Origin: Neolentinus lepideus HHB14362 ss-1
Lineage: Eukaryota > Basidiomycota > Agaricomycetes > Gloeophyllales > Gloeophyllaceae
Assembly (NCBI GenBank): GCA_001632425.1
Contig: KV425569.1
Coordinates: 274,495 to 338,494, forward strand
Length of the DNA stretch: 64,000 nt
Reading direction: 5' to 3'
A program made the translations under genes and the position numbers. Positions 1-64,000 of the stretch are shown here, piece after piece (the first letter of the stretch is position 1; each line of letters starts with the position of its first letter). Below the pieces are notes generated by a model. The model made no database searches. It was not told the origin of the DNA and saw nothing but the letters and a program-made list of their open reading frames with translations.

Positions 1-115
1 TATGAAAAGCAACAGTCATATATGCTCAAAGATATCAAAGATATCAAGAATCAAAAATTAACTCAGGACTCGTAAAAAATGCCATGCAGTGCAATGGCCT
101 GCTTTGCTCAAGTTC
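1..115. repeat. Diverged copy of the end of the element seen again at 12236-12290
   Basis: Positions 58-112 resemble 12236-12289: both have a CTCAGGACTC terminal motif, then GCCATGCAG, then GGCC, then CAAGT at matching spacing. This is read directly from the sequence. The likely meaning is that the window begins inside a second, older insertion related to the pogo-type element at 5346-12252. The rest of that copy lies outside the window, so its size and type cannot be given. Confidence 0.45.
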
Positions 116-2750
116 TATAGTCTGGCCTCGCGCTCGTCGGTGGTTCTTCAGATTCTTGCTGCGTAGTATTAACAATGATGACTGACATCAGTCTGGCCTG
201 TGAAACTGCTCTCAGCCTCAACTCGCAGGTACTGCTTAGACGCAAGGAGTCAGACGCACCCCTCTTATAGTGCGTGGTGAGTACTTGTCGTGGTTCTATT
301 GTCATTTTCGTGTTGTATTGCCCTGTTCCTAATTTCCATGTAAGGTTTTCCAGGGGAATCCACAGCGCTGTTGTGAACAAGTATGCAGCCATGCGTGTTC
401 CCGTTTGTCTGCTACGTCTCAGAGGCGCTTCAGTTCTCCGGAGTCCGGCACCCAACAACTCTTTGTCAAACGCGCTTCAATCGTAATTTCGTGTCCTTGG
501 TATATCGTGTTTAAGTTAACTAACTGGACAATGGACATGTACCGCTGCACACGGGCCGTATTGTAAGAGGGAAATTTTTGAACCCCCCTGGGACCGTCGT
601 GCCGAGTCCTCGCGATATATCTTGGAAGATTGCCTAACCATCCGTCTTCGTGTTTCCTGAACCACTGGCCATGTCTCATATGTCGCTACTTGACTTCCCA
701 ACATTGTTGTTGTCGTGATCCGGCGGCATCCTGGCAATGTAAGGTCCCTCGCTGTTGATTTCAAAGTCATCGTCTAAGATACTCATCTACTTTTATAGCG
801 CCTGTCGCGTCTACAAACTGTATTTGGCGCCGCTCTCGTCATTTACGGGCCTCAAAATGGCGGCAGTTAGTTACGTGTGGCAATCCTAAACGCGATACCG
901 AGGCTTATTGGCTACGCATCTGGGTCAGCATCACAGAGGCACGGGAAGCTCGATACTGTGGGTTGGCCTGAGTCATTGCAGTCTTTGGGAGTTCATTACT
1001 TCTGTCATAACTCTGAGACTGAATTTGTGCTCTAGCGCCGAAGCTTATAGAGTAACCGGCATTTAAGTCGAGTGGCGCAAGACTAAGACCCTTTGTCGGA
1101 CAGGAACTCTACGTGATTCAGAAGGTTCCAAGATATGTTCCGTTTCATGCCAGCTTCCAGGTAATACGTCGCTCAACTGTATCTCCGAATGTACATTTCG
1201 TAACGTCGGTGGCACCAGATACCCTACAGTACGTATAAGTTTATGCCGCACCTTTCCCGCCAAGCGGTTATCTATACGCAAAACCTTTGCACTCACAGTT
1301 GAAGATTTTTGTTGCTCAGCTTCGGTCTGTGGCCAGCGTGGGCCAATCTGTGAACATTTTTATGGCGTTCGTATGGTTGTCTGTGGACGTTGTCGCTCTC
1401 TTCGCGATCGGGCGCAGTGTAGGTGCTATGCAGGTGCCTAGTAGCATTGCGTTATACATACAAGGAATGCATCTCGTAAGTTCTAATCACCTCAGGCCCA
1501 GAGATTCGTTTCACAGCAGCAGGTTCATAATTGCTTGGACGGTTACCCTTTTGGACGCAGTCAGACTAATTGTGAGCACGTACGTGGCAATCATCTCTTA
1601 GGATGTTATCTATATTTTTGAAAAATTCGAGACAGAGTGATGAAGGCTGTGAGACTGAACTGTCATTCTCTACAGAGCCTGAGTGCTGCTCCACCAGTAA
1701 TGCCAGATGTCGGGACTCTGGAGAAGCGATACGACGCGGTTCCTCAAAGTAGTAAGATGCGAGTGACTGGTACGGTGAAAAATACTGATGAATTTGTGTC
1801 ATTAATGATCATTGCAGTTAGGCAACATCCGTGACAGGCGTGCTTGTATGAAAGTCTGTGAATCTCCGTTCCTGTATCCGCAAACATCATACCTGATTGA
1901 CGTAAGGATCAGAGTCGAAGACTCTGGAATGTTGTTCCCCAGATGATTGGGTCGTCCAGCGCTGATGCTTTCCGTTTAAATGAAGACATTTTCCCAGTGG
2001 CCAGAGAATCCAAACCTGATCGCTGGCCAGACGAGGATGACCACTTCTCAAACAAGCTTGAGTCATGGCTTGTTAGGTGAGCGTCGCGTTTACAAATTCC
2101 CCTCATAGCTACTGAAGTGACAAGTATAGCTTTGGCAAGGACTTCGCGCGGGCATACGGAAAATCACAGGTGCGCACTTCGACCATGATAATGTCAGATC
2201 ATCGCTGACAGGGCAATATTGATAGCCATGGCGGAACTCTTTATTCTTATGGCGGCTTTCTTCCATTTATTTGAAGTTGGGATGATATCTTCCTCGGACG
2301 AGCTCGCATTACAAGAACAGTGAGTGCGCTTTCCAGGCACATTCCCGCGTCTGCTGACTCATGTAGCTTTGTTATCTCCTGTGCGGACAGAACCTAAATA
2401 TAGTTTCATCCAACAGTTTATCTGTCAGTTTAATGCACCTCATCTGATTTCACGCCAATACTGTGCGTATAAATACTGCGCGAAGTTGATGTTGAATTGT
2501 CCATCATTGTTTTCAAGGCCGTGCTGTGATAGAGTTATTTAAACCGAACGGCATACAAAAGTTGAGACAGGAACTAGAGATATTATTACCGTTTCATGAC
2601 CATGGCACCCAGTCTGCTTCGCGTACGTTCCTATTCAGTGAGTGTAGTGACACTGAGACTCACTCGCGTCATCTCCAGGACAATATCATTGGTCTCTGGG
2701 TCTGTTTTTACATCATATTCACCGGTAATAAGCTTAACAAGTTCGTCAAT
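116..2750. other. No confident gene; weak open frames only
   Basis: I read both strands and found no protein family I recognise. The longest plausible frame is at 1287-1601 (+), 104 codons with two hydrophobic stretches, but it has no convincing splice partners and resembles nothing I know. A frame from 2526 runs in frame into the first exon of the next gene. It may therefore hold that gene's true start, or an upstream exon. Confidence 0.4.
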
Positions 2751-4264
2751 ATGCACCAGCTTGTTACTCTTCTCTATGGTGAGTCATTGACGCCCATGAG
2801 TGTTTTCAACCACTTAATGCTTCACTGACATCGTAGGCATCCACATTGTCGTCTTCATTATATGCATCTATGTCATTCTTTCAAGATGGCGCCAATCCCG
2901 CTTCGTCATTGGCCTCTTGATAGTATCTACTCTCATATTCATGTGTGCCACGATACAAATGGTATGCACCATTCTCGTTGCAGTCTTAACCACGGACCTC
3001 TCGGGGTCAATATCTGTGCGATCCCAAATTTTCTTCAAGTTCATGGACGGGGCACATAGTCAGATCCTGGCTATGGCGGATGCGCAGACACTACTGAATC
3101 AGAAGAACTTCGCAAATCTAATGATCTGCATCGAATATACGGTCACTACTGTGAATGTGTATGATCACTCCCCATCAATACTTCTCCGAGCGTGCTAACC
3201 TGGTCAACAGACTATTGACAGATGGACTTCTCGTACGTCCGAAAACCAAATTTTTTAACTTGTTTTCTGAGGCAGACATTAGATTTGGCGCTGTTATATG
3301 TTGTGGTCCAGACGCTGGCAGGTCGTCGTTATTCCCATTATGCTCTTATTAGCTGGCTCAGGTAAGGTTATACACCTCGGTTCGCCAAAATGCTATGTAG
3401 TTCACATTGAGAGCAGGCTTGGCTTTCGATGTCGTTGCCATAGCCGTTAAGATGTATCTGATCCGTTATCGGGCCCCTGTGTCCGCACCGCTCCCTCTGC
3501 CAGGATGGGACGACTTGGGAGCACAGGTGTGGCCGTTATCTGGTGCCAGCTACACGGCTTACTTCGTCGATAACGTCATAATAACGACACTAATCGGTGA
3601 CTGGTTTAATCTCGACATTGGAAGATATTTTACTGACTATCTGTTTAAAGCGTACAGGATATGGTTCTCTGCTCGACGCATAAGCAAAAACTTCCAGCAA
3701 GGGTATGGTAGAAAATATGTATTTATTTTGCATGTGATGTGCGTGACTTGGTAGTTTGCTTTACCTGGGAGCTTTTATAACGTCCGAGGCAGTATTGAAT
3801 CAGGGGCATTATATGCTTTGGCTTTGTTCGTGCTCGCTGTACTATGTTGGGTCAGCAACCCTTATTGGGTAACTGTCTGATCAGATCGTGAAAATCACGA
3901 TAATCACATTGACATGATATGTTATTTAGGGCTTCATGGAAGACGTGGCAAATGGACTAGCGGTGAGTGTACATTTGACTGCCTTGTCTTGCTACTGTTA
4001 CATCTTCCACGATAGGGCATTATCCCGACACTAGTGATTGTTCTGATTGGCCTGAATCGAGACCACTCCCCTGAGGAGATTCATAGGAGCCCTTTACCTC
4101 GATTGTACCTCAGAGATCAATCGGATTCACAGCAAGAACTTGATATGACTCCCAGGAGCAAGAGCACAGGAAACTTCATTGACATGACTGGGTCAGGTGC
4201 CACGGGTATGTCCTGTGATCTGAGCCCTAGGACAGGTAATGAAAGAAGATGCTTGAGAATGTAG
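2751..4264 (+). CDS. Multi-pass (7TM-like) basidiomycete membrane protein, multi-exon
   Basis: I recognise this as a member of the large uncharacterised Agaricomycete membrane-protein family with a D-G/A-(L/I)-(L/I)-(I/V)-(W/Y)-R-C-Y signature. Splicing by hand gives successive hydrophobic segments: MHQLVTLLYG joined to IHIVVFIICIYV after an intron at 2779-2836, then a second helix, then TDGLL joined to IWRCYMLWSRRW across a short intron ending at 3270, then TTLIA joined to YRIWFSARR, then ESGALYALALFVLAV, then GIIPTLVIVLIGL. One exon, encoding LLTDGLL, is only 22 bp. A hydrophilic tail of about 60 residues ends at 4264. Function is unknown; location is inferred to be membrane. The start is uncertain: 2751 is the last in-frame ATG before the first helix, but the frame stays open to 2526. 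A relative lies at 43478-44860 (-). Confidence 0.72.
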
Positions 4265-4757
4265 GATTAGAAGGTCACATGGAGTATATATTTGAGTCGA
4301 GCTTCTTAGCTTGTAATTTCACATAACATGATAAGGATTGTGGGTGATGACCAGACTTATGCCATCTCATCTAGCTATCAAGAAATATTCTTTTAAACAG
4401 AATAGGGACCCAAAATTAGTGATATCTGACTTGACGACGATCTTGGAATTATTGAGAACAAATTATAAGATGGTAAACTGCGATGGGCCAGGTGACCAGT
4501 GACAGTGACAAGATTGTGACACCATTCAATCATGTGGTAACCGTGGCTGTGGCTCCTTTTGTCTCGATCAATCATTACAAGACCTAGATCTGCCTTGTGG
4601 GGCTCTTCCATGAAGGCCGCTCTCAGACCATTCTCTTCTCAGTCAATAGCCATGAATTATGCTGTCTAGCAATTGAGGGTAATCACACAGATCTCAAAGC
4701 TCTGGCCCGAAGTAATTGCATTTATAAAAGACATCCAAATGAGTAATTCATTTTCTT
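4265..4757. other. Intergenic, nothing recognised
   Basis: This stretch lies between the 3' ends of two converging genes. I see AT-rich sequence with no recognisable coding segment, RNA gene or repeat. Confidence 0.5.
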
Positions 4758-5345
4758 TCAGATCTTAGGTGGACTCCTTGAGATCTCCAAATCCTTCAAC
4801 ATCTGGGTGTGCATACTATATACCCACCCATGTATGTAAATACCCCTTGTTGCCGGGTCAGAGGCCACCCATGCAGCCTTGATCATCTCACTGTTGCAAA
4901 TGTTATTGACCTGCACTTTGACACTCTCTTCTGTGACTACATTGGTGCAATCCATCCCATTAGGAACTTGAATCTCAGTTGCAATCTGTACCAGCAGCTG
5001 GAGCCACCAGTTGACAGGTGCGTCAGGCCCGTCCTCTGGGAAAGCATCAGTGTCATTGGCTGCAGCTCTGAGGCACACCTCAACACCACCACATCTAGTG
5101 TGCCCAACAATGATCACTATGGTGGGACATCATTGAAAGTACAAGTGAAGATTAGATGGTAGTTACCATGCCAGATCTTGAAATTCTGTATGGCCAATCA
5201 TAGAACAGATTGAGCATTATCATTGTCAATATGGAATAAGCTACAGGCAATGAACAAGGCATGAGTTTGTTGAACTTGGAGGTATAGCAGATGCTCACTT
5301 TGCGATGTTACAATGTACAAAAATCCTCCCAGGCACACATGTGGT
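4758..5345 (-). pseudogene. Beta-carbonic anhydrase, 3' part of a gene split by a transposon
   Basis: Beta-carbonic anhydrases are zinc enzymes that interconvert CO2 and bicarbonate. Three exons are visible on the minus strand. 5299-5345 encodes PGRIFVHCNIA. 5240-5167 encodes LFHIDNDNAQSVL, a TGA stop, then LAIQNFKIWH. 5116-4758 encodes VIIVGHTRCGGV and the C-terminal half ending in the family's IHGWVY...LKDLEISR tail. The introns between them are GT-AG, about 58 and 50 bp. The zinc-ligand pair His and Cys is intact in GHTRCGG. Two lesions stop it working as read: the in-frame TGA inside exon 5240-5167, and loss of the upstream half, whose exon sits 6.9 kb away at 12289-12337. The TGA may derive from CGA by CpG decay, which is an inference. 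Identification is strong; exact exon ends are by eye. Confidence 0.82.
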
Positions 5346-5730
5346 TATGAGTCCTGAGGTACAAAGGATGAGTTTGTACATTCAGAATGAGCGGGATGCC
5401 GAAATGGGAGTGTCATGGGAATTTGTGCCGAGTAATCAGAGTTCAAAGTATTTGTAATGCTAGCTACAAAATTTCATTCCTGATTCATAGTCCGTTTCTA
5501 GTAATCACTACAAAGTCACTACAAACTTGTTTTGTAGTCTCATTTTTTGATATTTTCTTCCTCACTTTCAGAGACTTGCTCCATTTCTTCCTTACTTCTC
5601 AATATAAGCTTATGGTATATTCATGTGTTATTCTGAATATTTCTGTATTTTTAGCATTTTGTTTGCATGCAGGATCCCTGGTACACTCTCAGAGGGCTTT
5701 CTTACCATGGGAATCTGGCATTTGTAGCAG

Positions 5731-6987
5731 TGATATGCACAGACACACAACGAAACCCGCGGAAATGAGACCTATTGTGTAGACACAACCACAAAGCAAA
5801 CACCAATGCCCTTGGTGTCAGATGGCTGTGAGGCCCAGGGTAGCGAAGGGTAATATAGTTCGGAGGGGATGGGTGTAGGTGAGACATATAGTTGGGGCTA
5901 AAGGGAGGTTGGTGCCAAGTCACTACTCAGTGGCAGTCTGAGGATAGAAGGCGACACTATGTGCTATGTAGCGCTATGTGCACGACGCTGTGTAGGTGCT
6001 ATACGATGCTCCTCCTGCTCGGCGCTGTATGGTCTTTGATGCTCTATAGAGGAGCGCTACTTGTAGTTGCTATCTCTAACTTGAACGTGTATAGATTCTG
6101 GTTAGCACTATGAGCGACACTATGCTGGTGTACTCTGTCACTATCTCTGGGTAAAGTCGGAGGTATGCAAGAGTACCTAAACGCAAGTTGCAAGACGGAC
6201 TTAGAAGAAACTCTGATGTGAGACTGAAATCTGAAGAGTGTGGGGAAGATAACCTGTTGTACAAACAGTAGAGCAATGGCTTAAATACAAGAGAGTGACT
6301 GCTCTATGTCTGATCCTATCTACCTACTACCGCGAGTTGTGCCTCTGCTCAGTCTCACATCCATACGACTTGTACTGCCTTGCTCCTAATCCACATGCAC
6401 TCTTCGACCAGTACCCTGCGTGACCAACTCTAGCATGCATGCCATTCCATGGACAGGAGCCAGTCGGGTGCATCTTGACTTTGCATTAGAGTGCGCCTCT
6501 TTGATAATCCGGGGGTGGGCTATGCTGCCGATGCTAGCGTGATCCTGCTGAAAGAGGGATAAAGGGCGGGGCCGCTCTGTGGTGCGGCGGTGTCATGATA
6601 GCTGTAGTTGTGTCATGTGTCAATGCGCACTGTATGCCTAAGGAAAGTCGCGCCAATAGAACTAGTGCTGATCCGAAGCAACGGCAGGCTGTACGCCATA
6701 TGGAAAGGCACCCTGAGACACCGCCTTGGTTCAGACCACAGTAACAATGCCAGCTGACACCTGCCGAAATGCCGATGACTCGACTGAATGACATTCAACT
6801 GACCGAGCTACTGAGGAGCCATCCTAAGTGTGCCAAGGAGCTGAGAGCCTTGTCGCTGGTGTGTAGGGTCGCTAGTGCACAGAGTACCGACAGTGTGCTA
6901 TTGAGTCGCTAAGTCGCCGTTCCCACGAAGCATGCAGAATTGCCCTAAATCACATTTTCTGGGGTCAGAAGCCAATGGGGCCTATCA
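5731..6987 (-). mobile_element. LTR-like repeat, copy 1 (left arm of the palindrome, CpG-decayed)
   Basis: This 1257-bp repeat begins TGATATGCAC and ends GGGGCCTATCA. It thus has TG...CA ends with a TGATA/TATCA inverted pair, as many long terminal repeats do. It is flanked by GCAG (5727-5730) and GCGG (6988-6991), probably a 4-bp target duplication with one change. It is an inverted copy of 6992-8284 and a direct copy of 14458-15631. No coding region for a retroelement is attached, so a solo LTR is the best reading. A large non-autonomous element of another class remains possible. Many CpG sites of the right arm appear here as TpG or CpA. Minus orientation is assigned because the TATA-like motif reads that way. 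Confidence 0.6.
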
Positions 6988-6991
6988 GCGG

Positions 6992-8284
6992 TGATAGGCC
7001 CCATTAGCTTCTGACCCCAGAAAACGCGACTTAGAGCGATTCCGCGCGCTTCGTGGGAACGGCGACTTAGCGACTCAATAGCGCACTGTCGGTACTCTGC
7101 GCACTAGCGACCCTACGCACCAGCGACAAGGCTCTCGGCTCCTCGGCGGACTTAGGATGGCTCCTCGGTAGCTCGGACGTCGGGCGTCATTCAGTCGAGT
7201 CATCGGCATTTCGGCAATGCGTCGGCCGGCGTGCTTACTGCGGTCCGAACCGAGGTGGTGTCTCAGGGCGCCTTTCCATATGGCGTACAGCCTGCCGTCG
7301 CCTAGGATCAGTGCGAGTTCTATTGGCGCGACTTTCCTTATGCGTGCAGTGCGCATCGACACATGGCACGACCACGGCTATCACGACACCGCCACACCAC
7401 AGAACGGTCCCGCCCTTTATCCCTCTATCGGCAGCATAGCCCGCCCCCGGATTATCGAAGAGGCGCGCTCTAACGCAAAGTCAAGGCGCACCCGACTGGC
7501 TCCCGTCCGCGGAGCGGCGCGCATGCTAGAATTCGTCGCGCAGGATATTGGTCGCAGAGTGCATGTGGATTAGGAGCAAGGCAGTACCAGTCGTATGGAT
7601 GTGAGGCTGAGCAGAGGCACAACTCGCCGTCGTAGGTAGATAGGATCGGACATGGAGTAGTCTTTCTTATGTATTTAAGCCATTACTTTACTATCTGCAC
7701 AACAAGTTATTCTTCACCACACACTTCAGATTTCAGTCTTGCGCCAGAGCTTTCTTAGTCCATCTTACGACCCGCGTTTAGGTACTCTTGTGTACCTCCG
7801 ACTTCACCCAGAGATAGCGACAGAGTACACCAGCGTAGCGTCGCTGTTCGTAAGTCACCACATATACGTTCCCTTCTCAAAGGCAGCCTCGTGCGCTGTA
7901 GCGTAGTACTAATCAGAGTCAACATACGTCCGAGTTAGAGATAGCAACTACCAACAGCGCTCCACTATAGAGCGTCGAAGACCACATAGCGCCGAGCAAG
8001 AGGACCATCGTACAGCGCCCATACAGCATCGCACATATAGCGCTACATAGCGCATAGCGTCGCCTTCATCCTACAGACTGCCACCAAGTAGCGACTTTGC
8101 GCCAACCTTCCTTTAGCCCCACCTATACGTCTCACCGCCACCCGTCCCCTCCGAACTATATTACCCTTCGTTTACCCCGGGCCTCGCAGCCATCTGACAC
8201 CAAGGGCTTTGGTGTTTGCTTTGTGGTTGTGTCTACCCATTAGGTCTCTTTTCCGCGGGTCTCGTCGTGTGTCTGTGCATATCA
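6992..8284 (+). mobile_element. LTR-like repeat, copy 2 (right arm of the palindrome, CpG-rich)
   Basis: This 1293-bp copy begins TGATAGGCCCC and ends GTGCATATCA, and is followed by GCGG at 8285-8288, the same four bases that separate it from copy 1. It is the reverse complement of copy 1 across its whole length, making a near-perfect palindrome centred on 6988-6991. It keeps many CpG dinucleotides that the other two copies have lost, so it is likely the youngest insertion or the least methylated. The open frames in it, for example 7217-7573, do not resemble any protein I know and are probably chance frames in GC-rich DNA. Confidence 0.62.
7669..7680 (+). promoter_or_regulatory. TATA-like motif inside LTR-like copy 2
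   Basis: The motif ATGTATTTAAGC lies near the middle of the repeat and is followed by a pyrimidine-rich stretch. This is the place expected for the U3/R boundary of an LTR promoter. The copies at 5731-6987 and 14458-15631 keep a related TTAAATACA on the minus strand. Promoter activity is inferred only from the motif. Confidence 0.3.
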
Positions 8285-8800
8285 GCGGGTAGCATGGTGG
8301 TGTGCTGCGTCGATTCCAAATGCTACTATCACTGGGGGAGTTCTTCTCTGGGGGTATGAATGTTCTCTACACACAAAATCATGTCCTGTGCCTTCAACAC
8401 TAAATGGAATAGCTTGAAACTTGGTATATACAATCTTTGGTACATTTATGAGGTACATATCAATTCAGAATTGTGAAAACTGGTCCGATTTTGAGATGGG
8501 ATGTCAGAACATTTGTGTACATGTCCACAAAATTCATGTATCTGGCAGATCCTGGGCTGGCCACCTCACCATTCAGCTCAAATTACAGGATTTAAAACAT
8601 TTGGTCCCACACAGATGGACCTGTGTAGTCTGATTGGTAAATATCAATGCAGAAGAGTTTTAATTGCAGAAATACAGGGCATCCTTCTCTGCATCTGCCA
8701 GCAAGTGTGACAGCATTGGATCTCTGCTCCAAACACAGTGGCTGAAGTGGCAGGGCAGATTTTCCATCTGCTGAGGAGACTTCCCCATCTTTGTTGGCTC

Positions 8801-10747
8801 ATGGGCTGCAAAAGAAAGAAAAAATTGACTGCTTCGAGAAAAAAATGCTCCTCTAAGCCCACCCCTCCTCAGCTCGACGAGGCACAGCTTACTGCCACTA
8901 TTGCTGATCTCAATGCAATGCCTACTGGATCTCATAATTACACGAGAACTGCTGAAAGGTTTGATGTACCATGTCATATGTTACAGAACTGCTTCCTCGG
9001 TATCAGGAAAGCTCACAAGGATGCTCATGAAAACCAGAAAATTCTCACTTCTCCTCAGGAGGAGACTTTGCTCAAATGGATGTGTCACCATGCCAAGGAG
9101 GGGCATCCTTGGGGGAGGGAAGCACTCCAGGTTAAGGTTGAACAGCTTACAGGGCACAAGCCCTCAACTGAGTGGGAAAAGGCTTTCAGGGGGCAGCATC
9201 GGGAGGTCCTGAAGTTCTGTGGAACATCTGGGTTGGACCCAAAGTGTGCGCAAGCCTTCAATCCTGTAACCATCGCAGATCACTTTTTGAAGCTGAAGGT
9301 GGCCATGGACAAGCACCAGTACAAACCCAGCAACATCTACAACTTTGACAAGATGGGGATGCAGATTGGGGGAGGGAGAAAGTGTACTGGAAAGAAACTG
9401 GAAAGAAATTCTTCATCTCACAACGTCTTCGCTCCAGGTATAGGAAGCGCAATGCAAATTTGGAGCTGGTGACTGTGATTGAGTGTGCCTGTGCTGATGG
9501 AACCATGCTGGAGCCTGGTTTCATCTTCCAAGGGAAGACATAGGATCAAGGTTGGGTTAAGAACCACCCAGGGATCTCGTGAGTCATACAGGAGGGTTTA
9601 AGATTGTGTCAACTCATCCACAAAATAGGATTGGGCTTACAAAGAATGGATGGACTGATAACCTCCAGGGTGCTGAGTGGTTGACAAAGTCCTTCATCCC
9701 ACAAGCCCATGTGAAAGCAAGCAATGACAATGATCCCATCCTCCTCATCTTTGATGGGCATGGATCTCACATGACTCAAGAGTTTCGGGATGCAGCGAAG
9801 CAAAACAACATTCACCTCTTCATGCTTTCAGCTCATACCACCCATAAGACTCAACCGTGTGATGTGGGATGTTTTGGGCCCCTGCAGAAGGCTTGGATCG
9901 ATCGAATTGAGAAGATAGTGGTGGATACTGATGCCAGTATGCCAAAGCATGAATTTGTTGATGAGTACATGGCAATATGAAAGGTCACAATCAAACCTGA
10001 AACAGTGAGGGTGGCCTTTCGAAAAATGGGTGTCACCCCATTTAATGCGGAGATCTACACAGTGGCTGACTTTGCCCCCAGTCGTACCACCTCAACAAAA
10101 GCTTATTTACCACTATCCTTTCCCTTTTTGTCAGCTCAATCCCATTTGGCCAATGAATCTGATCACATGGATGTTGACACACCTGAAGAACCACACCCTT
10201 TTGATGACCACAACCACGATAGCGACACCATCCATGACAGTGATGACAACAACTCCAACTTGGAGATTGATGATGAAATGGAGCTCGAGCATTCCCCTCT
10301 TACGTCTGCTGGTAATGACACTGGCTGCGCCATTGGCCTGGATGCTCAATTGCTCGAACCTTCATGGGGACCAAAGCTACCCCAGTTCCAGTGCACACCA
10401 ATGGACAAGCACATGTCAGCTTTGCGTCAGCTCGAAATCCTCTAAAGTGACCTCTGGTGTGCTGAGGGTCCTATCTCAATGAGTTTCATCGACATCAGAC
10501 CCCGGAGATGCATTGCAAGATGGCTGGCCAGGAGATCCAAAAGCTGAAGACAAATATCAACCTGAAGAAGGACAAAGTGGTAGGAAGGAAGTTGAATCAA
10601 TTCCAGACTGAGTCAAAGTTTTTGACAGGTGCAGAATGTGATGCACATTTCGAAGCCATTGCCAAAGAGAAGAGGAAGAAAGCACAGATTGACACTGAGA
10701 AGAGTGCAGCAAAGGTGATTCTTGAGAAGCAGATAGCAGATGAATGA
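8801..10747 (+). pseudogene. Pogo-type DDE transposase, frameshifted and interrupted
   Basis: Pieces in successive frames line up as one fungal pogo/Fot1-like transposase. The N-terminus MGCKRKKK is followed by a psq-type helix-turn-helix region (LTATIADLNAMP...YTRTAERFDVP). The first catalytic block is at about 9338-9375 (NIYNFDKMGMQIGGGRK, where DE is usual). Then come DGTMLEPGFIFQGK in another frame, NGWTDNLQGAEWL, the second catalytic Asp in LLIFDGHGSHMT, and HTTHKTQPCDVGCFGPLQ with the third. A basic, coiled tail (EKRKKAQIDTEKSAAK) ends near 10747. Lesions: a frameshift between about 9380 and 9420, TAG at about 9541, TGA near 9978 and TAA at about 10443. Several fit loss of CpG. It cannot encode a working enzyme as it stands. 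Start chosen at the first ATG before the basic region. Confidence 0.8.
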
Positions 10748-11490
10748 GCATAGATCACTAGCGACCTGAGCTTCTGCTTTGTCGGGAATCTCAAGAGTGA
10801 CCTCAGGAAGCCATATCTGCAAAATATTGCATTCTCTCTTTCATTATCATTTGATGCAACAGTTCTGAAGCTCGTCGAGGATATTGTCAAGAAGCTGAAG
10901 AGCAATGTTCTCCTTGCAAATAGTCCCCGCTATGCAGACCTTCATCATCCTGATCTCACCTCAATCCATGCAGCAAATCTTATTCCCAGGCCTGGGGTGT
11001 CTCCTCCTTCCATCTCAACTACCATAGCTCAAATACTGCCCAATCCAGAACCACTGCCACCTGAATAAATGGCTCCTCTCAGCTGACCATCAGAGCCTGT
11101 CCTCTCACCCTGTCAACCTTCCACAGCTAAATCTCATCCCCAACCAACCTACAAAGCATCCACCTCTCACAATGTCACTAATTGTGGAGCCAAAAACATC
11201 CCCCCTCCCACTGCTGATCTTTCAAACTCTCGAGGGCTGTGCATCTCACCGCATGTTAGAACACCGATAGATCCCATTCTTTTCTATAATCTCCTGCACC
11301 CTCTCATCCCTCAGCCTGCTCCACCATCACTACATCCTCCCAATTCTGATTCTCAGTATCCATGGCATTCTTCTCTGTATCCTCCTCATCTTGACTACTC
11401 ATAATGTTTACTTGTCATAGTTTTATTTGTGTATCTAGTTTGATCTAGTGTTGATACTCTAAATCTCTTTTATACAACCTAAGGTGCCCA
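10748..11490 (+). other. Tail of the pogo-type element, no intact frame
   Basis: Downstream of the broken transposase this stretch keeps coding-like, Pro/Ser-rich sequence but is cut by stops. It may be the decayed C-terminus or untranslated tail. No other gene is visible. Confidence 0.4.
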
Positions 11491-12073
11491 CCCATTTGCT
11501 TGTTGACACCTTCCAAATATGATAATTATTGATGATGTATGTATCTTTCTTACCTTATACTGGTCTACTGGCTTTATTAGCCTGTTCATTGAGTGAGTGG
11601 GGGATACCAGCAAGAGAATGATGTAGATAGCATGAAAATCTTGTGAGATTTTCCACACATCAATAGCTGGTATTTCTGCTCAGAAAAATTGGCACATTTG
11701 CTAAAAATATTGGAGAATTTTTTACAGCCCAGGGTGGCTGGGACATACCCATTTGTTGGGTCATTTGTTTGGCTATATCTTCCAAATATGCTAAATATTG
11801 ATGTTGTATATATCTTTCTTACCTAATACTGGTCTACTGGCTTTATTAGTTGGCTCATTGAGTGAACATGGGATACCAGCAAGAGCATGACATAGATAGC
11901 ATGAAAGTCCAGTGAGATTTTACATGCTATTCACATCATTAGTCACCAATAGCTGGTATTTTGGCTTAGAAAAATCGGAAAATTGCTAAAAATATCAGAA
12001 ACATTTGTACAGCCCAGAGTGGCTGGCCCATTTTTTTGAGTGATTGTTTGTACCTTCTAAATATGGTAATTGT
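11491..12073. repeat. Tandem repeat, about 270-bp unit, two full copies and a part
   Basis: Copy 1 starts at 11491, copy 2 at 11748, and a third begins at 12027 and is cut off at 12074 by the small TIR element. The landmarks TTCCAAATATG, TACTGGTCTACTGGCTTTATTAG, GGGATACCAGCAAGAG and CAATAGCTGGTATTT recur in the same order. Copies differ at many sites, so the duplication is old. It lies inside the right end of the pogo-type element. Confidence 0.75.
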
Positions 12074-12252
12074 TATGAGTCCTGAGGTTACATTGGAAAT
12101 TTTCATACCCCATCATAATCAAAAAATGGTCAAAAATGGATTAAAATAGGATTAAAATTCCATTTTAGACAAACTTTTAATTATAATGAAGTACAAAAAT
12201 TTCTGAAAATTAATATGCTCAGAAAATGTAGCAAGTGACCTCAGGACTCATA
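12074..12252. mobile_element. 179-bp MITE-like element with 15-bp perfect terminal inverted repeats
   Basis: TATGAGTCCTGAGGT at 12074-12088 is the exact reverse complement of 12238-12252. The interior is AT-rich and non-coding. The tips include TA on both sides, as expected for Tc1/mariner/pogo insertions. The same 15 bases mark the left end of the larger element at 5346. It is either a nested non-autonomous derivative, or the right end of the large element carrying an extra inverted terminus. Confidence 0.65.
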
Positions 12253-12288
12253 CCCATGCCATGCAGAGCAGTGGCCCTCTTGCCCAAG

Positions 12289-12337
12289 TGATAACTGACC
12301 CAGGAATTCTTGAGTTGGAACAACCAATCCATAGAAC
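12289..12337 (-). pseudogene. Beta-carbonic anhydrase, upstream exon carrying the first zinc-ligand motif
   Basis: Read on the minus strand, after an acceptor TTATTAG at 12344-12338, the exon encodes VLWIGCSNSRIPGSVIT. This is the beta-carbonic anhydrase block that normally reads C-x-D-x-R; the zinc-binding Cys is present. The Asp of the Asp-Arg pair is Asn here (AAC), which a single CpG-to-CpA change from GAC would give. The next block of the protein, PGRIFVHCNIA, lies across the transposon at 5299-5345. Exons further upstream are not recognised with confidence. The frame at 12812-12549 (-) starting MSDNPLAT could hold the N-terminus but does not align convincingly. Confidence 0.75.
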
Positions 12338-12344
12338 CTAATAA

Positions 12345-14457
12345 ATGTCAGTACCACAGATTTACCAGCCATGAGGTCAACACAGACTAGACTTGGTGCG
12401 TGTCTCTTAAAAAAGACTTAGTAGGCAAGGAACTGTCTTTAATGGAGACTTGTACCAGTTTACTTTATGTGCATTAGAAGCCTCCCTTGACTCTGCTCAT
12501 CATCCGGAAAAAGCATAAGCAGCACATGCCTCTGTCTCAAGGAGGAGGTCAGTGACTGACACAATGGGTGACTGATGCTGCATGTCGACAGACTCCTCCA
12601 GAGCCTCCTGCATCTGCACCTTTGCAGCTATAAGTAGGGTGTAGAAAAGCACTGATTTTCCTATTCTTCAGATATTGGTGAATGCAACACCATCTACCTT
12701 TTCGACTGCACAAAAAAGTGTAACTTGAAAATCTTGCAGACTCAAATTGAAGATTAGACTGACACCACTGGCCTGAGCCAATTTTTGGTGTTGCAAGTGG
12801 ATTATCAGACATTATAGGTTAGATAATACATCAATTAAGCTACATTGCAGTATTCTAAAGTATAGGACAGATGAGGAGGAGGATAAAGCAATGCAATGAA
12901 GTTGTGCAAAGGAGCCAGCTGGTGTGTGCCAGTGCATCGAAAATATGCACTAGCCTAAACATGGACCTCTGGGTGCTGCCACTGTAATGCAGCCAACCCA
13001 AGGGCATCAGCACATTGTTCACTCAACCACTGAGCATTGGCCTCCACCAGCTGTGAGAGAATGGGAAACTCAGTGATGACAGACAACATTGAAATGTGTA
13101 AGAGCAAGAGGATGAAGACACTAAACATCCCAATCTCTTATATACAGGGGTCCAAACTGAGAAAGTTGTAAGCCAGGCATGCAGCTTCACTCAGTGGTCA
13201 GGCTCAGACGTGTGCTGTGTGGACCATGCTGTATTGATCTAGTGTAGAGTACACAATAATGAGAGCAAAAACAATAGACTAAAGAAAAGGGCAAGAACTC
13301 CACAATGAAGCGACAAAAGTGCGGAGTCTGAAATGTGAAGGTAAATCACAGAGTAATCCACTGGTGGGATTACAAAAGTTTAATTTTCTTGCCATTCCCA
13401 GAAACTATTTTACACTCAGTGCATGAAACCTTGATATTGTGGCATTCCATGGAAAGGCTAGGTCTCATTGAACCATTTGCTTGACTCACAATGAGACCTA
13501 GCCACCTGATGGGTGCCATGGTAAGGGAGTGAACTCACCTGCATGCTGCATCATGAGTAGCTGATAGGGGCCCATAAGCCAGTACTCAGTGGTTGGAACA
13601 TCTGAGACCCTTGTAATGGTGAAAAACAAAAGGATGGCACATTCTCTCCAAGGCTGGCAGTGTCCTGGTCATGTATTGACAGCACAAAACAATGAGAGCA
13701 ACTGTTTTGTATTGTGCTTAGCATGGCTGGGGTAGTCACACTGTCTCCAAGTCTTTGCAAATTTAATGGACCCAGATAATTTTACAAACATAGCTGTTTA
13801 TGTTGTAATTATTGTAGTTAGCAAGAGTCAAGCAACATCATGAGAATATGTTTTGCAGTCTGACTATTATGGGCTACTACTGTTACACTCTTCACCTTCA
13901 GTTCTAAGTTGACGTCCATTTGAGCTTCTACTGCACAGGCCTCTATCTTTTCAGCAAGTACTTGGAGTCTCAGGGGATAATGCTATGACAGTGCCTTTCA
14001 CATGGAAGAGTCCTCACTTTTAGCCCTGGGGAGTACTATCCACACCCTTCTTTGAGTCCCAATGCCATCTACCAGAATAGATGTCTGACACAACTCAGAA
14101 CCTGATGTTCATCTAGCCTAGTTTTACTAAACTTGAAACACCGATCTGTGCCATGTCCATTTATAGTGAGTCTAATAATTGTCATGCTTCAACTGTGTTG
14201 GTCTTTACATCCTCCAATGGGTGAAAAGTGATGCATCCATTGTCAGAAAAGCAAGGGCAGGTCCACAGCTGCTGGAAATAGGCCAATGACTGTGACCTTC
14301 ATCAGGACTTTGGGGAAAGCCTTGATAGGTATGAATCATTGCCATACACATAAACTGATGTTAGCAGGAGTGAGTGACTTTGACTGTCTCGAAACCAGGT
14401 CAAGTGTTGTGCCAATCTAAGAGACATTGATGGTTATTGACAGACAGAACCACCTGT
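12345..14457. other. CpG-poor spacer with no recognised gene
   Basis: The stretch has very few CpG dinucleotides and only short frames, such as 12549-12812 (-) and 13551-13760 (-), neither with recognisable domains. It probably consists of old upstream DNA of the carbonic anhydrase gene plus decayed repeats. The only clear structure is the hairpin at 13456-13503. Confidence 0.45.
13456..13503. repeat. Perfect 15-bp inverted repeat with 18-bp loop
   Basis: GGCTAGGTCTCATTG at 13456-13470 pairs exactly with CAATGAGACCTAGCC at 13489-13503. No T-run follows and no gene end is near, so it does not look like a bacterial-style terminator. It may be the tips of a tiny mobile element or a footprint. 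Confidence 0.7.
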
Positions 14458-15631
14458 TGATATGCACTGACACACGATGAAACCCACAAAGATGAGACCT
14501 AAAGACAGACACGACCACAAAGCAAACACCAAACCCTTGGTGTCAGATAGCTGTGAGGCCCAGGGTAATGAAGGGTATGTATAGTCTGGAGGGGATGGGT
14601 GTAGGTGAGACATATAGGTGGGGCTAAAGGGAGGTTGGTGCCAAGTTGCTATTCAGCGGCAGTCTGATTTCTAGAGAGCAGTGCTATGCGCTATCTAACA
14701 CTATGTGCACAGTGCTATGTAGGTGCTATATGATACTTCTTGGTTGCTATCTAATTAGCAATGTTACGCTGACTTGCTCTGTCACTATCTCTGGGTGAAG
14801 TCAGAGGTATGCAAGAGTACCTAAACATGAGTCGCAAGATGGACTTAGAAGAAACTCTGATGTGAGACTGAATTCTGAAGAGTGTGGTGAAGGTGACTTG
14901 TTGTACAAAACAGAAAAGTGATGTCTTAAATACAAGAGAGCGACTGCTCTATGTCCGACTCTAACTACCTACTACCGTGAGTTGTGCCTCTGCTCAGCCT
15001 CACATTCATATGACTTGTACCACCTTGTTCCTAGTCCGCATGTGATCTTCGATCAATACCCCTTGCGACCAACTCCAGCATGCACACTGTTCCTCAGGTG
15101 GGAGCCAGTTGGGTGTGTCTTGACTTTGCATTAGAGCATGCCTCCTTGATGATCAGGTGGCAGGCTATGCTGCCAATGCTAGTGTGATCTTGCCAAAATA
15201 GGGATAAAGGGTGGGGCTGCTATATTGTGCGGTGGGGTCATGATAGCTGTAATCACGCCATGTGTCAACGCGTGCTACAAGCATAAGGAAAGTCACGCCA
15301 ATAGAACTTGCACTGATCTGAAGCAATGGCAGGCTGTACACCATATGGAAAGGCACCCTGAGACACTGCCTTGGTTCGGACCACAGTACAATGTCGAGCG
15401 GTGCATGCTGAGATGCCAATGACCTGACTGAATGACATTCGGCCAACTGCGCCATCAAGAAGCCACCCTAAGTGCACCGAGAAGCCAAGAGCCTTGTTGC
15501 TGGGACATAGGGTAGCTAGGGCACAGAGTACTGACAGTGTGCTATTGAGTCGCTAAGTTGCCATTCCCATGAAGCATGCAGAATCACCCTAAACCGCATT
15601 TTCTGGGGTCAGAAGCCAATGGGGCCTATCA
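14458..15631 (-). mobile_element. LTR-like repeat, copy 3 (solo)
   Basis: This 1174-bp copy starts TGATATGCAC and ends GGGGCCTATCA, like copy 1. It is flanked by CTGT on both sides (14454-14457 and 15632-15635), a 4-bp target duplication that fixes the element ends independently of the palindrome. It lacks some internal blocks of the other copies. It is strongly CpG-decayed. There is no adjacent internal region or second LTR, so it reads as a solo LTR of the same family. Confidence 0.65.
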
Positions 15632-15635
15632 CTGT

Positions 15636-16139
15636 TCAAGGTTTGATACCTTGTTCCTTCCATTTTGACAGACAGTATTGTGAATCAGGTGGACTACTCA
15701 TGTTTTTGCTAGCCTCTTTCTGATGGCATAATGCTCTGAAGTGCTGAGGGCAGAACACCCAAAATTGAGAATGAACTATGTGATGATGTTCACTCTGGAA
15801 CTACACCAGGATCACACTGCTTTGTGACAAGATCATATATTTTTCTGGACTCAATGCCCCTCAGCCCATCACTCTTTCCCAAACCTCAGAATCCTGTAAA
15901 CTCCCCACTTGGTATTTGACCAGGGTACCTCCAAGATCAACTGTGGATGGATGTGCACATGTGGTGACATGGTATTGTGTCATTGAACTCCATTTGTTTA
16001 GCAGTTCTTGAGACAACTTCCTGTGCTTGGCAGGTAGGGAGACACCCTGAGTGGCTGATATCTTTAGATTTCAATCATGAACAGTCACCACAGGTGGCAA
16101 TAGCAACATATCCAAAGACACATAATCTATCTGATACAC
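15636..16139. other. CpG-poor spacer, nothing recognised
   Basis: No open frame, RNA gene or repeat unit could be supported between the solo LTR-like copy and the PIF/Harbinger element. Confidence 0.5.
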
Positions 16140-16361
16140 AATAGGGGGGGTCAGAGTGGCCGGTTCTGGGCTGGTTCTGACATCTGGTCCTGAGGTCAGT
16201 TCTGAGTGTGCAGAATCACCGGTTCTCCAGAACCAACTGGATTGTAGTTATGGCTCCAGAGCCGTAACTGCATGCCAGAACCAACTCCTGCGCACGTCCA
16301 TGTATAGTCATTTTGTAGTTGTTTGTAGTCTGTCTTTGATTGTTTTGTAGTCTCAATTCAA

Positions 16362-18051
16362 ATGTGTTACACAAGCTCAAATAACAACTACAAAGTCCAT
16401 ATACAGCAACCCAGACCAAATTTACCACAACTAGATGGCATCAGCAGTGTCACTATAGACTACATCATTGGTCGACCACTCTGGCACTATGTGCTGCTGT
16501 CCATGGCAGGTCAGAAGCATAAACCAGCACCCAAGCCTACCAGTAGTGCAGGTGAAGGTGCTGAGAAACCCGTCAAGGAAAAGAAGAAAAAGAACAGTAA
16601 TCCACGTAAATGCAAGAAACCTGTTGAGGTCGAGGAGGATGCACCTGAAGATGAGGCATCGTCAAAGCTCAAGATCAGGTATGCCTAAAAAGAAATCATC
16701 TCACTGTCGAATCTGATCAGCTAGGTTAGATGGGAAGATGAGAACCATAAACTTACTTGGTCACTCATCACCGCCATCACTGATGACTCCGAGATCAAGC
16801 AGGGTCTTTTCCCAGCCCCGGGTGCTAACGTCTTGACTAGCCAAGGTGGTGGTAAACCTAAGGCTGACCATTACTGGGCACTATGCATAGCTCTCTTCTC
16901 CGAGCACGAGGACTATTGGGACTATTTTGCTCGAGTCAACCAGGGAAGCACCACCTCAACCAAGGTCTGTACCCTATGGGGCAATAAGATCAAGAACCGG
17001 CTGAGGAAGATGGCTATGCAGGTGCGAGAGATCAGAGACCAGATGGGAGAAATGGGTGAAGGCATCCAGCACAAGGAGGACTTGTGGGAAGGATCAGAGC
17101 TATGTAACAAGTGGTGTACGTACCTCTTTAAACCTTACACATTGTTGCACACCTCATAGGGTGCATCACAGAGCTGCATGAGAGTGAGTGTCCATGGTAC
17201 TGGGACATGAAGGCCCTAATAGATCAGCATCCCAATCTGACACTGACAGGACTTGGCAATTCAGCATCTACCATCAATCTTGATGGGAACTCTGCTGCAG
17301 TGCCATCTGACAGTGAACCAATGAGGGTGAAGACACAGATGGCAAGGTGTCCAGTAAGAGCCAGTCCATGAAGCCTGGCAACAAGTCCAAAGCTGTGCGC
17401 AAGAATGCTGCCCCATGTAGGGAGAAGAAGAAGACTCCAGCACATCCAGGTACTTCTGTCCCTGCACCCACATCTGCCACACAGAGCAAGAAGTTCAAGC
17501 CTGACTTTCAAGAGGTTGCCAAGGCCAAGGAGCTTACACATCAGCATGAGCTTGAGCTGCAGATTGAACAGACAAAGCTTGCTCTCAAAAAGACAAAGGC
17601 AAATCTGGAGCTCTGGAAAGAGAAGACCAAGATCAAGGGTGACTTGGCTCAACTGAGGATGGAGCAGGAGCATCAGCGGAGGATGATGAAGTACACTTGG
17701 GTGCCAGATCCCATGCCGCTCTTCCAACCTGGGATCACCCATCCAGGCTTGACCACATCAGCATCATTTGACACACTCGTGATGGGTGGTGGTCAGCCTG
17801 GTGTCATTCTGCAGAATCACACCTCCTCCTCATCCATGAGCTCTGGTACACTCTCATCCAACCTGTTCTCTGCTTGCGTGCATCCTCAGGGTTTTGCACT
17901 TGCTTCCACTCATGCAAGTACACCTTATTCCTCTAATGGCTATGAGCTGGCAGCTGCCTCATCAGATGTTGTTTTCAGCCACTCAAGTTCTGAGGATCTA
18001 TTCACAGAGGAATGGCAGATCAAGGACAGGATGTGTTTGGGGGTATTCTAG
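16362..18051 (+). CDS. Myb/SANT-like accessory protein of the PIF/Harbinger element
   Basis: Harbinger elements encode a second, DNA-binding protein that helps bring the transposase to the element ends. Here exon pieces read as a lysine-rich N-terminus (KPVKEKKKKNSNPRKCKKP), then a Myb-like region joined across an intron near 16678-16724: RWEDENHKLTWSLITAI, then QGLFPAPGANV, GGGKPKADHYWALCIALF and LWGNKIKNRLRKM. Next comes LHESECPWYWDMKALIDQHPNL from about 17177, then a glutamine/lysine coiled-coil stretch at about 17510-17690, and a Ser-rich tail. One junction, near 17340, changes frame and needs either an intron or a frameshift. It may be a pseudogene. The start is uncertain: ATG 16362 or 16503. 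Confidence 0.65.
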
Positions 18052-18187
18052 TGGGTGTGATGGGGGTAAAGTATGTGTTGGTGGAAATTTATTCTACTAG
18101 TAGTGAAACATAGATCTAGGGTAATTGCAAGTTATGCTACGTCCTCTAGTTTACAATAAATTTTTCATGTATCTAGTCTCTGTCTCA

Positions 18188-19939
18188 TCAAGCCCAGTGT
18201 CGAGTGCATGTATCTTTGGCACAAAATAGAGCATGCTTCAGCTCTTCACAACAAGCCTTTGCAGCCTGTAAATGTGTTCCACCTCTCCGCTGCTGGGTGC
18301 ACAATGCATTCACCTCAGAATCCGATGATGAAGAGAGGCCCTCAGCATTAAATGGGTCTTGATCAACTTCATCATCACAAGCTCGCTCCTCCTGCTCTGA
18401 TCTGAGAGCAAAAGCATGCAGACCAATGCATGCCACTACCCAGTAAGTAGCAAACTTGTGAGATGCCTCATCACTGATGCTGACATGTAATCCCTTGAGA
18501 GAGTGAAAGCGACCTTTGAGATAGCCGATGGCATGTTCTGACCATATCTACACCATGGATATGTGTTTGTTGAACTCCTCATTCTCAGGGATATCTCGTT
18601 CAGGCCATTTATAGGGTGCAATGACCCAGGTCTTTATCTATTCAGGTTTTAGACCCTTCACAAGCAAGGTGATAGTGACAAACAAACCAGATAGGCAGAA
18701 TCTGCCCATATAAACTCATCATCCTCAAATACTGACTCATGCTCCTGCACAATACGTGTTGCTTCCCATGCAGTTGAGTCGTGTGTACTACCAGTGTACC
18801 TGTATCCAAAATCAATGATCTGCAGATTCGGCAATGAAACAATCTTGAAGAGGTGAGTAGTGGTACATTTATTAATGGCAAATCTAACATACCTGGACAT
18901 TCAGAGAGTAATTACTCTTTTGATCAAAATAACTCTCTCTGAATCAGTATGGCCGCTCAAAGAGTGGGACAAGCATGCCATCGACCAGGCACCAGCTGTC
19001 ATGCTAAGCTCAACACAAATGAGATTCAACCCAGCGTTTTGCAGCCTCCTTCTCCTCGGGTGTTGGATAATGCACTGCTTCCCCCATGAAATCCGGATGT
19101 AGGATTGCTGTCATGACATGTTGGGTTACAAGCCCCACAGTCCCTTTGGCAACTCCTGACCAATTAGCAACCTGCTGCAAGCTGGCAGAATTGCCATCAT
19201 TCCCAAACCGATAGAGGGTGATTGCCACCTGCTGCTCGACAGGCATTTGTTTGTTGTCTGAGTTATTCTGAAATACAGGATCTTTCTCAAGAGCAGCTAC
19301 AATTTTGTTGAAGGTGTGAGGGGATACACATAAGTTTTCATGGAATTTTTCAGGCTGTGCTGTCTTCAGGACATCCAGGACATGGCTAAGAAAGCCAGCT
19401 GCCCAAGGAAGCTTGTCACGTGGTTGTTCATAGCACTTTTCATACATGGCATCTATAGCATGCTGGACATATCGGCCAAGGTGGGAAGGTGGCATAGGAT
19501 GTGGTTGGGCTCCCTGCTCATCGTCATCACTCTCATCTGAGACTTCATCGTCACCTTCCATTCCAGAGTCATCTGAGCTGGAAAAGTGGAAGTCCATCTT
19601 GTCACTGTCCTCAGATGATGTCAAGGAGGCAAGAGATGGAATACTACTGGAGTCATCAGATGAGATTGAATTGAAGGAGTTTTCTTTGAGATGGTCATAG
19701 TGCCAGCCCTCTCCCAAGATCTCATTCCAGCTGTCCAAGTCTGAAGCTGTCTCAGAATCTGACCCAGGACTATCCTCCAAGAGACTATAGAGTTCATTTC
19801 CCAGGAAAAGGTCCAGAGAGCTGCCAGAATCTGATGAATTGCTGAATGCAGTTGTTTGCTGACTATTTGGCACTGCACGGAGTGCTGTGCATCTAGCAAA
19901 GCATGTATATCGAGCTTTTCTGACCTTCTGATACTTCAT
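18188..19939 (-). pseudogene. HARBI1-like DDE transposase (DDE_Tnp_4 type), dead
   Basis: The first 309 codons (19939-19010) are open: an acidic Ser/Asp-rich N-terminus, then the helix-turn-helix region PVEQQVAITLYRFGNDG...LQQVANWSGVAKGTVGLV typical of fungal PIF transposases. After that come WCLVDGMLVPLFERPY (first Asp), an intron of about 49 bp, then FGYRYTGSTHDSTAWE, FIWADSAY (second Asp), KWPERDIPENEEFNKHISMV, SEHAIGYLKGRFHSLKGL (catalytic Glu) and a C-terminus ending at 18188. Breaks: TGA and TAG at about 19008-19000, a stop in place of a residue near 18928, a frame break near 18700, and TAG near 18550. All three catalytic residues can still be seen. Confidence 0.82.
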
Positions 19940-20212
19940 ATAACTTCATATGAGTTTTCTTGCTCGAGCCGGGTGGGGAAGCAGTCAGTTCATAGCAGTA
20001 GGCTGGACAGTGTATGATAGCTAGCTAGTCTTCTAGTCTACTAGTTGATTACAGATGCACTATGGACAGTGGAGAACCAACTACTAAAACTGACTACCAA
20101 AACTGACGTGGTCAGAGTGCAGGCTGGTTCTGCACCAGTTTTGGGTCCTAGGACCGACACAGGACCAGACATCAGAACCAGTGCAGAACTGGCCACTCTG
20201 ACCCCCCCTAAT

Positions 20213-21622
20213 GGCATTCAAGCCATTATGCAGGAATGAGCAGTATTAAATGCTGTCCACCCTCATAAGGACACAGACTGAGAGGAAGGAAGTGAGCAGG
20301 TGGCAGGTAATTACCTGCTTTCTGCGATTCCAGGACACCCCTAATACTGCAATAGTGTGATAGCTGGACATGATAGTACATGTCAAGTCATGAAGAGGTT
20401 CCCTGCCTCTTGAAAGTCTCAGTATTGTTGATTAGAGTCCATCAAAAAACAGATTGAGCATCAAAAGTTTCCATGCTGAGGTGACTTCCATGCTGCTAGT
20501 CTTTGATTTCAGAGTCAAACCATGAACCCTGCTCATGTAGTGGGAACCATTTCCCCTCTGAGGTCGAGTCTACGACATCTTGCATCAATGCTGTGAAACT
20601 ATACACTCATATGGTATTGGCTAAGGGTATCCTGTGCACACAATTTCCAAAAAAAGACATGCACCTTGGGATGTGGTAAATGTGGTTCTGTTTAATATAT
20701 TGAGAGGTCTTGTAAGGAGGCCCCTTATGTCCATGTTAGTCATATGATTGTGCTAGCCCATCAAATGTTCACTTGACATCTTGTAGACTTACACTGCCAT
20801 TGCAGGTGGACTGACTACAGGTATTGCATATATCAGGCCCTTGGATTGCACTCCTCCCCAGTGCAATTATGTAGTTAAAAACTGTGCACATGAAGTGACC
20901 TCATTTATACTCTAGTCATTCAATAAATATGCAGAGTCTTAGCAGTACAACTCGTAGATGACTGCAGGCTGTGCTGCTAGTATTGCAGTTGTTCCGCTGA
21001 TCCCAATGACACACCATCCTTGTGCACTCACAGTATCAGTGACATCATCTCAAGCACTATTTTTACCATTTAAATTGAATATTTCTGACCATCTTGGTCC
21101 AGTGAATTACTGTTATCCTCCCTAGTCTGCGAAATTTGTGGTATTCCCAACCTTGAAAGGATCAGGACAACTAGGCTGGATGAAGCGAGATAATACTTCG
21201 TTGTAGTTATGTCCACAATTATTTTTTGTTGCCACATACTGCTAACATTGTCAACTGTAGAATATTCTCCACTTTTGAGGACCTCCCGTGGTTAATGAAG
21301 CAGTTCGGTATAAGTGGCTGTGCCATCCACGCGACTCGGAGATGCTTACGTCATTTTAGTGACTCTCCGGGCCGGGTCTTCGTATGTCAGTTGAGTCGCG
21401 TAAGAGGCAGGGAAGCTGAGGCCCGAGCCGGACCCGAAGGTTGCAATGGAGACTTGGCAGTCGGATGCAGACAGTGTTCCACATTGCATCGGGCGCATGC
21501 CATCCGCCATGTCTCTCTCTTCAACTTGACAACTTTCCACATTCTCCCTTTCTCTCTGAACTGGACAGCTTCAACATTGTCGCATCTGCGGTCGAAACTG
21601 AAGGTCTTGACCCGAGGACATC
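20213..21622. other. CpG-poor spacer ending at a sharp composition change
   Basis: No intact gene is visible. From about 20750 to 21050 the sequence is a diverged copy of 27180-27520 and marks the left part of the tandem duplication. CpG content rises abruptly at about 21250-21300. A 151-codon frame at 21226-21681 is out of frame with the real gene that starts at 21623 and is probably chance. Confidence 0.5.
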
Positions 21623-24600
21623 ATGAACCTTCGAAATTTCCGTGTTCCTTCCTGGATAACACAAAATGCGCGGTCGACTAAGTCACTGAAGCTATTATTC
21701 AGATGCTGGTTGGCTGCTTGGCTCGCATTCGTCCTCCTTCTTCCGAACAAGTCTCTTCAGACACTCGGAAATGCGTAAGTGGCTTCGAAACCTCTATTTA
21801 CGCCTGATTGACGATTCACTTTCTCGCAGGGCTTTCTTCGGCATGATCGTCAGCCTAATGCTCCCGCCTAACATGCCAGTACAGACATTCCTATTCGTGC
21901 GTGGAGTGTGTCATCATTCTCTTCACTGTTGCCAACATGACTTAGGCGATTGCGATGCTCTATATCGGTCTTCTTCTCGGCTGGGCCTTTGGCGCTGCCG
22001 CGATGCGCGCATCCCTCGCTGCGAGAAGTCAGGTGTTGCTGAAGCAGACGTTACAGAAGGTGCAACAAAGGTGCGCGTGGGCCGTTCATTTCGACCTTTT
22101 GTACTGAGAAGGAATGTATGGTGTCCGTAATCCGTAGTGCGGCGGGTCGTTCAAACCCCGACGCTCTCTACCAGATTGAAATCTTTGAGGGATGGTTCCT
22201 CGATCCGCGGTACATATCATAATCATTCATTGGTGCATCCTAAAATAGAGCTGAAAACCGATTTGCAGGTCATCAGCAGTTTACGGCGCCTTTCTCGGCG
22301 CGTGTACATTTCTATTTGCCCTCATGCGCGCGTACGTGCCCAAACTTGCGTTCACCTCGATCTTCGCGACCATTTCCATTGACATTTTCTGTGTGAGTGC
22401 TCTAGCAAATGTTTCAGTTCAGGCCCTGATTCCCCTGCTTTTCCCCATGTCACGCGATAATATGATTTCGCCAGTCCTACGCACCTCTTTTCCCTTTTGC
22501 CGAATACACTCTCCTCAACTCTATACTCATCTCCTCTGCGACGTACACCGCCATCGCGTGCATATGTATCATACTCGTGTTTCCCGAAACCGTCGCGCAT
22601 GCATACTTGTATGAGGTGAGGACGTATTTGGAGGGATGTAGAGGGCTGGTGCGGGCGCAAGAGGATGTTCTTGACGCCGGTGCAAAACCAAAGAGCGATG
22701 ATGACGAGAGAGTAGGAGAGAATGGTGAGGAAGACGCCGCTCTGAAGAAAGGCACGGCGCAGGAAGATGGGCGACTGGGTGAAAAACAAGACCGGCCCCC
22801 AAGCTCTGAAGCCTTCGCAGAAGTGAAAGCCAAGATCGATGGCATGCGGGTGGGGCTTGTGGGCAGTTCGAAGTTGCGTAAGTATTACTTTCCTAGTGTG
22901 CGCTTGAAGTGTGTCTGAGAGCTCCCTCTGATGATGGAATGGATCGGTTAGTGGATAGTAAGATACTATTCGCTGACCTTGAGTTTAGTTATGGGAAGTG
23001 GAACAGCGATGATCTAAAGGGGCTGCAGGAGCCGTTGAAGACCCTTGGCATTAGAATTGGTCAGTGTCACTATACTTCCCTTCTGTAGACGCCGTTCTCT
23101 TAGTAACATCTGTGCCACCCACGTGGAAACTGTAGTCGGCCTTCAAACTCTGACCCGCCTGCTATGGCGCATCCGCACTCGAGAACTTCCCCGCCTCCCC
23201 AACGAGGATACGAATACCGAGCCGGTAACCACAGCTACCAGCACCACTGGGTCTACTGAGTTGCTTCCTCTCCCACTCCCTCAAGACCACGCGGAAGTTG
23301 CGGATGGGACCCATTCTCGGGCGTCCTCTATATCTCCGGACACGGCCCTCCTCCGCGCCCTTTACACCGCCAACCTCCGCCTTGAGTCCACCCACGCCCT
23401 CCGCCCGGAGGACATCCTGCCCCTCCTCAGAGAAGTAACTGGGCCTCTCCGAGAGTCGATTATTGTCGGCCTGGAGTGCGTGGGAAGCGTCGTGGAGGAG
23501 GTCAATACGCGGCGGTGGGCGCGTTTCCTTGGTAAGGGCGCAGATAGCGAAGATAGGGAGCGGAGGCTGGTGGAGGCAGTCGAGCAGTTGAGGAGCGAGT
23601 TCGAGAAGTTTAAAGGAGGGCGATATAAGACGCTTGTGGAGCCGTTCGCACCTCTTTTCGACGATGCCAAGGGTGCTGGTGTCGTGACGATAAATCAGGA
23701 GTTCCTCCCCCTCCGCTCTTTATACCTCGCCTACGTGTTCTCTGCCACATTGTTGGGGACGGCAGATGCTACACTCAGTTTGATGGACAACGTAGCAAGT
23801 CTGGTGGGGAAGCGAAGGAGGAGAAGGTTGTGGGCGCCGAAGGGGATTAGGGCGCTGGGAAAGGTATTTCGAGAACGGCAAGGGGCGGATGGGGAGCAGA
23901 CGCTTGGGGAGGACGTGGATGCACAGGACAGGAAGGTTGACGGAGATATGGAGAAGTGGGAGAGGGAGGCTGGTAAGTGACATTCCAGTTGCATGAGCAG
24001 AAGATAATAGATTGATTAATGGTTGCTTGTAGGACGCGATCCGGATAGTCGCCAGCCGGAGAATGCGTTTCAGAAGGTGATGAACGGGCTGAGTGGGGTG
24101 TATGGGTGGGCGAAGACTGCGGAGGTTATTGTGAGTGGTGTTAAATTGAACTGAGATAGGGAGGGTTGTTCTGATTCAGGCGGTAGTTTGCGGTGAAGTA
24201 TGTCGTGTTGACGATTGGGCTGTGGCTGCCTGCAGTCTTCCACAATAGCGCTAGTAAGTGATTTAAGCTGGCATAAGGTTTAGTGTGGCTTGACGTGAAG
24301 GGGATTTGTAGAGTTTAACTATGAACAAAAGGGTGTCTGGTAAGTCGCTGTTATCCCGGAGGTCGCTTGTGAGTCTTAAACGTATTGGATATGTAGGGCG
24401 TTGATTATGGCGCAGATGACTCTGAACGTCTACGCATCCGATCAGATCTTCAAGTGCGTCCGTGCCTTCGTCTTTCTCTCCACGTCTTGATTGAGCTCCT
24501 ATAGCTATTTCACACGACTTATTGGAACATTTATCGGTCTGATAATTGGCCTGTTAGTCTGGTATATCGGTATAATCTGTTTCCTTTAAGATAAGGGGTG

Positions 24601-25895
24601 CGGAAAGCTAAGACAATTACTAGGGTCGGGCCATGGAAAAGGGAACCCTTATGGCATCGCAGCTTCGTTCGGCGTATTCATGATACCTACGATGTTCATC
24701 CGGCTATTTGCTCCGCCAGCCCTGCTCAGTGGGGTCGTCACGTCAGCAGTAATGCATTCCAGTTCCTCTTCGGACCTTCCAGGCAGCTCATAATTGTGTG
24801 ATACAAAGGTCACCATCCCATTGATTGTGGGATACTCGTGGATCGACGGTCATCTCCCGGTGCTTGGGAACCCTGGCGTAGGGTGGTCCATTGCCTGGAA
24901 GCGGTGGGTGCTTGTGGTTATAGGTATGCAGTATTCCATGAAATCTGGTTGCTCGCCGCCTACTTACTTGCGCACAGGCTCTGCGGCGTCATTCATCATC
25001 ATGATGCTCCCGCCTAAATCAGGCCGCAAAGCCGTCCGACTACGCAACGCTACCACCATCAAACGTATCGGGAACCTCTACAGCCTTCTCATCTCCAGAT
25101 GGATAGAAAATACCCCCTCTCTGGATGATGCCACCTCTGAAAGCTGGTCCGCGTTCTTCCGCGCGGACATAGTGTCCATCGCGGAACAGCTTCAGACGCT
25201 GAAAGGCATGACGGCGATCGCGAAGTGGGAGGGAGGTATACGCGGACGATGGCCATTCGAGGAGTATGACCGCTTGGTGGATGTGCAGATTCAGATGTTG
25301 GGAAATTTGGGGCAGGTATGTTGAGCTAACCTAGGGAAGTGGGTTGGAGTGCACTAACACGAGGGAATGTAGCTTGGAGGTGCCTTAGCACATATCAACA
25401 AGGAGTGGAGGCAGACTCTTTTGCACCGCACGAGGCTGCTCAATCCGAATTTCGTATGGATTCTCCGCCATCCCGACGATCTGAAGCTGACTTTTCGACC
25501 TTTCAGATCGCGGATGTTTTGTCATTGTTCGCCCTTATCTCTCAGTCACTGCGAACGGCCGAGCCATTGCCCGAAGTCCTTCCACAGACCTTGTTCGAAC
25601 GACTCGCGTATCATCATCACCGGAGCACGAAGGTGCGGGAAGCATTGACTGAGGTGCCGCAGCTTGAGCAGTTCCAGTCGCTTGATTATATGATTTATGC
25701 GAATGGGATGACTGCTGTGCTAGAGCTTATTGTGGTTCGTACTCCATTTGAGCACCTGTTTAAGTTTGGGTAGAGCTGATAGATTTATCGCAGGGATTGG
25801 ACGAGTTGCACGCAATTACCAGACGGTTATGCGGTGGAGTATCACTGAAAGGCTTCGAAGAATGGAGGAACGAGTACCTAAGTCGACTGGCATAG
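21623..25895 (+). CDS. ArAE_2_N / DUF2421 multi-pass membrane protein (intact copy)
   Basis: The family (fungal aromatic-acid-exporter-like/FUSC-related proteins with a C-terminal DUF2421 domain) is predicted to sit in a cell or ER membrane. No substrate is known. ATG at 21623 gives MNLRNFRVPSWITQ, then a first helix (CWLAAWLAFVLLLP). Hand-splicing at least 15 exons keeps one frame: AFFGMIVSLMLPPNMP, GLLLGWAFGAAAMRASLAAR, SSAVYGAFLGACTFLFAL, YTAIACICIILVFPETVAH, a long hydrophilic middle (22619-24130), FAVKYVVLTIGLWLPAVFHN, FNYEQKGVW, LIMAQMTLNVYASDQIF, LIGTFIGLIIGLLVW, NPYGIAASFGVFMIPTM, VTIPLIVGYSWIDGHLP, then the DUF2421 region with MMLPPKSGRKAVRLRNAT and YMIYANGMTAVLELIV. It ends RNEYLSRLA at 25895. 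No stop or frameshift was found on this splicing. Its tandem copy at 28045-32231 is broken. Confidence 0.8.
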
Positions 25896-25959
25896 TGACC
25901 TATATACTTCACGTTCTTTATATCCTGCGGACGGCACCTGCTACCACTTACTAGATCGT

Positions 25960-26345
25960 TCGCAAATTTATTTATACAGAAACATCGTAATGTAATCATA
26001 CATAACATTTATCGTTCCGCCTTCCACCGTTAAGCTGCCAATTTTGAACTCGTCAACTGTCTGACCCAGTCATCCATTCGACACCCTATGCGAGTTAAAA
26101 TATTCGATGAATCTGCAATAAAATTCGAAGCAGGAGACGTTGCTCACCATCTACAATGCAAACACTGTTCATATATAACTATCACTTCAGGTTTCCCGCT
26201 GAGTTTCCCACTGACCTGAGGGTTGATGGTAGTGGGGAAGGTGAAGGTATCAATATTCGAAGTTTTCTTTCCATAGGTTTTCAATTACGTAGGGGTCTAC
26301 GTATCCTTGCTGATGGCCAGAATAGATGTCGTTGGTCTTTCCCAG
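25960..26345 (-). pseudogene. Truncated 3' end of a polysaccharide deacetylase-like gene
   Basis: The minus strand matches the last two exons of the intact gene at 32361-33606, including QGYVDPYVIENLWKENF and a degenerate VDEF...TVEGG tail. The upstream 900 bp is absent, cut at about 26345, and the tail has frame breaks, including a stop where the intact gene reads through. It is a by-product of the tandem duplication. Confidence 0.75.
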
Positions 26346-27179
26346 TTGTGCTGGACCCAGGACAAAGACAACGCGAGGAGCGATCAGACCCAGTGTCAAC
26401 AGCGTGCTCATTCGCACGTGGCATGCTCTCCCATGTCGCGCGCTTGCTGGACTTGACTCTGCGGTTTTTTGTCCCGCACACCTCCTTCTCACTTCTGTTC
26501 TGGCGGGTGGGTGTAGCCCGGAATTCGTCGCGTCGCGAAACCCCGCGCGACCCTGAGCCTCAGTTCCGACATCCTCGGTGCCGAGTCTCCCCCCAACCCA
26601 CGGAAATTGTACCCAGCCTCGCCCACGGTCGATCTTCCGGCCATTCTCCTCACGATTGTATGTACATCTTTTCCCTCCTCTCTCATTCTGGTTCAGCACC
26701 TTAGCTTGGGAGATCGATTCCCCAGTGTCTTATGTCAGAGATATTCTCACTGAATACCGTGGTAATGTCCTGTCAAGGCTATGCAATCATATTGTACTGG
26801 CCGTATCGCATGCAGAAGAATTTTCCGAAAAGAGGTTCGCATCTTGTGTTTCGCACCTGTACTCAATCCACCGACTTATATTTTCCAGCAGAGGGCTTGT
26901 AGTGTAGGTCACCGTATTAATACTGATCGCTTTCAAATGTGATACTTGTGTTCTTACAGGACATCATCTCCTGTAGGACTGAGCACACGGCTTATCGGGC
27001 ACTTAGTGCTAGTAGCATGCTTACATGTTCGTTAGCCACTCATCTATGAAATCTGTCCCTTTACATGCGTACATCGCAGGACGGGAACATTACAAGGACT
27101 GAACAGGAAGTGACCACTGACAGATCACAGGTTGGAGCCGCCACTGATTGTGATGAATTCTTGAGTGGGCAGTGGCATA
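26346..27179. other. Junction DNA between the two duplication units
   Basis: No recognised gene is present. Several overlapping frames on both strands (for example 26250-26699 minus and 26156-26704 plus) arise from GC-rich, low-complexity sequence at 26400-26690 and have no family features. Confidence 0.45.
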
Positions 27180-30100
27180 ATCATGCTAGTCCACCATCTG
27201 TTGACTCAATTTCTTAGATTGAGACTTTGCTGCCGTTGCGGGTACACTGGCCGTACGGCGGTATTGTGTATACCAGGCCCTTGGAATGCGACGCTCTCTC
27301 GAGCAACTCTGTCGTTAACAACTATATATGTTCTAGTCACTTCATCTATATTCCAACGTTCGGTTGGAGGTACATGGTCTTTTGCAGTACAACCTGGAAA
27401 AGACAGCAGGCTATGCCTCTACTATTTCGGTCAACTACGGTGATCCTAGCGACCCTTCGACCCTCTACACTCGCGGTGTTTGTGACAGCACATCCGACAC
27501 TGCTGTCACGATGTACCTTGGCTATGCTGCCTCGCGAGACTCCGCTAAATCTGACCCTGGACGTCTAGATGGAATGTAGCGGCGAGATGATGTTCTTGAT
27601 GGGATCTCTATTTGAGGGTCTCCTACATTTGCAGCAACATATATCTGTGCGATGACTGGACTTACTTGGGCTCTGTAAGGTGCTTCCTCATTCTCCTGAG
27701 CCTGTATCCTATTGATTGGTGCCATATTACTAGGGAGCCATACTGTTAGCGGCCGGAAATCTGGAGTATTCGCTTTTGATCCTCTTATCTGACAAAACCC
27801 ATTTTGAGGTCAACGCGGCACAGTGGGGCCGACTGTGAGACCTTCGGTGTGAGTGGCTACGATACCCGCGTGCGATACCGGTGCCGCGAAGCCCCAACAT
27901 TGCTCTGCGTTCCAGTGCGGTGACTTGACCTAGTACTAATAGGATTCAGACAATGATCCATCTAAATCAGTCGCATTTATTTATTCCCTCTGACTTCAAT
28001 CACATCCTTCACTAGACCTCGTCTTAGAGTAACAAACCAGCCTAGGTCGCAAAACGCGCGCTCATCGAAGTCGCTGAAGCTGCTATTCAGATGCTGGCTT
28101 GCATCGCGGCTTGCCTTCGTCATACTCCTACCGATCCCTGCAGACACTCGGAAATGCGTGAGTACCTTTCAGACGTCTCTTTGCACTTTATGACAACTCA
28201 CTTTCTCGCAGAGCGTTCTTCAGCATGATCGTCAGCCTAATGCTCCTGCCTACATGCCCATGCAGACATTCCTATCTGTATGCGGCGTCTATTACCCTCT
28301 GCACAATTTGTTGAAACGACTTAGGCGATCTCGACGCTCTACATTGGCCTCCTCGGCTGGGGCTTTGGTGCTGCCGCGATGCGCGCGTCTCTGGCTGTGA
28401 GGAGCCAGGTTTTGCTGCGGCAGACGTTACAGAAGGTGCAACAGAGGTGAGCGTAAGCCGTTCATCTGAGCGTTCTGTACTGAGAGGGACTGGATGATGT
28501 TTGTAATCCATAGTGCGGCGGGCCTCTCGAACCCAGACGCTCTCTACCAGATTGAAATCTTTGAGGGGTGATTCCTCGATCCACGGTGCATATCATCATT
28601 GATTTGTATATTCTAAGGTCGAGCTGAAACACAGTTGGCAGGTCAACAGCAGTCTACGGCGCCTTTCTTGGCGCAAGTACGTTCCTGTTCGCCCTCATGC
28701 GAGCGTACGTGCCCAAGCTAGCGTTGATGTCGCTCTTCGCCACTATCGCCATCGATGTTTTCTGCGTGAGTATTTAGAGCAAAGGTTTCATCTGATGCGC
28801 TGATCCCCCTTCTTTTCCTCGTGCCATATAAAAATGCGATCTCGCCAGTCCTACGCCCCTCTCTTCCCCTTTGCCGAATATACCCTCCTTAACTCAGTAA
28901 TAATCTCCTCCGCTGCGTACGGCGCTATCGCGTGCATATGTATCCTGGTTGTGTTTCCTGAAAGCGTCGCACACACATATCTAGATGAGGTGATGGTGCA
29001 TGTGGAGAGGTGCAGACGAATGGTGCGGATGCAAGAGAATGTTCTCGATGCTGGTGCAAAATTAAAGAACGATAATGACGGTGGAGTAGGAGAGAATGGT
29101 CCGGAGGGTGCTCCGCTGAACAGGACGCAGGAAGAGGCTCGAGGGGATGAAAAGCAAGACCACCGCCCTAGCTCAGAAACGTTCGAAGAGGTGAAAACCG
29201 AGATCGACGGCATCAGGGTAGGGCTTGTGGGCGGCTGGAAGTCACGTAAGAGCTACTTTCCTATCCTGTGAAGTGATGGATTGAAGATGGGATGGGATGA
29301 TTAGTGGATAGTACGATACAATTCGTAGACCTTGAATTCAAATATGGGAAGTGGAATAGCGATGACCTGAAGGGGCTACAGGAGCCGTTGAAGACACTTA
29401 GCATTAGAGTCGGTAAGTGCTAATCCACTTTCCTTCTGTAGATGATACTTCTCGTTGATTAACGTTTGTGCCTCTGGCGTGCAAATTATAGTCGGCCTTC
29501 AAACTCTGACCCGCCTTCTATCGCGTATCCGCAATCGAGAACTACCTCACCTCCCGAACAATGATACCAACGCCGAGTCAGCGACCGCCACTACCAGCTC
29601 CACTGGGTCCACTGAGTCTCTGACTCTCCCCGTCCCTGAAGTCCAGGCCGAAGTTGTAAATAATAATCATGCTCAAACAAGATCGATCTCTACCTCCACA
29701 GACACAGACCTCCTCCACGCCCTCTATGCTGCCAACCTCCACCTAGAGTCCACGCACGCTCTCCGCCAGGAGGACATCCTGTCCCTCCTCAGAAAAGTCA
29801 CTGCGCCTCTCCGGGAGTCTATCGTCGACGGTCTGGAGTGTTTAGGAAGCGTCGTAGAGGAGGTCAATACGTGGCAGTGGGCGCGCTTTCATCGAGAGGG
29901 TGTGAATGGTGCAGATAGGGAACGGAGTCTGGTGGAGGCGGTCGAGCGGTTGAGGCACGAGTTCGAGGATTTTAGAGGGGGCGGTATAAGACGCTTGTGG
30001 GGCCGTTCGCACCTCTCTTCGATGATTCCAAGGATAACGATGCCTCCAGTGTAAGGAAGGAATTCCTCCCCCTCCGCTCTTTGTACCTCGCCTACATGTT

Positions 30101-32705
30101 CTCCGCCACGTTGTTGGGAACGGCCGAAGCTACGCTAAGCTTGATGGAGAACGTAGCGAGTGTGGTGGGGAAGCGAAGGAGGAGAAGGGTGTGGGCACCG
30201 AAGGGGATAAGGGCTGTGTGGAAGATGTTCCTCGAGAGGCGAGAGGGGGATGGAGAGCATATCCTTGGGGAGGGCTTGAATGCGTAGGGAGACGGGAATA
30301 TGTGGGAGAGGGAGGCGAGTGAGTGGCATTCCGCTTTCATGGGCATGAAATAATAGAGTGATTAATGGGATGCATGTAGGGCGCGATCCGGGTAGCCGCC
30401 CGCCGAAGAATGCGTTTCAGAAGGTGATGCATGGGGTGAGCGGCGTGTATGAGTGGGCGAAGACGGTGGAAGCTATTGTGAGTGGATTCGCATTTGAATT
30501 CGCGATGTGCAGAGTTCCTCTAATGGAAGAGAATAGTTTGCCGTGAAGTATGTTGTGTTGACGCTTGGGTTGTGGTTGCCTGCAGTCTTCCACAATAGCG
30601 CAAGTGAGTAATATGAGCTGACATATGAGTTTGAGTGGCTTGACAGGAAAGAGATTTGTAGGATTTAACTACGAGGAAAAGGGTGTTGGGTAAATCATTG
30701 TTATATGAGAGGTCTCTATTGAGTCTTGAAATTACTGGATATGTAGGGCGGTGATTATGGCTCAAATGACTCTGGACGTCTACGTGTCCGATCAGATCTT
30801 CAGGCGAGTCCGTGCTTTCGTCTTTCTCTCCACGTCTTGATTGAGCTCCCATAGCTATTTCACACGACTTGTTGGAACATTTCTCGGTCTGATAGTTGGC
30901 TTGTTAGTGTGGTATATCGGTATAATCTGTTTCCTTTAAGATAAGGGGTGCAGAAAGCTAAGACAATCACTAGGGTCAGGCCAGGGAACACCTACGGCAT
31001 CGCAATCTCATTTGGCGTATTTATGATGCCGACAATGTTTGTCCGGTTATTTGCTCCCCCAGTCCTTCTCGGTGGGGTCATCACAACAGCGGTAATGCAT
31101 TCGCATTCCGCTCAGAGATCAAAGACTGCTGATAATTGTCTGGCAAAAAGGTTACTATCACACTGGTTGTCGGATACTCGTGGATCGACGGCCACCTCAA
31201 GACATACGGAACCCCTGGCGTAGGGTGATCCGTTGCCTAGAGGCGATGGGTACTTGTGATTATAGGTATGCAATATTCCATGAAATTTGCGTTACTCTCC
31301 ACCTACTTATTTGTGCACAGGCTCTGCGGCGTCATCCATTATCATGATGCTCCCGCCTAAATCAGGTCGCAAAGCCGTCCGACTACGCAACGCGACCACC
31401 ATCAAACGTATCGGGAACCTCTACAGCCTTCTCATCTCCAGATGGATAGCAAGCAACGCACCACAAGATGCCACCTCCAAAAAATCCGTATTCTTTCGCG
31501 CGGACGCAGTGAGTATCGCGCAACAACTCCAGGCGCTGAAGGGTATGACGCCCATCGCGAAGTGGGAGGGGAGTATACGCGGACGATGGTCATTCGAGGA
31601 TTATGACCGCTTGGTGAATGTGCAGATTCAGATGCTGGGAAATTTGGCGCAGGTCTGCTGACCTTAGTCTGGAGAGGTGGGTTGAAGGGTACTAACACGA
31701 GGGGATGTAGTTTGGAGGTGCCCTCGGGCATATCAATGAGGAGTGGAGGCTGGCAATGTTGCACCGCACGAGGGTGCTCAATCCGAATTTCGTGCGGACT
31801 CTCCGCTGTCCTGATCTAGATCTGACTGACCGACTCTTGCAGATCGCGGATATTTTGTCATTGTTCGCCCTTGTCTCTCAGTCACTGTAAACGGTCGAGC
31901 CATTGCACGAAGTCCTTCCACAGACCTTGTTCGAACGACTCGCTCACCATCACCAAAGGGGCACGAAGACGCGGGAAGCATTGACTGATGTCCAGCAGCT
32001 TGATCAATTCTATTCGCTTGATTATATGATTTATGCGAATGGGATGACTGCTGTGCTAGAGCTAATCGTGGTTCGTACTTCATATGAGCACCTGTTTAAA
32101 TGTGGGTGGAGCTGATAGGTTTATCGCAGGGATTGGACGAGTTGCACGCAATTACCAGACGGTTATGCGGTGGAGTATCACTGAAAGGCTTCGAAGAATG
32201 GAGGGACGAGTATCTACGTCGATTGGTATAGTGACCTATTCTTCACGCTCTTTTTATATCCTGCAGACAGCATCTGCTGCCATGCTGACTGGATCTCTCG
32301 CAAGTTTACCTATACAGAAATATCCTGATGTAATCATACAACATTCATTCTTCCATCCTCTCAGAGTTCGATGCCGCCTTCAACCGTTACGCCTTCAAAT
32401 CCACCAGCTTTGAACTCGTCAACCATCTGACTCATAGTCATCCATTCGACACCCTCGTGCGAATTAACATATTCGATGAATCTGCAAGAAAAGTCGAGCT
32501 ATGAGACATCGCTTATCATCACTAATTCAAACACACCGTTCATGCATCAATATCACTTGAGGTTTCCCACTAACCTGAGGGTGGATGGTAATAGGGAAGA
32601 TGAAAGTATCGTATTCGCGGTAAAAGAAGTCGAATTGTTCTTTCCAGAGTTTTTCGATCACGTGGGGGTCCACGTATCCTTGCTGGTGGCCAGGATAGAT
32701 GTGGT
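27180..32705. repeat. Segmental duplication, unit 2 (about 5.5 kb)
   Basis: Direct copy of 20750-26345. The upstream part (27180-27580) is GC-rich and has a coding-like frame at 27364-27579 (+) that I do not recognise; the matching part of unit 1 is CpG-poor and full of stops. The right edge runs on into a complete deacetylase gene, so unit 2 probably holds the original right flank. Confidence 0.8.
28045..32231 (+). pseudogene. ArAE_2_N / DUF2421 membrane protein, broken tandem copy
   Basis: Aligned by eye to the intact copy at 21623-25895, this copy has many independent lesions. The start codon region is not conserved. A deletion of about 5 bp near 28130 shifts the frame after the first helix. 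One base is lost near 28250 (LPPNMP region). TGG to TGA occurs near 28569 (EGWFLDP becomes EG-stop). One base is gained near 29985 (GGRYKTL becomes GGGIRRL). TAG occurs near 30286. A loss of about 5 bp lies near 30985 before the NPYGIAAS block, and a TAA replaces the AEP region near 31888. Introns and later blocks such as MMLPPKSGRKAVRLRNAT are still easily seen, so decay is fairly recent. It cannot encode the full protein. Confidence 0.82.
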
Positions 32706-33606
32706 TGGTCAAGAGTCATCAGAGAAAGGATCCGAGCATACCGTATTGGGTTGAGTGGGCACAAATTGGAAGGGCGCTGCGTGTACCGGATTCTTCAGAG
32801 GTCTGTCATATGTGAATGTCTGTGTCGCTCACGCCAGTCATCTAGATGCCAATTGGCAGGAATCTCGACCACCTTGCTAGGCTTCATAGAGGTCATTGGC
32901 TTCATCCACTCTGCCGCGTCTTTGCTGAGATCGGTCTCCGTCCAAGTCGCAGATCCGTCAGGTACATAGTACATCTGGCAGTCGTGATGCATGAATGTGT
33001 GGTCATATTCGATGCCTGCTTCTTCCAAGATGTTCACGAGCTCCGGAGTTGATGTCCAGTGTGGCCCTGTGAAGCCCCGAGGCCGTTTACCGGTGAACGA
33101 TGTGATCACGGAAATCGATTTAGCCATCACATCACGTTGCTGTTGGCTGGAAAGTGCTGAGAACCATTCGTGTGTATACCTTGTACATCATTCGGTTCAA
33201 GCAAATGGATGGATGCAGCTGAGCTGGATTCCATACCCGTGAAGACCACTGCAAGCGAGATTAGGAAACCCTGGAGAAGTTTGTTCTGCTCTCACATTTC
33301 ATGACCTGCGTCCCTGACCTTCGCCAGTTGCTTAGGAAAACTCTCGATGGAGTGGGCAGGCGCAAACCAGGTGCATTTGATGTGATACTTATCGAACAGC
33401 TTCAGCAATCTATCGACTCCAACTGTTGCGCCGAAGACGCCACGGGAGACATTAGTCGCATCTGCTTTCTGGCCATTGCGGGTGTTGATCCTGATACGAG
33501 TTCTCTCGAATCTCGGGAACCGTGTGGACAATTGCATGACTGACCAATTCGACACAGCATCTACATCAATACCGTACCCAATCAAGACACGTTTTTTGCT
33601 TGCCAT
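32361..33606 (-). CDS. Polysaccharide deacetylase-like (NodB-fold) protein
   Basis: The protein belongs to the NodB-homology family of metal-dependent amide hydrolases. It is closest in my judgement to the cytosolic-type fungal proteins starting M-x-x-K-K-R-V-L-(I/V)-G-Y-G-(I/V)-D-V-D-A. ATG at 33606 gives MASKKRVLIGYGIDVDAVSNW; an in-frame ATG at 33648 exists but precedes the family start. By hand: intron at about 33534-33480, then NVSRGVFGATVGVDRLLKLF, TWFAPAHSIESFPKQLAKV, short exon GLHG, then YTHEWFSALSSQQQRD, TGKRPRGFTGPHW, EAGIEYDHTFMHHDCQ, NWHLDDW, two further introns, QGYVDPHVIEKLWKEQF, REYDTFIFPITIHPQVSGKP, and a tail ending VTVEGGIEL at 32361. DVD and the H-x-x-x-H-type motifs of the fold are present. 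The substrate cannot be told from sequence. Its 3' part is duplicated at 25960-26345. Confidence 0.8.
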
Positions 33607-33997
33607 GTCGTTGTCGACTGATCTTCTAGGATATGAGAGCTGTGACAAGAGAAGATGGGGTGACCACTCTCACAGCTCTGAGGGATTTAAAGATGTCAAA
33701 GTAACGAATCACGATCCCGTGGTGCCTTATGGGCTTCTGCCGTTCTGTACGCTGATACGTGAAGCTTCCGGGCTGCGGAGTCCGAGCATGGAGGTATCAA
33801 GCTCTAGTGACATTAAATCCCCACGCCGGAAGCTTGTACATCGCGGGCGGTTTCGGCTATTATTCGCTGGGTCCCCTTCGGTCTCCTTGCACGATGCATC
33901 TATTTTGCAGATTCGGAATTGCGCGCCTTGACGGCATCCAACTTGAAGTCAAGCGGCAAGTATAGACGACATGAGAGACCACGTCTAAAGTTATCGC
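33607..33997. other. Intergenic, nothing recognised
   Basis: Probable promoter region of the deacetylase gene on the minus strand. No clear core motif or gene could be supported. It is bordered on the right by the MITE at 34000. Confidence 0.4.
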
Positions 33998-33999
33998 TA

Positions 34000-34542
34000 C
34001 AGTCGACTCTCTCATAACCCATCTCTCTAACAACCCATACTCTGTTCTAACCCATACATTTTTGTGTCCACCAAGTTGGTTCCTAATTAATTTGCGTGAC
34101 AACCCATATCTCTGTAATACTCCATAACCCATGGCTTCTCAGCCAATCATAACCCATACATTTATTTCATTTTGTGTGGAATTTACTATACTTGATGCGA
34201 CAATAGACAAGGAATATTAGTTCTACAACCAAAACTCATATGGTATGATGCTCGGAAGGGACCGGATGCTGCTCGCCACCCTTCATGTCACCATATCAGA
34301 CCAGGAAGTCACGTGGATGAGTAAATCAGGAAGTAGAATCAGTTCTCGACGCCAGATTACCGATTAATTTGCGCGTAACACTCATTCATGATATTATAGA
34401 ATCTTCTAATAGTATTAATTCTTGTATATATATAATGTGTATTTTAATGATATTTTAATGACCTCTCTCACAACCCATACTCTGCAATAACCCATACTTT
34501 GGGACGTCCACGGACCCGTATGGGTTATGAGAGAGTCGACTG
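34000..34542. mobile_element. 543-bp Tc1/mariner/pogo-type MITE with AACCCATA subterminal repeats
   Basis: CAGTCGACTCTCTCATAAC at 34000, extended to 23 bp by CCAT, is the exact reverse complement of the right end finishing at 34542. TA lies immediately outside both ends (33998-33999 and 34543-34544). The motif (A)ACCCATA recurs about nine times near the ends, in forms such as CAACCCATAC and ATAACCCATA. The interior is AT-rich and non-coding. The features fit a non-autonomous Tc1/mariner/pogo element whose repeated motif may be a transposase binding site. Its terminus differs from TATGAGTCCTGAGGT, so it is a separate family from the element at 5346. Confidence 0.88.
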
Positions 34543-34665
34543 TATCGTGTTGGATGAAATCGGACCGGGAGGACCGCGACATATAGACATCAGCCGCACG
34601 CGGTCTTCTTCCGCCATACGACACTGCCGAGTGCTCTGCAGTACCTAGTGATAGGCGAACTAGCA

Positions 34666-35910
34666 ATGCCAGTTCTTGAAATCAGTTGCACCGGCACACC
34701 GTACGAGGTGCGTCCCCATAGACAAAGCTTCCCTGGCTTGTACAGTACGTACTTCATACATCTCAATAGATTGGAGTGCAGCATGGACGCGCCGCTGCAG
34801 TCCATATAACAAGATCCATCGTGTTCTACGGCGGTCTCTTCCAGGCTTCAGCGAAGCTAGGCTGGCCTGAAGTATGCGAGAAAGCAATCGAATTTGCTTC
34901 AAGTGTACAGAGAAAGTTCCCAGCCTTCGCCGAAGAAATGAGAGGTGATCGTCTGCGGTAGCATGACTTGTGTCTCCGATATTAAGTTGTCATGGTGCAG
35001 GCATCGCAGATGGCGCTGAGGTCACCTATGCGGACATCCTAGCTTTGAATGTCAGAACAGAAATTACCTTCGGTCTTTTCAATGATGGCTGCACCGCCTT
35101 ATCGTGGAAAACGGCCAGGACGAGTTTCTTGGCTCAGAACTGGGATGTAAGGGAAAATTCCCTATGACTGTAATATCTAATTTACGCATAAGTAGTGGAT
35201 GGAGCAACAGAAGGAGAATCTTGTGGTTGTCAACATCGAACAGGAAGGCAAGCCGCGAATCAGCATGATGACTGAGGCTGGGATCATAGGCAAAATAGGT
35301 AGTACATCTGATTCTTCATCCGACGCACACTGACTGGCGATTAGGTCTCAACTCTTCGGGTGTCGGTGTATGCCTGAATGCTATTCGCGTGAAGGGTATG
35401 GATCCCACTCACCTACCAGTCCATCTCGGCCTGAGGGTCGTGCTCGAGAGCAGCTCAAAGGAAGAAGCAATCTCCCAGCTCGAGAGGCACGGCATAGCCT
35501 CCTCCGCGCACATGTTGATCGCAGACCCAAATGGTGCAATCGGTCTTGAATGCACTGCTATAGGTTTTGTGAAGCTTCCCATGGACAGCCAAGGGAAAAT
35601 CCTACATACGAATCATCTTATAGCACACCATCCTGGAGTCGAAGACACCAAGTTCTGGAAAGATAGCTTTAACAGGATCGATAGGATCCAAGAGCTCTCC
35701 AAGACGTTGTCGAATAACCCCGAGGAGGATGGTATTTATCACCTGTTTGAGGATGAGGACAACTACCCCGCTTCTATCTGTAGAGCGCAGGCGGGAGAGA
35801 GTCGGGCTGCCACCCTGTTCAATATTCTAATGGATTTGACGGACAAGACGGCCATTATCAGGATGGGGCGACCCGTGACGGCAGAGGAGGTTATCACGTT
35901 GGCACCATGA
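34666..35910 (+). CDS. Isopenicillin-N/acyl-CoA:6-APA acyltransferase-like (AAT family) hydrolase
   Basis: The family comprises N-terminal-nucleophile amidases that self-cleave before a Cys. Fungal non-penicillin members act on unknown amides or peptides. ATG 34666 starts MPVLEISCTGTPYE. Six exons splice cleanly: IGVQHGRAAAVHITRSIVFY, then GIADGAEVTYADILALNVRTE, then DGCTALSW with the expected nucleophile Cys following DG, FLAQNWD joined to WMEQQKENLVVV, MMTEAGIIGKIG joined to LNSSGVGVCLNAI, then a long last exon with HLGLRVVLESSSKEEAI, IADPNGAIGLECTA, HTNHLI and ATLFNILMD. It ends at 35908-35910. Domain order and length (about 340 residues) are normal for the family. No signal peptide is obvious. 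No biosynthetic cluster surrounds it, so a penicillin role is not suggested. Confidence 0.82.
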
Positions 35911-36912
35911 AGGATGACATTGAGTCAATCGAAGAAACAAGAGTGGTTGCTGGTTTTCATGAGATTGAAAGCTTGGAAGAACTTTGTATCCATAATCGTG
36001 TATACTATCCCACTATTTCATGACCAGGACCTGTCGACATAATTTCTTGCGTCTGATCAACTTCAAGCAATTGACCGTACAGGCCTCTGGAAAGCGCTCT
36101 GAACGTGGTGGTCAAGAACTTAATGCCAAAACACGAACAATCCCGCCGCAACGTAGCAATTACCTAAAGACCTCAGTTAAGGACACAATACTTAAGCGGC
36201 CCCAGCACTCACAATATTGCTAATAGAACATCTAGATCCCAGGAAAGCGTCCGGAGTTCACGAGGTGCTCAACCCAACTGAAGCCGACATGGTCCACAAC
36301 CTATATCACTCAGATCAGCAGTCATCATACAATGAACATGTATAACCAAAAGCTCACGCAACCGGTCTTTTCGTTGACCGCGAATAGCTTCGTATTCAGC
36401 TCCGGAGTAACGTGAACGCATACACAACACCGCATATCAGTCACCCAGCACCACGAACACCGATCGCAGAGCATCAGGCGGCTCTGCGATGGGCTCGTTA
36501 TCTGGCATCTCCCTACACTGTCCATTCCGAGTTGGATGGCTTCAAGTTAGAAGCGCCTCTGGTACCAGTCTCGATATCCGATACTCTCCAACTAGCCATG
36601 CTTCACGATCTCAAATGCTGCGAATTGCCGACAGGTGGGACACACTCTGCATCAAGCCTGATGCGTATCCTTGGGACACCGCCCATAACGACAGAATAGG
36701 AGAGGAAGGCAGTTGTGTTGTTCGTGGAGTTCGTTGGCAGTGATTCTCTGGAGTGCGTAGATAATGTATAGATATTTATGAGTCCAGGTATCTTGTCGGG
36801 CAAGACGAATGAAACGAAGGGAAAAGGAAGACTCTAAAGTTGGCACATACTAACATCCGTGCAGCCAAAGATCAATGCTAAGGAAGTGCAACTGGGTGAG
36901 GAATGTAGCTGC
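35911..36912. other. Intergenic, no recognised gene
   Basis: Small overlapping frames exist on both strands at 36400-36850 but show no family features. This is the shared 3' region of two converging genes. Confidence 0.45.
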
Positions 36913-38497
36913 CTAAATATGAGGGATGAGGTATGTCCAAGAGACTGTCTCGTAAGCACCATGCGGGAGAGATATGAGGGCTGTAACGGCGAGAACCAAG
37001 AGGACAACGCGAGCTGCAATATAGAGGAGAAGGGCTACCAGCATTGCCACTGCCCCGAGGAGACTCCATGGTGTACTGATGTCGGGCGCAGTTTGAGTGA
37101 CCGTCTCGCGCTTCGGGATCGCTATCCAACTACCGAATTCGATGAGCGGAAAGCAGGTAATCACGAGGGAGCAACTTCTCCATAGAAGTTGAGCGAGACG
37201 GGATGGAAATTCGAATGACCATCCAATGCAGTGAATGGCTCCAAATACTGTTGAGGACGTGACAAGAATTAGCTGGACAACTGCCTTCTCAAAATCATAA
37301 TCGAGGCTACCGCCGTAATATGTGCCAACATACGTGTCCCCAGCCTTCACTTCCGTCCCCCTCATCATCCTCAAGAATGGGGATAGAGGGAGCAGGAGAA
37401 GCGGCCAGAACAAACCACTCGAGCTTTCGAAGGACTCTCCCCAGGCAATCGTGAACATCGCCTCTAATAGAGTGAAAGGATCTCTTCGGTAGTCCCTTGC
37501 TAATTTGCCGTTGACCGTACGCGGCATAGGCTCGTCATACTGTGAAGGCGCGGTTGTTGTCCTCCCAATCGGCACAGGATAATCAACAGACTGTGGCTTA
37601 TTCCACCACAGCCCATAGGTAACCCCGTTCAGGACTGCGAATGCACAGGTGGCCAGCTCAAGTTCGGTAACCTGCAGTCTTTGAATGCCTCGTGCAACAC
37701 ACTGGAGAATGAACCAGCTTGTTTGGAGGATTGCAAGGGCCTTGGATAACCCATCCCCTTTGCTCTTATCCGTGATCTCTTCGCGAGTGATGTGGGGCAT
37801 CGGGCAAGTCAAGGTTTCCAAAGGTCCCGTCGCATCCTCGCCACGCCCCGTATCGGCCCACACCAATACCTTGTTGAATGATCTCGCCACTGGCGCCTCC
37901 AACCTCTGCATGGACAGGTCAACTTCATAGTCTCGACCTGTCACTAGTCTCCGCGACATCACTGGATTTGAACTCGGTTGATTTTCAGGATGACGCGCAG
38001 TCGCTCGTCTAAGGTGACGCATGCCAACAACTTGAACTGGCTCCTCCTCCTGATAAATGACGAAACCCCCCATGATGAGAAAGAAAGCGTGAGTCTGAGT
38101 CCATCCGAAATCTTAATAACCGTAAATTTGAGATGACCCTTCCAGAGGAAAGAATAAGAGACACACCTTTGTACTTTTGCGCAAGTCTCATAGATGCGAG
38201 ATACTGCTTAGCCGCCCAGCAAATGACGAGCTCGGGGGCAATGATGGCCACGATCGTCGTAACAATCCGACGCCCATGCCTTCCGAACCAACTCTCATGC
38301 AGGGGCGGAATGTTTGGATGAATGACTACCCAAGTACAAGCGAAGATTGTAGCCAAACAGCTCCAGACGATGCTCCATAGTGTCCGACAATTGTTCAGAT
38401 CGTCGCACGTATTATCACTTGACGTCTCAAGAATTGATATGGATGTAGGAGCAACGATTGCTGGATTAGATCTACCCTCGAGCTGGGGAAGGAGCAT
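36913..38497 (-). CDS. Basidiomycete-specific multi-pass membrane protein of unknown function
   Basis: I recognise a protein family that is greatly expanded in Agaricomycetes but has no assigned role. Its fixed motifs are here in order: NCRTLWSIVWSCLATIFACT, WVVIHPNIPP, PELVICWAAKQYLAS, an intron of about 60 bp ending near 38116, WTQTHAFFLIMGGFVIY, KGDGLSKALAILQTSWFILQ, QVTELELATCAFAVLNG, YGLWWNKPQSVDYPVPI, FGAIHCIGWSFEFPS and a last helix followed by the usual IPHI terminus at 36913. The start was taken at ATG 38497 (MLLPQLEGRSNP). An upstream ATG at 38623 is in frame but the extension looks non-coding. The predicted topology is several helices, mostly in the C-terminal 200 residues. Confidence 0.78.
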
Positions 38498-39811
38498 GAT
38501 GAATCGAAGGTAAGATGCAGAACGGCGCAGAGAAGAGATACTGTGGTCGGATGCACAGCGTTTCGACTCACCGATGCTATATACAGCCCTACACGTGTTA
38601 AACAACACTTTAAACATTGACATCGAAGCACAAAGTAATAGGTCCGCGAGCTATCATAGCTGGGCGCTTGCGATCCTGCCGTACTGAGGGATCGATCCCC
38701 TGTACACGCGTAGGAGTCGTGGTCTTTGCTCACCACATTAAGAGGCACTTTCTGGTCACATGTCTTGGGAGACTCGAGATGAGGCACATTCAAGACCTGA
38801 ATCGGTGTCCCTAGATGTCTTTCCGTGTCAAGGATGCGCAGGTTCCGGGCAGTACCGAATAGAGAATAAGAGACGGGCGACAATCTACCCACGGACAGGC
38901 AGTGCTAGATAACAGCTGTGCATGCTCCAAACCATACCTAGTCCATGCAGGACCAAGCAACAGCGTTCAAAGATCGCGTGCGCACCATAGTCGGAGTGGA
39001 CCAGAACGGAAAAAGTAGGCCGTAGACAGAGACGACGCTAGAGCCAGAAGGACAAGTATGCTCTCATGTATTCTCTCGTGACGCGGCAAATGGACGTCAA
39101 GAGAGACATCTAGAGGTAGTGCGATGATAGGTTCAGTACACCAACGATCATCCAAAGATTCAAGGAAGCTGCGGCAGGCATGACGGAGGAATGCTAGAGC
39201 ATCCCGCATCTGAGTATGACTACTGACAGGGCGTATCACGATGGCAGGGTGGCAAGCTTGAGAGATGCAAGATGCTAATCCCATGACGCGGTCCGTTCGA
39301 ACACGTAGATGCTGCGATACATCGACATAATGCGCCATTAGACCAGTGCAACGTCCGAGAAGCCTTATCTTTCCAGAGCGATCGCAGTCGGCAAACACAA
39401 TCATACAGAAGATCTGCCGGTGTTTCCTTACGAGACGTATTGCGCGCTGAGATCTGAGAGCTCAGAAACGAACGAGTGCTTGGTGAAAAGATCACCGGCA
39501 ATTGCCGATCCTATGGCTGGACCACTAGCGTTACGGCCAAGTTCACAGGGAGAACTTGGTGATCTACGATTACATTGATAACTTGAAAGCAGTAGTAATA
39601 CAGATAGTACTAGAAATGCAGAACGAGATATAATGAAGCAAATAACATATCTTAGCTCGCTTGTGTATGCACACTATTTAATCCCAACATCAAGCTCCCG
39701 TTTCGTTCCTCCGCTCCATATAGAACAAATCCTCAAACCGCCACAAGCAGCTCTGTCCTGCATAGTCTATTCCATATGCAGTCAGGTCCCACCATCAGAG
39801 GGATATGAGTA
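38498..39811. other. No confident gene; one 145-codon frame on the minus strand
   Basis: The frame at 39404-38967 (-) has a hydrophobic stretch near its C-terminus (SILVLLALASSLSTAYFF) but no recognised domain and no clear partner exons. The frame at 38892-38395 (-) overlaps the membrane gene's 5' end. Neither is called as a gene here. Confidence 0.4.
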
Positions 39812-41476
39812 TCAAGACCCACCAAACGTGTCGTGCCGATCACATGCACACTTGCCCCGCTGCCACTCCGCGTATCCGCGAGGGCAGTGCTGAAACGGAT
39901 CGTGACGGTAGCCAATATCACTAAAGAAATGAATGCGATCCTTCGGCTGAAACAGAGCAGCAGCGATGCTGTGCACCGGGGCGTCACCCCATCTCTTCGG
40001 GTAGCGTCAGCACAGGCACTGTATGTAGGAATCAAGGCAGAAAAGAATTAACCTCGTAGTAGAACCCGCCCTTCGCCTCGAGGAAGTCGAAGAAGGCCTG
40101 GTAGGCCTCCCCTCTCCAGAAATCCATGTCGGCGATCTCGAAGTTACTCCAGACTAGCATAACAACGGTCATTCGAGTTATAGCTTACGGTGCTAGGGAA
40201 CTTACAATGGCACAAATTCCATGTCATCCCGTGGTCCTCGGAGAGATAGTCCATAGCATTGTTTTTGTCAATGTACTCTGGATGTTCTTGTATAAATTCT
40301 GCAATATTCGTCAAACCTACGCGAGCGCACGAGCACGATGACATCTACCTTTGACGCTGTCCCATAAGGTGGGCACTGTCTTCGGAATTTCATCAAACGT
40401 GATCGTGAACCCTGCGTCAGACTAGTCAGCCGCATTCGCTGCATGATACTGACGACCACAGCACGCACCATAGGTCTTTTTGTTCTTCTCCATGAATACG
40501 AACGGATCATAATCGAGATCACAGTAGAGTTTGATTCCCGGCCTATATATTGTGAGTGAGTGCATTAATATGTCGGCTCAAAAAAATCTGCGGAGAGATG
40601 AGAACACACTTACTCTACACGCCAATAGTATCGGAACGGTTGGAGAAGCTCATGCTTGAAGAAGAACTGTACGCAAGTCACTGTGAGGAGCATGTGACTA
40701 AGAGCAGTTGCATTAGGCAGCTTACTCCGGAGTTGAACCGACACATATTTCGGTACCTGTACTAGCGTCAGCTCACATTCCTCTGTGTCAGCTCGCATTA
40801 CTGACGAAACGCTATCTGGCGGAAGAGGGCAGCTTAAGCGCTCGTGGGACGAAACTCTGCATCGAAAACGTACCTCCGTAGACAACACCCTGCATCCTCA
40901 TCATTCTCCTCGCCGACTCAGCCTTGCTTTCGTCTATCCAGTCCGGCTGGACCCAGTGTTCCCTCGGAACGAGTCCGAATGTCATGGGCGCATCGGTAAG
41001 CACGCTAACGCGGCTGTGTTGTCATCGCATCGGTCAATGTCCAGTACTCCAAGTAGTCCTAGCACCCACCCCTTGAAATAATCTGTAAATGGTTCATCAT
41101 TCAGTAGCACCCACGGGTATCCGAATTTTCGGTTGAACCGGTCTTCGACTTGTTGGATCGTACTGACCACACCGGAGAGGTCATCGTTCCGACAGAGAAA
41201 TACCAGTGTCGCATTGGCTCTGGTTTCCTTCGGTGGCAGTTGTATGTGCGATGGTAGATCTGAGTCTAGGTAAATGTCGTGATTTTCAGTGTGACCTGAT
41301 TGAGGCCGCTTTGCGTCGCCCGAGTCAGAATCCGAGAAGCGTAACTCCTGCACGGATTGGTAGAGCTCGGATATAGTAGTATGCTGCGAGTTCGGACCAC
41401 GGGAAATTTGTAGCAGAAAGAGAAAAGACAGCTGAACAGTTAATGGGATGAGCTCATTCTGAAGTGTCCAGTACAC
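39812..41476 (-). CDS. Glycosyltransferase family 15 (KRE2/MNT1-type alpha-1,2-mannosyltransferase)
   Basis: Members are Golgi type II membrane enzymes that add mannose from GDP-mannose to protein-linked glycans. The N-terminus has a signal-anchor-like stretch (LTVQLSFLFLLQI). Then come the diagnostic ANATLVFLCRNDDLSGVV, QVEDRFNRKFGYPW and LLNDEPFTDYFKG blocks. After introns follow VLTDAPMTFGLVPREHW, YRNMCRFNSG, FFFKHELLQPFRYYWRVE, KLYCDLDYDPFVFMEKN, YGFTITFDEIPKTVPTLW, DHGMTWNLCHFWSNFEIADM, WRGEAYQAFFDFLEAKGG, RWGDAPVHSIAAALF and HDPFQHCPRGYAEWQRGKC, with TGA at 39814-39812. At least eight exons are needed, and all junctions have GT-AG introns. No frame breaks were found. The start is uncertain; ATG 41476 is used because the frame is open from there. 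Confidence 0.85.
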
Positions 41477-42480
41477 CGGTCAATCTCATAGACGTACCAG
41501 TATCGCCAAGGTGGCCAAGATGTAGCGTTTTTGTCCTAGAACAGCCATTTCTGCGGATCTCGTGCCAGGCACCCCGTCCACTGTGTAATTTGCGATGCCA
41601 AGGAAAACGGCGAGTCTTTAGTTTGTTGTTGAGAATGACAAGCAAAGAATGGCCCGAAACTGTCCAAACCCGTCCGAAAGTCAAGTAAATCCGAGGAGAA
41701 CGGATAGGGTGGCGGTTAGCTCATAAGTGCATGCCAGAAGCGATGCTTTCAAGGGGTTAGGTAGCCACAAGATTTCGAGGCCGTGCGGGGAGCCACTATC
41801 ATATGGTAGTGCGCAGCATCGTGAGTCCTCCTTCGAAGGCGTCCACATCTCTCACACCGCGTTCGTTCAGACTGAAACTAAAAATGGAAGCCTGGCAGTC
41901 AAAAATAGACTACGCTGCAGAACGCTGCTCCGCATTACTGTGGGCACCTCCGTAGCCTGTGTAAATTAATCTTTGCACGGTGCGCTTTTCGCGAAATCTG
42001 TCATACAAATATGAAGAGGGGTAAAGACATCTGATATCTGGATAATTAGAAAATCAAACATATGAAACACGTCCGAGTCCAAGCTGTAGTCTGTATTTCA
42101 GTACATTTTAAATTATGATGAGATCTCATTCTCACCCGCGTCTTTGATCTTCTTCCTGACCTGTAGTTGCCATCACTATATATTACCCATCAGCACTCAT
42201 GTTCAAAATAGGAAAAGGTTATTTCAGCGCCGTCTCAACGAATGCCATAATCTTGACTCGATGCCATAGTACGTCCGCCACAGCACGTCCTTCTGTAAGT
42301 GGGAACGCTGACAGGACTACAAATGACACAGTATTCGCGCAAGCAGTTAGTCAAAGCTTGTCAAGCATTGCTTTACGGTGCAATTATGACAGCGTCTTCC
42401 AAGTTGCAAGGGCAGAACTCAGCATGGTAAAGCTCGTGCTATCCCCCATTTCGCAAGTCTACACGTTCTCCAACTATAAG
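41477..42480. other. Intergenic, nothing recognised
   Basis: The short frame at 41684-41454 (-) overlaps the mannosyltransferase start and could hold an upstream exon, but nothing in it is recognisable. The rest shows no gene or repeat. Confidence 0.4.
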
Positions 42481-42489
42481 CCTGGAAGG

Positions 42490-42960
42490 GCTACCTAACA
42501 GAGCACTGATTTGGACAGTTGGCAGGGTAAAAGTGTTTTCACTAGTCTTGTGCAGTGTCATGCCAACCGCAATGACCGTAGGCCCATTTGCCTAGCTGAT
42601 GATCAGCGCACGCTGTGCCAGAGATCACTTAACTTACTGACATCTGATCAACGCAGTTGGGGCAGACGAGCTGAAGGTGGTTACGTGGTCAACGACGCTG
42701 AAATATATACTGCATAATGCTCGTAATGGAAGGCATGCACCATTATCCAGACAAAAAGCGACAGGGCGAACACAGCACCAGATTTGGTGCTGCGAGAGAG
42801 GTCAATCAATATGCGTCATTTTCCAAGCTGATAAACAGACTAACATCATGGCAACAACTTGATATGAATTTGACACCTGAGAACGGTCTTGAACTGGCGC
42901 GCAAGCACGTATTCGGCCAGCTAAACCATTGCATGGGCATACCAAATGAGACTCGCCGTC
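42490..42960 (-). pseudogene. 3' fragment of a '(I)YRCY' membrane protein gene, tandem duplicate
   Basis: The minus strand carries a block KSGAVFALSLFVWIMVHAF (about 42795-42740) and, after an intron, VIAVGMTLHKTSENTFTLP (about 42580-42520). These match ESGAIFSLSLLVWLIVDAL and VIAVHMSLHKSSEQTFTLP of the neighbouring gene at 43478-44860. The preceding exon, near 42940, is recognisable at DNA level but shifted in frame. Earlier exons are missing. It is a partial tandem duplicate with no chance of making the full protein. Confidence 0.72.
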
Positions 42961-43477
42961 TAGACAGCCTTTCAGCTGCGTGTTATTACTTTTGGTTGAT
43001 CGATACTACCCACATACCCAAATGCCAGTGATGACGACCTACAATAGAACTCGAGTCGAGTCCACGAAAGAGTTGCAAGGAACGAACCGAGTACATGTTT
43101 GCCAAGCGTGGATTCAAATCGCGGTTGCGATGGGTCAAGAGCGACTCGCCTGACACAAGAGATGACTAGTACCCGTTGACAACCAAGTAAGAATCCGGCA
43201 TGTTCGAGACGCCGGCAGCGAAAGCCACATGTAGTGAAGCCCAGTTGAACTGACTGCGATAAGTTCCATTTGCCGAACAATTCGAGCAGCAATGATATTT
43301 GTCATCAAAACTTATTTGAGCAGTGTGTCCAACTTGATAGAGAGCTTTTGTCTCGACTGGTTCGGCGAGATCACACTACAAAGTTAGAGAAATGCACCGC
43401 GAAATTTCAGGATCGTATAAGCGGAAATCTGCAGCTAGCAGATACAGGAAGATTCATTGATGGATATCAACGTCCCT

Positions 43478-44860
43478 TTATACAGATTGCACGACACCGT
43501 TTGAAATGGTTGGTAACGTAAACGTCTGCTCGCTGCTCTTGTGCAGAGACATGTGGACGGCAATGACACTAGGGACAATTCCCTGGATAATGATCAGTAT
43601 TAACTACGACAAGGATCATGAATACAGCCTACCGCAATTTGATTAACACATGGAAACACCACAAACGAAAAGTCACGGGTTCAACCAACAGCCGAGACAA
43701 GTTTTAGGTTGAGGTGACCTACCGTCGCAACTAGCTTGTATCGTAAAGCGTCCACGATTAACCATACCAGTAGCGATAGGGAGAATATAGCACCTGATTC
43801 AATACTGTAACATAGGTAAGCGAGCTTTGAATATGTTAGACTAACTGAGGGCACAGATCGTACATCATGGCGATCACAACAGAATACTGGTCATCAATTC
43901 GACGACCTAATGCGGTTTTGAACTCCCGGGAAAGTACGTATATTCGCCAGGCTGCAAGCGCGCCTCATATGAATGTGCGAATCAGCTAAGGATAAATGCC
44001 CACCCGTAAGGCTTGTGATGATAATATTGCCTGCCAAGGATAGTAAAATGGCTACAATGCTGTAGACGTTTCCGAGACTTGACGGCTCGGCCCATTTACC
44101 AGAATTTCGATGTGGGTCTGATGCTGACATCTCCCAAGATATGATCACTTGGCGTAATTCAGTGATGGCTTCCATATAGCCGAATGCTGTGTCGGAAGCA
44201 TAGTGAGCATCACGGTACTAGAATGATGCAACAGGCGTGCTTACCAGCAGTGACAACAATCAACACACATGGTAAGACAATGATTCGGACGTTCGACGAC
44301 CATACTGTGTAGCAGCGGTAAATCTAGACAGCCATAAGCGAATTATAGAGAGATAGGGGCTCATAATTGACCAAAAGACCATCCGCGAAGATCCTGGCAT
44401 CTCGCGCATCAGATCCATTTAACATATAGGAGACCAAAGGAACACGTACTGTTTGGTAGTGTATATACCATGTGTCAGAAATTGCATCATGAGTGCGTAG
44501 TTGAAGTCGCGCCAAACGTTCTCGGTGTAGGTTTGCGACGTTGCCTGGCCATCATCGTACAGCGCGAAATAACCAGGTCCGACCATACCATGTGCGTACT
44601 CAAGAACAAGCGAGATAGTCGACAGAATGAACAAGACAATCAATACCCAAACCACCCGCGGGCTGGTACCCTTCCCAAGACCACTATTCCGTCTTAGATA
44701 CATGTACGCGTAGAACACGGCACCGTATACACCTGAAAGTATGAGCTACAGGCCATAGCAAAGCAACGAATAAGGCTCACCGTAAAGGCAGCTTTCCAGC
44801 TGAGTGCGCAGATTCAGTCCTTTCAAGACGTAACGTCCCCGTATTTGACAGTAGCTTACC
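43478..44860 (-). CDS. Multi-pass (7TM-like) basidiomycete membrane protein, second family member
   Basis: Same family as the gene at 2751-4264. In order: QLESCLYG joined to VYGAVFYAYMYLRRN, VVWVLIVLFILSTISLVLEY, WRDFNYALMMQFLTH, then after an intron IFADGLL joined to IYRCYTVWSSNVRIIVLP, then AFGYMEAI...SIVAILLSLAGNIIITSL, then AAWRIYVLSREFKTALGRR, IESGAIFSLSLLVWLIVDAL, and GIVPSVIAVHMSL with a tail ending at TAA 43480-43478. All junctions can be placed at GT-AG sites without frame breaks. Seven hydrophobic segments are visible. Function is unknown. The true start codon lies upstream of 44860 and was not found, so the N-terminus is incomplete here. A broken duplicate of its last three exons lies just downstream. 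Confidence 0.72.
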
Positions 44861-46390
44861 CAGATGCCGGTAACAGTGACCTACCGGGAGGATTAAGCGG
44901 TAGTCGTGGTCGCTTGGAAGAGGCAGACGTACTGGATACATGCCCGTTTTTCGTGTCCGCATCTTGTCTGTGGTCGGACTATCCAACTAGGAGTGATACT
45001 AAGATATATGTAGTTGAGGTTTTATACCTTGTCCTCCGACAATCAGGTCCTCAGCGCTCGAGGTGCAACGCGATGGCGAGCTGGTGAAAGCGCGCACTTA
45101 TAGTTATCACTTGCATATCAGGCATCAAGCAATCAGGGTAAGAGCTCAGCACGTAAAATTACTGTTCATTACGGAACACTGACTTAGTTCTGAGCAGCAC
45201 CGTGGGCCATCATATGTTTGAGCGTCAATGGCAGTACGGGCTATCGGAATTATTGTTAGCCGAGTATTAAATCCGGGGATGAGGCGCACGCACATATATA
45301 GCCAGACTAGAATGAAGCCTGTATCAGCGCCGTGATACAGCAGAATGAAATGCGAAGACCTTGATCGCTAGCTGACGGCCTTGATAATAGTACCATGTTA
45401 GTGGAGGGTCTATCCAGAAGCTCAAGTCTCTTGCGGTTTCAGCGAAACGCCTTCTTCTGGCAACGTCGGTGGTTCACTCTCAGGTCTTTGATCCCGGGGC
45501 AGTGCCTCTTGGATTTAATAGTTTTATCTTCTTTTATATACAAGGCCTGATCGCATTTCGGTGGACCGCTCAACGGATCGACACAATTCGCGACTACCCC
45601 CGAAGCACACACAGCGGGAGCTGCAGTCTTGCGTACCATGCAAAATGGTGGTGAAAATGCCGCAAATGGGGGTAAAAAAGATAATCTTTGGGGCCGCGGG
45701 AATACATTTTGATCAGCACATTGCAGGTCCTGAAAGGGAGTCACGAAGTGACACAGCCTTCAGAATGATGGAGGATCTCATTGATGACCAGACTTGAATC
45801 GAAACTCTTTGCACTCGATGAGACACTTCGGACTTATGGCGTCGACGGATGTTCGTCCAATCGGACGATAGTAAGTTCCTGAGATGCAGAGCTGTGAGTA
45901 CTTACGGGATTTCGTGTATCTGCAGGAAAGACGGACTAGTTTGATAGGAAGGTATTGATTATTTAGAGCCCGTGAGGTGGCAAATGCGACTTGAGGGGTA
46001 AGATCCTTAGAATAAACAAGTTAGCTCGAATCCTGAATATGTCACGGGTACAGACATGTCGCGCCCGCAAATTGTGGCGCGAGAGCGCGTAACAAATTCG
46101 TTCACACGATTGTGGCACCGATGAGTGCACATATCTCCTGAACTCACAGCGCTGGAAGACCCGCACAATCGCCGCCATCTCTTTAGTCCGCATCTCACTA
46201 TGGTGGCCGTGGAAATGGTCGTTCTATATAGTATTAGAAAAGGGGAATGGCGCGATCGCGAGTGAGTCTAGCGGTAACAGGTGAGCCTCGTGCCTCTCGG
46301 ACAACTTGAAGCACCACTGACGCGACTCTGATATTGACAACTTGAATCGTCGCCGTCAGCACGACCAATATTCACGCTAAGAGTCTTACC
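44861..46390. other. Intergenic, no recognised gene
   Basis: It should contain the start and promoter of the membrane gene to the left. Frames at 45439-45744 (-) and 45561-45797 (+) are low-complexity and unrecognised. Confidence 0.4.
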
Positions 46391-47557
46391 ATGTTGACCT
46401 CTGAATCAACCCAGAATGTCTGGTTCATCACTGGTCCTTACCCCTCTCCTCCTCTGCGTACTATTTACTAGACCATAATGTAGGTACCTCATCCGCTTTC
46501 GGTAGGCGCCTTGTAGCCATCATCCTCGGGCGTGGAGACCTGTTCATCGTAACTGCGCGCAATCTTGCCAAGATCCAGGAATCCGGGTTCTTCAGCGTCT
46601 CCTCCGCCTCGCGGCTAGAGAATCTCAGGCTATTGCAGCTTGACATCGACTCGGGGTCGGAGGCGATGGTCAAGGAGGCTGTGGGTTCTAGGGCCGCATT
46701 GATTACTGGTAAATAACGCCGCGTGGGCGCAGCAGGGGCTGCTTGAGGAGGGGGTCGAGTGAGTTCATTCCAGGTAATTTCTGGTATGGACGATCTCGGA
46801 TTTCGGTGACTTTGGTAGATCGGATTTGGTGAGGGGGATATACCAGTCGAATGCGTTCTCGATGCTGGACGTGACCACTTTCTGTACTCCCGTACAAGCG
46901 CGAGCGGAGGACGGGAACGATCGTGGTCATTGGGAGTCGGACGAGTTGGATGCCAGAGAATCCAGTAAGTCGATTGAATATAATGGTGTATATCTGTAAA
47001 TACTTACATTGTAATCTTTGTTGCGAAGCGGAGGTATGGAACCATTGACTTATCTGATATATCTGATACTCACTCATCAAGATAAGGATCTACGCATGTC
47101 GAAATCTGCGGTTCGAAGTAAGTCGCAACTAATCTTCGACATCCAATCGTGGCATATTAATTCCATGCATTTTTTGGCCATTGGAGACCCTCTCGGTCGA
47201 ACTCGCTTCCTTTAACATCCGAGTAATAATCGTCGAACCCGGTGCCTTTCGCACGAAGGGCATCTTCGCGCAGCCTTTCTTCCTCGAGAACCAAATCCCG
47301 ACTACTACGAGCTTCGCGCTTCCGCTCAGGCGTTCTACGACTCAATCAATGGGACACAGAAGGGCGACCGCGTCAAGAGAATGGAGACAGTTGTCGACAT
47401 GGTGCGGGGAGAGGGTAGGGCCGCTGAGAAGGAGTGGCCGCTGTACCTGCCGCTGGGCGTGGCAGCTGAGAATACGATTAGGGATGTGTGTCAGAGAATG
47501 TTGGGAATTTTGGATGAATGGAAAGACGTGATGCAGAACGTAGACGTCGACCAATAG
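46391..47557 (+). pseudogene. Short-chain dehydrogenase/reductase, several frameshifts
   Basis: SDR enzymes are NAD(P)-dependent oxidoreductases with a Rossmann fold. ATG 46391 gives MLTSESTQNVWFITG, an intron, then TSSAFGRRLVAIILGRGD, which together form the cofactor-binding T-G-T-S-S-x-F-G motif. LLQLDIDS follows. NNAAWAQQGLLEEG then appears in a different frame near 46706, LDVTT and LPYKRERRTGTIVVIGSRTSW are in two frames near 46865-46970, YAMSKSAV (the Tyr/Lys active-site block) is near 47090, then ELASFNIRVIIVEPGAFRT and PDYYELRASAQAFYDSI after another shift near 47298. It ends at TAG 47557. At least three frame changes cannot be explained by introns with normal sites, so I call it a pseudogene. 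Sequencing indels are the alternative. Confidence 0.72.
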
Positions 47558-48450
47558 GCTTTGTGGTTGGTTAGTAACGAACGTGTGTTCATGGATTTGA
47601 TGCTGACATTCAGAGCCGGCTCTGCGTTTCAATTGATGTTTACCCAGAGGATCGCTCAGCATTGATTGAAGGTCATGGCAAGGGTAAGCTACACTGTGTC
47701 TCATTGTAAGCGATACGGTACTACTCGGCTTCGTGTACGCCCAAGTCCCAATTTCTCAGCGCGCGTGAGTTGTGGTAGGACAAGAGCGTTGCTTGCACAT
47801 GCAATTCATGTTCCTTCTCAAGCCCTGGACGGATGGATTAGGAAACGTCGGAGTAGGAATTTCTGCTCCAGTTTCCTGACTCCTAGTAGACCAACAATGT
47901 CGGTGACAAGCTTATGGCTGAAACTTGCATGCATATGACTAGTGTATGTATGTCTAACGGTGACTAACAATGTTCATTATACACTTTCGAGGGATGATGT
48001 CATTAATTACTGAGCGTGCTTCTGACAGCGGTGACGAAGGAAACTGAAGGAAGCCACATACACATCCCACTATGGAAGTTCACTTGCCATTTCTGGGTGA
48101 CGACGTCCTTCACATAACCCTTCAACAAATCACCTATTTCACATTCCATCGTATAAAGCATCCAGACATAAATCCTCTTCCCTTCTTTCCTCCTCCCATC
48201 ATCTTTCCCCTCACCTGCGACGCGCCACAGGGACTATTCCTGGGCAAAGCCGAAGTCCGCACAGAGTTCAAACACCGACACTCAATCTAGTGGGCTCTTA
48301 TTAGACCCTAGGAGGTGGTGAACTGGGTTAAAGCGGAGAGAAATACCCCACGCTGACCCGCTTACAGAGTTCCCGGTGACGCATTACTGAGCACTTCCCA
48401 TTCTCGGGCCGGAATTCTCACGATCGGGATAACGATTTCCGGAGCGCGTC
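47558..48450. other. Intergenic, upstream region of transaldolase
   Basis: No gene is recognised. The last 100 bp becomes pyrimidine-rich, consistent with a fungal housekeeping promoter. Confidence 0.45.
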
Positions 48451-48460
48451 TGAGTATATA
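48451..48460 (+). promoter_or_regulatory. TATA-like box of the transaldolase gene
   Basis: TGAGTATATA lies about 50 bp before the ATG at 48509 and is followed by a C/T-rich stretch up to the start codon. The position suits a short 5' leader. Function is inferred from motif and position only. Confidence 0.35.
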
Positions 48461-48508
48461 CGCTCGCCCGCAGGCAACCCTCTCATCACGACCACATCTA
48501 TAACGACC

Positions 48509-49650
48509 ATGTCCACTTCTCTCGACCTCCTCAAACAGACCGGCACCGTAGTTGTGTCCGACTCCGGTGACTTTGAGTGTACGTACAGTCACCTATCCGA
48601 TGAGCCGCGATATTGACACTTGCACCTTCCAGCCATCGATGTTTACAAGCCTCAGGTACGATCGCAAATGAGACGGTAATATAAGATAGATATTCTGACT
48701 CTGATCTGCGCAGGATGCTACTACCAACCCGTCGTTGATCCTGGCTGCCGCTGGCAAGCCCGGTTATGCTCGCCTTATTGACAACGCCGTCAAGTATGGG
48801 AAGGAGAAAGGTAGCAACCTCAATGAGCAGACAAACGCTGCTATGGACAGACTGGTGAGTTATGCCGTTATGTCTTTCCAGCGCGGATCTCACCGCCCCA
48901 TAGCTCGTCGAATTCGGCAAGGAGATCCTCGCCATCATTCCGGGCCGTGTCTCTACAGAAGTCGACGCCCGCCTTTCCTTTGATAAGGAAGGCACCAAAG
49001 CCAAGGCCAAAGAGCTCATCAAGCTCTACGAGTCTGTTGGCATCAAGAAGGAGCGTATCCTGATCAAGATCGCCAGTACCTGGGAGGGTATTCAGGCTGC
49101 GCGCGAGCTCGAGCGCGATGATGGCATCCACTGCAACCTGACGTTGCTCTTCGGCTTCGGTCAGGCCGTCGCATGCGCTGAGGCAGGCGTCACTCTCATT
49201 TCGCCGTTCGTCGGCCGCATCCTCGACTGGTACAAGAAGAACCAGCCGAACGGCAACTACAGCGGCGACGACGACCCTGGCGTCCAGTCAGTTAAGAAGA
49301 TCTTTAACTACTACAAGCAGCACAATTACAAGACCATCGTTATGGGTGCGTCCTTCCGTAATGTCGGCGAGATCAGGGCGCTCGCTGGCGTCGACTTCCT
49401 CACCATCTCCCCGTCGCTCCTCGAGGAGCTCAAGAAGTCGACCGAGCCCGTGCCCAAGAAGCTCGACTCGCAGAAAGCTCTCCAGGCGAACCCCATTGCT
49501 AAGGTCTCGTACATCGACAACGAGCCTGAGTTCAGGTGGACGCTCCTCCAGGACCAGATGGCCTTCGACAAGTTGCACGAGGGTATTAAGAAGTTCGCAG
49601 AGGATGGCGAGACGCTGAAGGAGTTGATCAGGAAGAAGCTCCAGGCTTAA
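48509..49650 (+). CDS. TAL1: Transaldolase (pentose phosphate pathway)
   Basis: Transaldolase moves a dihydroxyacetone unit between sugar phosphates in the non-oxidative pentose phosphate pathway, in the cytosol. Four exons: 48509-48578, 48633-48655, 48714-48854 and 48904-49650, giving about 326 residues, the usual length for this class. The start [20 protein letters not shown] leads to [12 protein letters not shown] with the conserved Asp. Then come [20 protein letters not shown] with the Schiff-base Lys, [38 protein letters not shown] and [11 protein letters not shown]. All introns are GT-AG and 48-59 bp. The last exon is GC-rich with strong codon bias, typical of a highly expressed gene. 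Identification is secure. Confidence 0.96.
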
Positions 49651-50819
49651 GCCGATGGGGATTGGCTTTGGGTTTGCGGTTAAGGGGTTTGTAGGCTAAT
49701 AGGCAGAAAGAGAAGAGGCAATCACAATTTGTATTCGAAAATAATTGCGTTTCGTGAATAGACATTTCCATTGTAATGTATCATTCATGTTGCTTTCATC
49801 CTTGCGTTTCGACCTCGGCGCGAGGCTTGAGTACGATTGGGGAAGGCTTGGGCCGGCGGAGCCAGAGGCAATCATGTGATTGGAGAGTTTCAGCACGTGA
49901 TCGGCAGTGGCTGGGATTGTGGCACCGGGAAATCGGGAGCCGGGTCCGAGACGCAGTCACACATACGCGCCGTCGCTCGTGCCTCGCGGCATCCTTATCC
50001 CAACAGTAATGTCGTGGTAAATTCCTGTAAGTCTGCCATTCCGTATATCTATCAGAAGTGCTTCTGAACTGTCATACAGGTCCGCTGATTTGTCACAAGA
50101 TGGAATCTCAGCTATGTCCCTCGTACCCCTGGTAGTAGCATACTGATTCTTAATCGCACTATGTTACTGCTAACACTAAACACTCCCGCAAGACGACGGA
50201 CACACAAGCTTGTGGTCTTGGGAGGCACGCGTGTTGGAATCGCAATTGCTATGTTCGTGTTCTTTTATAGTACTTACTCCGAGATTTATCTAATGCCGGA
50301 GAGAACTTAATGGATCTTACGTGGGAGTCTTACGGAGAGAGATCCCGTCCCTGCCCCAGAGATCCTTAATGGACCTCGTCAGATGAATTACTTATAAGTA
50401 AGGTTGAAACGGTGGACTGGCCCATGGCGATTCCACCGGTCCGACCTACGACTGATGCATGTCAGAGCTTTCTTTCGTATGTCAAACACGACGACACAAG
50501 CATGACGTAGTGCACTTTCAGGTCAAGTTGTTGACGCGCAGCAGAGGTCGGCCCGCCACCACCTGGGAGATTGCCACAGAAGCCCAATGTGGCTGCTGTG
50601 GCTTGGCTTGAGGTTATATGAGGCGAGGACGATGCACAGTCTAGTACAGCCTCTGTTTATTCACGTTGCAATATACAATGTTTGATGAGTGCATCCCAAA
50701 GGGTCACAGCACCCGAAATCGCAATGAGCTCTGTGCCGTTGTCGTGGTTCTGAGCCGGAATATAGGGAAAGAAACCCGCAAGAAATCAGGTAGTTATTCA
50801 CCTCATGAATTCTCTGCAC
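49651..50819. other. Intergenic, no recognised gene
   Basis: 3' regions of two converging genes. No coding frame, RNA gene or repeat could be supported. Confidence 0.5.
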
Positions 50820-53800
50820 TCAAATGAAGGCCCTTGACATCCAATACTTCACCCACATCTCTGTGTCCTGCTCGTCGAGACATTGTAGTTGTTTCAGTGT
50901 GGGACTATCCGCCCGAGCTTTCTCGGTGGCAAATGCTGCGACGCCACCAGCCTCGCCACTAGATGTTTTCGCACCTGCCAGCTTCCGGAAGAAGTCCAAG
51001 ATTCTGATAGCAGGCTGAATGAGGGATATTCAGTAACACAGTTTCGTCAAAAAAGTATGGCTATATGAATGCTTACCACCCGCTCTAGATCCTCAGCCGT
51101 AGCCTTGGTAGCCCGCTGTTCCAACTTCTTCACCCACTCACCAAATGGCACGAGAGGAAGCGACTCTGGGGACTTGTCCAAAGACTTCCTGATTGCAATC
51201 ATGATGTTTGTCCATTTTACGGGTGTGGGATGCACTAAATTAACAGCAAGATGATGCTTTCCGCTTGCTAGACCAACGTCTAGAATTGTCTTTGCCACGG
51301 CTTGCATAGATAGCCAGGAAACGGTCTACGAAACGAGTTCAGCAAGCGCTGGAGAACACAAGAACTACGCTTTACCCCTTGTGAGTCTGGCAAACAACCG
51401 AAAGCTATACTGGACTTCACGAGGATTGACACGCAGTCCGCGGTGGCCCAAGCGCCATCGGGCAGTCCACCGCAGATCTGACCAATACGCAGCACCGTGC
51501 TCTGCAGACCAGTTTCCGAAGCGGCAGCGCTCAAAACCTGCCCAAAAAGTCCATCTTTTGTCAGTGCAGTGTCTCCGTTGAGATGTGGAATAACCCACTC
51601 TTTCCACTACATACTTCCCTTCACCATAGCCACCACCGACCGCAGGCTCCGGTACCGGCAGGATCTCTTCCGGGAACAATCCCTTGGATGCGTCCCATGA
51701 CTGCGCAACGGTGATCGAAGAAGTGAACAGGAACTTGACTTGAGGCCCATACTTCGACGTCAGCGCAAAATGAATCAGGTCTCGCGTTGCGCGAATATGC
51801 GTCCAGGCTGCCGGTGGAGTGGCGCCTTCCACATACATGCTCGAATCAACCGTGTCGTAGCTGTCGAATGGAAGGTTGGCATTAGCCGAAGTATAGCCGA
51901 TTAGCACGTATCGCTCACAGTGCATCAATTTCCTCAGCATACAGCGCAAGGGTCAATTTCCGCTGGACCGTACCCTTTGCCGCTCTCGCCATGGGCTTCG
52001 CAGGATCCGTGATCAGTATCATCTCTTTGAATATCCTGCCAAATTCCGGTGCATTCTTGTTAGCTTCTTCGACAGTCGGCCTGTCCATTCCGTTGGTATC
52101 AATGATTCGCGTCGGATAGTGCCAGAATACGTCTACCTACCAAATCCTGTTCCGGAATTCGATGACAGCCTCCTCGTCCTTAGGGTCGATGGCGTGCGCT
52201 GTTTTAGGCTCGATGAGTACACCAACTTGATCGCGGCCGCGACCAAACATCAAGGTCCGTTGGACCAAGGGATTGTGCAAGATATGGCCTTCCATTGGGG
52301 GAGGCACTGTCTTCTCGCCTTCATGGATTTCTTAGTCCATAGTAAACATGATCAACGGACAGACAGTCTTACCGGACGCGAGAACGAGGACATCATCCGT
52401 TCGACCGACTCTGAATACACGTTGATTCAGCCACCAACTTGTTTCCCTCCATCACTAACTCACAGTCTCCAAAGCCCCGCGATAGTCGGATGCATCTCCC
52501 ATAGATCAGATGTCGCATACCCCTTCGTGTCCGGTACATTCTCCACCGACGGCTGATGCTTCTCATTCGTCTATCCACGCCCATCAGCCCTGCCTATCCT
52601 GTTCTCACCCTCCTAGATAACACTCACCAACATCTGCAGCTCATACGTTCCATCCCCTTGATTGATCCACCGTACCTTCATCCGATCGCTCATTCGCACG
52701 AGAGCCCGGTCTTTTAGAGATTTGGGTATCATCCCAGGCGATTTACATTCAGGAATGATGTCATACAAATGCGAGGGTCCGCCAAATTCGGTGCCGCCAT
52801 ACGTCGTGTTCAGCTTGACGCCGCGTGCCACTAGTGTGTCGCCTGCCTTGGTTGAGAGCGGGCCTCCGGCGAAAGTCTACATAATAAGAAGTGACTTTTA
52901 AGGGCAATCAAGGCAGACTCAGGTTCCACAATCACTGACACATATCTCCATGCTGGTAAGGAAGTCGATCGCCTCAGGCGAATGCGCCCAAGCCTGTTTA
53001 GCGCTCGTAAGTCATCGATAACAGTCTCGAGCCCCATCATCCTTCCACGTACCTCAAAAAAGGATGGCACTGCAATCGCCGTATTCACTCCGCTCTTCTT
53101 CAGCGCCTCGAGCGTGTTCTCCGGAGTGGGCATCACCGGCGGACCGGGGTACTTCGACTGGAACACCACAGTCGCGTACCCTGTGACGAAGTTCGTGTAC
53201 ATCTGCATGTACAGCCCGAACGTGTGGAACGTCGGCGCCATCACCGCGCCCCAGACCATCTCCCGCGGGTGGTAGAGGACCTCGGTCATGACTGCTGGCA
53301 ATGGGAGCGGAATTTAGTGTTGAATGAGTTCAAGTAAGAATCACCTACGCATGGAGCACCAGTGCAGGACCGTTCGGTGCGTCTGCATGATCGGCTTCGG
53401 GAAACCCGTGGACCCGGATGAGTGGAGGTATAGTATAGGATCGTCGAAATTCGGACTCCAGTCTTTGAGCTCGAATGGCTCGAAATGATCGTCAGAAGTC
53501 TCCTTCCCCAGCAGCGGGAACGCATCTGTAAACGCAGGGATCTCGATGATCTCGAGGTCATAGCCTTTGGCTACGAACTCGACTTCGCAGCTGTCCAAGA
53601 AGGGCTTCAAGAACATTTTAGTTGTGAGCAGGCGGTGGCACCGTCTTTGAGAGCAGATGATGGATAGCGGAAGCTGAGTTCCGCGGTGATATAGGGAATG
53701 GCTATATCGCAGCGTAGCTAAAGTCTCAGTTGCCACGCAGATACCTTGCTACGAATACTCACAACCAACCCTGCTCTAGTCATCCCGACCAGGAGCGCCA

Positions 53801-54059
53801 TGTACATCAGAGTATCGCACAGCGCAATGAGCGCGACGACCTCCCCATTCTTCCGACTGCTATCTGCGTGCAGCGCACGTGCGATACGGTGCGACGCTCT
53901 TGCGAACTCTTCGAAAGTGGCATGGACGATCTCCCCGGTGTCCTCCCGTGCAAAGCGAGCGCAGGTACGGCGGGGATTATGGGCGTGGTGGAAATCTGTA
54001 AAACCGGGAAACACGCGAACGGATCCGTCGAGCGGTGGGGTTGCAGGCCTGTCCATCAT
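50820..54059 (-). pseudogene. Adenylate-forming reductase (NRPS-like) with internal deletion and frameshifts
   Basis: Intact relatives are A-T-R proteins: they adenylate a carboxylic acid, load it on a carrier domain and reduce it to an aldehyde with NADPH. Here the A domain is clear: MMDRPATPPLDGSVRVFPG start, LHSSGSTGFPKPI (core A3), FAGGPLSTKAGD, NTTYGGTEFGG, YATSDLWEMHP, VGRTDDVLVLASG, then MFGRGRDQVGVLIEP and EFGRIFKEMILI. After EEIDAL, an intron joins YDTVDSSMYVEGATPPAAWT directly to HIRATRDLIHFALTSKYGP. That skips the carrier domain and the NADPH-binding G-x-x-G-x-x-G half of the reductase. The rest of the reductase follows: FLFTSSITVAQSWD, GGGYGEGKYVVERV, VLRIGQICGG and AVNLVHPTPVKW, ending at 50820. 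One-base losses near 53655 and 53000 shift the frame. As it stands it cannot perform the full reaction. Confidence 0.8.
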
Positions 54060-55365
54060 GATGGTCGTTCGTCAGCTCAATACACCGTAGTAGGGTTTGG
54101 GATGTGTCCTCAATCAGAAGGACTGGGATGGAAATGGTCGTCCAAGGCTCGGACTCTAATACCAGCAGTGCTAAGTGTTCTATGATGAGAGATGGACATA
54201 ACAAACTCGAGTATACCTAATGAACCACGAGCCTCTTGATAACCATACTGTCTCAGCATCATGTGCGCCGAGCGAAGGTCAGAATAAGGTATTGACGCGT
54301 ATTGGTTTATATAGGTTTTGCGATGGCATCTACAGATAGGCAGATATAGAGACCAGTGGGAACTAGTCAAGGATTCCTGAGGAGCTTTCGACGATCTAAC
54401 ACTGCATGTGAATCATCGCAGAGCTTCCTTCGAGTACAATATAGCACAAAATCTGCAAATATTGACAGAAGGGCTGCGTGGAACGATGTAACGTAGTCGT
54501 CTGTAACGGGAAGAGCGCCACTACAATGACTGAGTCAGGTCTAGAGTGTAGATCAGCGCAGTATCCGATACGGGAGTTGAATCGACCAAAAGAAAGGGAA
54601 TTACAAGGGCTATCGTGTAACGGGTACGGTTGTTGCAACGTTGCGAGACCACGCCCGGCACTTAATAAACCATAGCGAGACTAAGAGAGACCCGCGATGG
54701 ACAGAGAGAGCACAAGATGTCGATTACTGGAGTTGGCAAGATAAAGATACGTAGTCAGCGACATCACGTGCTCAGTCACGGTCACGCGGCAAAATCCCTG
54801 TGGCTTTCCTTACTAACGGGCAGTGATATACGGTACAAATACGTTGGATTTCGGGTCGAGCTTGCGAGCTCGCATAAGGTCGAAAAGGGTGCGCTGAAGG
54901 CACCCACACCAGGAATGATAAGAAAAACAGTATTCAAGGCTTGTATTTGTTGAATCCCAAAATTCAGGATTCCCCGGAATTCGAACGCGGGTCCTCCCCT
55001 CTCTCTAACCACTGAACTATTCGGCCTTCATCTGTCTGAATGTGAATTCTCACATACCAACAGCACTGACGCGTGCAACGACGACAGCCAATGGGTGCGA
55101 CGACATCCATGGGTATCCCCATAAGTGGTACTGTAAGCCCGGGCTTGATAAGCTCGACCCGGCCGCGGGACAACGGGCCTATCAGAGCTTTCTCCCGGTA
55201 ACAATGAGCCTAAAACGGAAATGCTCCGGCTCGGGCTCGGGCCATTGCACAACACTATCATTCAATTCAGACATCTCGCTGACGCTCGGGCATGCGTGTA
55301 CATGCGTGTACATAAAGTAACAGATGCTGTGTAGGTACGCTTCACACGAATCTTTTTGCGCGACA
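54060..55365. other. Intergenic, with one Pol III-promoter-like sequence
   Basis: Apart from the tRNA-like sequence at 54966-55026, I see no gene. A frame at 55042-55320 (+) ends in a short direct repeat (CATGCGTGTA twice, 55292-55312) and is probably chance. Confidence 0.45.
54966..55026 (-). other. tRNA-like sequence with A-box and B-box (possible SINE head or tRNA relic)
   Basis: On the minus strand TAGTTCAGTGG (55019-55009) fits the Pol III A-box consensus and CGTTCGAATTCC (54987-54976) is close to the B-box. The boxes are only 22 bp apart, too close for a complete tRNA, the acceptor ends do not pair, and no anticodon arm can be drawn. It may be the head of a tRNA-derived SINE or a tRNA pseudogene. 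Confidence 0.4.
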
Positions 55366-56625
55366 ATGTCTAATAAGCTCTTTCAGCCCGTCCAGGTCGG
55401 CGACGTCACGCTGAAGCACCGCATCGTGTTGGCGCCTTTGACTAGGTATCGCGCAGACGACGATCATGTCCACGGAAAACTTGCCGTTGAGTACTATGCG
55501 CAGCGGGCGAGCTTCCCCGGCACGCTGCTGATCACTGAAGGAACGTTCATCGCTGCTAAAGCGGGCGGGATGAGCAATGTGCCCGGTATCTGGAATGATG
55601 AGCAGATCGCTGGGTGGAGAGAGGTGAGTAGAATGCCAGTTTCCGAGACAACACTAGAGCCGCAATCGCTGTGCGTAGGTGGTGACTGCAGTCCATGCAC
55701 GTGGATGCTATATCTACCTCCAGTTATGGGCCTTGGGCCGCCGCGCAAGACCAGAGGTCTTGGCTCAGGAGGGCATCCAGGACGCATACGTCTCATCCTC
55801 CGACATCCCCGAACCCGGAGCCGAGAAGCGGCCTCGTCCACTCACGATCCCGGAGATAAAGGAGTACGTACAGTTGTACGCCACCGCCGCGTCGAACGCG
55901 GTGCACAAGGCTGGTTTTGACGGAGTGGAGATCCACGGCGCGGGCGGGTACTTGCCGGACCAATTCCTGCAGGATGTGTGCAATAAGCGCAGCGACGAGT
56001 ATGGCGGGTCGGTAGAGAATCGCTGCCGGTTTTCGTTGGAGATGGTCAAGGCCGTGTCGTCTGCGGTGGGCGAGAGCAAGCTAGGCTTCAGGATAAGCCC
56101 ATGGGGCCGCTTTGGAGGTGCGTTCCGGATCTACCTGCAATGTACAGATTAACTCATGTTGTGGCAAGGGATGCGAGAGAAGGACCCCAAGGCAACGTTT
56201 AGCTACTTCCTCCGGAGGCTGCGAGATCTCCATCCTAACCTCGCGTACATCCACATCATGGAGCCGCGTATAGATGGTCCGGTGACTGTAAAGAAGGTTA
56301 CTGAAGGAGACTCGAACGAGTTTATCCGGGAAATATGGGAGCGCACGCCGATCATCAGCTCGGGTGGATATACAAGAGACATGGCGTATGAGGCGGCGGA
56401 GAAATATGGATATTTAGTCGCGTTCGGACGATATTTCATCGCCAACGTGAGTTGATTCTTACGATTACTTCCTGGAGCACGCATGGCTGACGGTAAACGG
56501 TTGTGGAGCCTGATCTTCCTAAGAAGATCGCGGAAGATATCCCGTGGACCAAGTATGATCGGAAGACGTTCTACACGCCGAAAGACCCTGCGGGATACAC
56601 AGACTACCCTTTTGCCAAGCTGTAG
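55366..56625 (+). CDS. Old Yellow Enzyme-family NADH:flavin oxidoreductase
   Basis: OYE enzymes use FMN and NAD(P)H to reduce activated C=C bonds. In fungi some act in secondary metabolism or stress. ATG 55366 gives MSNKLFQPVQVGDVTLKHRI, then LAPLTRYRADDDHV and the EYYAQRAS block. An intron (about 55625-55678) precedes VTAVHARGCYIYLQLWALGR. Then come the signature GFDGVEIHGAGGYLPDQFL (active-site H-x-A-x-G-Y-L region), NKRSDEYGGSVENRCRF and LGFRISPWGRFGG. A second intron ends at 56171. LAYIHIMEPRIDG, PIISSGGYTRDMA and VAFGRYFIANPDLPKKI (FMN phosphate site) follow, after a third intron near 56449-56509. It ends TDYPFAKL at 56625. The usual Asn of the H-x-x-N substrate pair is G-A here (HGAGG rather than HGANG), worth checking. 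Otherwise length and order are normal. Confidence 0.9.
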
Positions 56626-59600
56626 CAGTAAAACCCAATCTTGGTTTTGTCGTCGAATGAGCTTGAAGGTGGCGGCATCACATTTAAATGCAGACTCGGT
56701 AGTGGCATGCCCGGCCACACAAACGCTCCATGCAAATGATGTGTGAGTTGTCTGTAGCGACAAAGACAGCGACTACAGGAAATTGCAACAATAAACAAAA
56801 TGGTACAGAGACTACAAGCTTACCTCTCACCCGGGACAGTGCAAAGATGAGAGGCTATCTACAGGGGATGAGTACTTGGCGATTCAAGGACAACAATGCA
56901 CAAAAGGGTATGGAGTCTACAAGCTTACCTCTCACTCAGGCCAATGCAAAGCTTAAGATGAGAGACTATCTACAAGGGATGAGGACAGTACTTGTACAAT
57001 ACGGCAATAGTCGGGATGATTGCGTCGCGTACTTAACTGAGTTCTTCACACGAAGCACTCGGGTTGCGTTAACGCTCGTTTCTCTCTGACGAAACCCTCC
57101 TCCCTACGATGTGAGTCGGGGGATGACATGCTACTAAGCAGCCCGAGATTTGTGTAGATTTGTATCTGTGTACGGTGATTTTTGAAGGCAGTCTCAACTG
57201 GCAACATCAGCAATTTGTTCACCCACACGCAGTGCAAATTGACATCTTCGGGCTATTGCGCAATTTGTTGATATTGGAGAGGCGCGTCGGCTAGTCATGG
57301 AAAACTCAGCTGTGCTCTTATGTAGTAGCGTCGGGCCTACGGACGGAAACAGCTGAAGTTCAGCGCACTAGCGACGACGCCGACGCTATCAGCGTCTAGG
57401 CCGAAAATCGATCGCGCAGAAAACTCCGTATCCCCGTGAACCTGGTTATCATATCCCCCTGGGCTGTTACCGCGTCATCAGGATGACATTCTTGGGTTCC
57501 GTGAGGGTTTGCACAGATAATCCCAGTGACCAAAGGTTGAAGACCTTCGTGATGTGGTACCTTGAAAGCTTTTTGAAGCAAGATGAATAATAACGACAGG
57601 GAAGGCGTCAAGTATCCGTACCTGATGCGAGCGGCCCGACATCGCAAACCTTGTTCCGGGAGAACCGCTAAGTTGGTACGGTGGCGAGAAAGTGATTCGA
57701 ACTTTGAAGCTTGACTAGTAGCAACGGCTGCCATGCGATAGGAAAGATTGTGAAATGGATGCTGTCGGGAATGTCCAAAAACTAGCAGTACTAGTCCCAC
57801 TAGCGACTGTTCGGGACGACCATTGACTCTGTTGTGATTCGCAGTGCTGAGCGGGCGCTACGATGCAGACAGCCTTCCTCTGCTGTGCACAAATGCATGA
57901 CGATCAACAGCTGTTTCGCATCTGCGTGCAGTGGAGAGTAACCTCCGGTGGACGAGGTGGGCACATAAGTGTTCTTGGGATACATCCGCATCAACGCTGG
58001 AAAGCGGTAGTAGAAGTAGCAGCGTAGGAAGGCTCGGTCCGCGAAGATGCGGGACTTCAACATCTGAATCAAAGCAGTGGCCAAAGCTCGATTCTTCAGG
58101 AGCGACTACGTGCCCGGCAAATTCAGTGAAGGAGCATCATTCCAAGAACCCACGACAAGTTCCAGCTACCACTTGAGACAATGTTATATTTCGAAACGAG
58201 CATCTGTGACAACGCAGACACGAGCCTCCTTGACTATCAACACCAGTCACCACGGAGAAGACGTCTTCCATGCACAGAGCGAGTCCCAGATTTGGATATT
58301 CGAGAATCAGGTCCGCCAATCGAGGAACAGTGTTAAATGAATCACAATTGACCGGCCATTCGGAGTACGTGTTCTTTACCAGAGCTAATGCAGTCGCATA
58401 CGCGTATGGCCGAGCGTCCCGACTATGCCATGCCGCGACAGGAATTGAGCCACCATCCGAGCTGGGAGGGCGAAATCAATTGCAATGTATCTTGTCCGCA
58501 CCGTTGAGACGACGAGTGACCACGAGACAGATGAACTGGATGGACAGGAAGGTAGCCGGATGCATTACAATGTTAACGGGACAGGTTCGATAATTCGATG
58601 GCATTGACATACGATTACAACCCAAGAAAAGTCCGGCGTTGGCGAGACACCCGATTATAAAAACGCCGGAATCAATGCACTCGAGCGTCGCTAGATCCAG
58701 AGAACGAGTCGCGACACGCCGAAACAGTGAGCATTCGGGAAAGATACAACACCCTCCACACCCCCCCATGCAGTTGCCAGGAGAACAGCACGGTTCCATC
58801 CGACGAGCAATGATACACGCCCATGCAGTTCTTCTGAGATAGGACCGGTCCTTGGAAGCCTTGAAAGTCCTTGATGTAGCCAGGCCTTTGTATCATTATA
58901 TAAGGAAACCGGCGACTACACAACCGGTGCTTTCTCCCGTTGAAGGCGGAGGTAACGACATGACAACCAGTATTGCAGAAGATTAATATGGCCCAGCTTC
59001 GCCTGTCGAAACAGAGGCTAGAGTGTCCGCTCGAGAAAGTGCATGCAATTGCGGCTATATGCAGGCTTCGAGTTGGGGATTCCTTACAAGGCAATTTGTG
59101 GCGTTTCGGCCAGGTTGTTCCTCTATTTCCTCGTATGTTACTGTACACTCCTTCTCCATTATATACCTTGCAGCAGCACATATCATCAAACACATGTGTG
59201 CCTTTGCATGAACACAATGCAATTGAGAGAAGCTAACAATACGTCCCATAAAACACGGAATCAGGTATAGAAAATGTTCTGCTTAAGCATGCATCTAGAA
59301 TATTGTTTGTTTTACAAGTACCCCGACCTCGCCAAATATTCATGTCAAAGTCAGAGGACACCTTCACCCCCCTCCCGTTCTAACCCGCCTACCTCCCCTC
59401 GCATTCATAGCTGTCATATATCATAACTCGAAACACCTCACCCCGCACCCCTCTCAGGCTTAAGCGGTATGAGAAATCCGAGTCGGAACGTTCTGATATC
59501 ATGTATGCAGGACTTAGGACCGTCACTCGATCTTCTGATGGGCATCCACGTACCCTGACCGTTGTGGACCCACATGTCGCTTCTCGTGGTAAAGTTGGTG

Positions 59601-59837
59601 ATGACACGTCCCCGTGAAAGTACCGTACATTATGCATTATGCATCATGTCCGCGATTCTTCAATTACCGTACACAACCAACTCACGACTGTCCGTTTCAA
59701 TTACTGCACCAAGCCGCCTTCGCTACAAAACCCAGCTTCATTACAAGAACATAAGGACCAAAACCAAAAAACGACCGTCGACAGCCCCGACCCAGATCCC
59801 AAGATGCGAGCCGGAGGGGGTATGGGTATCGAGTACC
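56626..59837. other. Long stretch without a confident gene
   Basis: Several medium frames exist, including 57396-57800 (-), 57800-58084 (-), 58476-58799 (-) and 58672-59217 (-). Some look protein-like (for instance VPRLADLILEYPNLGLALC near 58300, minus), but I could not connect them into a recognisable protein. A decayed or lineage-specific gene on the minus strand between 57400 and 59250 is possible. The only clear structure is the local repeat at 56802-56982. Confidence 0.35.
56802..56982 (+). repeat. Direct repeat, about 70 bp, two copies 105 bp apart
   Basis: The segments starting at 56802 and 56907 share CTACAAGCTTACCTCTCAC, then GCAAAG, AAGATGAGAG, CTATCTACA and GGGATGAG in the same order. 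They sit just 3' of the Old Yellow Enzyme gene and have no coding sense that I can see. Confidence 0.7.
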
Positions 59838-59946
59838 GGGGGATATGTATGTAGCTCACCGGGGATATGCATGTAGCTCGTTACCGGAGATATGTACGCT
59901 CGTTACCGGGGGATATGTACGCTCGTTACCGGGGGATATGTACATA
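59838..59946 (+). repeat. Minisatellite, about 23-bp unit, five imperfect copies
   Basis: The unit is close to GCTCGTTACCGGGGGATATG followed by TAC. The last copies are nearly identical, while the first differ by small indels and a TATGTAGCT variant. It lies between the F-box gene's 3' end and the spacer to the left. Confidence 0.85.
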
Positions 59947-60049
59947 CTTGTGCCTCGCCAATGTACCTATGCCTCGTTTGAGTAGTAGCTGTTAGTGCCC
60001 ACGAGACGCGAGACGACCCGCGTCATTATCGAGATTCGAAGATCCCAAG

Positions 60050-61417
60050 CTATCGCGTGCCCCTCCGCGCGGCCGACCGGTATCCCGAGTCCACTTGTGA
60101 ACTGGCGTAACAGTTCGACGGCGCGGGAGTAGAGGTATTAGGATAGTACGACGGCGCAGGAGTAGAGGTATTATGATAGTACGACGGCGCGGGAGCCCCA
60201 GACGCGTTATGATACTGCCCCGCCCCAGACGCGCAATAATACCCCGCATACGCAGAGGGCGGCGGCGGCGGACAGCGCGAGCCTTTTCCCGCGCTCACGG
60301 GCCCTCGTCTCGCGTTCGGGTTCACGTTCACATGTCCCTGCGGTGGCGAGAGGTGTCCTTGCGGGGGTGCGAGCGACCCCATGCTCAGCGTCGGCTTTAT
60401 CTGCGAGACGGCGGCGGCGGTCGCGGGCGGGGAGTACGTGTTCGCTCTTGCGCGGAGGGTGGGGCTGCAACGAAGACGTGAGGAAAGAAAAGGGCAGGGC
60501 GGAGAAGACACGCACGTTCCCCGCCGCACACACGCCCACAACCGCTCATGCCTCCGTGCCTCCTTCAGAAAAAGCCCGTTGCCCGTGCCGAAGATGACGC
60601 CGCCGGGCGTGTCGTCGGCGATCAGCTCGATGTTGCGCAGCACGGGGTTCGTGGAGAGGGTTGTGAAGCACGAGTTTAAGCTGTGGATAAGTGAATGAGT
60701 GGTTAGTGGTGGGTGATGGAGGGTGGGACGGACACGGTGGGCATTACCGCGCGCACGGTGTGCAGGCGGGGAGATTTGGCGAGGGCGCCGACGAGGAGGT
60801 CGGTGCTCGGTGTCGAGGAGAGGCGAAACGCGAACGTGAGGTATTCCTGTGTACCATGGAACGCAAAAAAATATAGAGCGATAGCGTCTTCTCAGCGATC
60901 CGACGTACATGGAAATGAATGAGCGTGCACTCACGAGGTTTTTCCAGGACTTGACGGCATCAGCCAGGCCCTCCAAGAGCAGCCGCGGGCGCTCGTGCGT
61001 GAGATACGTGCTGGCAGCTTTCCTGAGCGTGAGGCATCTGATGGACTCTATCCGCGCGAGCGCCTGGCAGAACCTTCTGATCCTAGCCTCGTTCACGTCG
61101 CCGTCTAGCAATAGCAGATCGAGCTCCTCGATGTCTCTGCAGAGGCGGAGGATGTGGTCGGCGTCGGAGCTCTGGACGACGAGCTTGCGCGTGAAGGAGG
61201 CGAGGAGGGGGTTGGATGTGAGGGTGTGGTAGAGGCGCTCGGTCTGGCGCGGGGAGCGGAGGGTGAGAGTGTGGTAGAAGAGGGGGGTGGCGATGCGCAG
61301 GAAGCGTTTGCAGACGAGGAGGGGGGCGGTGCGGAATGGGGGAACGTCGATGCAGAGGGCGAGGATGCGTTCGAGGAGTTCTTCTGGGATGGTGGACAGA
61401 GTGTTTGGGCGTGGCAT
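60050..61417 (-). CDS. F-box protein with repeat-rich C-terminus
   Basis: F-box proteins present substrates to SCF ubiquitin ligases. The start MPRPNTLSTIPEELLERILA leads into an F-box-like helix pair with PLLVCKRFLRIATPLFYHTL, a pattern very common in Agaricomycete F-box families. Leucine-rich segments follow (DIEELDLLLLDGDVNE, IESIRCLTLRKAAS). The frame is open throughout but probably includes introns: at about 60929-60855 (GTGAGTGC to CACAG), after which EYLTFAFRLSSTPSTDLLVG reads better, and at about 60751-60682. The C-terminus, if coding, is Pro/Ser/Tyr-rich with near-repeats of (S/G)-x-P-A-P-S-Y-Y-x-N-T-S and PPQGHLS/PPQGHVN. Whether the last 110 residues belong to the protein depends on a splice near 60412. 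Start chosen at the first ATG. Confidence 0.72.
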   Translation of the reverse strand: MPRPNTLSTIPEELLERILALCIDVPPFRTAPLLVCKRFLRIATPLFYHTLTLRSPRQTERLYHTLTSNPLLASFTRKLVVQSSDADHILRLCRDIEELDLLLLDGDVNEARIRRFCQALARIESIRCLTLRKAASTYLTHERPRLLLEGLADAVKSWKNLVSARSFISMYVGSLRRRYRSIFFCVPWYTGIPHVRVSPLLDTEHRPPRRRPRQISPPAHRARGNAHRVRPTLHHPPLTTHSLIHSLNSCFTTLSTNPVLRNIELIADDTPGGVIFGTGNGLFLKEARRHERLWACVRRGTCVSSPPCPFLSSRLRCSPTLRARANTYSPPATAAAVSQIKPTLSMGSLAPPQGHLSPPQGHVNVNPNARRGPVSAGKGSRCPPPPPSAYAGYYCASGAGQYHNASGAPAPSYYHNTSTPAPSYYPNTSTPAPSNCYASSQVDSGYRSAARRGTR

Positions 61418-62154
61418 GGCGGGGCTGGCAAATAATAAATTAGACGATGTGTGGAAGGAGAGGAGGGTCGACGAGGCTGCAGGACGTGGCTGGCGGGCAG
61501 AAATTTATAAGGAGATACATGACGGGCAGCAGCGCCTATTGCGGCACAAACGACGCCTCTATCTCCGATACTCCCGATTCATCCACGACGCTTACCGGGA
61601 TCACTCTTGCCTAGTCCGGTGTTTCTTCTGCTTGAACTTTCGTTCTGTTGCCGTCGTTGGCGTCCTGAAACTCGTCAATCCTGCGTCCTATTTGTACCGC
61701 ACGCGACTCCCCACGCTGCCCGTATACAATGGCCAGCAGGACAATTACCTCGCATTACAGTAGTACAAATAATGCACCGCCCGGCGCACTGCAATTGCCC
61801 GAACTGCGACTTGTGCCTCAGCTACCCCGCCCGGCATTTACGTACGCTGCGCCGATCGTGATCTAACCCGTCTCCGTTACAGTTGCCGGACCTCCTATCT
61901 CTGAGCTAAACCTTGCGGGGAGAGCTGCACACTCGTCCACACCGTCAGCCATGATGAGTAAAGGTGTCCTTACACCATACACGACTAACCGCGCTCATCC
62001 GGCCCCGAAGTTCTGTGTAAGAACCCCTTGCTTCTTTTCTCTCATACTCCCTCATTTGGCTCTCCGTTTGTTGTCACCTAAAAGTAACCTTTTCCTCCGT
62101 TGCTGCCTCGTCCCCCGTTGCCAGTCTGCTTTAAAATCGTGTATGAATAATGGG
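61418..62154. other. Intergenic, upstream of the F-box gene
   Basis: No recognised gene. The 158-codon frame 61287-61763 (+) overlaps the F-box gene on the other strand and is likely a shadow. Confidence 0.45.
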
Positions 62155-63068
62155 TGACTTCCCGTAACGTTAAATCCGTAAATCCCTATTCCGTAGAATG
62201 CGCCAGCGGTTTCGCGAAATGATTTAGAGATGCCAAATAGGGATGTCCCTAAACCATAAGCCCATTTTAGGGAACTTTATCTCTACTTCCCTATACCCCT
62301 CCTCATATACGATGACTGTGAGGATGGCCTGGTGCAACTCGCGGTCATTGCTTCGGTTTCTATTTATTGGTGTAAAGGAGGTCCGGCAGCTGTGTAACGC
62401 ACGACGCAATGAAACAGCGCCAGTACTTGTGCCGCCAATAATTTATGCCCAATCTCCGTGTGTTCACAAGGTGGTAGCACCAGGAGCAGCTCAATCGAAG
62501 TCGCAGTGATAGAGCTTGGATCACGACTATGGGATTTGATATACAACATTTGACTACATCATTGAGTCTGGGTTTGCTCGACGCTCTGAAGAATACCCCA
62601 ATACCCCGTACTGCTGTGTCCTCTATGCTCGCTCATTGGACGCTGCAAGGGCGCTCGGGTTTGTACTATCTAGGGTAATGCAAGAAACTGGACTCCAGCA
62701 GATATTGGCCCTTATCCTGTCCACGGTTGCACAGTACTATCCTAACCTCCTCGAAACATTGAAGTGTTTTATTCGATATAGACTGCTCAGTTACGAATAC
62801 CTGCCTTAAGAGAACAGCGGAGTTCAAAATTGAGATCTATTGACCGATTTGCCTACTTTAACGTCATTTCGGAGGATATAGCCTGCTTTAACGACATTTT
62901 GGAGGATACAGAGGGGGGTCTACCCCTCTGTATCCACGCTGATTTACGGAGGCTCGCAGGTTAGCAACGGCCAGGGCAACTTTTCCGGGGTCCCAGCGGC
63001 ATCTCGGCAGATGCAATTTAAAGGCCCAAATTTTAGGGAAAATACGGATTTAACGTTACGGGAAGTCA
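62155..63068. mobile_element. 914-bp non-coding element with 26-bp perfect terminal inverted repeats
   Basis: TGACTTCCCGTAACGTTAAA followed by TCCGTA at 62155-62180 is the exact reverse complement of 63043-63068. The next bases inside both ends remain similar (CCCTA near each). No target duplication could be recognised, so the superfamily is undetermined. The inside has no transposase, a 13-bp hairpin, and a direct repeat of about 27 bp around 62850 and 62883 (CTTTAACG(T/A)CATTT(C/T)GGAGGATA). Confidence 0.8.
62904..62935. repeat. Perfect 13-bp hairpin, 6-bp loop, inside the 914-bp element
   Basis: GGATACAGAGGGG at 62904-62916 pairs with CCCCTCTGTATCC at 62923-62935 around GGTCTA. It lies next to the internal direct repeat. 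Confidence 0.8.
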
Positions 63069-64000
63069 TCCAATACAACTGGACAGCCTGGACAGCCCGA
63101 AGGCTAGACACTGTATTGTCGTCTACGTTCTTACGACACCGCCGCCGTAATTGACACCTGCACAGCCACACCGACGACCGACGACCATTCATTCCATCAG
63201 CGGCTAGACCCGCACTGTTCGGAGAGACAGCCGCCGCCCGCAATATTTAATTAATAATCGTAAATGACACGACACGATAGGTGACACGAACGACAGCCAC
63301 AGGACGACCGGTGTACATGAAAGCTGCCTGATACGCTCGACGAGGCTGAATCGAATCTAAGCAGTACTGGCCCTGCACATACACTACTGTAAGCATCTGA
63401 AAATGAAACGCTAACAGTCCGCCGCACATTTGCTGCAGCTATGAATAACGCCCAAACCTTCACCCTTCACATGCCCGACGCCGTTCGAGCAATCACATGC
63501 GTGCTTCGCGGACACACACACGACCAACATGACAAACAGATAAGGTTCCGATTGATCATTGCAGACTCTCGGAACACTAACACCAATAATAATATACATC
63601 GACTCTTGGATCTAGAATCCTGATGTGTTTGCGAGTTTCAATGCGGATGGATATATGGCAGACTGAGTATTAATTGGCACATGTTGTGCATGCCGCGGCA
63701 CGATATGTCAGAAATCAAGACAGCCATGGCCATGAAATGGGAACCTGTGAGCGAGGGCGTCCTGCGCACCTGAAAAACCGGTGCTGTGTGTGAGTACACA
63801 GCCGAGTCTCATATTATTCAATATGCTCATTTGGCTGCGACTGAGAGGAAGAGCATCGTCTACAATCTTGGTGACCACACTCTGCGCACCGTCCAATCAG
63901 TAAACCGAAGACTCGGAAACGCCACCAAGTGATCAAAGAACCGTACGTGGAATGAGCTCCTTCGCTGTAAGCCAAAATCCGGAAAAAGTGGCTTATCGGC
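63069..64000. other. No recognised gene to the window end
   Basis: Only frames of about 60-100 codons occur on either strand, with no known domains. A gene running off the right edge cannot be excluded. Confidence 0.4.

Follow-up and report, generated by a model that had tools for sequence, protein, structure and literature searches.

A 2.55-kb imperfect palindrome in Neolentinus lepideus HHB14362 ss-1 is a pair of head-to-head solo long terminal repeats (LTRs) from one Ty3/Gypsy retrotransposon family, and it is best explained by two sequential, time-separated insertions that reused a GCGG site under CG-centred target choice and self-nesting (probability about 0.93). The pair lies in the window, meaning the whole stretch of 64,000 nucleotides analysed here (C19:274495-338494 of a 33.8 Mb assembly in 168 contigs). 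A base-by-base re-check showed that the coordinates given for positions 5727-8288 in the first-pass annotation were exact, and its proposal of two insertions at one 4-bp target is upheld by three copies of that target (Table 1). Eight inverted-repeat blocks with a complementarity of 83-100% span the pair.

Table 1. LTR copies and target-site copies in the window, and other back-to-back pairs in the genome
Feature	Location	Strand	Remarks
Left target-site copy GCAG	5727-5730		Base-by-base read
Left arm, solo LTR taken as the older, 1257 bp	5731-6987	minus	5' end TGATAGGCCCC at 6987; 3' end ...GCATATCA at 5731
Middle target-site copy GCGG	6988-6991		Common to both insertions
Right arm, solo LTR taken as the younger, 1293 bp	6992-8284	plus	
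Right target-site copy GCGG	8285-8288		
CTGT duplication on the left of the third solo LTR	14454-14457		
Third solo LTR of the first family, old, diverged	14458-15631	minus	Strand as left arm
CTGT duplication on the right of the third solo LTR	15632-15635		Same as left
Tandem same-family pair	C42		Targets TCAG/TTGG/TCGG
Head-to-head pair with sister family	C105		Targets CCAG/CCGG/CCGG
Tail-to-tail pair with sister family	C123		Targets CCGG/CTGG; third copy not seen, beyond reach

LTR ends were sought genome-wide by pattern with at most three mismatches, and reversed patterns were used as the control. The search recognised 180 outer and 189 inner ends, whereas the reversed patterns gave no match, so this dispersed repeat is far beyond chance. 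The LTR copies have TG..CA ends, and 29 of the 30 shown are 1293-1321 bp long, the exception being the left arm. Some copies run into CCCTCCCCTGGAC, the complement of which ends in AGGGGAGGG, and some are preceded by GGGCTCCAAAA, the complement of which is TTTTGGAGCCC. In the sense of the element, the LTR 5' end is preceded by AGGGGAGGG, a putative polypurine tract (PPT), and its 3' end is followed by TTTTGGAGCCC, which resembles a primer-binding site (PBS).

A full element was found at C108:29380-40737, bounded by two direct LTRs with TG..CA ends (29380-30693 and 39426-40737). On the opposite strand, its pol of 1218 aa contains reverse transcriptase (RT), RNase H and an integrase zinc finger in the Gypsy order, with the Pfam matches RVT_1 (below the curated cut-off), RT_RNaseH_2, RT_RNaseH and Integrase_H2C2 in succession, and sequence comparison matched it with Ty3 pol and PFV integrase chains. 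A chromodomain, the mark of chromoviruses, gave no Pfam match at E 0.01, a level at which a diverged domain could escape, and one short internal ORF likewise had no Pfam match. Of 1196 pol relatives, the 120 listed were 56-66% identical, and the two species named among them were Mycena chlorophos and Agrocybe chaxingu. Ty3/Gypsy (Metaviridae) elements of agaricomycetes share with this one the order RT-RNase H-integrase, LTRs with TG..CA ends, sites resembling a PPT and a PBS, and the 4-bp duplication; these relatives were compared by pol sequence, and the near-absolute CG-centred choice is a feature scored here. The TG..CA ends and the direct copies bounding the full element bear out the earlier suggestion of LTR-like repeats, and the LTR in question, 1.3 kb long, is that of a Ty3/Gypsy retrotransposon. 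Since the pol of the full element sets the orientation, the two LTR 5' ends meet at the palindrome centre. The solo LTRs presumably arose by LTR-LTR recombination.

The two arms differ strongly in age. The left arm is CpG-depleted, with 50 CpG and a CpG observed/expected ratio of 0.62, and the right arm is CpG-rich, with 115 CpG and a ratio of 1.17. In a ladder-like tree of 39 LTRs, the left arm branched deep, with an end branch of 0.071, while the right arm was placed at the tip with an end branch of 0.022, as the sister of a copy at C25:424332-425627 to which it is 97.2% identical. The left insertion was taken as the older because of its deep branch and its CpG depletion relative to the right arm; the target copies by themselves would be compatible with either order. 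The tree distance between the arms was 0.237. Assuming equal rates since the pair was formed, the arms would already have differed by about 0.19 substitutions per site at that time (0.237 - 2 x 0.022), which suggests that they were well diverged when joined and never formed a perfect palindrome. They are now only 81.6% identical end to end over 1318 aligned columns, and this weakens the earlier remark that survival of such a long palindrome is notable.

A genome search for similar pairs, proposed in the first-pass annotation, was carried out for the three possible back-to-back junctions with at most three mismatches, a threshold that more decayed junctions would escape. It returned 12 loci, of which LTR comparison identified four as pairs; the other eight had no LTR match. 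Three pairs besides the one studied were thus found, with different partners and orientations. The head-to-head junction within the first family occurred once genome-wide at this threshold.

These data bear on three other origins of the palindrome. The first is an assembly artefact, which might be suspected in an assembly fragmented into 168 contigs. However, the arms differ at 18% of the aligned columns and are unequally diverged, both are complete LTRs ending at the expected base, the three target copies are consistent, and the same architecture is found on other contigs; an artefact is therefore very unlikely. The second is a foldback element that is itself mobile and generates a 4-bp duplication, since terminal inverted repeats flanked by GCAG and GCGG resemble an element with a target duplication. 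Such an origin would account neither for the central GCGG nor for the difference in age between the arms, the single occurrence of the junction at up to three mismatches contrasts with the abundance of single and interior-joined LTRs, and we consider it extremely improbable; the earlier idea that the pair moved as one palindromic unit falls for the same reasons. A foldback or palindromic DNA transposon would be expected as a whole palindrome at several loci, not at the one locus seen at this threshold. The third is simultaneous integration of two cDNAs as a double or self-integration product. Autointegration can yield back-to-back inverted LTRs, but three 4-bp target copies call for two integrations, and given also how far apart in age the arms are, this origin has next to no probability.

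Two separate insertions, in contrast, would give the observed structure by the following steps. A Ty3/Gypsy element would have entered at GCGG, so that this 4-mer flanked it at either end, and reduction of the element to a solo LTR would later have produced the left arm. After a long interval, the right-hand GCGG would have received another member of the family, inserted in the opposite orientation and likewise reduced to a solo LTR, the right arm. Three 4-bp target copies would result, and CpG deamination would then have turned the outermost left one, originally GCGG, into GCAG. Reuse of the site would follow if the integration machinery takes almost only CG-centred 4-bp sites, if each insertion ends up bordered by two new sites of this kind, and if the insertions of the family concentrate in or next to its own LTRs. 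The LTR identity, the three target copies, the arm divergence, the CpG rule over the scored ends and the comparable pairs were observed directly.

To define the target choice, flanks were read for the best 100 of the 180 outer ends and the best 100 of the 189 inner ends; as the listed ends were those closest to the pattern, young copies are over-represented. After 13 outer and 14 inner ends facing the element interior were removed, 87 and 86 ends (173 in total) were scored. The centre of the 4-mer was CG at 56, CA at 17 and TG at 14 of the outer ends, and CG at 57, TG at 15, CA at 13 and another dinucleotide at one of the inner ends. Hence the centre was CG or one deamination step from it at 172 of 173 scored ends (87/87 outer and 85/86 inner), GCTG at C145 being the only exception. 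In the window, CG makes up 5% of positions, and CG, CA and TG together 20%. At the other tested offsets, CG was found in only 0-5 of 80-87 flanks, so the signal coincides precisely with the centre of the duplicated 4-mer. The outer target bases were variable (VCGB by count): T was avoided at position 1 (7/87 outer and 8/86 inner ends) and A at position 4 (6/87 and 9/86). Only a weak bias was seen over positions 1-20 outward, with T at 0.35 and 0.32 in positions 3 and 4, respectively; position 5 was distorted because the end letter of the search patterns disfavoured one base.

Within the listed rows, both flanks could be paired for 23 LTR copies; in another 11 pairings, one of the ends faced the element interior. 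Nine copies had identical duplications with CG and one had identical TG/TG; in seven, CG on one side stood opposite TG or CA, its one-step decay product, on the other, the kind of one-sided decay proposed for GCAG at 5727-5730. Ten copies with identical duplications and seven differing by CpG decay alone indicate a 4-bp target duplication. The remaining six had unlike 4-mers on the two sides, which need inter-element recombination or something else. The TG and CA ends (31/87 outer and 28/86 inner) could partly be genuine TG or CA targets rather than decayed CG; TG on both sides was seen in the one copy among the 23 and also in the third LTR copy of the window. That copy (L051) matches the right arm in two blocks, at 77-79% identity.

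The same rule was followed by a sister family with a 1.1-kb LTR, in which CG or its decay product stood at the centre of 48/48 and 51/51 ends (99/99), after one of 49 rows was dropped because its flank resembled the internal region of the first family. An unrelated Copia family of the same genome, taken as a control, gave four matches, too few for a comparison: two lay beside the polypurine tract and the other two were not CG-centred. A strong site preference, as the first-pass annotation had suspected, is thus borne out for the element; that the integrase itself reads the CpG, rather than a tether or chromatin, is what we infer.

Self-nesting was surveyed by comparing the flanks of 167 of the 173 non-internal ends with the LTRs and the internal region; these comprised 120 of 125 listed stretches and 47 of 48 lying within loci already examined. 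About 11 insertions lay within older same-family LTRs (C103, C135, C136, C59, C93, C51, C96, C50, C105:83398, C6 and C2), of which that on C2 is uncertain and that on C6 has unlike 4-mers on its two sides. The C50 copy, flanked by GCAT and GCGT, lies at most 20 bp from the end of the older LTR. Several positions within the LTR were struck more than once, namely 510 (C103 and C135), 940 (C136 and C59) and about 1098 (C93 and C51). For position 510, descent of both nests from one composite LTR that had moved was rejected, as neither the inner nor the outer copies were sisters in the tree, and the site was likely reused independently. The position shared by C93 and C51 is less secure in that contig C51 ends within the inner LTR, and that shared by C136 and C59 is defined by position, outside the tree comparison. 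The two C59 matches at position 940 are counted as one event, being the halves of one nested LTR in opposite orientation.

These halves are oppositely oriented as if the intervening stretch had been inverted, and the regions C59:142300-144600 and 149900-152700 (L173, L174) share an 867-bp inverted repeat with 99.9% identity. Insertions of one LTR in another were mostly antisense, with eight cases versus two to three in the sense direction (L014, L004, L027, L172, L174, L175, L176, L177); sense nests may be lost through recombination.

How surprising is the reuse of a border can be estimated roughly by assuming 190 insertions and using the CpG density of the window. Plain chance among all CpGs was rejected, as about 0.02 same-family events would be expected and two were seen. 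Given nesting (11 cases found, perhaps 20 genome-wide), and with border CpGs equal to interior ones, 0.19-0.34 same-family border events would be expected, and the Poisson probability for two is 0.016-0.047; the two sister-family pairs are outside this expectation. CpG strictness and self-nesting thus explain most of the coincidence, and LTR borders may be modestly attractive beyond that. In a stronger form, the integrase or an integrase-bound complex would be drawn to resident LTR termini, making borders hotspots beyond the CpG rule. The excess over expectation and the four border-sharing pairs (two same-family and two with the sister family) speak for this, and the ZAM integrase is reported, in the available text of PMC2527525, to bind an LTR fragment besides its target. 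However, the numbers are small, the crude expectation does not cover the sister-family pairs, and interior LTR CpGs are also struck at shared positions, so that borders may be one hotspot among several. We therefore regard such attraction as unlikely, although far less so than the foldback, two-cDNA or artefact origins.

Serial insertion under a CG-centred choice can be compared with known systems. A review, in the part available (PMC5408687), describes sequence-specific integration as exclusive to errantiviruses and their derivatives, with the targets TATA, CGCG and ATAT. These are palindromic 4-bp targets, as here, whereas the present element is classed here as a fungal Gypsy-type element. 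ZAM, an errantivirus of Drosophila, has a highly specific palindromic CG-containing target, CGCGCg, according to the accessible text of PMC2527525. It resembles our element in being of Gypsy type with a CG-containing target, but here only the central CG is fixed, the outer bases vary and the host is a fungus; the scored ends do not show the CGCG-type target that marks ZAM-type errantiviruses. For plant LTR retrotransposons with 4-bp duplications, the portion of PMC6911290 at hand describes a GC-rich centre, a slight palindrome preference and self-nesting in some families, and states that LTRs are not commonly targeted. In contrast, CG is near-absolute here and the family nests in its own LTRs. 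TCN3, a Ty3/gypsy element of Cryptococcus, is without strong sequence preference in the text available from PMC12810828. The CG-centred rule is accordingly stricter than in the plant and TCN3 cases and different from the insect ones. Nested and clustered elements have been reported in Laccaria (PMC3411680, available text), and the accessible part of PMC4029996 contained no target-site information. Our literature searches, with subscription journals poorly covered, found no report of CpG-targeted or border-reusing LTR retrotransposons among the entries listed.

The CG choice is unusually strict for this element type, and a near-absolute rule in a fungal Gypsy-type element is set against the errantivirus exclusivity stated in the consulted part of PMC5408687. 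The pair itself is an ordinary outcome of serial insertion; the underlying rule is not ordinary. As a tentative proposal, to which we give slightly less than even odds, the integrase of these two related fungal Gypsy families may read CpG, perhaps methylated, as its sole strong requirement, which would steer copies into the CpG-rich methylated copies of the same element and into their own duplications. If so, self-nesting would spare host genes, and because CpG deamination would later erase the target, integration marks would also record age. If confirmed, this would be a simple target rule possibly tying integration to CpG methylation and nesting, and would provide a further integrase for the study of target-DNA reading.

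A stretch of about 126 bp near the 3' end is common to both LTR families (L033:2484-2611; L042:1527-1654), at 95% identity for the better of two pairs and 82% for the second. It is the only listed match of the right arm to the sister LTR and possibly a recombinant or a conserved functional segment. Elsewhere in the window, Rfam and tRNA scans of all 64 kb gave no match. The frame at 9561-9980 matches PF03184 and that at 8711-9472 has no Pfam match; we take the frames in 8711-10445 to read like a DDE_1 (pogo/Tc1-type) transposase. Positions 21973-26337 and 28349-32710 form a tandem segmental duplication, about 6.35 kb apart, with blocks of 73-94% identity, and two 163-nt direct repeats, 269 nt from start to start and 84% identical, lie at 11493-11924.
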